A model generated the notes under the pieces. That model was not told the origin of the DNA. It saw only the letters and a program-made list of their open reading frames with translations, and ran no database searches. The position numbers and the translations under genes are program-made. From a virus, in the IMG/VR virus record IMGVR_UViG_3300038427_000181, positions 1 to 35,309 of that record: 35,309 nucleotides of DNA; one strand, written 5' to 3'. This document shows, in pieces, positions 1-35,309 of the stretch. The first letter of the stretch is position 1, and every line of letters starts with the position of its first letter.

Positions 1-35
1 GTTAGGGATTCGGGCGCGGGAAGGGCCGCGTAGCC

Positions 36-335
36 ATGCAGCAACTCTTTCACGATATCGGGAAATGGTCAGACACGACCTTCGGAGACGAAAGACTGAA
101 CAGTACGATCCATCATTTGGAATTAGAGGTTGGCGAACTCAAGGTCGATCCGTTTGAAATCGAGGAATATGCCGACTGTCTCCTGCTTCTCTTTGATGCC
201 GCTCGAAAAGCGGGGTTCGAGTTCAGTGATCTTTTGCTTGCTGCACAGATGAAGTTGGAAAAGAACAAAGCACGCAAATGGGGAAGAGATCTCGGCGAAG
301 GCGCGATCGGACATCTGCCCGAGGCTGAAACCTGA
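36..335 (+). CDS. MazG-like / DUF550-type nucleotide pyrophosphohydrolase
   Basis: 99 aa, probably hydrolysing (d)NTPs to NMP and pyrophosphate in the cytoplasm. The acidic helices typical of MazG folds are visible: HHLELEVGELK at about residues 26-36, then EIEEYADCLLLLFD at about 41-54, giving the paired ExxE and ExxD metal-binding pattern. The tail QMKLEKNKARKWG is typical of DUF550. An in-frame stop at 3-5 and no other start make ATG 36 the only good start. The family includes MazZ, a dATP/dGTP diphosphohydrolase found with the 2-aminoadenine pathway, but no PurZ or DatZ is present here, so a simple nucleotide-pool role is safer. Family fairly sure, substrate unknown. Confidence 0.8.
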   Translation: MQQLFHDIGKWSDTTFGDERLNSTIHHLELEVGELKVDPFEIEEYADCLLLLFDAARKAGFEFSDLLLAAQMKLEKNKARKWGRDLGEGAIGHLPEAET

Positions 336-358
336 AAACTGATGACTGAGAACTGAGG
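332..358 (+). repeat. TCAGT/ACTGA heptamer array, unit 1 (right half only)
   Basis: Four ACTGA-type heptamers without a TCAGT partner. The array starts at the stop codon of the MazG-like gene, and its last heptamer (ACTGAGG) supplies the GAGG Shine-Dalgarno core for the next start at 365. Confidence 0.85.
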
Positions 359-364
359 TGGAAC

Positions 365-760
365 ATGGACTGGAGCCAAGAAGACGAGAAGCGAATCCGC
401 ACCGCGGCCGTACGGAGCGTCAAACTGCCCAACTGGTCAGATGCGTCTGTGGATCGCTTATGGCGAGATGTGACGAACCTCGGGCCGGGCATTCCCGCGC
501 CGACGCAACGGTGTCATTCCCGCGAAAGCGGGAATCCACTGAACTCCCGCGTGCGCGGCGACGACACCGAGCACGACGCCCAACTCCGCGCCGACCTCGA
601 GGTGCGCGAAGCGGAAATCCTTGGCCGAATCGAACGGCAGCGTGCGGGGATGGCCGCTTGGCAACGCGAACGGCGCTTGACCTGGCTCCGCCGAATCGCG
701 ACGGCGGCGATCGCGGTCGGCGTGGGCGCGGCGTGGATTTGGATGATCAGCAAGTGGTAG
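365..760 (+). CDS. Small tail-anchored membrane protein with in-frame dispersed repeat
   Basis: 131 aa, function not recognised. A charged N-terminal half is followed by a predicted helix (residues about 72-105) and one C-terminal transmembrane segment (about 110-128, ATAAIAVGVGAAWIWMI). Residues about 48-66 (HSRESGNP through NSRVRGDD) are the translation of a dispersed palindromic repeat at 512-562, inserted in frame. The SD GAGGTGG lies five bases before the ATG and begins in the preceding heptamer array. It sits among early or accessory phage genes. A membrane-anchored coiled-coil accessory protein is possible, but nothing specific can be claimed. Confidence 0.6.
   Translation: MDWSQEDEKRIRTAAVRSVKLPNWSDASVDRLWRDVTNLGPGIPAPTQRCHSRESGNPLNSRVRGDDTEHDAQLRADLEVREAEILGRIERQRAGMAAWQRERRLTWLRRIATAAIAVGVGAAWIWMISKW
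512..562. repeat. RESGNP-type palindromic dispersed repeat inside a gene
   Basis: The core ATTCCCGC-GAAA-GCGGGAAT (516-535) is a perfect 8-bp stem with a GAAA loop, followed by a second arm (CTCCCGCGTGCGCGG). Read in this frame it gives HSRESGNP...NSRVRGDD, close to the HSRESGNP...DSRLRGND peptide that this repeat class commonly yields. The core also fits the Neisseria dRS3 pattern ATTCCC-N8-GGGAAT. A second copy lies at 5262-5286 in the opposite orientation. Confidence 0.85.
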
Positions 761-839
761 CGCGGACCTGTTTGTTAGGTCCGCGGCCCGTATCTATGAT
801 GGCGAAGAAGAACCGCAGACCTTGGGAAACAGGTCTGCG
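761..839. repeat. Pair of related hairpins (CGCRGACCT...AGGTCYGCG)
   Basis: Two stem-loops of the same design. The first is CGCGGACCT (761-769), a 7-nt loop, and AGGTCCGCG (777-785). The second is CGCAGACCT (814-822), an 8-nt loop, and AGGTCTGCG (831-839). Both have perfect 9-bp stems and differ by compensatory changes at one pair, which suggests a mobile REP-like element or a conserved RNA structure. No U-tract follows, so they are not classic terminators. Confidence 0.75.
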
Positions 840-878
840 CTACCTGCTGACCGTGACTGTCTGCTGAGGATCAAAACC

Positions 879-1250
879 ATGAGGCCTCGAACTACAAATC
901 GACCTGGAGGAGAGTTTTCGAGCATCCGGGCGGTGCTTTCGGATGTTCCGATTGTGCGATCGCACAATTATCGCCCCACGCCTATTCGACATCCGAATCC
1001 GTTGCTCCCGCTTCAGGATGCACAGGCAAGATCCCCACGGAGAGTTGCTTCGAATGGCGCGAGGACACGAAAGGAACGCGCCCTTGATCGGATCCTGGCG
1101 GCACAGCGAGCCTTTTCTTCACCGATAGTAAGTTGCGCCGAATGGGAGAAAGCTTTCCCGGAATTTGCTGGCTGGACGGAGGCGGCTCTGAATCGCGAGA
1201 TGCTGTTGCGGATCGGCGAATTAATCTTGGCCGAAAAGTCGAGGAGATGA
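879..1250 (+). CDS. Hypothetical small phage protein
   Basis: 123 aa, not recognised. The N-terminal half is Arg/Pro-rich and looks disordered. The C-terminal 60 residues (RALDRILAAQRAFSSP, then EWEKAFPEFAGWTEAALNREMLLRIGEL) are helical and look like a real fold. ATG 879 is chosen because GAGGA precedes it by nine bases. An upstream in-frame ATG at 822 lies inside a hairpin repeat and is unlikely. The stop is followed three bases later by the next start, which suggests translation coupled to the zinc-binding gene. The low-complexity N-terminus may be partly repeat-derived. Confidence 0.55.
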   Translation: MRPRTTNRPGGEFSSIRAVLSDVPIVRSHNYRPTPIRHPNPLLPLQDAQARSPRRVASNGARTRKERALDRILAAQRAFSSPIVSCAEWEKAFPEFAGWTEAALNREMLLRIGELILAEKSRR

Positions 1251-1253
1251 ACC

Positions 1254-1514
1254 ATGCGAACCATAGAACAACGTAAGATCGAAATCACTCGTTGCGACTT
1301 CTGCAAAGAGGAAACATCCCAGGGCTCGCAATGCCTACTCTGCCACCGGGATTTGTGTTTCAAAGAGGGGGGGAGTGCCCATGCGGCATACGACCTAGAT
1401 CTTTACAGATACGACGACAGAGTCGGGCGGGTCGGGCAGATCTGCAAGGAATGCGCTGAAACCGACGCGCGCGGAACTGTCAGGTCCTTCCTTGACGGTA
1501 TCATCGAGGGGTGA
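1254..1514 (+). CDS. Small zinc-binding protein
   Basis: 86 aa with three cysteine pairs: CDFC (residues about 14-17), CLLCHRDLC (about 27-35) and CKEC (about 64-67). This pattern fits a small treble-clef or double zinc-ribbon fold. The SD GAGGAG lies seven bases before ATG 1254. The neighbours are close (3 nt to each), so it sits in an operon-like run. It could bind nucleic acid or another protein. No specific family was recognised. Confidence 0.7.
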   Translation: MRTIEQRKIEITRCDFCKEETSQGSQCLLCHRDLCFKEGGSAHAAYDLDLYRYDDRVGRVGQICKECAETDARGTVRSFLDGIIEG

Positions 1515-1517
1515 ATC

Positions 1518-2018
1518 ATGAAACCGAAAACCACGAGTGGCGCGATCAAGGTCCTGCAGCCCGATCTGCGCTTCCAGCATGGCCCGGAGAATCCCTTTCT
1601 GGCCGTGAAGGAACTGATCGCGAAACATGTTGGAGCAGCGAAGGCTGTAAGCATTGAGCGGATCGCGCAGGAACTCTGGCCCGTCGAGTGGAACTACACC
1701 CACCTCGACAAGAACATGCCGGAGTATCCCCACCGAGCGGAGATTCAACGCCTGGTCAAGAAAATCGTGCAGCAATTGCGCAGAAAAGACAAGCGGATGG
1801 GCTCGGCGCGCGCAGGGAAGAATGGGCCGCCAGGCTACTACCGGATTTCGACCGATCAGGAACTGGTCGACACGCTCAAACCCTTCTTTCGCCAGGCGCT
1901 CACGATGCTCCGCACCGTGCATGAGATGACCGGCATGGATCTATTCATCCCGGAATTGACGGGTAAGCTTCGAGAGCTCGCCAACCAGAAGCTGAGTGAA
2001 AACAGAGTCCAAGAGTAG
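1518..2018 (+). CDS. Probable winged-helix DNA-binding phage protein
   Basis: 166 aa. Residues about 30-55 (LIAKHVGAAKAVSIERIAQELWP) and 68-88 (HRAEIQRLVKKIVQQLRRKDKRMGS) look like the helices of a winged helix. The wing ends in GPPGYYRIST (about 103-112), a GYY-then-beta pattern seen in phage winged-helix proteins next to replication genes. The C-terminus is helical. It starts three bases after the preceding stop, with GAGGGG as SD. A role in early regulation or replication is inferred from position. The end of the gene runs into a GAAAGTC-type heptamer tract just after its stop. Confidence 0.6.
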   Translation: MKPKTTSGAIKVLQPDLRFQHGPENPFLAVKELIAKHVGAAKAVSIERIAQELWPVEWNYTHLDKNMPEYPHRAEIQRLVKKIVQQLRRKDKRMGSARAGKNGPPGYYRISTDQELVDTLKPFFRQALTMLRTVHEMTGMDLFIPELTGKLRELANQKLSENRVQE

Positions 2019-2055
2019 AAGAGTTGAAAGTCGAAGAGTCGAAAAGTTGAAAAAA
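2003..2055 (+). repeat. GAAAGTC/GAAGAGTC heptamer-octamer tract (second family)
   Basis: The tract is built of units such as GAAAGTC, GAAGAGTC and GAAAAGTT. It overlaps the end of the preceding gene and lies directly against the CCCGAAT-type tract. Related tracts lie at 4312-4337 and, as an inverted pair, inside the endolysin gene at 5554-5630. Confidence 0.75.
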
Positions 2056-2091
2056 CCCGAAGCCTTAATCCCGAATCCCGAGCCCCGAGGT
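2056..2091 (+). repeat. CCCGAAT-type heptamer tract (third family)
   Basis: Units like CCCGAAT, CCCGAG and CCCCGAG occur in tandem. The final CCCCGAGG supplies the GAGG SD core six bases upstream of the next ATG (2096). Similar tracts occur at 2311-2342 and, with an inverted partner, at 22322-22393. The opening bases of the window are also similar (GGGATTCGGG at 6-15). Confidence 0.75.
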
Positions 2092-2095
2092 TCTA

Positions 2096-2311
2096 ATGGC
2101 TGAGGCGCTTCTTCCCGACACCGACGCGATCCCGCGGGCCACTCTCGAGTGGACGGAGTACCGAGGCAAGCAGCTCGTGCGTTATCGCGATGCCGCTGGC
2201 AGCGTGCATCGCATATTGACAGCAAACTACCAAGAAGCCTCAGAGGCCTTTGACCGCTACGCGGAACAGATGCGCAGCATGGCGGCTAAAGGGAAATCCA
2301 GATGCGGATGA
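2096..2311 (+). CDS. Hypothetical small protein
   Basis: 71 aa. The middle (LEWTEYRGKQLVRYRDAAGS, then VHRILTA) reads as a small beta sheet and the end (YQEASEAFDRYAEQMRSM) as a helix. No family was recognised. GAGG from the upstream heptamer tract lies six bases before the start. The 3' end overlaps the next gene (start 2302) by ten bases, so the two are probably translated together. Probably a small early phage protein. Confidence 0.55.
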   Translation: MAEALLPDTDAIPRATLEWTEYRGKQLVRYRDAAGSVHRILTANYQEASEAFDRYAEQMRSMAAKGKSRCG

Positions 2312-2703
2312 AGCCCGAATCCCGAACGGGTGAATCCCGAGGTTGCGATTCTCGCCACTTTCCGGTCGCGCAGGAAATCTGGCGCGTCTACAACGAAGAG
2401 AACCACCTGACGTGCCCCTGGTCCGGGAAGCACGCGAAGATTCTGGCGCGCACGTTGGCAACGGCGCGCAACTGGGAAGCGAAGCGTTGGCACGACGCCA
2501 TCCTGAACCGGTTTGCGAGCGAGGGTGTGAACGCCGCGGAGGACCCGGCAGTTTGGATTCCTTATCTTATTTCTTACGCGCGGGGCCCGCTGAATCGTTT
2601 TGGCAAGACCGACCGCGTGCCGGCGGAATGTTACGCGAAGCTGCGCGCGCTGTCGGCGCGCTACGCGGCCGCCCAGCACTCGAGCGGTAGCGCTGAACTT
2701 TAG
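2302..2703 (+). CDS. Hypothetical phage protein, N-terminus from a heptamer repeat
   Basis: 133 aa. Residues about 4-14 (PESRTGESRG) are translated from a CCCGAAT-type heptamer tract, so the ancestral protein probably began near HFPVAQEIWRVYN. The body (AQEIWRVYNEENHLTCPWSGKHAKILARTL and WHDAILNRFASEG) is helical, with a conserved-looking end (WIPYLISYARGPLNRFGK). It resembles replication-associated helical phage proteins but I cannot name a family. The stop lies one base before heptamer array unit 2. Confidence 0.6.
   Translation: MRMKPESRTGESRGCDSRHFPVAQEIWRVYNEENHLTCPWSGKHAKILARTLATARNWEAKRWHDAILNRFASEGVNAAEDPAVWIPYLISYARGPLNRFGKTDRVPAECYAKLRALSARYAAAQHSSGSAEL
2311..2342 (+). repeat. CCCGAAT-type heptamer tract inside a gene start
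   Basis: CCCGAAT, CCCGAAC and GAATCCCGAGG units in tandem form codons about 4-14 of the gene that starts at 2302. Confidence 0.65.
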
Positions 2704-2763
2704 TTCTCAGTCATCAGTTCTCAGTCGTCAGTTACTGAGCACTGAAAACTGAGGACTGATAAC
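2702..2763 (+). repeat. TCAGT/ACTGA heptamer array, unit 2
   Basis: About five TCAGTNN units run straight into about four inverted NNACTGA units, so the transcript can fold into one long interrupted hairpin. It occupies nearly the whole gap between 2703 and the SD GGAGG at 2764. Confidence 0.9.
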
Positions 2764-2776
2764 GGAGGCCTGCTTT

Positions 2777-2866
2777 ATGACCGAAGCGGCAGCTCAATCG
2801 AAAGTCGGCGACCGCGTGCCGCGAAGGAGCGTCCGAAGCCATGGCATGCAATTGTCCTACCTGTAA
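2777..2866 (+). CDS. Possible leader-sized ORF
   Basis: 29 aa (MTEAAAQSKVGDRVP...). The SD GGAGG lies eight bases upstream of the ATG, better than expected by chance, and the ORF overlaps the next small gene by 26 bases. Its first codons resemble those of the tiny ORF at 3005 (MSEAAEERDKV) and of a 14-codon ORF at 3195 (MSEVAAGRF), as if one gene start had been duplicated. It could be a degraded gene or a coupling leader. Confidence 0.3.
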   Translation: MTEAAAQSKVGDRVPRRSVRSHGMQLSYL

Positions 2867-3008
2867 GGGATTTCAAAAGGCGGTCTGGGATCTCATGGGG
2901 AGAGGTGCCGCTGGGTGGATCGCGGCTTGGTGGTTGCAGGGTCTTTGGCCACCTAAGAAAGGTGCCGCGAAGGAGGAACCCGATCCGCTGAGGAAGGTCT
3001 TGAAATGA
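2841..3008 (+). CDS. Small Cys-motif membrane protein
   Basis: 55 aa. It begins MACNCPTCKGF (Cys at 3, 5 and 8), followed by a hydrophobic segment (about residues 14-32, rich in Trp: AAGWIAAWWLQGLW) and a charged proline-containing tail. AAGGAG lies 11 bases upstream. Its stop overlaps the next ATG (ATGA). A short sequence about 300 bases later (3142-3165) encodes a similar CNCTPCAK motif in an ORF without a clear start. No family was recognised. Probably a small membrane protein of the accessory region. Confidence 0.5.
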   Translation: MACNCPTCKGFQKAVWDLMGRGAAGWIAAWWLQGLWPPKKGAAKEEPDPLRKVLK

Positions 3009-3097
3009 GCGAAGCCGCAGAGGAGCGAGACAAGGTGCTGGCAGCGGTCTACCGCTGCATGGACGGTCCCATCCTTTTGGACATGGGCTTGTTATAA
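3005..3097 (+). CDS. Possible tiny coupled ORF or gene remnant
   Basis: 30 aa (MSEAAEERDKVLAAV...), starting in an ATGA overlap with the preceding stop. The +2 frame stays open from this region to 3198 and ends in a CNCTPCAKARRLQSEVAR segment, so a frameshift may have split one longer gene. The stretch 3098-3245 holds no other convincing gene. Confidence 0.3.
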   Translation: MSEAAEERDKVLAAVYRCMDGPILLDMGLL

Positions 3098-3245
3098 AGA
3101 TTCGGAACCTAGTCAGGAAGCCAGACGGTTCTCTGCCTCAATGCAACTGTACCCCATGTGCTAAGGCGCGGAGGCTTCAATCCGAGGTGGCGCGATGAGC
3201 GAAGTTGCGGCAGGACGATTTGTGATTTGTGCATGGTGAATTGAA

Positions 3246-3719
3246 ATGGCCTACGAGCACACAGACGTTCCGATAGCGCGGACCCAAGAAGGCTTGCGAA
3301 AACTACTGCAAGCACATAAAGGTTTCGGCTTGGCCGTGATATCCGAACAAGATCCTCAGGGCCGGGAACTTTCTCTGGAAGGTTTTCAAGCTAAGGTCCT
3401 GATCGATGGGATGCCTTATGTTGTCAAGATCATGGCAAAGGTAAAACCAGCGCCCAAGCACTCGAGTGATCGACAAAGAGAACTCTTCCGTTGCCAGGAG
3501 GAACGCCGCATCTGGCGCGTGCTTTATTATCACATCAAATCAGTTTTCGAAGCCTCTGACAGCGGAGTGATGGAATTCCGGGAGTTGATATTGCCTTACA
3601 TTGTCACACGCGATGGGCGCACCATCGCGGATTGCATTCTGCCTGAACTAGGTAAGGCTATAGCCGGGAACGCACAGCGCTTGCTGCCCAAAACGGCCGG
3701 GGGCGAGACGAATGGTTAA
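3246..3719 (+). CDS. Conserved phage hypothetical protein (VARTQxEIxxLL type)
   Basis: 157 aa. It follows the pattern of a widespread phage protein: a start with T.VP.ART.E.L..LL..H...G, a beta-rich middle (FQAKVLIDGMPYVVKIMAK), then RIWRVLYYHIKSVFEASDSGVMEFRE, and an end reading LPYIVTRDGRTIADCI. The known family has no assigned function that I can state. It overlaps the next gene by eight bases. No strong SD precedes ATG 3246. Family resemblance is from memory and should be confirmed by profile search. Confidence 0.65.
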   Translation: MAYEHTDVPIARTQEGLRKLLQAHKGFGLAVISEQDPQGRELSLEGFQAKVLIDGMPYVVKIMAKVKPAPKHSSDRQRELFRCQEERRIWRVLYYHIKSVFEASDSGVMEFRELILPYIVTRDGRTIADCILPELGKAIAGNAQRLLPKTAGGETNG

Positions 3720-4326
3720 TAAGAAATCGAAAATGCGTAAGCCTCTCAGCGGGCTGTTTGCCGAGTGGCGGAAAGTCTCCGCAGAACTGTGCGGTGAGCC
3801 GCTGGAGGGGGAGAAACCACAGGATGCCGAGCGCCGGCTCCGTATCGAGTGGACGAACGAGCAGCTTCGGCAGTTCTACGCGAAAAAGGGTGGGCGGTTC
3901 ACCAGGATCAATGGGCGGACAGTTTTTATTGAATGCGATGGGGCTTTGGTGAGCTCATGGAACAGCCTCCGCGAGCCCGAGATCCGCTACCTCGGAAGGT
4001 GCATGCGCGAATTGACCGGAGACGGGACGGCATACCGCGCGGGCAAGGTTCGCCAGATTGCGCGCGCACTCTGGGGGCCGGACGCCTGGGAGCCATTCCT
4101 AATCCAGCGGCTGGCGGACCGGTATGGCGTGGCAATCGATTCCCGAAGGCCGGAACCCGAAAGCCTAACGCCACGCCAAGCCCACGAACTGATCGAGGAA
4201 TTGTTGTCGCGGTTGGCGCGCAAGGAAGTGGCCATGGCGGGCGACGAGAGCACGCCGGAGATCGATGAACATAAACTCGAAGAAGTGCGCCGCCGCTACA
4301 GAAGCCGTCGAATAGTTGAAAGTTGA
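3712..4326 (+). CDS. Phage protein, possibly GemA-like
   Basis: 204 aa. The N-terminal third is basic and unrecognised. Residues about 88-170 (EPEIRYLGRCMRELTGDGTAYRAGKVRQIARALWG, then LADRYGV, then LTPRQAHELIEELLSRLAR) resemble the layout of GemA/DUF1018 proteins of Mu-like phages: helical, with a LT..QA..LI..L motif near the end. Position before a late-type regulator and lysis genes fits GemA in Mu, but the match is weak. The start overlaps the previous gene. The C-terminus (RRRYRSRRIVES) runs into a GTTGAAA heptamer tract. Confidence 0.5.
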   Translation: MVNKKSKMRKPLSGLFAEWRKVSAELCGEPLEGEKPQDAERRLRIEWTNEQLRQFYAKKGGRFTRINGRTVFIECDGALVSSWNSLREPEIRYLGRCMRELTGDGTAYRAGKVRQIARALWGPDAWEPFLIQRLADRYGVAIDSRRPEPESLTPRQAHELIEELLSRLARKEVAMAGDESTPEIDEHKLEEVRRRYRSRRIVES

Positions 4327-4337
4327 AGAGTTGAAAC
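4312..4337 (+). repeat. GTTGAAA/GTTGAAG heptamer tract
   Basis: Short copy of the second heptamer family (AGTTGAA AGTTGAAG AGTTGAAA). It covers the last codons of the 3712 gene and ends just before ACGGAG, the SD for 4348. Confidence 0.65.
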
Positions 4338-4347
4338 GGAGCGTTTG

Positions 4348-4731
4348 ATGCCTTTAGACCGCAACAAGGAATGCGAGTGTGGATGCGGCGAGAGCTTTGC
4401 CCAGCGGCAATGGAACCAGCGGTTCAAGAATCACAGGCACCATGATGCGCACCACAACAAGCGACTCTATCGTAGGAGAGATAAAGGCGGCGCGGGGAGC
4501 CAAAACGCGCCGTGTAACACGACTCTGTCGGCGCGTCGACCAGCCAGCCCGGCGCGAACGATTCTGTGGGAAAAGGCCGGAGAATACAGTTTGACGCATG
4601 AACCCGGGGCCAGGCCGGTAGTAAAGGTACGGCCGGATGGGCATGTGGCCCTGCAAAGGCTTTTACCGCTGAGGCAGGGGAAAAAGTCATCAGTCATCAG
4701 TAATCAGTTGTCAGTAAGAACTGAAAACTGA
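4348..4731 (+). CDS. Small Cys/His-rich protein with repeat-derived C-terminus
   Basis: 127 aa. It begins MPLDRNKECECGCGESFAQRQWNQRFKNHRHHDAHHN: three closely spaced Cys followed by Trp, Phe and several His, as in a small zinc finger (the CECGCGE start recalls HNH-neighbour or finger proteins of phages). The remainder is basic. The last residues (KKSSVISNQLSVRTEN) are translated from heptamer array unit 3, so the native stop was probably lost. ATG 4348 is preferred over the adjacent TTG at 4345, with ACGGAG upstream. Confidence 0.55.
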   Translation: MPLDRNKECECGCGESFAQRQWNQRFKNHRHHDAHHNKRLYRRRDKGGAGSQNAPCNTTLSARRPASPARTILWEKAGEYSLTHEPGARPVVKVRPDGHVALQRLLPLRQGKKSSVISNQLSVRTEN

Positions 4732-4753
4732 AGACTGACGACTGACAACTGAG
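4684..4753 (+). repeat. TCAGT/ACTGA heptamer array, unit 3
   Basis: Five TCAGTNN units, a short AAGA centre and five NNACTGA units. The left half is translated as the C-terminus of the preceding gene. The right end ACTGAGG provides the SD for 4762. Confidence 0.9.
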
Positions 4754-4761
4754 GTTGAATC

Positions 4762-4968
4762 ATGACCAAATGCTTGCAGTGCGGCGCTCCGATCGAGGTT
4801 GTGAGGGTGATTGTGGAAGGCAACTCCACTTGGCGCGAGCAGCGCTGCACAGGAAAGGATAAGCACCTTGTAGTGACCGAACAGCGGCTCGCCGATCCGG
4901 CGGACTACCGCCGTATCCGGGCAAACTACGTCCGCACACACCGAAAAGTGCGGCCCTTGCCCGCGTAA
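4762..4968 (+). CDS. Small zinc-ribbon-like protein
   Basis: 68 aa. CLQC (residues 4-7) opens a ribbon, and a single Cys at about 29 (RCTGKDKH) with His could close it. A helical tail (DPADYRRIRANYVRTHRK) follows. GAGGTT from the heptamer array lies six bases before ATG 4762. Proteins of this size with C..C near the N-terminus and a variable second pair are common in phage accessory regions. No function is assigned. Confidence 0.6.
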   Translation: MTKCLQCGAPIEVVRVIVEGNSTWREQRCTGKDKHLVVTEQRLADPADYRRIRANYVRTHRKVRPLPA

Positions 4969-4970
4969 GA

Positions 4971-4992
4971 TTGATGATACCGGTATCATCAA
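4971..4992. promoter_or_regulatory. Perfect 22-bp palindrome, candidate operator
   Basis: TTGATGATACC followed at once by its exact reverse complement, with no spacer. It lies 38 bases upstream of the Fis-type regulator gene at 5031. A TTGACA at 5008-5013 could be a -35 box, but its possible -10 (TATGAG, 5030-5035) would overlap the start codon. No U-tract follows on either strand, so an operator fits better than a terminator. Confidence 0.6.
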
Positions 4993-5030
4993 AATAGACT
5001 CGGCATCTTGACAATGCTGGATTGCATGTT

Positions 5031-5249
5031 ATGAGTGAGATTGTGAGCGCCGATCAGATTGAGATTTCAGTCCGACTCGGAACCCCGATGCGCGAAATCG
5101 AGCAACTGATCATCGAACAAGTCATCGGCATGACCGGTGGAAGTATCGCAAAGGCTGCCGCGAAACTCGATTTGTCCTTCGCCACCGTCTATCGGCGCAT
5201 CCAGAGCTATAAGGCGAAGGACATGCAGGACAAGCATGAGGGTTCATGA
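5031..5249 (+). CDS. Fis-family HTH transcription regulator
   Basis: 72 aa. Residues about 20-62 (MREIEQLIIEQVIGMTGGSIAKAAAKLDLSFATVYRRIQSYK) match the Fis/NtrC C-terminal helix-turn-helix (HTH_8): first helix ending at MTGG, then AKAAAKLDLS.ATVYRRI. There is no AAA+ domain, so it acts as a stand-alone DNA-binding protein, probably a dimer. ATG 5031 is chosen. An in-frame TTG at 5022 is less likely. A perfect palindrome lies directly upstream. Its place just before lysis genes is like that of the middle/late activators Mor and C in Mu, so late-gene activation is a reasonable inference. Confidence 0.8.
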   Translation: MSEIVSADQIEISVRLGTPMREIEQLIIEQVIGMTGGSIAKAAAKLDLSFATVYRRIQSYKAKDMQDKHEGS

Positions 5250-5261
5250 TACGAACTTTCT

Positions 5262-5286
5262 GGATTCCCGCTCTTGCGGGAATGAC
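5262..5286. repeat. RESGNP-type palindromic repeat, second copy
   Basis: ATTCCCGC (5264-5271), TCTT loop, GCGGGAAT (5276-5283), then GAC. It is the reverse-orientation counterpart of the copy at 512-562 and lies in the gap between the regulator and the endolysin. Confidence 0.85.
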
Positions 5287-5349
5287 GTAGGCCTTGCCTG
5301 ATCAGCCTGGCCGAGGGCGGCGGCGGGTGCACACGCTGCCGTCGCCCAA

Positions 5350-6009
5350 ATGCTGAATAAACAGCAACTCGATTTCTTGAAGCAAGTCGTTCCGCCCGCG
5401 CGGCAATCGGACCGCGACTACGAGATTCCCGCCTGCGACACCATCGCCCAAGCCATCCTGGAAAGCGCCACGCCGAGCGGCGGCTGGGGAACCTCGCCAC
5501 TATTCCTTCAGGCCAAGAATCCCTTCGGGATCAAATTTTCGCATTATTGTCCGCCTTCAACTTCTTCGACTTCTTCAACTCCTTCTAGGCTTGGCGCAGT
5601 CGAAAAAGTCGAAGAGTCGAAAAAGTCGAATGAGGACTACGGCGAATTCTCAGTCGAAACCCAGGAAATCAAGAATGGGCAGATCGTCAAAGGGCTTGCG
5701 CAATTCCAGCGATTCCCGGATTTGACCAGCGCTTTCCGCGCCCACGCGCAACTTTTGCTGGATCAGCCGCGGTATCAATCTGCGATGGCGGTCCGCAGCG
5801 ATTGGCGGAAGTTTGCCGTGGCCCTCATGGACTGCGGCTACTCGACGGATCGGCCAGGGATTTGCCAGGACACCAAGTGCCTCCACTACGCCGGGAAACT
5901 GATCGAACTCGTGACCAAATACAGCCTGAACGATTCCGGGATGCTGGAGTCCTATGCGACCTGGCGTGACCCGGAGAAAGCAGAGGAATCCAAGGATGGC
6001 ACGTTGTGA
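5350..6009 (+). CDS. Endolysin: GH73-type N-acetylglucosaminidase with in-frame repeat insert
   Basis: 219 aa. The muramidase/glucosaminidase (FlgJ/LytG-type) signature is clear: ILES (Glu38, likely catalytic), GGWGTSPLF, KNPFGIKF (57-63), then VETQE (102-106, second acidic site) and the aromatic pattern AQFQRFPDLTSAFRAHAQLL. It should cut glycan strands of peptidoglycan. Residues about 69-94 (STSSTSSTPS...VEKVEESKKS) are encoded by an inverted heptamer pair (5554-5630) placed exactly in the loop between GIK and TQE, leaving both motifs intact. No clear SD. The stop overlaps the GTG of the next gene, as in lysis operons. No signal peptide, so release would need a holin. Confidence 0.85.
   Translation: MLNKQQLDFLKQVVPPARQSDRDYEIPACDTIAQAILESATPSGGWGTSPLFLQAKNPFGIKFSHYCPPSTSSTSSTPSRLGAVEKVEESKKSNEDYGEFSVETQEIKNGQIVKGLAQFQRFPDLTSAFRAHAQLLLDQPRYQSAMAVRSDWRKFAVALMDCGYSTDRPGICQDTKCLHYAGKLIELVTKYSLNDSGMLESYATWRDPEKAEESKDGTL
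5554..5630. repeat. Inverted pair of CTTCGACTT / AAGTCGAAG heptamer tracts inside the endolysin
   Basis: Left arm CTTCAACTTCTTCGACTTC..., about 25 nt of centre, right arm of GTCGAAAAAGTCGAAGAGTC type. The arms are complementary, the same bipartite design as the TCAGT/ACTGA arrays, and read in frame as a Ser/Thr-rich then Glu/Lys-rich linker. Confidence 0.85.
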
Positions 6010-6224
6010 TTTCGATTGTGGGGATGGCGATCACGGCGGGGCTGGGATTCCTGATTGGCTGGCTCTACGCTATGGTCGAGCGCGCGGACTTGCGATGGCG
6101 GCTGAGAATCCTCCGAGCACAACGCGACCGCCTGCGCGAGAACTTGATTAAGGTGCGCACGCTACTCGAGGCGAAGGCCGCGGCGGCCGCTAAAGAGAAG
6201 TCATCAGTTGTCAGTCATCAGTAA
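6006..6224 (+). CDS. Spanin-like membrane protein with coiled coil
   Basis: 72 aa, starting at GTG 6006 in a GTGA overlap with the endolysin stop. There is one N-terminal transmembrane segment (residues about 3-22, MAITAGLGFLIGWLYAMV), then a long charged helix (ERADLRWRLRILRAQRDRLRENLIKVRTLLEAKAA). This is the architecture of an inner-membrane spanin (Rz-like), and the place after the endolysin agrees. Sequence similarity was not judged. The last residues (SSVVSHQ) are translated from heptamer array unit 4, so its original stop was lost. No outer-membrane spanin lipoprotein was seen nested within it. Confidence 0.6.
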   Translation: MISIVGMAITAGLGFLIGWLYAMVERADLRWRLRILRAQRDRLRENLIKVRTLLEAKAAAAAKEKSSVVSHQ

Positions 6225-6254
6225 CTGATTACTGAAAACTGATGACTGAAAACT
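6197..6254 (+). repeat. TCAGT/ACTGA heptamer array, unit 4
   Basis: Three to four TCAGTNN units, a compact TCAGTAACTGA centre, then four NNACTGA units. The left half encodes the C-terminus of the spanin-like protein. Confidence 0.9.
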
Positions 6255-6277
6255 CGGAACGTTGAAAGGAGTTCGCG

Positions 6278-6883
6278 ATGAGACGAAGAGGCTTTTTGAC
6301 ACTCGCCGGATGGCTGGCCGTGGTTCCCTTCCTGCCGGCGTATCTAGCTTGCCCGACGTGGCTGAAGTCGCTCGCGACCAAAATCAAGGACTTTGTTCCT
6401 ACGGCGCTTTCGGCCTTCGCGGCGGTCCTACAGATCCTGATCGACAAAGGCATCCTGGGGAATCCCCTGGGCGGAGTGATTGAGAACATCGTGAAGCTGG
6501 TCAAAGCCGGGTTTGCCGACGTCATGGCCGGCATCGACGCCTACAAGAGCGCCGACCCGGCGAACAAAGCCACCCTGCTCGGGAAGATCGCCACCGCGCT
6601 CGCCATTATCGAGGGAAATCTACAGCAGTTTTGGAACGACTTGGTGATTCCCGACGCCGGGCTCGCCAGCCTGATCGAATCGCTGCTGGGCGTGATCCTG
6701 AGCGCCATCAATTGGTTCTTGGCTCCGAGCGGCGGCAACCTTCCCGCGCCTGCCGGCCAGCCGGCGCTCGCGCTGAAAAAGCGTATTGCCGCGGCGCCGC
6801 TCAAGCAATTGACCGTTGAAGGCCTGAAGAAGAACTTCAACGGCGTCCTGGCCGATGCCGGGATGAGTAAGTACGCGATCTGA
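6278..6883 (+). CDS. Exported protein with possible Tat signal, function unknown
   Basis: 201 aa. The N-terminus MRRRGFLTLAGWLAVVPFLPAYLAC has a twin-arginine-like RRRGFLT followed by a hydrophobic core and a Cys at 25. The -3 residue is Tyr, so a lipobox is imperfect. The mature part is amphipathic and Ala/Leu-rich (FVPTALSAFAAVLQILID, IENIVKLVKAGFADVM, LIESLLGVILSAINWFL), suggesting a helical, membrane-associated protein. SD AAAGGA. It lies in the lysis-like region between arrays 4 and 5. No homologous family was recognised. A membrane-perturbing lysis or superinfection role is only a guess. Confidence 0.65.
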   Translation: MRRRGFLTLAGWLAVVPFLPAYLACPTWLKSLATKIKDFVPTALSAFAAVLQILIDKGILGNPLGGVIENIVKLVKAGFADVMAGIDAYKSADPANKATLLGKIATALAIIEGNLQQFWNDLVIPDAGLASLIESLLGVILSAINWFLAPSGGNLPAPAGQPALALKKRIAAAPLKQLTVEGLKKNFNGVLADAGMSKYAI

Positions 6884-6886
6884 AGG

Positions 6887-7024
6887 GAAGTTTTCAGTTC
6901 TCAGTTGTCAGTCGTCAGTAAGAGCGTGCGGAAAGATTCATCGCGGAAGGTGAGATTCCCATTCAGACCGGAGGATGCCCGGCCGCGCTCTTACTGATAA
7001 CTGATGACTGAGGACTGAGGACTT
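6887..7024 (+). repeat. TCAGT/ACTGA heptamer array, unit 5, with long loop
   Basis: Left half 6887-6920 and right half 6991-7024 are separated by an unusual 70-nt insert. The stem extends into it: CAGTAAGAGCG (6916-6926) pairs with CGCTCTTACTG (6986-6996), closing a 59-nt loop that contains two GCGGAA motifs. The outer ends are GAAGT and ACTT. Confidence 0.85.
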
Positions 7025-7043
7025 GGAGCGATTGGAGATTTCC

Positions 7044-7202
7044 ATGGCTTTTGGATTGCCGAAGGGCGACAAGGTTAAGGCCGCGTTCGAGAAGTACGAG
7101 CAGGCCATGTTGACCCTTGTGCGTACCGGAGATCTCGCGCAGGCGCAAGCCGAGATCGAAATCCTGAAAGCTTTCATCGAGGATTTGCGCCAGGCGTTCT
7201 AA
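7044..7202 (+). CDS. Short helical phage protein
   Basis: 52 aa (MAFGLPKGDKVKAAFEKYEQ...), almost entirely helical with the heptad-like pattern AQAQAEIEILKAFIEDLRQAF. GGAG lies six bases before ATG 7044. It is bracketed by array units 5 and 6, as the other genes of this region are. Together with the next gene it could form small coiled-coil partners. No family was recognised. Confidence 0.6.
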   Translation: MAFGLPKGDKVKAAFEKYEQAMLTLVRTGDLAQAQAEIEILKAFIEDLRQAF

Positions 7203-7203
7203 A

Positions 7204-7267
7204 GAAGTTCTCAGTCGTCAGTTCTGAGCCTTCACTAAGAACTGGCTACTGAAAACTGATGACTGAA
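7204..7267 (+). repeat. TCAGT/ACTGA heptamer array, unit 6
   Basis: The left half has three TCAGTNN units. The centre CTGAGCCTTCACTAAG is less regular. The right half has four NNACTGA units ending ACTGAAGGA, which gives the SD of the next gene. Confidence 0.9.
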
Positions 7268-7277
7268 GGAGTTGAAA

Positions 7278-7511
7278 ATGGCGAAAGTTGCGAAGAGTAA
7301 AGCCGTGACGCTCGATGTTCTTGTGGAGCGCCCGATCGAGAGCTACATCCGGGAGATTGAGGTTCTGCGGCTGCACATCAAGCGCACCAGGGCCGCCGCG
7401 ATAAGAATCGAAGCGGTGGCCAGCGCGCAGATCAGGGAAGCCGTAGAGCGCATCAATAGTCAGATCGAGCACGAAAAGCAACTCCTCAAATCCGCGCTCC
7501 TGGATAAATGA
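7278..7511 (+). CDS. Small coiled-coil protein
   Basis: 77 aa. After a basic N-terminus it is a continuous helix (YIREIEVLRLHIKRTRAAAIRIEAVASAQIREAVERINSQIEHEKQLLKSALL) with coiled-coil spacing. ATG 7278 is preferred over an in-frame TTG at 7272, with AAGGA eight bases upstream. It lies in the lysis-like region. It could be a scaffold-like or regulatory small protein. No function is assigned. Confidence 0.6.
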   Translation: MAKVAKSKAVTLDVLVERPIESYIREIEVLRLHIKRTRAAAIRIEAVASAQIREAVERINSQIEHEKQLLKSALLDK

Positions 7512-7524
7512 GCCAGTGAATTCG

Positions 7525-7560
7525 GGACTGACAACTGACTACTGAGGACTCTGAACTGAA
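7525..7560 (+). repeat. TCAGT/ACTGA heptamer array, unit 7 (right half only)
   Basis: ACTGACA, ACTGACT, ACTGAGGACT and ACTGAA units with no clear TCAGT partner. The array ends one base before the ATG of the papain-like gene. Confidence 0.8.
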
Positions 7561-7561
7561 T

Positions 7562-8320
7562 ATGGCTGACCACTCCAACATGCGCCTCGGAAAGAAGCCG
7601 CGGAAGGATGATCGCCTCGGCCGCACGCTTAAATTGGCGCGGTATTTCGAGCCGGGCCTCCCCCCTCCGAAGCCCGCGGTGGACTGGCTTGCGGCCGTCA
7701 AGAGGTTCCCCATGTATGGGAACGACGTCCATGGCGACTGCGCGATCGCGGCGATTGGCCACATGATTCAGGTCTGGTCGGCGAATGTGGGCAATCCCGC
7801 GACGCCGTCTCAAGAGGAGATCCTGCGCGTCTACAGGATTTTGAGTCCGGACGACGATGGTTGTGTGCTTCTCGACGTCCTGAAATGGTGGCGGCAGAAT
7901 CCGATTGCGGGCGTGCAGCTCGGCGCCTTCGTGGCCGTGAACTGGCACGACATGAACGAAGTCAAGACCGCCCTCGAACTTTTCGGCGGACTCTACGCCG
8001 GCGCGGCGTTGCCCCTGGCCGCCGAGACTCAAAACCTCTGGGCTTGGACCAGCGGGCCCGACGGCGTGCCGAATTCCTGGGGCGGGCACTGCATCAACTT
8101 CGGGCAATATGCCGGCAGTATGCTGATGCGTTGTGTGACTTGGGGCCAGATCAAAGACGTGACACTAGGCTGGATGGACGCTTATCTTGACGAGCTTTAT
8201 GCCCTGATCTCGCCCGATTGGTTTGGCCCGGCGGGGACTTCGCCGGAAGGTTTTGACATGGCGACGCTGAAGGCGGACCTGAATTTGCTGACTGGGCCGG
8301 GAAATGCAGTTTATTACTAA
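7562..8320 (+). CDS. Papain-like cysteine peptidase-fold protein
   Basis: 252 aa. Candidate catalytic residues are Cys60 in YGNDVHGDCAIAAIGHM (Cys at the start of a helix) and His176 in SWGGHCINFGQY, followed by CVTWGQ (191-196), the C1/C39-like arrangement of Cys, then His, then a strand ending in TWG. It could cut peptide cross-links or a phage or host protein. Position between lysis-like genes suggests a second cell-wall hydrolase, which is inference. Only GAGGA 14 bases upstream is available as SD, too distant. No signal peptide. Confidence 0.65.
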   Translation: MADHSNMRLGKKPRKDDRLGRTLKLARYFEPGLPPPKPAVDWLAAVKRFPMYGNDVHGDCAIAAIGHMIQVWSANVGNPATPSQEEILRVYRILSPDDDGCVLLDVLKWWRQNPIAGVQLGAFVAVNWHDMNEVKTALELFGGLYAGAALPLAAETQNLWAWTSGPDGVPNSWGGHCINFGQYAGSMLMRCVTWGQIKDVTLGWMDAYLDELYALISPDWFGPAGTSPEGFDMATLKADLNLLTGPGNAVYY

Positions 8321-8321
8321 A

Positions 8322-8390
8322 GCAGTTATCAGTCGTCAGTTGTCAGTAGTCAGTAAGAACTGAAAACTGATAACTGTTAACTGATGACTT
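8322..8390 (+). repeat. TCAGT/ACTGA heptamer array, unit 8
   Basis: About five TCAGTNN units, an AAGA centre and about five NNACTGA-type units ending GATGACTTC. The next gene keeps its own strong SD (GAAGGAG). Confidence 0.9.
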
Positions 8391-8404
8391 CCGAAGGAGA
8401 TGCT

Positions 8405-8881
8405 ATGGACATTCAAGCGTTGCTTACGCTGTTCGGCCCGCACTGGATTCAGGCCCTGGTGGCTTTTCTCGCGCCGCTGGTCATCCAGTTTTTGAAGCGG
8501 AGCACGGCGCGCGGGCTCAGCTGGCTGGACCAGGCGAAGCCGAAGTATTGCGTGCTGACCAACTTTGCCCTGGCCTTACTCACGAACGCCGGCATCACCT
8601 TTGCTCACACGCCAGGAAGCCTGCTGATTCATTGGCCGGACCTCACTACCGCCGTGGCTGGAGCGCTCACGTTTCTCTTCACGGTGCTCGTGCAATTCCT
8701 GGCGCAGCATTTGCTCTATGGCGCTCTCTGGAAGCACGTCGTGAAAAGCCCGACGAACGAGCCAGGGCATTCCCTGGTGGTTAAAGGCACGCGGGGACTT
8801 TACAAAGTTGCGGCCGAATTTTTCAAGGCCGAGCAGAGAAAGGTGTCGCGCCCGTTCGTGGGCCCAGAGCGGAGGCAGTAA
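8405..8881 (+). CDS. Holin-like membrane protein
   Basis: 158 aa. Three hydrophobic segments are visible: about residues 8-30 (GPHWIQALVAFLAPLVIQFL), 48-66 (VLTNFALALLTNAGITF) and 80-102 (TTAVAGALTFLFTVLVQFLAQ), with a charged C-terminal tail ending RPFVGPERRQ. Topology and size fit a holin, which would release the GH73 endolysin. ATG 8405 is chosen over an in-array ATG at 8384 because GAAGGAG precedes it. Family-level similarity was not recognised, so the holin call rests on topology and context. Confidence 0.6.
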   Translation: MDIQALLTLFGPHWIQALVAFLAPLVIQFLKRSTARGLSWLDQAKPKYCVLTNFALALLTNAGITFAHTPGSLLIHWPDLTTAVAGALTFLFTVLVQFLAQHLLYGALWKHVVKSPTNEPGHSLVVKGTRGLYKVAAEFFKAEQRKVSRPFVGPERRQ

Positions 8882-8882
8882 A

Positions 8883-8948
8883 GAAGTAGTCAGTTGTCAG
8901 TTATCAGTAATCAGTAACTGACGACTGAAAACTGAGGACTGATGACTG
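8883..8948 (+). repeat. TCAGT/ACTGA heptamer array, unit 9
   Basis: Five TCAGTNN units, a TCAGTAACTGA centre, then NNACTGA units. The last units supply both GAGGA (8934-8938) and the ATG (8942) of the next gene, so start signals are made of repeat. Confidence 0.9.
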
Positions 8949-9256
8949 CAAGTCCAGCCCAAATCGACTTCATCCGTAAGCACGGGATCACGCATTGCCC
9001 GCCCGGACCGGAGATCGCGATGGTCTGGGGGACTATGCGGAAGAAGCATCAGGTGCGGGAGCTTTCCGAGCAGGATAGCATCCGGCTGCTTTGCGCCAGC
9101 CAAACTTTCCTGACGCGATGGGAAACAGCAGAGGCATCGCGGCACCGGAAGGCGGAAAAGGAAGCAATCTCGCAGATCAGAAAGTACGGGAGATCACAGG
9201 CTGACGCTCGATTGGCCCTCAGGCTTCACCGTGAGGCGCGGGCGAAGGGAAACTGA
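8942..9256 (+). CDS. Hypothetical basic helical protein started within a repeat
   Basis: 104 aa. It opens MTASPAQIDFIRKHGITHCPPGPEIA, a short motif-like start seen in small phage proteins. The rest is helical and basic (ASRHRKAEKEAISQIRKYGRSQADARLALRLHREARAKGN), suggesting nucleic-acid contact. Its start codon and a GAGGA at 3-nt spacing both lie in array unit 9, so the true start may differ, but no better in-frame start was seen before the conserved-looking N-terminus. The stop overlaps the next start. Confidence 0.55.
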   Translation: MTASPAQIDFIRKHGITHCPPGPEIAMVWGTMRKKHQVRELSEQDSIRLLCASQTFLTRWETAEASRHRKAEKEAISQIRKYGRSQADARLALRLHREARAKGN

Positions 9257-9606
9257 TGATGGTTGATTCGGCAGCGATTCGGGATCTGCTTTTAGGATCT
9301 GGAGGCTTTATAGCGACCTCCATGACGGGGATCGGAGCCTACCGATTCTTTGCGAGTGGAGCAAAAAAGATCGCGCAGATTCCCATGGCCCTTACTTCCG
9401 GGGCGGAGGAACTCTCTAAGTTGCGCGTTGCCGTCGAGAATGACAATTCCATGAAGGCCTTGGTGATCGAGCAAGGCGCGGTGCTGAAGGACATCCGGGA
9501 GGATATCGGGAAGATGATGGGCGAGCGGCAGGAGATCGGCCGCGAGTTGCGGATCATATCAAGGAAAGTCGAAGGGCTTTCTATCTATGGCCAGGACCAA
9601 GACTAA
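9256..9606 (+). CDS. Membrane-anchored coiled-coil protein, DUF2730 (Mu gp25)-like by position
   Basis: 116 aa. There is one N-terminal hydrophobic segment (about residues 10-32, LLLGSGGFIATSMTGIGAYRFF) followed by a coiled coil (ELSKLRVAVENDNSMKALVIEQGAVLKDIREDIGKMMGERQEIGRELRIISRKVEGL). This topology and its place just before the gp26-like and terminase genes match Mu gp25/DUF2730. Two adjacent ATGs (9256, 9259) could serve. The 3' end overlaps the next gene by 20 bases. Sequence identity to the family is not established. Confidence 0.55.
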   Translation: MMVDSAAIRDLLLGSGGFIATSMTGIGAYRFFASGAKKIAQIPMALTSGAEELSKLRVAVENDNSMKALVIEQGAVLKDIREDIGKMMGERQEIGRELRIISRKVEGLSIYGQDQD

Positions 9607-9904
9607 AGCCGAAAACGAACTCGACCGGACGGAGATTCTTCGCTATCTCAAGGAGTGCGGGCTTCAGGCCGTGACCCCGAAATCCATCCTGGTCTATATG
9701 GACGACTGCCTTCGCGCCATCACGAATGAAGGTTTGGATTTCCACCTGCGCTATATGAAGGACCGAGGCTGGGTCGACATCGGCATCGAGGTAGTTCTTG
9801 GCAAGCCTGAAATCATCCGCTGGGCGCGCATCAAGGCGGACGGAGTCGATGAATTCGACCGCCGGGCGGCGCAGTTCGGTGAAGCTGGGGGGCGAGTTGC
9901 GTGA
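9587..9904 (+). CDS. Winged-helix-like protein, Mu gp26-like by position
   Basis: 105 aa. Residues about 12-70 (DRTEILRYLKECGLQAVTPKSILVYMDD, then DFHLRYMKDRGWVDIGIEV) look like a winged helix: two helices, a third helix, then a short wing. In Mu a small HTH protein (gp26) precedes the small terminase, the same place as here. GAAGGG lies ten bases upstream and the 3' end overlaps the next gene by four bases. Its function in Mu-like phages is not known to me. Confidence 0.6.
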   Translation: MARTKTKAENELDRTEILRYLKECGLQAVTPKSILVYMDDCLRAITNEGLDFHLRYMKDRGWVDIGIEVVLGKPEIIRWARIKADGVDEFDRRAAQFGEAGGRVA

Positions 9905-10509
9905 AGCATCAGGCCGGCAGGGCGGAAACCGTAAGGCTGACCCGAATCGAGAACATGCCGGAAGAGCGCCGGAAGTTCATCGAGGATTTATTGCGCCAGC
10001 GTCCGCGCCCTTCGGGGCAAAAGATTGCCGCGCTTTACAACGAGAAGTATCCGCCCAAACTGACCGGCCAGCCGGATCTGGATGCGTCCACGGTCTATTC
10101 GCATTTGAAGTTGCGGATGCAAGAGGTGCTCGACGAGATCCGCAGGCGCAAGGTGGAATATGCCGCTCAGATCGAGATGATCGGCGAGAAGGGCCTAGAC
10201 GAAGCGGCCCAAGCGAATATCTGGGAAGCGCTGCAAACCATGTCGCCTGGCCAGCTCATCCTACTGCGCAGCGTCGAGACCAAGCGCAAAGAGTTGGAAT
10301 TGAAGGAAAAAGCCCAGGCGACTCGCAACCAGGAACTCGAACTGAAGGTCAAGCAGTTCCAAACGCAGCAAGAACAGGGGAAGAAGGCAGTTGAGGAAGC
10401 CAGTGAAAAACTCGGAAAGGGCGAGTCCCTCACAGTTGAGGACATCAACCGCATCCGCGAGCGGACTTTCGGACTCCCGCCTGAAGCTGCCGCCGGTCAT
10501 CCAGCTTAG
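9901..10509 (+). CDS. Terminase small subunit, DUF3486 (Mu gp27)-like
   Basis: 202 aa, starting at GTG 9901 in a GTGA overlap. The N-terminal domain (IENMPEERRKFIEDLLRQRPRPSGQKIAALYNEKYPP, then LDASTVYSHLKLRMQEVLDEIRRR) is an HTH-like DNA-recognition fold as in DUF3486. A long charged coiled coil follows (about residues 120-185), a typical oligomerisation region. It should bind phage DNA ends and recruit the large terminase. The final 107 bases overlap the start region of the large subunit gene. Confidence 0.75.
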   Translation: MKHQAGRAETVRLTRIENMPEERRKFIEDLLRQRPRPSGQKIAALYNEKYPPKLTGQPDLDASTVYSHLKLRMQEVLDEIRRRKVEYAAQIEMIGEKGLDEAAQANIWEALQTMSPGQLILLRSVETKRKELELKEKAQATRNQELELKVKQFQTQQEQGKKAVEEASEKLGKGESLTVEDINRIRERTFGLPPEAAAGHPA

Positions 10510-11977
10510 GCCTTATCAGCAACGCTGGATTGACGATGCCTCGCGCTTCAAGTTGGCGGTAAAGTCCGCCCGCATCGGCTACAGCTACGCTACCGGCCTG
10601 GAAGCGATTTTCGATTGCCTGAAGCGCCTCACCACCTGGACGGTACTTTCCGCCTCCATGCCGCAGTCGGTGGAATTCATCGATCAATGCGAGAAAAACA
10701 TCGAGGCGATCAATGCCACGGCAGAGCTCTACGACGAGCCTTTTGCCGACGAGTTGGGCAAGACCGACATCCTGGTGAAGTGCGCGCGCTTCCCGAACGG
10801 CTCGCGGATCATGGCGCTGCCGGCGAATCCCCGTACAGCGCGCGGCTATCCCGGCAACGCGGTGCTGGACGAATTCGCCCACCACGAAGGCTCCTACGGG
10901 ATCTGGGCCGCCGTGTCGCGCCAGGTGGCGCTGGGACACAAGTTGCGGGTGCTCTCCACGCCCAACGGCGAACAAGGCAAGTTCTTCGATCTTGCCAAGG
11001 AATTCGGCCTAAGCGAAGGAGTGGCGCCCGCAACGAATCCCGTCAAAGTCGGCGCGTGGTCGTGCCACTGGATCGATGTGCGCACGGCGATCGCGGAAGG
11101 TTGCCCCATTGAGCTCGGCGAAATGAAGGATCTCTACAAAGGCGACGACGACACGTTCCGGCAGGAATTCTTCTGCATGTTCCTGAAGGCTACCGGGGCG
11201 TGGCTGTCGCTCGAACTGATTGCCGCGGCGGAGGATGATGCGGCGACGACCGAACTGCCGAGGTCCTTCGCTGGCGCTCAGGATGACAGTGCTCGAGGGT
11301 TCTTGTCCCTGGGCATCGACTTCGGCCGCTCGGGCGACCGCACTTGTTACTGGCTGGATGAATATGTTGGCGACATTTCCTGGACGCGTGCCGTGGGATG
11401 GATTCATAACATGCCATTCTTCGAGCCCCAGGGGAATGACCAGGTACATGCTCTGGCTCCGTTGGTAGAGCTTGCGGACCGCGTGGCGCTAGATTCCACG
11501 GGCATGGGCCTGCCGCTCTACGAATACTTCAACACCAAGTTTCCCGGCAAGGTGATGGGAGTGAATTTCGGCGGCTCCGTGCGGCGAGTCGAGCAGGGCG
11601 AAAAGGCGAGCGAACGCGGCCTGGCGTCCACGATCAAGATTAAGACCGACATGGCGGTGCGAATGAAGCGGCGGATGGAGCAGCGGAAGAACCGCATCCC
11701 GCGCAACATGGATGTCCGCCAGGAACTTCAGGCGATCAAGCGCGAGCAGACGGCTGGCGGAGCGATTACCTTCGACGCGCCGCGCATCGAAGTCGATACC
11801 CCAGGCGGCGTCGGCAAGAAGAAGGTGTACTCACACGCGGAAGCCTTTTGGGCGAAGGCTATGGCGGACCTGGCGGCGGAAGGCCCGGCGGCGAACTTTC
11901 TGGAAGACTCCTTGCTTGTCGGCAGTCCAGTGATGGACTACGCGGCGTTGGGAAGTTTTGATTTGAGGGAATTGTGA
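10403..11977 (+). CDS. Terminase large subunit (Mu gp28 type)
   Basis: 524 aa; packages DNA into the head. The ATPase part has RPYQQRWIDDA (adenine-contact region), the degenerate Walker A KSARIGYSYA (about 54-63, the Mu-type form rather than GxxGxGKT), Walker B NAVLDEFAHHEG (Asp156/Glu157) and coupling motif LSTPNG (184-189). The nuclease part has GIDFGRSGD (Asp306) and VALDSTGMG (Asp364). Residues about 284-299 (ELPRSFAGAQDDSARG) are repeat-derived and lie in the linker between the two domains. GTG 10403 is chosen for GAGGA five bases upstream. A TTG at 10391 is possible. It overlaps the small subunit gene. Confidence 0.9.
   Translation: MKNSERASPSQLRTSTASASGLSDSRLKLPPVIQLRPYQQRWIDDASRFKLAVKSARIGYSYATGLEAIFDCLKRLTTWTVLSASMPQSVEFIDQCEKNIEAINATAELYDEPFADELGKTDILVKCARFPNGSRIMALPANPRTARGYPGNAVLDEFAHHEGSYGIWAAVSRQVALGHKLRVLSTPNGEQGKFFDLAKEFGLSEGVAPATNPVKVGAWSCHWIDVRTAIAEGCPIELGEMKDLYKGDDDTFRQEFFCMFLKATGAWLSLELIAAAEDDAATTELPRSFAGAQDDSARGFLSLGIDFGRSGDRTCYWLDEYVGDISWTRAVGWIHNMPFFEPQGNDQVHALAPLVELADRVALDSTGMGLPLYEYFNTKFPGKVMGVNFGGSVRRVEQGEKASERGLASTIKIKTDMAVRMKRRMEQRKNRIPRNMDVRQELQAIKREQTAGGAITFDAPRIEVDTPGGVGKKKVYSHAEAFWAKAMADLAAEGPAANFLEDSLLVGSPVMDYAALGSFDLREL
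11260..11289. repeat. CHPERSEG-type dispersed repeat inside the large terminase gene
   Basis: GGTCCTTCGCTGGCGCTCAG then GATGAC, an imperfect copy of the common GTCCTTCGCTCCGCTCAGGATGAC-type bacterial repeat. On the minus strand it reads VILSASEGPR or CHPERQRRTS, the telltale peptides of this family. It is in frame and between the ATPase and nuclease domains. Confidence 0.75.
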
Positions 11978-11984
11978 AAGAGTC
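11975..11984 (+). repeat. Left 10-bp direct repeat flanking the inserted cassette
   Basis: TGAAAGAGTC, whose TGA is the stop codon of the large terminase. The identical decamer at 12679-12688 lies directly before the portal ATG. Removing one copy with everything between would restore a normal terminase-portal junction with a 7-nt gap. Confidence 0.8.
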
Positions 11985-11999
11985 TGATCTAGTTCCCGA

Positions 12000-12323
12000 C
12001 TATTTCTTCCTCCTCTTACGGGCTGCTCTGCAGGTGAGTTTCGCATTGCGGCGGGCCGCAGCAGTCTTGGCGACAGATTTAGCTGTGCCGCCTTTGCGGC
12101 CGATTTCGCGCAGATATTCGGACGCGACGTTTTTTCTCGCCGTTGCGATGCGCATTTTGACGAGAGCCACGGCATCGTCGCACGCATCGATCATGGACGT
12201 CTGGAGCTCCATCAGCACATCGGATGCCGGATCCCTAAACTGGACACAAGGCATTGGGCCACGGGTTACAGCTCTGAACTCCGCGCCCGCTCGCTCAATA
12301 ATTGCTTTGTATCGATCAGTCAT
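12000..12323 (-). CDS. Minus-strand accessory (moron-like) gene, basic small protein
   Basis: 107 aa, the only convincing gene on the minus strand. It starts MTDRYKAIIERAGAEFRAVTRGPM; the middle is helical (DVLMELQTSMIDACDDAVALVKMRIATAR); the end is basic (YLREIGRKGGTAKSVAKTAAARRNA, then a Lys/Arg tail). The GRKGG..KS..K...AR segment resembles short DNA-binding tails of small bacterial proteins. AAGGAG lies eight bases before the ATG and a promoter with TTGACA and a palindromic spacer lies upstream. Own promoter and opposite strand suggest expression in the lysogen. Function unknown. Confidence 0.75.
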   Translation of the reverse strand: MTDRYKAIIERAGAEFRAVTRGPMPCVQFRDPASDVLMELQTSMIDACDDAVALVKMRIATARKNVASEYLREIGRKGGTAKSVAKTAAARRNAKLTCRAARKRRKK

Positions 12324-12347
12324 TGCAGTTCTCCTTGTCGAGAGAAG

Positions 12348-12375
12348 CTTAAAGCCAAGCCGCTTGGCTTGTCAA
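12348..12375 (-). promoter_or_regulatory. Minus-strand promoter with operator palindrome in the spacer
   Basis: Reading the minus strand: TTGACA (12375-12370) is a perfect -35, followed by 16 nt and TTTAAG (12353-12348) as -10. The palindrome AAGCCAAGC-C-GCTTGGCTT (12352-12370) fills the spacer and touches both boxes, so a bound dimer would block RNA polymerase. The HTH gene starts 16 bases away on the other strand. Confidence 0.7.
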
Positions 12376-12386
12376 CCGTTATTTTT

Positions 12387-12434
12387 ATGAACCGGTTTCA
12401 AAGAGCGTGGCAGGCATCGACATCTCGCGCGGTT
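12387..12434 (+). repeat. Duplicated 5' end of the portal gene
   Basis: The first 30 bases match 12689-12718 at 29 positions (one A/G difference at base 9). Similarity continues to about 48 bases. It is therefore a recent duplication, not chance. Confidence 0.9.
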
Positions 12435-12692
12435 ACGTGCTTTGAAAGAATTTACGCGCTGCGCATGAGTCGCTTTGAATCGCAAACGCAATTCGCAGCC
12501 GCGGTTGGCGTCACGCAGCAGACCGTTTCGGATTGGGAATCGGAGACAGTGCATGCCGCGCCTTCCTGCCAGTCCTATGTGCGCTTGGGCAACATTGCGC
12601 CTTACCCCGATTGTCTTTGGTTTTGGGACCAGGCTGGATTCGACCCTGATGCGATGCTCCGTGCAGCGAGAAAGCTCCTGAAAGAGTCATGA
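12387..12692 (+). CDS. HTH (XRE-like) regulator fused to a copy of the portal N-terminus
   Basis: 101 aa. Residues 1-10 (MNRFQRAWQA) duplicate the portal start. The HTH body is RIYALRMSRFESQTQFAAAVGVTQQTVSDWESE (helix 2 TQFAAAVG, recognition helix TQQTVSDWE), as in Cro/CI-type repressors. The end (FWDQAGFDPDAMLRAARKLLKES) is seen in similar single-domain regulators. No SD precedes ATG 12387. The original start may lie near residue 20. The stop overlaps the portal ATG (ATGA), preserving coupling. It probably regulates the divergent minus-strand gene through the adjacent palindrome. Confidence 0.75.
   Translation: MNRFQRAWQASTSRAVTCFERIYALRMSRFESQTQFAAAVGVTQQTVSDWESETVHAAPSCQSYVRLGNIAPYPDCLWFWDQAGFDPDAMLRAARKLLKES
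12679..12688 (+). repeat. Right 10-bp direct repeat flanking the inserted cassette
   Basis: TGAAAGAGTC, identical to 11975-11984. Its AAAGAG is the only SD-like sequence for the portal start at 12689. Confidence 0.8.
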
Positions 12693-15277
12693 ACCGATTT
12701 CAAAGAGCGTGGCAGGCACTGACGGATGGCGCGGTTCGGGCTGCTGACCAGCAGCTTGGCATTGCCGCGCCCGAAACCTCTGTAGGTCAAGCCGGATCGC
12801 CATCACTCGAAGGGCGGCCGACCGCAGGCCAGGTCATGAAGCCCACAGAGCGTGGGCCTTCGGTAGATACCGGGCTGCTTGCGCCGCAACGGCCGGTGAC
12901 GCCGCTGCCGCCCGCGGGACCTTCCACCATCGAGGCGATCGATGAGCAGGGCCGGGTGCAGATCTACGGGATCCCCGCTACGGCTTTTCCCGGAGGCTTC
13001 ATTGTTTCCCACGGCGAGTTCGACCAGAAGATGTACGGCTGGCGCGGCGTGAAGGTCTACGAGCAAATGCGCCGCACCAGCGCCCAGGTCGACGCCACGC
13101 TCGAGAGCGTGATCCAGCCGATTATTTCTGCCAATTGGGACATCGTCGCGGCGGAGGAAGAAGAGCAGCAGACAGAGGGAGACACACACCCGGTTTCGAG
13201 CACGGGCGCGGGCAAGGCGACCGAGACCAAGAAGAAGCAAATTGCCCTGGCGGCCAAGGAAAACCTGCTGCACAACCTCGAATGGCAGGACGCGCGCGGC
13301 AACTGGCACTCGCAGGATTTCAAGACGGAAGTGCTGCGCACGGCTCTGCTCGAAATCGCTACGGGATGTTCGGCGTTCGAGGAAGTTTACGCGGTAGACG
13401 GCGGCGCGCTACGTTTGGCTCGCCTGGTCGATTTGCCTCCCGTGACCTTTTACCAGTGGGACACCGACCAGGACGGCCGCACGCTGCGCAACCTAATTCA
13501 ATACGGCTGGCGGCGCAATCGCTACGAGCGGGTTGACGTGCCAGCGGAAAAAATCTGCACCTTTACTTATCGCATGGAGGGAGCGGACTTCTGGGGCCGG
13601 CCGATGACTCGCTCGGCCTACGAGCATTGGTACATTGTCGAGGGCCTCTACCGCATCGATGCCATTGCCGGCGAGCGCAACGGTATGGGGATTCCCTGCG
13701 TGACTTCGGGGCCCAATCCCAGCGCCGAAGACAAAGCAGCGGCGCGGGAATTTGTGACGGCGCTCGCCGCGCATGAAAAAACCGGCATGGTGCTGCCCAA
13801 TGGCTGGACGTTCGAGCTGGTAGGCGTGAAGGGCACGACGCACGATCTCTACGAGTCCATCAATCATCACAACCAGCAAATTTCGCGTTGCGCGCTGAAT
13901 ACTTTCATGGACATGGGCCGAGGCGGGAGAAGCGGTTCGAGCGGCAACCGCAGCCTGGGCGAATCAGCACAGCAGTTCTTCTGGCTCTGTCTACAGAACG
14001 AAGCCGACTCGATCGCCTCGCGCATCAGCAACAAAACCCTGCGCCGCTGGACTTATTACAACTACGGGCCCGGCGCGCCGGTGCCGCAACTGCGCGCCGC
14101 TAACGTGGTGGCGCGCTCGTTTGAGAAAGTTTCCGCGATGCTCTCCCAGCTTGCCGCGGGCGGCCTGGTGGTGAGCGATCAGGATATGCGCGACGAGATT
14201 CGCACCCAGCTTGGGATGCCGCAGGAAAGCCGCGTGGGGCTCGTAGCCGTCAAGGGAGAGACGATTGATCTGGGGAGTGGAGTCGAAATCTCCGGGAGAA
14301 GCCCTGGGCAGATTGACACGGGACCGGGAAGCCAGGGACAGCAGCAAAACGGGAGTCAGGAGTCAGGAGCCAGGAGTCAGAATAAACCTGCCGCGCCAGC
14401 GGAGCCACAAAAGCCGCAGCCAGTTCCCGGCGTGAAGCCCGGCAGGCCGATACAGGCGAGCGATGGCGCGCGGTTCGCTGGACGCTTGCGGGCCACAGTT
14501 TCGCCCTATTGGCACCAGCCCGTGGCCGAGACGGAGACCCACGTCGATTGGGGCGCCCACCACCGCAACATGACTACGGGTGAGGCGGCGGTGCGCGAGG
14601 CTTTGGAGACCGCCAAAATTGGCGTGATCCAGCGCGTGGCGGGGCAATTCTCGAAGCAACTCGCGGAAGGCAAAAAGCCCAGCGAGATTGTGCTACCGCA
14701 TGATGAGGAATTGCAAGCAGCAGTAGAGGGTTCTCTCCGGCCCGTCTATTCATCGGCCCGAAGGCATGTCCAGAGTGAAGTAAAACGTCTGCGCGCCAAG
14801 CGGCCCGGCAGCCCTTACGTCGCCGCCGTGGTGCCTGCCCTGTTGGCCGAAATCCCTGCTGTGACTCCCGAGCCTCTGCGCCTGATTGCTGAGGCTACGG
14901 TGCAGAAGATCCAGGGCCGGTACGCGCAGTCCGCCACCAATCAGGCTGCGGACCTAGGCGGCAAGATCCCGAGCCAAGAGAAAATGGCCGCCAATCTGAA
15001 TGGCCTCTCGGACGGTTTCCTGGACGACTTTGCAGGCCAGGCGGCGCGCCAGGCGGCGCACGCCGGACGCTGGGACGAGTTCAAGGAAATCGATGACGAG
15101 CTGCAGGGCAAGGAAGGACATTACGAGCGCAGCGAGCTGCTCGACCAGAATACTTGCGGGACGTGCCTCGGCGGCGACGGCAAGACTTGGGATTCGCTCC
15201 ACGAAGTGGACTGGAAGCCTGGAGACGATTGCAAAGGCGGAGATAATTGCCGCGGAACGCTGGTTGCGGTGTTTTGA
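12689..15277 (+). CDS. Portal protein (DUF935, Mu gp29 type) fused to a MuF-like head protein
   Basis: 862 aa. Residues 1-50 are a low-complexity start. The DUF935 portal core begins near 115 (KVYEQMRRTSAQVDATLESVIQPIISANWDI) and continues to about 520 (VVSDQDMRDEIRTQLGMPQ). A linker of about 530-580 is Gln/Ser/Pro-rich and includes GSQESGARSQN encoded by GAGTCAG heptamers. The rest (about 590-862) has a MuF-like helical region and the closing DQNTCGTCLGGDGKTWDS...DNC, like the conserved cysteine ending of Mu gp30/SPP1 gp7 proteins. It forms the dodecameric DNA entry channel with an internal head protein attached. Mu has two separate genes here. Confidence 0.85.
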   Translation: MNRFQRAWQALTDGAVRAADQQLGIAAPETSVGQAGSPSLEGRPTAGQVMKPTERGPSVDTGLLAPQRPVTPLPPAGPSTIEAIDEQGRVQIYGIPATAFPGGFIVSHGEFDQKMYGWRGVKVYEQMRRTSAQVDATLESVIQPIISANWDIVAAEEEEQQTEGDTHPVSSTGAGKATETKKKQIALAAKENLLHNLEWQDARGNWHSQDFKTEVLRTALLEIATGCSAFEEVYAVDGGALRLARLVDLPPVTFYQWDTDQDGRTLRNLIQYGWRRNRYERVDVPAEKICTFTYRMEGADFWGRPMTRSAYEHWYIVEGLYRIDAIAGERNGMGIPCVTSGPNPSAEDKAAAREFVTALAAHEKTGMVLPNGWTFELVGVKGTTHDLYESINHHNQQISRCALNTFMDMGRGGRSGSSGNRSLGESAQQFFWLCLQNEADSIASRISNKTLRRWTYYNYGPGAPVPQLRAANVVARSFEKVSAMLSQLAAGGLVVSDQDMRDEIRTQLGMPQESRVGLVAVKGETIDLGSGVEISGRSPGQIDTGPGSQGQQQNGSQESGARSQNKPAAPAEPQKPQPVPGVKPGRPIQASDGARFAGRLRATVSPYWHQPVAETETHVDWGAHHRNMTTGEAAVREALETAKIGVIQRVAGQFSKQLAEGKKPSEIVLPHDEELQAAVEGSLRPVYSSARRHVQSEVKRLRAKRPGSPYVAAVVPALLAEIPAVTPEPLRLIAEATVQKIQGRYAQSATNQAADLGGKIPSQEKMAANLNGLSDGFLDDFAGQAARQAAHAGRWDEFKEIDDELQGKEGHYERSELLDQNTCGTCLGGDGKTWDSLHEVDWKPGDDCKGGDNCRGTLVAVF
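14351..14381 (+). repeat. GGAGTCA heptamer tract in the portal-MuF linker
   Basis: GGAGTCA, GGAGTCA, GGAGCCA and GGAGTCA in tandem: a fourth heptamer sequence, inside a coding linker. Confidence 0.8.
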
Positions 15278-15280
15278 AAG

Positions 15281-15354
15281 GAAGTCATCAGTCATCAGTC
15301 ATCAGTCTTCAGTTAAGGCCTTTACTGATAACTGAGAACTGATAACTGAAAACT
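15281..15354 (+). repeat. TCAGT/ACTGA heptamer array, unit 10
   Basis: Five TCAGTNN units, a palindromic centre (TAAGGCCTTTA), five NNACTGA units. It ends two bases before the ATG of the gpG gene, with no SD between. Confidence 0.9.
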
Positions 15355-15356
15355 CT

Positions 15357-16034
15357 ATGCTACGCTTCACCCTCAAAGTCGTCAACGCGAAGGATCTCGA
15401 TATCGCCTTCACGGGCCTGGTCGCGCAGATCAAGGACTGGACGCCGCTTTGGCCGAAGGTCATCAATCAGATTTGCAAGGCGGAAGCGCGGGCGTTCTCG
15501 ACGGAGGGCCAATTAACTGCCCATGGCCAGTGGGCGCCTCTCACAAAAGAATACGCCGAGCGCAAGGGGAAAAAATATGGCTCGCGGTTAATTGAAAACG
15601 CTTCTGGGCGCTTGCGGGCAGCGTTGACCGGCCACACGGCTGATACTATAGAGGAAAGCGCCCCATTGCGAATGCGCTGGGGAACATCACTCCCGTATGC
15701 CTATTGGCAGCAAACAGGCTTTCATATTTCCCATGGTGGCCGCTACGGAAAACTTGGATCTCACATCAATCGGATGTTTGGTGTAAAGGCTCGCGAAAAA
15801 GGCGCGGACTGGGAGGAAACGGTCCCCGCACGGCGGGTGATCGATTTTACTGAAGAGGATCGGCAAATCATTCAGCGCCAGATGCAGCGCGAGGCGCTGA
15901 ATTTTGCCCGCCGGTTGGGATTCAAGATCGCAAGCGAGGCTGGATTCCGCGACGTAACCGTCAGCGAAGCCCGGCAAATGGGCGTAACGGCGCTGGCGGG
16001 CGGACCGGGGTACGAATGGGTGGGAGCAGTCTAA
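15357..16034 (+). CDS. Phage virion morphogenesis protein (Mu gpG type)
   Basis: 225 aa. The pattern of the virion morphogenesis family is clear: GQWAPLTKEYAERKGKK (about 58-74), LIENASGRLRAALTG, LRMRWGTSLPYAYWQQTGFHI (about 102-122), and near the end PARRVIDFTEEDRQIIQRQMQREA, the P.R...G.....D...I motif. In Mu-like phages it acts in head completion or head-tail joining. ATG 15357 follows the array with no SD. Location after the portal-MuF gene is the Mu order. Confidence 0.8.
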   Translation: MLRFTLKVVNAKDLDIAFTGLVAQIKDWTPLWPKVINQICKAEARAFSTEGQLTAHGQWAPLTKEYAERKGKKYGSRLIENASGRLRAALTGHTADTIEESAPLRMRWGTSLPYAYWQQTGFHISHGGRYGKLGSHINRMFGVKAREKGADWEETVPARRVIDFTEEDRQIIQRQMQREALNFARRLGFKIASEAGFRDVTVSEARQMGVTALAGGPGYEWVGAV

Positions 16035-16048
16035 AAGGAGCACTTCTT

Positions 16049-16588
16049 ATGAAACGCGATTGGGCCTTAAAGCACGCCTGGATTCTTGCATTCTTGATCG
16101 CGGCGCTGATCGCCGTGTCGGGCCACTTCGACCCATCGCCTCCGGCAACCGTCGAGGCGGCGTCACAAGCTATTCCCTGGGCCGGATACATCTGGGACAC
16201 GCCGACAATCACAATCGCAAATGGAACGGCTACGACCACGGCAACGCCCAGCGCGGGTGTCTACCGCGCGCAGATAGTTTGGAAATTCGGCACCGTCTCG
16301 GGTTCCTACGGCACCTGCACGGTGCAGGCTTTGACCAGTTATGATGGCACGAACTTTGAAGCGCTAGGGTCAGCGGCTTCGATCACTGTGGCGACCGGGG
16401 AATACAACGTTTGGGACATTTACGGCGAGGCTCCGGACACGGTGGCGACTGTGACCACGCCTTCTGCCGGGACGACGTCGACCAGCTTGTCGGTGAACAG
16501 CTTTGGGTTTTTCACGGAGTATGTTTTCGCCTGCGGCGCCGGGTACGGAACCAGCGCGCCGGTGAGGATTAGCGTCATTTATAAGTGA
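16049..16588 (+). CDS. Secreted or membrane-anchored beta protein 1
   Basis: 179 aa. The N-terminus (MKRDWALKHAWILAFLIAALIAVSGHF) is a signal peptide or signal anchor, followed by a beta-rich domain rich in Thr, Ser and Gly (TITIANGTATTTATPSAGVYRAQIVWKFG, then CTVQALTSYDGTNFEALGSAASI). The alternation of strands suggests an immunoglobulin-like or jelly-roll fold, as in surface or fibre proteins. ATG 16049 with AAGGAG at eight bases is clearly better than 16016. It is the first of three exported genes between gpG and gpI, where Mu has none. Confidence 0.7.
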   Translation: MKRDWALKHAWILAFLIAALIAVSGHFDPSPPATVEAASQAIPWAGYIWDTPTITIANGTATTTATPSAGVYRAQIVWKFGTVSGSYGTCTVQALTSYDGTNFEALGSAASITVATGEYNVWDIYGEAPDTVATVTTPSAGTTSTSLSVNSFGFFTEYVFACGAGYGTSAPVRISVIYK

Positions 16589-16654
16589 AGTTGTCAGTCA
16601 TCAGTTATCAGTAGTCAGTAAAAGGGGTTACTGAGAACTGACAACTAAGAACTT
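16587..16654 (+). repeat. TCAGT/ACTGA heptamer array, unit 11
   Basis: Four TCAGTNN units, an AAAAGGGG centre, then three to four NNACTGA or NNACTAA units. It ends GAACTTTT at the start of the next gene, which has no SD. Confidence 0.9.
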
Positions 16655-16656
16655 TT

Positions 16657-18933
16657 ATGAAGACTCTGTGCCGCCTCACTCTCGTTTGGATTGGGTTGCT
16701 CGCGCTGCTCTGCGTGCCCTTGGCGCGGGCAACCACATATTATCTGCGCGCGGATGGTACAGTACTGGCAGCCAACAAGGCGAACGCCACGTCCTGCTCG
16801 GCAGCGGCTACGGCCATGAATGCCACGCAGCATAATGCAGCTACCTACACGGCGGGAGATACAATAGTTTCGTGCGATACCGGAGGAGTTTTTCGGGATG
16901 CCATCCTAAACCCGCCCACCGCTGGTAGCCTTGGAAGTATTATCAGCTATACTGCTTCGGGTTCTCCGACTTTCAACGGAGCAGACCTCGTTGGAACTTG
17001 GATAAATACAGCCGCCGACATAGATCAAAACTTTGCCGTTAGCGATAGTTTGACAGGTTGGACAGTCGGGGAATCTCCTCCAGGTTCTGTTGTGGCCCAA
17101 AACAACCGAGTCGAGGTCACGGCCACGGCCAGTGGTTATGGCAACTTTTCGAAAGACCCCGGATACCAAGGTGAGTATTGGGCTTATTTTACTATCTATG
17201 TCGTTTCCGGTTTCGCCATGACCAACGGGGACGTGATGGATGGCAGCGCAATCAACGATAGCGATGCTGGGGCTCCTCGCGTGAGACTTAGCATCACGCA
17301 GACGGCTGGAGTGCTCAAGTGGTATTGCGTGTATGGAACTGATGGTGGCACGGTTGACGTGGCATCCGGTGTGACAGTCACTACCAACGCTTGGTACGAA
17401 GTCCTAATGCATTACAAGAAGGCCACGGGGGCTGGAGCCAACAATGGCATGGCTCAAATTTGGGCCATTCGCAGCGGAGTTTCAACTGCCCTTCTCGATG
17501 TGACTAATGTTGACTCCGATACTACTTGGGCGCATGACCTTAAAATGGGCATTAACTTGTCCCCTTCTGCAACGGGAACACTCTACTTCGGAGATGTAAA
17601 ATATGATCACACTTATCCTGTCGGTCTGAATCTCTGGCGATCAACATTTAGCACAGCAACGCCCAATCAGGTTTTCTTTGACGGCACGCGTGGAACCGCG
17701 CAGACTTCCGCAAGTTCGTTGGCTGTGACTGGTGATTGGTACTACGATGCTGTAAGTCGGCTCTATACCTACCGGGCTACAGACCCAGACTTACTCGTTT
17801 CTCCTGGAGTAGAAGCATCGGTACGCTCCTACGGTATGCAGGCATGGGAAAGCTATCTGTCCATCCAAGGTTTACATTTCACCAAAGCCAACTCCAATGG
17901 CCTCGATATCACTGCAAGTTGGGAAGGTGATCTTACTGGATTGAGTGTCACAGGAAGTCTCTCTGATTACAATTATGATAAGGGATTTGCTGTAGATACT
18001 TGGGAACATAACGTCAACGGGGTGACATTCGACAGTGATACAGCTACCTATAACGGTCGCTGGGGAATACATTTCGGAACCGTTTCGGACAGCGTGACCA
18101 ACATTCTTTTGAAGCACATTGTAGCCCACGATAACGGATGGACTTCTACTTACGGGGGTGGAGGCATCGGGGCATTTGGCACGGGCACAACCAATTGCAC
18201 CGTCGAGCAAAGCCAATCCTACAACAACACCAATAATTTAGGTATCTGGTTGGATACGGTGGGTGCTGGGTGTGCTGCGACGCAAAATCAAACCTCGGGC
18301 AACTGGCGTGGGATGCAGATTGAGGCTTCAGATGGCGTGGACATATACGACAATCTCTCTTGGGACAATATAGATTCGGGCTTTGAGTTGAGCCGACGAA
18401 GTCATAATAACCATTTCTATAACAACGATTCTTGGGGCAATTTAATCGGACTGGCCGTGCGTTCTTCGGCCGGTGGCGTGCCTGATGGATTCACTCGGAA
18501 TCTACTGAAAAACAACATTCTGTCTGGCAATACGACTGCCCTTTATGCGCATGATGGCGGGGAGAACGATGGGACGAACGGAAGCAGGAATCTGTATCAG
18601 TACGATGCGCTTGGCCCTGCCGCAACCAACTTCATTACTTGGGGGGCATCAACTTTTTCGACTTACGCGGCATGGAGAGCCGACCCCGGATGCGGTGCGA
18701 CAGATTGCTCGTACTCCATAGAGGCCGACCCGCAGTTCACAAACGCCGCAGGCGGGGACTTCAGCTTGAAATCGACCTCTCCCGCGCGGCACGCGGGCAC
18801 CAATCTAGGCTCGTCCTACAACATCGGGCTCCGCTGTGAGGGGGCTTTCCCATACCTCACAACGACGCAGGGAGGCAAGTGGGACATCGGCGCGTGCGTG
18901 AAGAAGGCGCCGGTGATCGAGACAGTGCAATGA
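16657..18933 (+). CDS. Secreted right-handed beta-helix protein
   Basis: 758 aa. Signal peptide MKTLCRLTLVWIGLLALLCVPLARA is followed by a mature part beginning TTYYLRADG. Residues about 125-320 read as a LamG/concanavalin-like beta sandwich (NNRVEVTATASGYGNFSKD...WYEVLMHYKKATG...LYFGDVKYDHTYP). Residues about 390-640 show parallel beta-helix repeats with Asn ladders (YNYDKGFAV, HNVNGVTFDSDTATYNGRWGIHFG, SYNNTNNLGIWLD, NNHFYNNDSWGNLIG). Possibly a carbohydrate-active or surface protein. A signal peptide is unusual in a virion gene. ATG 16657 has no SD. Codon use looks more AT-rich than its neighbours, so a separate origin is likely. Confidence 0.8.
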   Translation: MKTLCRLTLVWIGLLALLCVPLARATTYYLRADGTVLAANKANATSCSAAATAMNATQHNAATYTAGDTIVSCDTGGVFRDAILNPPTAGSLGSIISYTASGSPTFNGADLVGTWINTAADIDQNFAVSDSLTGWTVGESPPGSVVAQNNRVEVTATASGYGNFSKDPGYQGEYWAYFTIYVVSGFAMTNGDVMDGSAINDSDAGAPRVRLSITQTAGVLKWYCVYGTDGGTVDVASGVTVTTNAWYEVLMHYKKATGAGANNGMAQIWAIRSGVSTALLDVTNVDSDTTWAHDLKMGINLSPSATGTLYFGDVKYDHTYPVGLNLWRSTFSTATPNQVFFDGTRGTAQTSASSLAVTGDWYYDAVSRLYTYRATDPDLLVSPGVEASVRSYGMQAWESYLSIQGLHFTKANSNGLDITASWEGDLTGLSVTGSLSDYNYDKGFAVDTWEHNVNGVTFDSDTATYNGRWGIHFGTVSDSVTNILLKHIVAHDNGWTSTYGGGGIGAFGTGTTNCTVEQSQSYNNTNNLGIWLDTVGAGCAATQNQTSGNWRGMQIEASDGVDIYDNLSWDNIDSGFELSRRSHNNHFYNNDSWGNLIGLAVRSSAGGVPDGFTRNLLKNNILSGNTTALYAHDGGENDGTNGSRNLYQYDALGPAATNFITWGASTFSTYAAWRADPGCGATDCSYSIEADPQFTNAAGGDFSLKSTSPARHAGTNLGSSYNIGLRCEGAFPYLTTTQGGKWDIGACVKKAPVIETVQ

Positions 18934-18940
18934 AGGAAAA

Positions 18941-19028
18941 GAAGTCATCAGTTGTCAGTTATCAGTTATCAGTAAGGGCCTTAACTGACGACTGAAAACT
19001 GAGAACTGAGAACTGATGATTGACGACT
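18941..19028 (+). repeat. TCAGT/ACTGA heptamer array, unit 12
   Basis: Five TCAGTNN units, a centre (AAGGGCCTTA, partly palindromic), six NNACTGA units ending near GATTGACGACTTA. Confidence 0.9.
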
Positions 19029-19048
19029 TATCGAAAAGGAGGAACGAG

Positions 19049-20692
19049 ATGTTCAAAAAGATTATTGTAAGCCTCTTCTTGACTCTGGCCCTGGCGGTCA
19101 GCACCTTCGGCCAGACGGCTACGCCTTACGGACTCAGTTTCCCCGCAGGGACTCTGTCCGTGGCGGAGGCGACGCAGGTCATCAACTTTAAGAACACGTC
19201 AGGCGCCATCCTGACGGGATTTGCCATGACGGCCACAGGAACGAATTCGGCGGATTTTGGATTTGCAGCCGCGCCGGTGGCCCCAAATGTTACGGCCTGC
19301 GCCACATCGATTGCGGTGAACGCAGCCTGCAACATCACCGTAACCTTCACTCCGGGCGGCCTGGGCGCACGCAATGGAAATCTTTCCATTGCCTACGTAG
19401 GCGCTGCGGGTTCCCCCCTGGTTCTACCCCTGGCGGGCTACGGCGCGGCCTCTCCGGGCGCGGCACAAGGCAGCATGGCGCTTATGCCCCTAGGATTCGC
19501 CAACGCCGGCGCTACCGGCACAACGCTCTATAGCTTGGCCAAACTGACGGGGGCGCCCTCCACGGCGGTAATCGCGACCACCGCTGACAACAAAACCGGC
19601 GGCGTATTGGGCGTGGTGATTGCCGGGGCCGGGATCACGGGCAGCGCCACAATTTTGCAGCAGGGGCAAACCCTCTGCAATTTCGATAACAGCACAGTGG
19701 CGGGGGATTTCGTTACCGTGAGCGTCAGCGTGAATGGCGACTGCGCGGACATCGGTTCGACGCTGCCTGGCGATGGCAGCCAGGTGCTGGGCCGCGCGGT
19801 GAGCACCAACACCGGCGCGGGTCTTTACCTGGTCGCGTTGACCTCCGGCCTGGGCGTTTCCGGTGGTAGCGGAGTTGCCGCCACCCAGGCCGCATTCACT
19901 TCGGCCCCCACTCCCAGCGCGGCGGCAGGCGTGACTTTGGGGACAGCGTTGCTGCCCTTCGGCACGGTGTACTTCGGCACTGCGGCCACCAACACCTACA
20001 GCCTCAATCCAGTCAGCGGGCTCGCTGCGGCTCGGCCGATGTGGTTTGGGGATTATGGCGCAAATGGCGCCATTGCGTTTGCCGATCCCACTACAAAGAC
20101 CAAGATGGCGCTGATCGATTTGCACAGCGCTACCGGCACGGCCACCCTGGCTTTTACGCACTCAGCCAGCCGCACCCTGACTTTTGCCGATCCAGGGGGC
20201 AACGACAGTATGGCCTATCTCGCCGCTACGCAGACCTTCACCGGCAAAACTCTGACTGCTCCAGTCATCGTTTTACCGACGCCGACTGCGGCTGGAGCGA
20301 CGTTGGCGCCGACTTGCGCTACATCCGGCACCACGATCCTGTTCGGCGCAGCGTCGGGCGAGGTTGTGACGCTTCCCGCTGCGAGCTCCTCAACCATTGG
20401 TTGCTACTGGGATTTCTACACCAGCGTGACGGACACCACCAACTACAACGAAATCCAGGTCACAGGCAGCAATTACCTGCTGGGCTCAACTCTATCGTGT
20501 ACCGCCAGCGCGTGTCTTATGTTCGCGGCGGATGGCAGCTCGATAAAGGCCATCAAAATGGGGCAGACAACCACCAACTGCGCGGCTGGAAGTTGGTTCC
20601 GCGTTACGGGCATCTCCGCCACACAATGGTGGATTCAAGGGGTGAATTTTGGTTCGGGCACGATGGTAACGCCGTTTACGGCCACACCGTAG
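19049..20692 (+). CDS. Secreted ASH-like domain protein with fibre-like C-terminus
   Basis: 547 aa. Signal peptide MFKKIIVSLFLTLALAVSTFGQ. Residues about 25-130 match an ASH/choice-of-anchor-D type beta domain (SVAEATQVINFKNTSGAIL, SADFGFAA, CNITVTFTPGGLGARNGNLSIAY), common in exported bacterial proteins. The C-terminal half has the fibre-type phrase MAYLAATQTFTGKTLTAPVI (about 390-409), of the TLTNKTLT class found in phage tail fibres, then a beta-rich end. It looks like a fusion of a bacterial surface domain to a phage fibre tail. SD AAAAGGAGG at six bases supports ATG 19049 over the array-borne ATG at 19016. Confidence 0.75.
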   Translation: MFKKIIVSLFLTLALAVSTFGQTATPYGLSFPAGTLSVAEATQVINFKNTSGAILTGFAMTATGTNSADFGFAAAPVAPNVTACATSIAVNAACNITVTFTPGGLGARNGNLSIAYVGAAGSPLVLPLAGYGAASPGAAQGSMALMPLGFANAGATGTTLYSLAKLTGAPSTAVIATTADNKTGGVLGVVIAGAGITGSATILQQGQTLCNFDNSTVAGDFVTVSVSVNGDCADIGSTLPGDGSQVLGRAVSTNTGAGLYLVALTSGLGVSGGSGVAATQAAFTSAPTPSAAAGVTLGTALLPFGTVYFGTAATNTYSLNPVSGLAAARPMWFGDYGANGAIAFADPTTKTKMALIDLHSATGTATLAFTHSASRTLTFADPGGNDSMAYLAATQTFTGKTLTAPVIVLPTPTAAGATLAPTCATSGTTILFGAASGEVVTLPAASSSTIGCYWDFYTSVTDTTNYNEIQVTGSNYLLGSTLSCTASACLMFAADGSSIKAIKMGQTTTNCAAGSWFRVTGISATQWWIQGVNFGSGTMVTPFTATP

Positions 20693-20732
20693 AAGGGGAA
20701 TCGAGAGTGGCTACCTGATCACGGATAAGAAC

Positions 20733-20759
20733 CCACGGTCAGAAAAACACTGACCGTGG
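20733..20759. repeat. Perfect 10-bp hairpin between genes
   Basis: CCACGGTCAG (20733-20742), 7-nt loop AAAAACA, CTGACCGTGG (20750-20759). No T-run follows, so it is probably a dispersed palindromic element or a processing site. Directly repeated GTGGCTACC lies at 20708-20716 and 20757-20765. Confidence 0.75.
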
Positions 20760-20776
20760 CTACCAGGACAACGACT

Positions 20777-22315
20777 ATGGCGATTCGATATCTGGTTCCT
20801 GATGGAAAGCATTTGCCGGTGAGCGGGGAAGACGGCAAGGTCGATCACCGGCTGATGGGCGCGGCGAAGGCGGCGCTGACCAGCCCTGGCGGGCATCGCG
20901 GTAACAAGTACGAAGGCCCGGGCAAAGAGGAAGCCATTCGCAAGCTCAAGGCGCTTTACAAATCGGAAGGCTTGGATTGGGAAGCTTCGGACGCGAATGT
21001 CGGCGGCCTGCACTTCACCATTACGCTTTCGGATGCGCTGTCTGCCGGAGCGTCGCGCCAGCCCATCGCTCTTACCGGCCATTGGGTCAAGCGCACCGGG
21101 CAGCACATCGACATTACCCGGGCGGTTCTCGACGAGATGTTTCAGAACTTCGCCAAGGAGCCTATCGGGGTAAATGTTGACTACGATCATGCCAGCGAAT
21201 CGCCCCTACTCGGCTTGCTGGGCCCGTCGCCTTCGGCCGGTCGCCTGGTCAAGCTCGATCCGGCCGAGGCCTTCAATGGCACCGATCGCGACATCCTCTA
21301 CGGTTACTACGAACCCACGGATAAAGCGCGCGAACTCGTGCAAGGCAGAGAGTATCGCTACTTCTCTGTGGCTGCAGACAAGATCCCCGATAGGAAAACC
21401 GGAGCAGACCAGGGCTGGACAATCACTTCGGTGGCTCTGACCAATAAACCCGTGATCAGCGAGTTGCCGGAGATCCGGCTTTCGGAAGGGCAGGAACTTT
21501 TGATGGACGCTGGGAGCGTCCATGTTCCCACGAATATCTCGAACCCCGCCGGTGGCGGGAGAAATCAAGGAGGCAATCACATGGCACTACCCAAAGTAAC
21601 GCTCAAGAACGCCGCCGACGGCACGCACGAAGTTCACGGCCCCGACGGTCAGATTGGAACGGTGGAAGACAAGCACATTCGGCAATACGCGCAAGAGCAC
21701 CTCGATATGTGCAACAGCGCGAAGGCGAGCGAGGATGCCGCAGCCGCGCGGGCCACGCTGCTTTCGGAAATCGGCGCGCCTGGCAAGACTTCGGCAGAAG
21801 TGAAAGCTCTTATCGACCGCACTGCCGCGCCCATCAAGACCGAAGCGCAACTGCTTTCGGAAACCATCGGCGCGGACGGCATCGTCGATCGCGCCAAGCT
21901 CCTCGTCTTCGTCCGCAACGGTGAGCTCAAGGCTGACGCGCCGTTTGTGATGTCGGACGCCCAGGGGCGCGTAGAGAAGGCTCTCGAAAAGGGCTTGCTG
22001 ACGCCCGCACAGGTAAAAAGCGGCTCGCCGTTGCGGCTCGCTTTAAGCGACGGCGCATCCTTTAAGGCGCTCATCGAGGACCGGCCTCCGGTTGTGGCGG
22101 TGAATACAATCATCGGCGCCGGCGCCGGGGATTCCGACAAGTCGGAACTCGAGAGGACCGAGGTGCAGCTCTCGGATGCGGTCACCGCGCGCATGACGGC
22201 AGCCAAGGAAACCCGCGATCAGGCGGAGCACTTCGTGGTCGGAACGCCGGAAGGGCGCGAGCTCTGGGAATCGGCACGCAAGTTGCGGCTTGCCGCAAAT
22301 GCGGAAAAGGACTGA
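20777..22315 (+). CDS. Prohead protease/scaffold precursor (Mu gpI type)
   Basis: 512 aa. Residues about 1-70 (HRLMGAAKAALTSPGGHRGNKYEGPGKEEAIRKLKALYKSEG) are an N-terminal extension seen in phage proteases and capsid maturation proteins. The protease part (about 100-240) has HIDITRAVLDEMFQNF, VNVDYDHAS, AGRLVKLDPAE, LYGYYEPTDKARELVQGREYRYFSVA and ALTNKPVISELPEIRLSE, matching Mu-like prophage I protein. It should cleave the scaffold during capsid maturation. From residue 269 the scaffold part follows. ATG 20777 is chosen. A GTG at 20756 lies in the hairpin. Confidence 0.85.
   Translation: MAIRYLVPDGKHLPVSGEDGKVDHRLMGAAKAALTSPGGHRGNKYEGPGKEEAIRKLKALYKSEGLDWEASDANVGGLHFTITLSDALSAGASRQPIALTGHWVKRTGQHIDITRAVLDEMFQNFAKEPIGVNVDYDHASESPLLGLLGPSPSAGRLVKLDPAEAFNGTDRDILYGYYEPTDKARELVQGREYRYFSVAADKIPDRKTGADQGWTITSVALTNKPVISELPEIRLSEGQELLMDAGSVHVPTNISNPAGGGRNQGGNHMALPKVTLKNAADGTHEVHGPDGQIGTVEDKHIRQYAQEHLDMCNSAKASEDAAAARATLLSEIGAPGKTSAEVKALIDRTAAPIKTEAQLLSETIGADGIVDRAKLLVFVRNGELKADAPFVMSDAQGRVEKALEKGLLTPAQVKSGSPLRLALSDGASFKALIEDRPPVVAVNTIIGAGAGDSDKSELERTEVQLSDAVTARMTAAKETRDQAEHFVVGTPEGRELWESARKLRLAANAEKD
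21581..22315 (+). CDS. Nested scaffolding protein (Mu gpZ-like internal start)
   Basis: 244 aa in the same frame as the protease C-terminus, starting at ATG 21581 (MALPKVTLKNAADG). AAGGAGG (21567-21573) lies seven bases upstream, an ideal ribosome site inside a coding gene. This is the lambda Nu3 and Mu Z arrangement: a short scaffold made in excess from an internal start and co-assembled with the longer protease form. The sequence is helical with a charged C-terminus (RKLRLAANAEKD), as expected for scaffold-capsid contact. The function call rests on this architecture. Confidence 0.75.
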   Translation: MALPKVTLKNAADGTHEVHGPDGQIGTVEDKHIRQYAQEHLDMCNSAKASEDAAAARATLLSEIGAPGKTSAEVKALIDRTAAPIKTEAQLLSETIGADGIVDRAKLLVFVRNGELKADAPFVMSDAQGRVEKALEKGLLTPAQVKSGSPLRLALSDGASFKALIEDRPPVVAVNTIIGAGAGDSDKSELERTEVQLSDAVTARMTAAKETRDQAEHFVVGTPEGRELWESARKLRLAANAEKD

Positions 22316-22321
22316 ACCCTC

Positions 22322-22393
22322 GGGATTAGGGATTAGGGGCTAGGGATTCGGGAAGAAAAACCCGCATCCTGAATCCCAGGTCCCGAATCCCTG
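22322..22393 (+). repeat. GGGATTA/TAATCCC-type heptamer inverted pair (third family)
   Basis: Left arm GGGATTA, GGGATTA, GGGGCTA, GGGATTC, GGG; a 16-nt centre; right arm of TGAATCCC, GTCCCGAATCCC type. The arms are complementary, so this family also has the two-arm hairpin design. It lies between the scaffold stop and the next SD. Confidence 0.85.
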
Positions 22394-22419
22394 AGTCAAT
22401 CTCGAAGGGAGAAAACGCG

Positions 22420-22923
22420 ATGGATTATTTCAGCTACAGGTACGCAGGGCTGACGATGGTGGATAAGATGGCCGCCGTAAGCCCCGATTCTACTGTGTTC
22501 CCGGAGGGCTTCATTCTGCCCGCCGGTCAGAATGCGGCATTCCTCGGCATCTGCGAGAAGGGTGTGCTCCCCGACGCGATTCCCGGCTATGTGGGCGGCG
22601 TGTACGCAGGCTTCAGCGGCCAAGCGTGGCCGGTAGGCCCGGGCGGCAGCGCCATTGTTACGCCCAGGACGCCGCAAGGGCAGTCGCGCTCGCTGGCGGT
22701 CGGCCCCATCCGCGTTCCGGCGATTGCAGCCGCCGGGATCGCTCGCGGTGACCGCCTGATTATCGGCGATACCATGGGACGCCTGGCCAGCGTTGTGACC
22801 CTGGGGCTCCCAGCCGGCACTAACATCAATCTGGTGGGTACGGCCGACACGGCCGCCACGGCGGCGGACCAGGTGGTTTACGTCTGGCTTTCTCCGCTCG
22901 GCGATCGCCACGACACGGTGTAG
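22420..22923 (+). CDS. Capsid-associated (decoration-like) protein
   Basis: 167 aa. SD GAAGGGA at nine bases. The C-terminal half (IRVPAIAAAGIARGDRLIIGDTMGRLASVV, then NLVGTADTAATAADQVVYVWLSP) has the G.A...GD....D..GR......G.A...A.AGD.V.V pattern of DUF2190-type capsid decoration proteins. Its place between scaffold and capsid agrees. The first 60 residues are an extra region. The decoration role is inferred. Confidence 0.6.
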   Translation: MDYFSYRYAGLTMVDKMAAVSPDSTVFPEGFILPAGQNAAFLGICEKGVLPDAIPGYVGGVYAGFSGQAWPVGPGGSAIVTPRTPQGQSRSLAVGPIRVPAIAAAGIARGDRLIIGDTMGRLASVVTLGLPAGTNINLVGTADTAATAADQVVYVWLSPLGDRHDTV

Positions 22924-22928
22924 ATGTA

Positions 22929-22969
22929 GCGGCGGTCCATGACCGCCGTTCGGCGCTCGTAGAGCGCCG
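22929..22969. repeat. Double hairpin (REP-like) upstream of the capsid gene
   Basis: GGCGGTC-CAT-GACCGCC (22931-22947) is followed by CGGCGCTC-GTA-GAGCGCCG (22951-22969), two perfect stems with 3-nt loops separated by three bases. It is typical of dispersed twin-palindrome elements. The remaining gap to 23116 shows nothing else convincing, only a GC-rich stretch. Confidence 0.8.
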
Positions 22970-23116
22970 CGACAGGAAGGCTACGGCAAGACGGCGAGCC
23001 ATCCCTCGCCGCAGCAAGTGTGTTCCTGCTCGGACAGCGGCTGGCATATCCGATGGGGAACCCGGCAGCGGGGGCCGCGAAATCGACGGCGCCTGACCCG
23101 CAAGTGAGAGGCATCC

Positions 23117-24061
23117 ATGGATGCAAGTGCAGTTCACATAACGACGCTCGATCCACGCATCAGCGTGGCGTACCAAAACAAGCAATTCATTCACGAGCAA
23201 GTGTGGCCCATCGTGCCGTGCGACAAACTCAGCGGCATGTACAGCAAATACTCGAAACAAAGCTTCCGGGCCCAACTCGACAGCCTCGATGAAGGCGGCT
23301 ATCCCAGGCGTTATCGCCTGGACATCGAGCCATACGGCCGGTATGAATGCCGTGGGCACGGCGTTAGCGTGATGCTGCTCGACGATACCCGCGACAATGC
23401 CGACAACCCGGCCGAAGTCGATATCCAGCACCGGAACTTCGTGCAGGCAGTCATCGCGCTCAACCGTGAAATCGAGCTGATCAACTCCCTCACCGCGGCG
23501 GCGATTCCGCAAAATGTCACGCTGGCGGGCGTAACTCAATTTTCCAACGCCGCGTGCAACCCGCTGCCTATCATCCGTGGCTGGTGCGTAACCATCGAGC
23601 AGGCTATTGGCGTCTCTCGCTCCGAAATGAGCCTGCTGCTGCCGCGTCCGGTGCTCGATGCGCTGATGGACAACGTCAATATGCGCGGCTACGTGCAATT
23701 TACGCAGAACCTGTTCAACGAACCCATCGGCCCGCAGAACATCGCCCGCGCCCTGCAGATCAAGAGCATCATCGTGGCGGAAAATCTGGGCCTGACTTCC
23801 GCCGAGGGGGCTGCCGACGTGCTTGCTTACAATTGGCCTTCGGCGGTGGGCGCCTCCATCTGCCTACTGTTCTACAGCACGCAAACTCCCGCGGCGCTGA
23901 CGCCGAATTTTGGCTATTACTTCCGCTCGAAGATCGGGTACTACCCGCTGCGCGAAGTCTATAAAAAGACAGCGCGCGGCACCCTGATCATCAGCGAGGA
24001 AAAGCGCGACTCGATCATGGTCGAACCGAATGCCGCGTTTTTGGGGATCAACCCGATTTAG
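23117..24061 (+). CDS. Major capsid protein (Mu gpT/HK97-fold type)
   Basis: 314 aa, directly after scaffold and decoration genes. The start (LDPRISVAYQNKQFIHEQVWPIVPCDKLSGMYSKYSKQSFRA) and centre (RDNADNPAEVDIQHRNFVQAVIALNREIELINSL) match phage major capsid proteins that keep an intact N-terminus. RPVLDALMDNVNMRGYVQFTQNLFN and AALTPNFGYYFRSKIGYYPLREVYKK are the P-domain and A-loop-like regions. GAGAGG lies five bases upstream. It should form the icosahedral shell. No cleavable N-terminal region is obvious, consistent with a separate scaffold. Confidence 0.85.
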   Translation: MDASAVHITTLDPRISVAYQNKQFIHEQVWPIVPCDKLSGMYSKYSKQSFRAQLDSLDEGGYPRRYRLDIEPYGRYECRGHGVSVMLLDDTRDNADNPAEVDIQHRNFVQAVIALNREIELINSLTAAAIPQNVTLAGVTQFSNAACNPLPIIRGWCVTIEQAIGVSRSEMSLLLPRPVLDALMDNVNMRGYVQFTQNLFNEPIGPQNIARALQIKSIIVAENLGLTSAEGAADVLAYNWPSAVGASICLLFYSTQTPAALTPNFGYYFRSKIGYYPLREVYKKTARGTLIISEEKRDSIMVEPNAAFLGINPI

Positions 24062-24062
24062 G

Positions 24063-24138
24063 AAAAACAGTTGTCAGTGGTCAGTTGTCAGTTCTTAGTT
24101 ACTGATAACTGATCACTGATGACTAAATACTGTTTTTA
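24063..24138 (+). terminator. Candidate terminator formed by heptamer array unit 13
   Basis: The extended stem AAAAACAGT...ACTGTTTTT ends in five T. The array therefore resembles a rho-independent terminator downstream of the major capsid gene, the expected site for partial termination, although the stem is AT-rich at its base. Confidence 0.4.
24068..24132 (+). repeat. TCAGT/ACTGA heptamer array, unit 13
   Basis: The left half starts AAAAACAGTTGTCAG. The right half ends CTAAATACTGTTTTT, so the outer stem is extended (AAAAACAGT with ACTGTTTTT). Confidence 0.9.
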
Positions 24139-24149
24139 AAAGGAGCAAC

Positions 24150-24641
24150 ATGGCAAAAGAAGAGGAAAGAAAACAGGGTCAGACGCGGCCAGCGGCCCCA
24201 CCGCCAGCACCTTCCATGGAGCCTCCGGTCGCGCCGACGCGTATGGGAGCAACCTGGGAGGATGTTGCCTTCCTGAAGCAGCGCGGGAAAAATCTCGTCA
24301 CAGTGGAAAGCGCTCAGGCGTTCATCGATCGGATGTCCTCGGCCGACTATGTTGAATACCTGCGCGATAAGTTCGAGGCCTCGCCGAAAGTCCCGCCGGC
24401 GGAAGTCTATAAGCCGCGGCAAGGCGCGGAGACCACCGAGGTCCTTCTCCATCACCCGATTCAATACGGCGTGCTGGGGAAAGACCGCGCCGTAAATAAC
24501 TTCAAGTTTTCGCGCGGCCTGCACACGCTCGAAGTGGAACTGGCTGCGCTGTTCCTGACTTTCAAGGACCCGATCGGCCACCGGCCGATTGCGGAAATCC
24601 CCAAGCCCGTCGAGTCGGTGAAGGGAACGGTGACGAAATAG
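24150..24641 (+). CDS. Hypothetical head protein (position of Mu gp35)
   Basis: 163 aa. A Pro/Ala-rich N-terminus (residues 10-35) is followed by a helical region (VESAQAFIDRMSSADYVEYLRDKFEAS) and a beta region (EVLLHHPIQYGVLGKDRAVNNFKFSRGLHTLEVELAALFLTFKDP). AAAAGGAG lies six bases before ATG 24150. It follows the capsid gene, where head accessory proteins lie. No family was recognised. Confidence 0.55.
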   Translation: MAKEEERKQGQTRPAAPPPAPSMEPPVAPTRMGATWEDVAFLKQRGKNLVTVESAQAFIDRMSSADYVEYLRDKFEASPKVPPAEVYKPRQGAETTEVLLHHPIQYGVLGKDRAVNNFKFSRGLHTLEVELAALFLTFKDPIGHRPIAEIPKPVESVKGTVTK

Positions 24642-24648
24642 CCGGGAG

Positions 24649-24717
24649 GGAAGTTGTCAGTTCTCAGTTCTCAGTTTTCAGTAACTGATAACTGAGGACT
24701 GATGACTGAGAACTTTT
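24649..24717 (+). repeat. TCAGT/ACTGA heptamer array, unit 14
   Basis: GAAGT edge, five TCAGTNN units, TCAGTAACTGA centre, four NNACTGA units, GAACTTTTC edge. The start codon follows with no SD. Confidence 0.9.
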
Positions 24718-24718
24718 C

Positions 24719-25279
24719 ATGTCCTACACGACTGTCGATGACGTCGCGGCTTTGTTTCCGACCTTCTCGCGCAATGGGCCGAAAGGCCCTGCGGATGCCG
24801 TGATCCAGGGATTCATCGATCGCGAGGCTTCGCAGATCAATGGCATTCTTCAGCAGCGGTTCAGTGAAGCCATCGCCACCTTTCCAGGGGCCAATCTGGC
24901 GGCGCAATTCGTCGCCTACATTGCCAGTTTTGCCTCTGGGTCCGACCAACTAAATCTGTTGGTCCAGGCCAATACCTGGGCAGCGGCGGGAGAGCTAGCG
25001 ACGATCTTTGAGGCGACTATCGGTGCGACGGTCGCGAAAGTGGCGGCAGCGTATGAAGCGAAGGCGCAGGAAATTTATTGGGAACTGGAAGGCCGTGATG
25101 AAAAGGGTGCGCTGAGAAAACCCGCTGTCGGGCGGTTCGACAAGCTGTTCGATGCGAGCGCGCGCTCGATCAGCCCCCGTGCCGAATTTTTTGGCGTGGC
25201 CGGGGGCGATCAGCCGCGGCAGAAAGATGAGGACGTGACCGGCTACTTTAACAAGTGGCCGGGGACGAAAGATGATTAG
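24719..25279 (+). CDS. Head completion protein, DUF1320 (Mu gp36) type
   Basis: 186 aa. The DUF1320 start is recognisable: YTTVDDVAALFPTFSRN, then DAVIQGFIDREASQINGILQQRF (residues about 30-52), then helices with ALTEK-like spacing (AAQFVAYIASFASGSDQLNLL). Mu gp36 and HK97 gp6-like proteins of this kind join head to tail. It has no SD and follows array unit 14. The C-terminus ends within array unit 15. Confidence 0.75.
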   Translation: MSYTTVDDVAALFPTFSRNGPKGPADAVIQGFIDREASQINGILQQRFSEAIATFPGANLAAQFVAYIASFASGSDQLNLLVQANTWAAAGELATIFEATIGATVAKVAAAYEAKAQEIYWELEGRDEKGALRKPAVGRFDKLFDASARSISPRAEFFGVAGGDQPRQKDEDVTGYFNKWPGTKDD

Positions 25280-25343
25280 TTATCAGTCATCAGTAATCAG
25301 TAAGTGCTTTAGCTGAAGACTGACAACTGAAAACTGACGACTT
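25276..25343 (+). repeat. TCAGT/ACTGA heptamer array, unit 15
   Basis: The stop codon TAG (25277-25279) lies within the array. Three to four TCAGTNN units, a centre (AAGTGCTTTAG) and four NNACTGA units, ending GACTTC. Confidence 0.9.
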
Positions 25344-25348
25344 CTTCT

Positions 25349-25942
25349 ATGTGGATTCCAACTTACAAGCTCACGCTCGGCTTCAACATCGTCGATCAAC
25401 TGATCGCTGTTATTCAGCGCGATCAGGCGGCGGCGATGGCCTACGCACTCGCGCAATTCCCCGCGCCGTCAGGGACGCCGGCGCCGGTTGCGGTCAGGCA
25501 ATTCTGGCGCGGCGCCGGAATGAAGCCGGAATTGCCCTGCATCGTAGTGCAGGCCAACGGGCCAGACTATACACCCTGGATCCAGGACGAGCCCCCCTTG
25601 CACGGGCGCAACGCTTGGGGAGTTTACTGCGACGTCGGCGATTTCGACACCGAATCCGTCGTGTGGCTTGCCCAGATCTACTCCCTGACCCTGATGCATG
25701 TTTTGGTGAGCGAGTTCTACGGGCCGACCAATGGAGCGGATCTGTTTGTGGCGCTTACGCTGACCGAGAATGATGGGCGGACGACGCGCCGGACCGTTTC
25801 TTTTCCCCTAGGCGTGGTGGGGGGTTTTCTGATTCATTCGCCGGTTTTGCAGATAAAACCCGGCGATCAAGAACGTCCTACGCCCGTGCTGCGGGTGGCG
25901 ATTGAGGGAACATTCCAGACAGAGGATTTCGCTGCTCCATGA
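25349..25942 (+). CDS. Tail terminator or neck protein candidate
   Basis: 197 aa. A helical N-terminus (NIVDQLIAVIQRDQAAAMAYALAQFP) leads to a beta-rich body (LPCIVVQANGPDY, NAWGVYCDVGDFDTESVVWLAQIYSLTLMHVL, DLFVALTLTENDGRTTRRTVSFPLGV), a layout seen in tail completion proteins (about 130-200 aa). Position between DUF1320 and the tube genes fits Mu gp37-like or siphovirus tail terminator proteins. No SD lies between the array and ATG 25349. Assignment is by position and shape. Confidence 0.5.
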   Translation: MWIPTYKLTLGFNIVDQLIAVIQRDQAAAMAYALAQFPAPSGTPAPVAVRQFWRGAGMKPELPCIVVQANGPDYTPWIQDEPPLHGRNAWGVYCDVGDFDTESVVWLAQIYSLTLMHVLVSEFYGPTNGADLFVALTLTENDGRTTRRTVSFPLGVVGGFLIHSPVLQIKPGDQERPTPVLRVAIEGTFQTEDFAAP

Positions 25943-25954
25943 GGAGATGGAAAC

Positions 25955-26212
25955 ATGAAAAAAAGCGATCAGCAGTCAGCCGCCAGCGATCAGCAAGAGC
26001 CGAAGGGCTATGAGCTAGTGCTTTCGCAGTGGGCTGGGCAGATCCTCCCAGACTGGGAAATTGAAATCTTTCGAGCTGAGCAGTGGTATGCGGCGCCCAC
26101 CGGATGGCCGCTCTATCTTTTCGTTGGGCAGAAGATTCGCGCTCGCACGGCTGCCGGGCAGGCGATCCTTGAGCAAATGCTAGCGCACGGATATCTGAAG
26201 GAAGTCATCTGA
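25955..26212 (+). CDS. Small tail-region protein with heptamer-derived N-terminus
   Basis: 85 aa. Residues about 3-13 (SDQQSAASDQQ) are encoded by a tandem of 7-mers ending CAGC (25966-25996). The body (YELVLSQWAGQILPDWEIEIFRAEQWYAAPTGWPLYLFVGQKIRARTAAGQAILEQMLAHGYL) is a compact alpha/beta region. GAGGAG lies eight bases before ATG 25955. Position before the tube genes suggests a tail accessory protein. Confidence 0.55.
   Translation: MKKSDQQSAASDQQEPKGYELVLSQWAGQILPDWEIEIFRAEQWYAAPTGWPLYLFVGQKIRARTAAGQAILEQMLAHGYLKEVI
25966..25996 (+). repeat. NNNCAGC heptamer tract inside a gene start
   Basis: GATCAGC, AGTCAGC, CGCCAGC and GATCAGC in tandem: a fifth period-7 sequence, again inside a gene end. 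Confidence 0.7.
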
Positions 26213-26227
26213 AGACTGGAGTAACAA

Positions 26228-26881
26228 ATGGCGAACATCACGAAAGTCTGGACGCCCAAGAACGTCATCCTGAATCCTGCGGAGGTTTTCATCGATGTGC
26301 AGGCGCCGGTTTCGGCGATCCCGCCCACACTGGGCACCAATATCTGGGCGGCTTCGGGAACGTACAGCATCGATACTACTGGCCAGCCCATGGACAATGG
26401 CAGTTCCGGAGTCTATGCGGGCGCGACAGCGGGGCCGTTGGTGGCGAGCGCGGCGCTGAAGTTTGACGAGATTCGATCAGATGCCCACGGCGCGCGTATT
26501 GACGCGGCGTTCATCAGCGCTGCCTGCGACCTGGAATTTACGGCGAATGAGTTACTGCTTTCGAACCTGGCGAAGTACCTGCCGGCGGCGGGCGCCTACA
26601 CCGACGTCGTACTCGGTGCCAACCCTGCGGCGGACTTCCTGCAGATTGGCTCGCCGCAAAGTGCCAACGTTACGTTCCACAGTTTTCTTTTCACTTCGCC
26701 GGACCACGGCGCGGCGGGGAAATTCATCGTCGCACAGTTCTATCGATGCCTGCTGATGGGTCCGATCCCGCTGGCCTTTGACCGCAAAAAGATCACGCAG
26801 CAGAAAATCAAGGTGCGCGCGTATCTCGATCTAACGCGGGTTGCCGGCGATATGGTTGGGCAGATTGTGAAGACGCTGTGA
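26228..26881 (+). CDS. Tail tube protein, copy 1
   Basis: 217 aa. The beta-rich sequence with TAGPLVASAALKFDEIRSD, ARIDAAFISAACDLEFTANELLLSNLAKYL (about 95-124), LPAAGAYTDVVLG and the end KVRAYLDLTRVAGDMVGQIVKTL fits tail tube subunits, which precede the chaperone and tape measure. It is a clear paralogue of the next gene, sharing LPAAGAYT, the AAGK motif, and the DLTR then VKT ending. One of the two may be a tube initiator or spacer. Confidence 0.75.
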   Translation: MANITKVWTPKNVILNPAEVFIDVQAPVSAIPPTLGTNIWAASGTYSIDTTGQPMDNGSSGVYAGATAGPLVASAALKFDEIRSDAHGARIDAAFISAACDLEFTANELLLSNLAKYLPAAGAYTDVVLGANPAADFLQIGSPQSANVTFHSFLFTSPDHGAAGKFIVAQFYRCLLMGPIPLAFDRKKITQQKIKVRAYLDLTRVAGDMVGQIVKTL

Positions 26882-26883
26882 GG

Positions 26884-26959
26884 GAAGTGACCAGTTATCA
26901 GTCCTCAGTAATCAGTAAAAACACTTACTGAGAACTGAAAACTGAAAACTGAAGACTTC
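26884..26959 (+). repeat. TCAGT/ACTGA heptamer array, unit 16
   Basis: GAAGT edge, TCAGTNN units, an AAAAACACTT centre, NNACTGA units, GAAGACTTC edge. The next gene has its own GGAGG. Confidence 0.9.
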
Positions 26960-26975
26960 GTCTGGAGGTTCTCAA

Positions 26976-27827
26976 ATGGCCGCAGTTGTCACCAAAGTTC
27001 CCGTACCCGCCAACGTCTGGCAGGGCACGGTGGATTTCTACATCGACTCGACGCCGCCGAGTTCAGAGGTCACGCCCACCCAGGCGGATGAAATTGCTCT
27101 GGATGCCAACGGACAGCCCGCCTCGCTGCAGATGGCCGTGACCGCGGCGACCAACGCCTCGCCCATCGTCATTACCGGAGCTTCCACCACAGGCTTCGCC
27201 CTGAACGATATCGTGACCGTAGCCAGCGTCACTGGGAACACCAATGCCAACGGCATTTGGACGATTTCCGCGCTGGACGCGACGCACATCACCCTAAAGG
27301 GCTCTGCGGGCAATGCCGCATGGATTTCCGGCGGCACGGTAACTCGCGGCGCGCACGTCGGCTTACTCGAAGGTCCCACCACCGTAACCCTCAATCCGAA
27401 AATCGAGGATATTGGCAGCGACTCGTTTGAAGGTCCACACGATGCTGCGCTGCAAAATGTGGAAGTGGATGTGGAGACGGTAATGAAGGAAGTGGACCTC
27501 TACAAACTGCTCGCGATGACTTCGAACTTGAACTATGGCAACTTTGCCGCGCTGCCAGCTGCGGGCGCCTACACGACGCTGGGGGTGCAGTTCGGCGGGG
27601 TGCAGTCAGCCTCGATGAACCTGCACCGCCTGATGTTTGTCGGACCCAATCGCGCGGCAGCGGGCAAGTGGATTTACGTCTATCTGTTCAAGGGCTACAA
27701 CAGCGACCCGATTCAATTGACCTTCCATCGCTCTAAGGCGAATTTGTGGAAGGTGAAGTTTATGGGAGTGGCAGATCTCACTCGCGCCTTGGGCGATGAA
27801 TTGTGCCATGTGGTCAAGACGAAGTAG
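26976..27827 (+). CDS. Tail tube protein, copy 2, with inserted beta domain
   Basis: 283 aa. Its flanks match copy 1, but residues about 48-125 hold an extra domain (LQMAVTAATNASPIVITGASTTGFALNDIVTVASVTGNTNANGIWTISALDATHITLKGSAGNAAWISGGTVTR), the TNASPIVVT...GD.V.I..V.GNTAANG.W.I type beta domain frequent in phage virion proteins. It is inserted after the first strands, and the tube sequence resumes at AHVGLLEGPTTVTLNP. The insert probably projects from the tail surface. SD GGAGG at seven bases. Confidence 0.75.
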   Translation: MAAVVTKVPVPANVWQGTVDFYIDSTPPSSEVTPTQADEIALDANGQPASLQMAVTAATNASPIVITGASTTGFALNDIVTVASVTGNTNANGIWTISALDATHITLKGSAGNAAWISGGTVTRGAHVGLLEGPTTVTLNPKIEDIGSDSFEGPHDAALQNVEVDVETVMKEVDLYKLLAMTSNLNYGNFAALPAAGAYTTLGVQFGGVQSASMNLHRLMFVGPNRAAAGKWIYVYLFKGYNSDPIQLTFHRSKANLWKVKFMGVADLTRALGDELCHVVKTK

Positions 27828-27828
27828 G

Positions 27829-27901
27829 GAAGTTGTCAGTTTTCAGTCGTCAGTTCTCAGTGACTGGTTTTACTGGCTACTGACCACTGATGACTGAAAA
27901 C
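27829..27901 (+). repeat. TCAGT/ACTGA heptamer array, unit 17
   Basis: GAAGT edge, four TCAGTNN units, a less regular centre (GACTGGTTTTACTGG), four NNACTGA units, then a GGGGG SD-like run. Confidence 0.9.
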
Positions 27902-27912
27902 GGGGGTTTTCC

Positions 27913-28392
27913 ATGAGCGAAAACGGCGCCGCCAAGCCAGAAGACTTTCGCAAAGCGTTCGAGAACCGCGAAGAAGTCGTGCGCCTGGTACTCCCCAAGT
28001 GCGGCTTGCCCGTGCTGGCCCGGCGGCTGTCTCCTCTGCGCGTGCTGCTGACCGGAAAGAAAATGGAAGAGGCCAAAGGGCTCGCCGACGCTGCTGCCCG
28101 CACCATGGCATTTTCCGACATCATGCTGGCGAGCATTCAGCAAATCCTGGTCCAGCCGCGCCTATCGCTAACACCAACCCCTAATCAGATCGATCCCAAC
28201 TGGGTGCCGCTCGAAGATGGCACGTTCCTGTTCGATTGGGGGCTCGGGTTGATCGGCGATGATGGAAAACCCTTCAGCGATTTTTTTCGCGCAAGAGGAG
28301 AGCCTGCTGCAACTAGCGCAGGTGGCGGAGAGCTTCCACACCAGGCCGAGCGCGATGCTGGAATTGACGGGGGCTCCGGCAATCCAACTTGA
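27913..28392 (+). CDS. Tail assembly chaperone, zero-frame product (gpG-like)
   Basis: 159 aa. Residues about 1-117 (EDFRKAFENREEVVRLVLPKCGLPVLARRLSPLRVLLTGKKM, then ARTMAFSDIMLASIQQILVQPRL) have the folded part of tail assembly chaperones upstream of the tape measure gene. From residue about 126 (RARGEPAATSAGGG...) the sequence turns low-complexity, as expected after a frameshift site where the shifted frame is the functional one. A run of seven T at 28281-28287 supplies the shift. GGGGG lies before ATG 27913. Confidence 0.8.
   Translation: MSENGAAKPEDFRKAFENREEVVRLVLPKCGLPVLARRLSPLRVLLTGKKMEEAKGLADAAARTMAFSDIMLASIQQILVQPRLSLTPTPNQIDPNWVPLEDGTFLFDWGLGLIGDDGKPFSDFFRARGEPAATSAGGGELPHQAERDAGIDGGSGNPT
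28281..28287 (+). other. Candidate programmed frameshift site (T7)
   Basis: In the zero frame the run reads GAT TTT TTT CGC. A shift of +1 (TTT to TTC, both read by Phe tRNA) or of -2 enters the frame of the overlapping ORF at GCG CAA GAG GAG. The two ORFs overlap across this site, immediately before the tape measure gene, the standard place. Most tail phages use -1, which does not fit here. Mu itself is reported to use -2. Confidence 0.65.
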
Positions 28393-28450
28393 TTATGCGG
28401 CCGCCCAAGCATTCTGGCGCTGGCAGGCTGAAGTTTTCAAAGAGCAGTGA
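28289..28450 (+). CDS. Tail assembly chaperone, shifted-frame extension (gpT-like)
   Basis: 53 codons of extension (AQEESLLQLAQVAESFHTRPSAMLELTGAPAIQLDYAAAQAFWRWQAEVFKEQ), whose helices, THRPS..L......I.LD..AA..F pattern and end next to the tape measure gene are those of chaperone extensions. Read with the zero frame it gives a fusion of about 178-179 aa. The frame can start independently at ATG 28259, but that start has no good SD. It should bind the tape measure protein during tail assembly. Confidence 0.75.
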   Translation, partial: AQEESLLQLAQVAESFHTRPSAMLELTGAPAIQLDYAAAQAFWRWQAEVFKEQ

Positions 28451-28456
28451 GGATCC

Positions 28457-30133
28457 GTGGGTGATTCCACTTTAGGGCTGCTGTTCACCATCGACGCTGA
28501 CGCTTCCAACGCGCAGCAAGCAGTCGACCAATTTGCAGGGAATGTAGGGACCGGGTTTAACCAAGCGGCCGGCGCTACCAAACCGTTGAACGACGCCCTG
28601 CTGAGCAACCGCGAAACCGTGCGGCTGCTTTCCGAAGAGGCGGGGGTGCACCTTCCCCGCGCCGTCTCGAGCGCGATCGCGAAAATGCTCCCCGACATCG
28701 CGAGTCTCGGCACCGCATTCCTCGGCGTGTTTGCGGTCGAGGAAGTGATCAGGTTTGCCGAAAAGGTGCATAAGCTCGCCGATGAATTCAACGGAGTCGC
28801 CGCCGCGCAGAAGGTCATGGCCGCGGCCGCGCGAGAGAACGACTCGATCATGGAGAGCCTGGCGAAACATAGCTTGGATTACGCCAGGACCCAAGCAAGC
28901 CTTTTGGTCGCACAGGTAGCCCAGGAAGAAGCCACCATCCAACGGCTCAAGGACACCGAAGATGGAACCGGTCGGCTGAACACTATGACCGGGCAGCTTG
29001 TCCAGGCCTATCACTTCTGGTTTGGCGAGTCTAAAAACCTGGCGGCGGCCGAGAAACAGTTGGCCGAGGATCAGAAGCTCCGCGATTCGGTCGTCAAAAT
29101 CCTGGGCGAAGATGAGGACAAACAGCATAAGAAGAACAAGCAGGCAGCAGAGAAGGCTGCAGCGGCGGAGGCGCGCCGCCTTGAGGCTTTGAATAGATTC
29201 AATCAGGAATTGGTGAAGGAACAGGCGCACTACGAGAAGCTCTGGGAGACCATGTCGAAGCATGATGCTGCCGAGCAGCTCGAGCTCGAAAAAGAAGCGG
29301 ACAAAGCTCTCGGCCTGCATTCGAAGCACATCGGCGAAGCGGTTGGCCTCTTCACCCAACTCGGCGATGCTCAGTGGAAACTCACTGATGCCGAGAAGAA
29401 CGCGCTGCCCTGGCTCGCCCTCGAGAATGACAAGCTAGTCCAGATGTCGCAGCGGAGCAAGGAAATCACCGAGGAGATTCAAAACCGAGACATCCCGGCG
29501 CGCCGCAAAATCGAGCTCGAATACGAGCGGCAGATTGATGCTTCCCGGCGATACGTCGCGCAGTTAGAACGCGAAGTTGCCGCAGGCAAGGCAAGCGCCG
29601 ATAAGCTGGAGGCCGTAAAAAAGCAGGAGGCAGAGGCTGAGGTTATATTCAATCAGCAACGCATCGCTTCCCTGAAACAGCTTCAAATAGAGCAAGAAAA
29701 AGCCACGATGATGGCGGGCGTTTCGCTCCTGCAGACTTTGGGCTTTCGCAAGGCCGCAGCGATCACCGAGGCGATTTGGGAAACGGCGCAGGCTTATGCG
29801 GCGTTCGCTCGATATGATTACTGGTCCGGAGCGCAGCATTTGCTGGCGGCGGCGGAGTATGGCGTAGTCGCCGGGCAGAGCGGTGGTCGCGGGGGCGCTG
29901 GCGGAAGCGCTACGGGGCCCGCGACTGCCGCGGGCACGGTGGCCGGGTCGCAGGCGGCGCTGGCGCCGGGAGCGTCCAGCCCGCAGCGGTCGTCTCTGGT
30001 AGTGAATTTGCACCTCGACGGCAGACAGTTCGCCACGGCCATCATTCCATCGCTCAGCCATGCCGTCCAGCACAACGATGCGAACCTGATCGCGCGGGTG
30101 TCGCGCGTCCAGACGCCTTACGGAGGAAGGTAG
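28457..30133 (+). CDS. Tape measure protein
   Basis: 558 aa, starting at GTG 28457 (GAGGATCC upstream). The N-terminus (LGLLFTIDADASNAQQAVDQFAGNVG) and helical body with long coiled coils (about residues 110-300 and 330-420, e.g. RYVAQLEREVAAGKASADKLEAVKKQEAEAEVIFNQ) end in a Gly/Ala-rich hydrophobic region (YWSGAQHLLAAAEYGVVAGQSGGRGGAGG). Length sets tail length. At about 1.5 A per residue this predicts a short tail of roughly 85 nm, a family-rule inference. It precedes the distal tail genes. Confidence 0.85.
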   Translation: MGDSTLGLLFTIDADASNAQQAVDQFAGNVGTGFNQAAGATKPLNDALLSNRETVRLLSEEAGVHLPRAVSSAIAKMLPDIASLGTAFLGVFAVEEVIRFAEKVHKLADEFNGVAAAQKVMAAAARENDSIMESLAKHSLDYARTQASLLVAQVAQEEATIQRLKDTEDGTGRLNTMTGQLVQAYHFWFGESKNLAAAEKQLAEDQKLRDSVVKILGEDEDKQHKKNKQAAEKAAAAEARRLEALNRFNQELVKEQAHYEKLWETMSKHDAAEQLELEKEADKALGLHSKHIGEAVGLFTQLGDAQWKLTDAEKNALPWLALENDKLVQMSQRSKEITEEIQNRDIPARRKIELEYERQIDASRRYVAQLEREVAAGKASADKLEAVKKQEAEAEVIFNQQRIASLKQLQIEQEKATMMAGVSLLQTLGFRKAAAITEAIWETAQAYAAFARYDYWSGAQHLLAAAEYGVVAGQSGGRGGAGGSATGPATAAGTVAGSQAALAPGASSPQRSSLVVNLHLDGRQFATAIIPSLSHAVQHNDANLIARVSRVQTPYGGR

Positions 30134-30137
30134 AAAG

Positions 30138-30214
30138 GAAGTCATCAGTTGTCAGTCATCAGTTAAGGGTCTTACTGATAACTGACAACTGACAACTGAT
30201 AACCGAGAACTGAA
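30138..30214 (+). repeat. TCAGT/ACTGA heptamer array, unit 18
   Basis: GAAGT edge, four TCAGTNN units, a centre (TAAGGGTCTTA, nearly palindromic), five to six NNACTGA units. The next start has no SD. Confidence 0.9.
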
Positions 30215-30219
30215 TTCTG

Positions 30220-30894
30220 ATGCTCTACCTCAACGATTCCGGCGGGAACACTTGGAATATCACGATCCTCGGCAATGGTGTCTTTGACCCGATCCCAGTC
30301 AGCCCGCAGACACCTGCCACCGTCATCCTGAACGACTTTACGAGCCAGACGCTGACATCGTGGCAGATGGGAATCAACCTACTCGGCGAACTAATCTCCA
30401 CCTCCGTGACTTTCGATGCTGGCTATCCTTGCATCTATGCGCTGAGTCCCTGGGTGATCCGCATTCAGGGCGCCACTGGAGAGTGGGAAACCGCCTCGGC
30501 GCTGGGTTGGGGAGTGATCGCTTACACGCCGGTGGGCGGCAGCCTGACCGGTTTCACGTTTGTCTATCCGCCCAGGAACGTGCCGCGATTCTCTCGCAAT
30601 TTCGTCCGGCACGACAACGTCGCATCGAGCGGGGTTCGGGAATCACTGCTCGAGCGCATCGAAAAATTCTTGAGCTTCGATATCCTTGTGGCGACGGGAG
30701 CCGACCTGACGAATTGGTCGCTGTTTATGGACTACGCGGGCCTCGGCGGGCCTTTCGACTTCACTCCGCCGGCGTCGTACAACATTCCGAAGACTACATA
30801 TCTCCTGGAGGACACGAACTGGGAGACGAAGTACAAAAGCTCGGGACTGTTTACCTTTTCCGTGAAGTTTCGAGAGGATGTGGGGTGGCCATGA
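30220..30894 (+). CDS. Distal tail protein candidate
   Basis: 224 aa, beta-rich. The C-terminal part (RHDNVASSGVRESLLERIEKFLSFDILVATGADLTNWSLFMDYAGLGGPFDFTPPASYNIPKTTYLLED, then FTFSVKFREDV) has the pattern of tail proteins in other phages in which a beta domain ends with a K(L)KFR-type strand. Place after the tape measure fits a DIT-like role linking tube and baseplate. No SD precedes ATG 30220. The stop overlaps the next ATG. Confidence 0.6.
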   Translation: MLYLNDSGGNTWNITILGNGVFDPIPVSPQTPATVILNDFTSQTLTSWQMGINLLGELISTSVTFDAGYPCIYALSPWVIRIQGATGEWETASALGWGVIAYTPVGGSLTGFTFVYPPRNVPRFSRNFVRHDNVASSGVRESLLERIEKFLSFDILVATGADLTNWSLFMDYAGLGGPFDFTPPASYNIPKTTYLLEDTNWETKYKSSGLFTFSVKFREDVGWP

Positions 30895-31292
30895 GGAAAA
30901 AGAAAGTGGACCAATACGCTGGGATTGACCCGGGAATTCGACAGATTGTCAGAATTCTTAGTGAGAACGGTGTAGAAACCTGCCAATCGTGTGCCGCATC
31001 GGGGCCATTTGGACAGGGTTCCGGGAAAGACAACGGCGACGCGCATTCTTATTCCGAACCAACAGTCGATTTCATAGGATCGCTGGCAGCGGGGTTCCAC
31101 GCTCTTTCGGTAGCAATGACACACGGTCTTCCCGTGGCTGAATTGCGGAGAGTCTGGAAGATGAACAATGGAGAACCGGAGGGTCCGATCTGGTCAATGA
31201 CCTTCAATTTGGCTTCAGAGAAACTGACCGGCTGGCTAGCTAAGGATTCGAAAGTCTACAAAAAGGTGCATGGAAAGTGTTACTGCGGCTAA
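30891..31292 (+). CDS. Conserved phage protein (GVETxxSC type)
   Basis: 133 aa. It matches a widespread phage protein pattern: GVETCQSCAASGPFGQGSGKDNGDAHSYSEPTVDFIG (about residues 28-64), AGFHALSVAMTHGLPVAELRRVWKMNNGEPEGPIWSMTF (about 67-105) and a final CYCG. Function unknown to me. Starting at ATG 30891 in an ATGA overlap with the distal tail gene, it is translationally coupled. It is a common passenger near tail genes. Confidence 0.7.
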   Translation: MRKKKVDQYAGIDPGIRQIVRILSENGVETCQSCAASGPFGQGSGKDNGDAHSYSEPTVDFIGSLAAGFHALSVAMTHGLPVAELRRVWKMNNGEPEGPIWSMTFNLASEKLTGWLAKDSKVYKKVHGKCYCG

Positions 31293-31327
31293 GGGAATCG
31301 TGTAGATGAGCCTCTTGGTAAGAAGCG

Positions 31328-31362
31328 TAACTGATGACTGAGAACTGACAACTGAAAACTAA
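31328..31362 (+). repeat. TCAGT/ACTGA heptamer array, unit 19 (right half only)
   Basis: Four to five NNACTGA units without a TCAGT arm, directly before the SD AAGGAAG of the next gene. Confidence 0.85.
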
Positions 31363-31373
31363 GGAAGCTCTTC

Positions 31374-33581
31374 GTGATTACTGGAAATTCGACCTGGGAA
31401 ACGGCGCTCGCCGCGCAGTTCAAGCATCCGCTCTATCTGCTGCGGATCCCGGATTTCCACGTCTGCATCGGGTCTTTCAAGGCGGGAGACCAGGGCGTAA
31501 CGGACGCGACGGGCATCGGACCCGTGATGCCGTTCATGGTTGTGCCGAGCGGCGCATCGCAATCGATTAGCGAGCTCGATGGGCAAAGCTCGATTGGTTC
31601 GCTCGACATCGAGTGCAACGACCCCGCCGGCGTCCTGAAGGGCCTGGCAGCGTCCTCCGGCGCCATCGGCACCACCGCCATGTTCTCGCTGGGCTTCCCC
31701 GGCATGGACTTGGCGGACTTCGTCGTCCTGCACACCATGCAGTTGATGCCGATCAAGATGGCGAGCTCCGGAAACATGATTATCCCGTTGTCCGATCCCC
31801 AGCGTTTCATGAAGGCTTACATCTTCCTCGAAGGCGGCCCGCAGCCGCCCGAGTGGATTGCCAGCGCCTATTACCCGGTCGGCTATCAGATTAGCGACGC
31901 GAATGGCAACGTGCAGGAAGTTTGGAGCCCCGGCACGAGCGGGCTTGCGGCGCCGACATGGTCCACGGTGCTCGAAGCTCTGACCCCAGATGGATCGCCG
32001 CCGCGGGGAGCCTGGGCCGCGAGCAGTAATTTCAACTTGGGATTCCAGATTGTCGACTCGAATGGCAACATCCAGCAGGTTTATGTTGCCGGGATTTCTG
32101 GCGGCACGGCGCCAGGCGTCTGGCAGGCCGTGGTCGGCAATCTGACCACCGATGGCACGGTCACTTGGGTTTGCGCGCAGATTGGCTCGGCGGGAAGCGG
32201 CGGAATCTACTGGCAGCTTGCCCAGCTTGGCACGGGCAAGGCCGGAGACGAGCCGCCGATCGGGGATTCTTTCTTCGGCAACGGCGAGGATGTGAGCGAC
32301 ACGAACCCCCGCTGGATTTGCGGCAACCCCATCGATATTTTCCTGTTCGTCGCTCAGAACGAATTGGGCATCGGGCAGACGAACATGGGCGCGCCGGCGA
32401 GCTGGCAGCTCTACACGCCGGGCAACGACGCGACGCTGATCAATCCAAACGCCTGGCTCGACGTGCCGCAACTGCTGGCACTGCGCGACGGCCCTTTCTC
32501 CGGCGATCGCATGGAGTTCAAAATCACCAGCGCCACCGACGCCAAGGGCTGGCTCGAAGACCAGATCCTGAAGCCGCTGGGGCTCTATACGATCGTCAAA
32601 AGCACCGGACAGCTTTTCGTCAAGAGCATGAAGTCGCCGGCGAATCTCGTTACGCAGAGCACCAGCATCGGCACTGTAGTCATCAATGACAACGCCGTAG
32701 GGCTGATGTCCGGCGATGCCTTTCTCACGGACGGGTCGTGGAACGGCCAGCTTTTTCCGACGCCAGACGGCCCTTACGTGATCGAGGAGGTCCTGAATGC
32801 CAGCATCTTGCACCTGACGGTCAACACGGGACTCCTTGAATACAACGTACCCTATATGGTGACGCTGGGAAACGCTCTGGCACTCAGTGCGCGGCAGATT
32901 GTAGGAACTCCGGAGATCGATCGGCTCGACGTGGTGAACTCCGTCCAGATCAATATGGACGTGGACGATGCGCAGACCCAGATCGCCGCACGCACCTACA
33001 ACGGCACCTTCCTATTCCAGCAGCAGGAGTCTATCGACACGTACAAGCAAGAATTCAGAGTGACGGTGGACCTGCAAGGGCTGCGCACCAACTACGGCGG
33101 CTACTTGCGCGGATATATCCTGGCGGACCGCATCTTCCGCCGCCATTCGGGGATCCCTTACGGGGCGACGCCGTCCTACAAGATCAAGGCGTTCTTCGCG
33201 GGGATTAAGCTCGAGGTGGGCGACTTCATTGCGCTCACGCATCCCCTGGTCGTTGACGTCATGACGGGCACTCGCGGGATCACCAGTGTGCTCTGCGAGG
33301 TGATCGATCGCCAGCCGAATTACAACGATGGTTCTATCGATCTGACCGTGCTCGACACGCGCTTCATGCGGCTGTCGACCGTGGCGGACCGGACCTACGC
33401 GAATCCCAGCCCGCCACCTACGACGCTGACAGTCACCGGGCCATGGAAGATCGCGCCGGCGGTATCGAGCGTCCCGGTTTACACCTCAGCCTCGGATGCG
33501 CAGAAAAACACGTATATGTTTGTGAGTTCGGCAGCGACGGGGAAATACTCCAATGGCGACGCGGGCCATACGATTTTCTGA
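31374..33581 (+). CDS. Baseplate/tail hub protein with carbohydrate-binding-like repeats
   Basis: 735 aa, starting at GTG 31374 (AAGGAAG, six bases). Residues about 1-150 form an N-terminal hub domain. Residues about 158-260 hold two repeats of the WxASxYYxxGYQIxDxNGNVQxVxxxGTSG...W...LTxDG type, found in many phage receptor-binding proteins. The rest (about 290-735) ends LEVGDFIALTHPLVVDVMTGTRG, as in baseplate hubs. Near 520 the DVDDAQTQIAARTYN segment fits a hub beta domain. Probably contacts host surface sugars. Confidence 0.7.
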   Translation: MITGNSTWETALAAQFKHPLYLLRIPDFHVCIGSFKAGDQGVTDATGIGPVMPFMVVPSGASQSISELDGQSSIGSLDIECNDPAGVLKGLAASSGAIGTTAMFSLGFPGMDLADFVVLHTMQLMPIKMASSGNMIIPLSDPQRFMKAYIFLEGGPQPPEWIASAYYPVGYQISDANGNVQEVWSPGTSGLAAPTWSTVLEALTPDGSPPRGAWAASSNFNLGFQIVDSNGNIQQVYVAGISGGTAPGVWQAVVGNLTTDGTVTWVCAQIGSAGSGGIYWQLAQLGTGKAGDEPPIGDSFFGNGEDVSDTNPRWICGNPIDIFLFVAQNELGIGQTNMGAPASWQLYTPGNDATLINPNAWLDVPQLLALRDGPFSGDRMEFKITSATDAKGWLEDQILKPLGLYTIVKSTGQLFVKSMKSPANLVTQSTSIGTVVINDNAVGLMSGDAFLTDGSWNGQLFPTPDGPYVIEEVLNASILHLTVNTGLLEYNVPYMVTLGNALALSARQIVGTPEIDRLDVVNSVQINMDVDDAQTQIAARTYNGTFLFQQQESIDTYKQEFRVTVDLQGLRTNYGGYLRGYILADRIFRRHSGIPYGATPSYKIKAFFAGIKLEVGDFIALTHPLVVDVMTGTRGITSVLCEVIDRQPNYNDGSIDLTVLDTRFMRLSTVADRTYANPSPPPTTLTVTGPWKIAPAVSSVPVYTSASDAQKNTYMFVSSAATGKYSNGDAGHTIF

Positions 33582-33591
33582 GGGTTGAACC

Positions 33592-35043
33592 ATGCGCAAG
33601 AATTTCATCGCGACGGTTTGGGTGCTGGGCGGAATGCTTTTGATTGGCAGCCTGGGCCAGCTTATCGGTCAAGGCGGCCCCCATGCTGCTATAGGTGTGG
33701 CCAATACCTGGACAGCGCTGCAAACTTTCTCTCTGGGGATCCAAGGCAAGGGAATTCCCAAAATCTATCTGGCCAGTGATTACACCTCTGGTTCCTTGAC
33801 GGGCGGCATTCAGGAGGCAATCGCTGCGGTCGCCGCCGCGGGAGGCGGCGAGGTTGAGGTTCGGGCGAGTGTGCCCATCGCGACAGCAGCCATTAATATG
33901 GCGGCGGGCGTGAACGTCCGGGGCATAGGCGACGATATCAGCGTCACCTTCACCAGCGTTACCAACGGTTTTGTGTGGCCGAACACAGCGAACTACGCGC
34001 GGCTCTACAACCTCGGGCTGGTCGCAGGAAACGGCTCCTCCGGTAAGGCCATTGATATCGAAGATGCCTCAAGTGCGGCTGCCGATGTAGTCGTCGAGGA
34101 TGTGCGCCTCAGCGCGACGAACGCGCCCACGACGGTTTGGGCGTACTGTATCTTCCTCAAGAACGCGCAACTCGAACGTTTCAGCAGGATTAAGCCCCAG
34201 TCGTGCACCGTGCCAATCCATACGGAGGGATATTCGAATTCAGTCGATTTTGACAGCATCAACTTGACCGCGAACGTTGCCAGCACGACCTATGTGGATA
34301 TCCAGGGTGGCGCGCCAATCACTTTTCTGGCCGGAGAAATCGAGGGCAACGCCAGCGGCGAACTCGTAAAGATCACGCAGCCTGGAGCAGCCGCGACCTA
34401 CGTAAACTTTCAGGCTACTGCGTTCGAGAACGCCAATGGGACGGGGAAGGGAATCCACGCCAATGATGGGAGGTTCGAGTGCCACGATTGCACTCTCAGC
34501 CTTCCGGCGCAGCTTGCTTTCGTGATTGGCGACGTCTCAACCACCACAAACTGTAAGATTATCGGGGGAAGCGGAGCGAGTTGGACGTTTGGGGCGCATG
34601 AGTCTCTTAGCACGGTCCTCGGTTATTACTACACGGGCGCGGATCCTGTTGATAGCAGCGGTGGGCTTAACCTTGTTCTTGGCGTGACTGGTAACGGGGA
34701 TTATGTCCCTATGCAATCCATTGTCGTCGGCCCCCCAGGATTGGAATTTCTACAAGACGACAGCATTGCCGGGCCCGTGATGATTCAGCAGGGTCCCTCA
34801 GACTCGAATGATTTATTTCAATGGCTAAATTCTAGTGCAGTGGTTCAGGGGAGGATCGACGGCAGCTTTCGGTTTTCCGGCCCAGGAGCGATCTTCACAG
34901 CGGCGGCGCCCACGGTGAGCGTAAGCCAAATCGGATTCGGCGGCACCACGGCTGCAGCAAGCAGCTGCGGCAGCCTCTCTGGAGCGGCTGGATGCGTCGT
35001 GATCAATGTGGCAGGCACGCCGCGCTACGTTCCTTACTGGTAA
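33592..35043 (+). CDS. Tail fibre/spike-like beta-helix protein with hydrophobic N-terminus
   Basis: 483 aa. It starts MRKNFIATVWVLGGMLLIGSLGQLI, a basic hydrophobic stretch like a signal peptide or anchor and unusual for a fibre. A beta-helix region (GGIQEAIAAVAAAGGGEVEVRASVPIATAAINMAAGVNVRGIGDDISVTF, then YLNLG- and IDGN-like turns) occupies about residues 60-340. The end (FLQDDSIAGPVMIQQGPSDSND, then GAIFTAAAPTVSVSQIGFGGTTAAASSCGSL) resembles fibre tips. It may be displayed on the virion or exported. Place after the hub favours a fibre. Confidence 0.65.
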   Translation: MRKNFIATVWVLGGMLLIGSLGQLIGQGGPHAAIGVANTWTALQTFSLGIQGKGIPKIYLASDYTSGSLTGGIQEAIAAVAAAGGGEVEVRASVPIATAAINMAAGVNVRGIGDDISVTFTSVTNGFVWPNTANYARLYNLGLVAGNGSSGKAIDIEDASSAAADVVVEDVRLSATNAPTTVWAYCIFLKNAQLERFSRIKPQSCTVPIHTEGYSNSVDFDSINLTANVASTTYVDIQGGAPITFLAGEIEGNASGELVKITQPGAAATYVNFQATAFENANGTGKGIHANDGRFECHDCTLSLPAQLAFVIGDVSTTTNCKIIGGSGASWTFGAHESLSTVLGYYYTGADPVDSSGGLNLVLGVTGNGDYVPMQSIVVGPPGLEFLQDDSIAGPVMIQQGPSDSNDLFQWLNSSAVVQGRIDGSFRFSGPGAIFTAAAPTVSVSQIGFGGTTAAASSCGSLSGAAGCVVINVAGTPRYVPYW

Positions 35044-35049
35044 AAAGCT

Positions 35050-35309
35050 ATGTCGCAAATGACTTTCGCTTTCGGGCCGCCGGGGTTCTTCGACCTCGAT
35101 CCAGCCAACTTTGCCGCAGATCAACCGGTCGAGGACGATGATCTGACGAAGCTGCTGGCCATCGCCAAGTTCGCGGCAGTGCGGACTGAACCGATTTATA
35201 TGGGCTGGTACAAGAACGGCGACACGATCCCCACACCCGTCAGCCCCGTCGATGGCTACGCCTACTCACGGGCCGAGTGCAACATGATCGTCAGCGGGTT
35301 CTTTAGTCG
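35050..35309 (+). CDS. Tail-region protein, partial (runs off the window)
   Basis: At least 86 codons remain open to the end. It starts MSQMTFAFGPPGFFDLDPANFAADQPVEDDDLTKLLAIAKFAAVRTEPIYMGWYKNGDTI. The end is missing. The start is helical then beta, and no family was recognised. It starts six bases after the preceding stop, so it is probably in the same operon. Confidence 0.55.
   Translation, partial: MSQMTFAFGPPGFFDLDPANFAADQPVEDDDLTKLLAIAKFAAVRTEPIYMGWYKNGDTIPTPVSPVDGYAYSRAECNMIVSGFFS

Follow-up and report, generated by a model that had tools for sequence, protein, structure and literature searches.

The locus raises the question of why three consecutive genes with export signals should lie inside the head module of a tailed phage, and where their products act. 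The window, the whole stretch of DNA analysed here, is a virus record from IMG/VR, 35,309 bases long. Three of its genes, all on one strand (16049-16588, 16657-18933 and 19049-20692), stand between a gpG-like gene and the gene for a Mu I-type protease. Host range is determined by fibre-type proteins, whose assembly is assumed to take place in the cytoplasm. The reading preferred here, with a probability of about one half, is that genes 1-3 are an optional late cassette, found in a clade of Mu-like transposable phages of Acidobacteriota, and encode Sec-exported adhesin- or fibre-type proteins whose site of action is outside the cell, during virion release or adsorption. If true, Sec export of fibre-type proteins would amount either to a new virion assembly route or to secreted phage factors working on a polysaccharide-rich soil matrix.

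Phage type and host

The genes around the locus are all on the plus strand. The terminase large subunit (10391-11977; PF03237, E 7.6e-13; phrog_2, E 1.9e-29) is followed by an 862-residue portal protein of the Mu gp29 family (12689-15277; PF06074, E 1.5e-39), whose C-terminal part is similar to a gpF-type region. A gpG-like virion morphogenesis or neck protein (15357-16034; Phage_tail_S PF05069, E 1.5e-7; phrog_26, E 4.3e-13) forms the left border of the locus, and the Mu I-type protease/scaffold (20777-22315, with an alternative upstream start at 20756; PF10123, E 4.1e-15; phrog_328, E 1.5e-15) forms the right border. A cement-like protein (22420-22923; PF09956, E 0.0013, below the cut-off) and the major head protein (23117-24061; phrog_1005, E 6.7e-31) come next. 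The gp29-type portal, G and the I protease (PF06074, PF05069 and PF10123) thus stand in Mu order. Since a Mu-type transposase (Mu-transpos_C, E 6.9e-9, over the cut-off) is encoded upstream of the window's left end in an overlapping record, the phage is a Mu-like transposable phage. The overlapping record is identical to the window across the 20,483 bases checked and therefore adds no independent evidence.

The order terminase, portal, G, I protease and major head protein is shared with the head module (portal, F, G, I, T) of Mu, B3 and D3112. The junction between G and I differs, however. In Mu it holds only a terminator and a late promoter and is a transcription boundary, whereas in the window it holds signal-bearing adhesin/fibre genes. 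The initial annotation had stated that Mu-like phages carry no extra genes at this place, which is incorrect: five genes, including a reverse transcriptase, are found there in MuM16-1 and three small ones in D3112, so that a junction never carrying genes is ruled out. The gpG-I junction is an optional, natural cargo site. In Shewanella phage vB_SspS_MuM16-1 (L238, 18697-21970), the cargo includes the reverse transcriptase together with a regulator and may be a defence island of the retron/DRT type.

A portal alignment was searched against 84,980 bacterial and archaeal genomes and gave 15 related loci, of which 14 lie in Acidobacteriota MAGs. TCAGTTN, a 7-nt unit repeated in the window, is present in 13 of 149 Acidobacteriota genomes, with the reversed control pattern nearly absent. 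Together, the portal relatives and the shared repeat make Acidobacteriota, an abundant and hard-to-culture soil phylum, a well-supported host phylum. In the window these units form palindromic arrays of 25-80 bp, TCAGTTN facing AACTGAN, at most gene boundaries. One array (16589-16654) lies in the interval between genes 1 and 2 (16589-16656) and a second copy (18942-19014) in the interval between genes 2 and 3 (18934-19015). Further arrays lie at 332-356, 2702-2776, 4681-4752, 6193-6260, 7201-7266, 8319-8391, 8880-8950, 15276-15354, 24068-24137, 24647-24717, 25275-25337, 26881-26950, 27826-27901 and 30133-30213. Since TCAGTTN units also occur in Acidobacteriota genomes, this style of intergenic repeat is common to phage and host.

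Export signals and the three genes

Signals were scored with a heuristic that looks for a charged n-region, a hydrophobic core of 10-14 residues and small residues at positions -3 and -1. All three genes have this n/h/c-region layout, with scores of 4.61 (gene 1), 4.51 (gene 2) and 4.46 (gene 3). These lie within the range of 3.78-4.78 given by a calibration set of 14 E. coli Sec precursors, and above those of shuffled N-termini. At a threshold of 4.0, the portal-related clade has 26 passing ORFs among 258 non-core ones with 150 or more residues (10.1%), compared with 2 of 301 ORFs in control phages (0.7%), 0-0.5% of shuffled N-termini (0.2% for the clade's non-core ORFs) and none of the 158 core phage proteins of the clade. 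A ribosome site stands directly before the Met of the signal in gene 1 (AAGGAG) and in gene 3 (AAGGAGG, for which the start at 19049 is preferred over 19016); gene 2 has no clear Shine-Dalgarno sequence upstream. The run of three signal-bearing genes proposed from the first reading of the DNA is thus confirmed, and their predicted export is well supported on sequence grounds. Signal peptides in Acidobacteriota phage contigs should not be read by annotators as evidence of host contamination.

The mature parts of the signal-bearing proteins of the clade contain 1.51% Cys, compared with 0.87% in core proteins, and 19 of 26 have an even number of Cys residues (p 0.015), compared with 61 of 149 core proteins. 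In the window itself, genes 2 and 3 have odd counts. The enrichment and the even counts are modest evidence, compatible with disulfide formation outside the cytoplasm.

Gene 1 (SP1, 16049-16588) encodes 179 residues, a signal sequence or signal anchor followed by a beta-sandwich-type domain. Counting the window, homologues with 38-52% identity occur in eight distinct phages (with L117, L026, L188, L196, L198, L201 and L202; after dereplication L196 stands for the same phage as L062 and L100, and L202 for the same as L203). In all eight the gene follows the portal or gpG and precedes the I protease, and Cys90 and Cys162 are invariant in the alignment. The N-terminus is positively charged and hydrophobic in seven of the eight, mostly ending in an A-x-A-type site (ASA, VHA, VKA, LGA), and Shine-Dalgarno matches of 5-6 nt precede the start codon in the six relatives checked. 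The structure model has a helix at residues 10-24 and strands from 53 to 178, with a mean pLDDT of 59. In the window's own protein the A-x-A site lies about 16 residues beyond the hydrophobic core, and the signal may therefore remain uncleaved and serve as an anchor.

The exception is L188, whose homologue has no hydrophobic N-terminus, its 5′ end being a read-through repeat. Either the signal is not strictly required or this copy is decaying. In this Acidobacteriota MAG (5568-5700), translated intergenic repeat (KEEGRSQKAEVRSEKPEGRNQKQ...) stands in place of the signal, which looks as though the start of the gene had been overwritten. In a scan of 396 Acidobacteriota genomes, gene 1 turned up once, on a contig that also carries a related portal, which indicates that it travels with phages.

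Gene 2 (SP2, 16657-18933) encodes a predicted secreted protein of 758 residues. The beta-helix of the initial annotation, probably a right-handed one, is plausible but weakly supported: there is a match to DUF5123 with an E of 0.0013, and the PDB search gave none. A signal-bearing 548-residue protein in L095 shares 25% identity with gene 2 over 432 residues, and no homologue of gene 2 was found at the portal-I slot of the relatives. In 50,697 phage records, tblastn gave no match to genes 2 and 3, and single-sequence scans with genes 2 and 3, the major head protein and the portal returned only one overlapping record.

Gene 3 (SP3, 19049-20692) encodes 547 residues, comprising a signal peptide, a choice-of-anchor-D/ASH-type domain at about residues 23-135, in which Cys84 and Cys94 are invariant, and a variable, beta-rich, fibre-like part with motifs such as TQTFTGKTLTAPVI. 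The domain matches are weak in the window, with NF012200 (E 9.6e-7; 29.3 bits against a cut-off of 45) and PF22073 (E 7.4e-5) both below cut-off, but the homologues in L196 and L202 pass NF012200 with 61.9 and 65.7 bits, which supports the bacterial ASH-like domain proposed earlier. Homologues are present in L196, L198 and L202, each after gene 1; the signal is kept in all four phages, window included, and AAGGAG sites precede the gene in the three relatives. Like secreted choice-of-anchor-D/ASH proteins (NF012200), the gene 3 family has such a domain behind a signal peptide, together with a conserved Cys pair; unlike them, it has a single domain joined to a fibre-like phage part and lies in a phage late operon. 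A genome-contig scan with gene 3 alone found no relative. Matches to gene 3 occur in 15 of 396 Acidobacteriota genomes. They nearly always involve the ASH region at its N-terminus and often fall inside large open frames, which suggests that the domain was taken from host surface proteins. The structure model is poor, with a mean pLDDT of 43. Fold searches (PDB and viral) with genes 1 and 3 gave generic beta-sandwiches and no specific match, and a fold assignment was dropped for both genes because their models (mean pLDDT 59 and 43) are too poor. Insertion of genes 1-3 as a one-off event from the host is ruled out by the homologues in L196, L198, L201 and L202.

A fourth gene of the same type lies on the plus strand in the tail-fibre region (33592-35043). 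Its product has a hydrophobic N-terminus (MRKNFIATVWVLGGMLLIG), a fibre-like segment (NTWTALQTFSLGI) and then a repetitive beta-type body. Its signal score is 3.45, below those of genes 1-3, and a family search gave no match.

The slot between portal and protease in related phages

In several relatives the slot contains unrelated genes that also carry signals. L117 has two (270 and 694 residues) beside its gene 1 homologue, L124 has three, and L070, L110 and L188 have one each (594 residues in L188). For portal-to-I gaps of at least 700 bp, a signal gene is present in 10 of 16 clade phages compared with 1 of about 31 others; these counts are of distinct phages after dereplication, uncorrected for shared ancestry, and are lower bounds because ORFs were called longest first, an approach that overlooked genes 1 and 3 of L062/L100. 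The sole phage outside the clade with such a gene, L188, comes from an Acidobacteriota genome. The slot is empty in many clade phages, so a gene there is not essential. Signal genes are also found directly after the major head gene (L070, L087, L091 and L198) and upstream of the terminase (L112, L113 and L126).

The middle slot gene of L124 matches PHROG tail-fibre/collar families with an E down to 1.4e-6, and a signal-bearing 895-residue gene of L113, located upstream, matches the tail fibre phrog_2282 with an E of 3e-21. These two matches tie export signals to fibre-type proteins and support the fibre or adhesin character first suggested for the locus. The likeness to PHROG tail fibres (phrog_2282, phrog_16641 and phrog_523) extends to similar-type motifs in gene 3 and in the 33592-35043 gene. 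The clade genes differ from these families in carrying an N-terminal Sec-type signal, and genes 1-3 match no PHROG family, tail-fibre families included.

Signal-bearing proteins of about 160-170 residues with recurring mature starts (QQVGDQTLLKMKF..., QKTYRDATGGFLNETTFL...) occur in L087 (12018-12506), L091 (13965-14444), L027 (16942-17460), L028 (13717-14211) and L033 (17356-17844), the L087 and L091 copies directly after the major head gene, and possibly form a family of exported decoration-like proteins. The 694-residue slot protein of L117 (3382-5466) has many Ser/Asp-rich repeats (ADSESNTASDAIARL); low complexity is the probable cause of its scores with MSCRAMM Sdr-type adhesin models.

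Another 7-nt repeat, CTGCNNN, codes for parts of signal peptides (AYCLLPTA / AFCLLPSA) in L026 (15466-15594), L202 (3230-3319 and 2571-2700) and L196 (7977-8090). There are 3 hits in 2.1 kb of signal-coding DNA compared with 0.028 per kb overall, and signal sequences may arise from repeat DNA.

Possible roles of the exported products

In an optional late cassette, genes 1-3 would be translated together with the head genes and their products would cross the inner membrane through the host Sec machinery. Disulfides would form in the periplasm, and the proteins would finally be located at the envelope surface or beyond it. At that location the three products, an ASH-domain adhesin, a beta-sandwich protein and a probable beta-helix protein, may bind or cut surface polysaccharide, which would ease the release and dispersal of virions or alter adsorption. 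That genes 1 and 3 are conserved in order and lie on the late strand favours a settled function, and the same-place genes in related phages suggest that some phage fibre-type proteins leave the cell rather than stay in the cytoplasm. In Mu, annotated late proteins that use host export are the SAR endolysin and the o-spanin of lysis; genes 1-3, in contrast, encode large, beta-rich proteins of adhesin/fibre type outside the lysis cassette.

A more tentative reading is that the products are virion fibres or decorations routed through Sec, which would be exported, folded with disulfides in the periplasm and attached to particles during or after lysis. The position after the major head gene is that of decoration genes in many phages, and signal genes are found both there and in the tail-fibre position of the window; signals also occur on genes with tail-fibre similarity, and gene 3 has fibre-type motifs. 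However, a docking domain was not identified, assembly of tailed-phage particles normally takes place in the cytoplasm, and no described case of a Sec-exported virion protein of a tailed phage was found in the open-access literature searched. The broader proposal that tailed phages of Acidobacteriota routinely send fibre or decoration proteins through host Sec, to join the particle outside the cytoplasm, is unlikely; if true, it would be an assembly route not described for tailed phages. Nor did the open-access literature searched yield any account of signal peptides as a regular feature of tailed-phage fibre-type genes; signal-peptide counts and phage inventories are given in PMC5723332 and PMC8597652, from which the pattern of signal-bearing fibre genes is absent.

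Somewhat less probable again than Sec-routed fibres are moron or lysogenic-conversion genes, in which case the prophage would express surface proteins that change the host surface or block superinfection, from a cargo site between two late transcription units. This explanation is kept alive by the nature of the gpG-I junction, a terminator/late-promoter boundary in Mu and a cargo site in MuM16-1, and it would suit the host-type ASH domain of gene 3 and the slot content, which differs among relatives. Against it, gene 3 accompanies gene 1 in four phages, with order and late-strand orientation preserved, and the single occurrence of gene 1 among 396 Acidobacteriota genomes is on the related-portal contig. 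The region also has no promoter-like excess, with 4 sigma-70-like sites against 4.5 expected in a model outside which acidobacterial promoters fall. That the N-termini are membrane-attached or fortuitous hydrophobic stretches, derived in part from intergenic repeats read in frame, is very improbable: the signals of L026 and L202 are partly coded by CTGCNNN repeats and repeats are translated in L188, but complete n-, h- and c-regions with A-x-A sites, Shine-Dalgarno sequences placed at the Met of the signal, conservation with some 50% identity and the signal frequency of 10% compared with 0.7% argue for export.

Apart from the late cassette of the preferred reading, helical proteins of 190-200 residues with twin-Arg or lipoprotein-like N-termini are encoded in the window (6278-6883; MRRRGFLTLAGWLAVVPFLPAYLAC), in L062 (2940-3506) and in L119 (10476-11036). 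Those of the window and L062 are encoded upstream of the terminase, close to where the lysis region would be expected.
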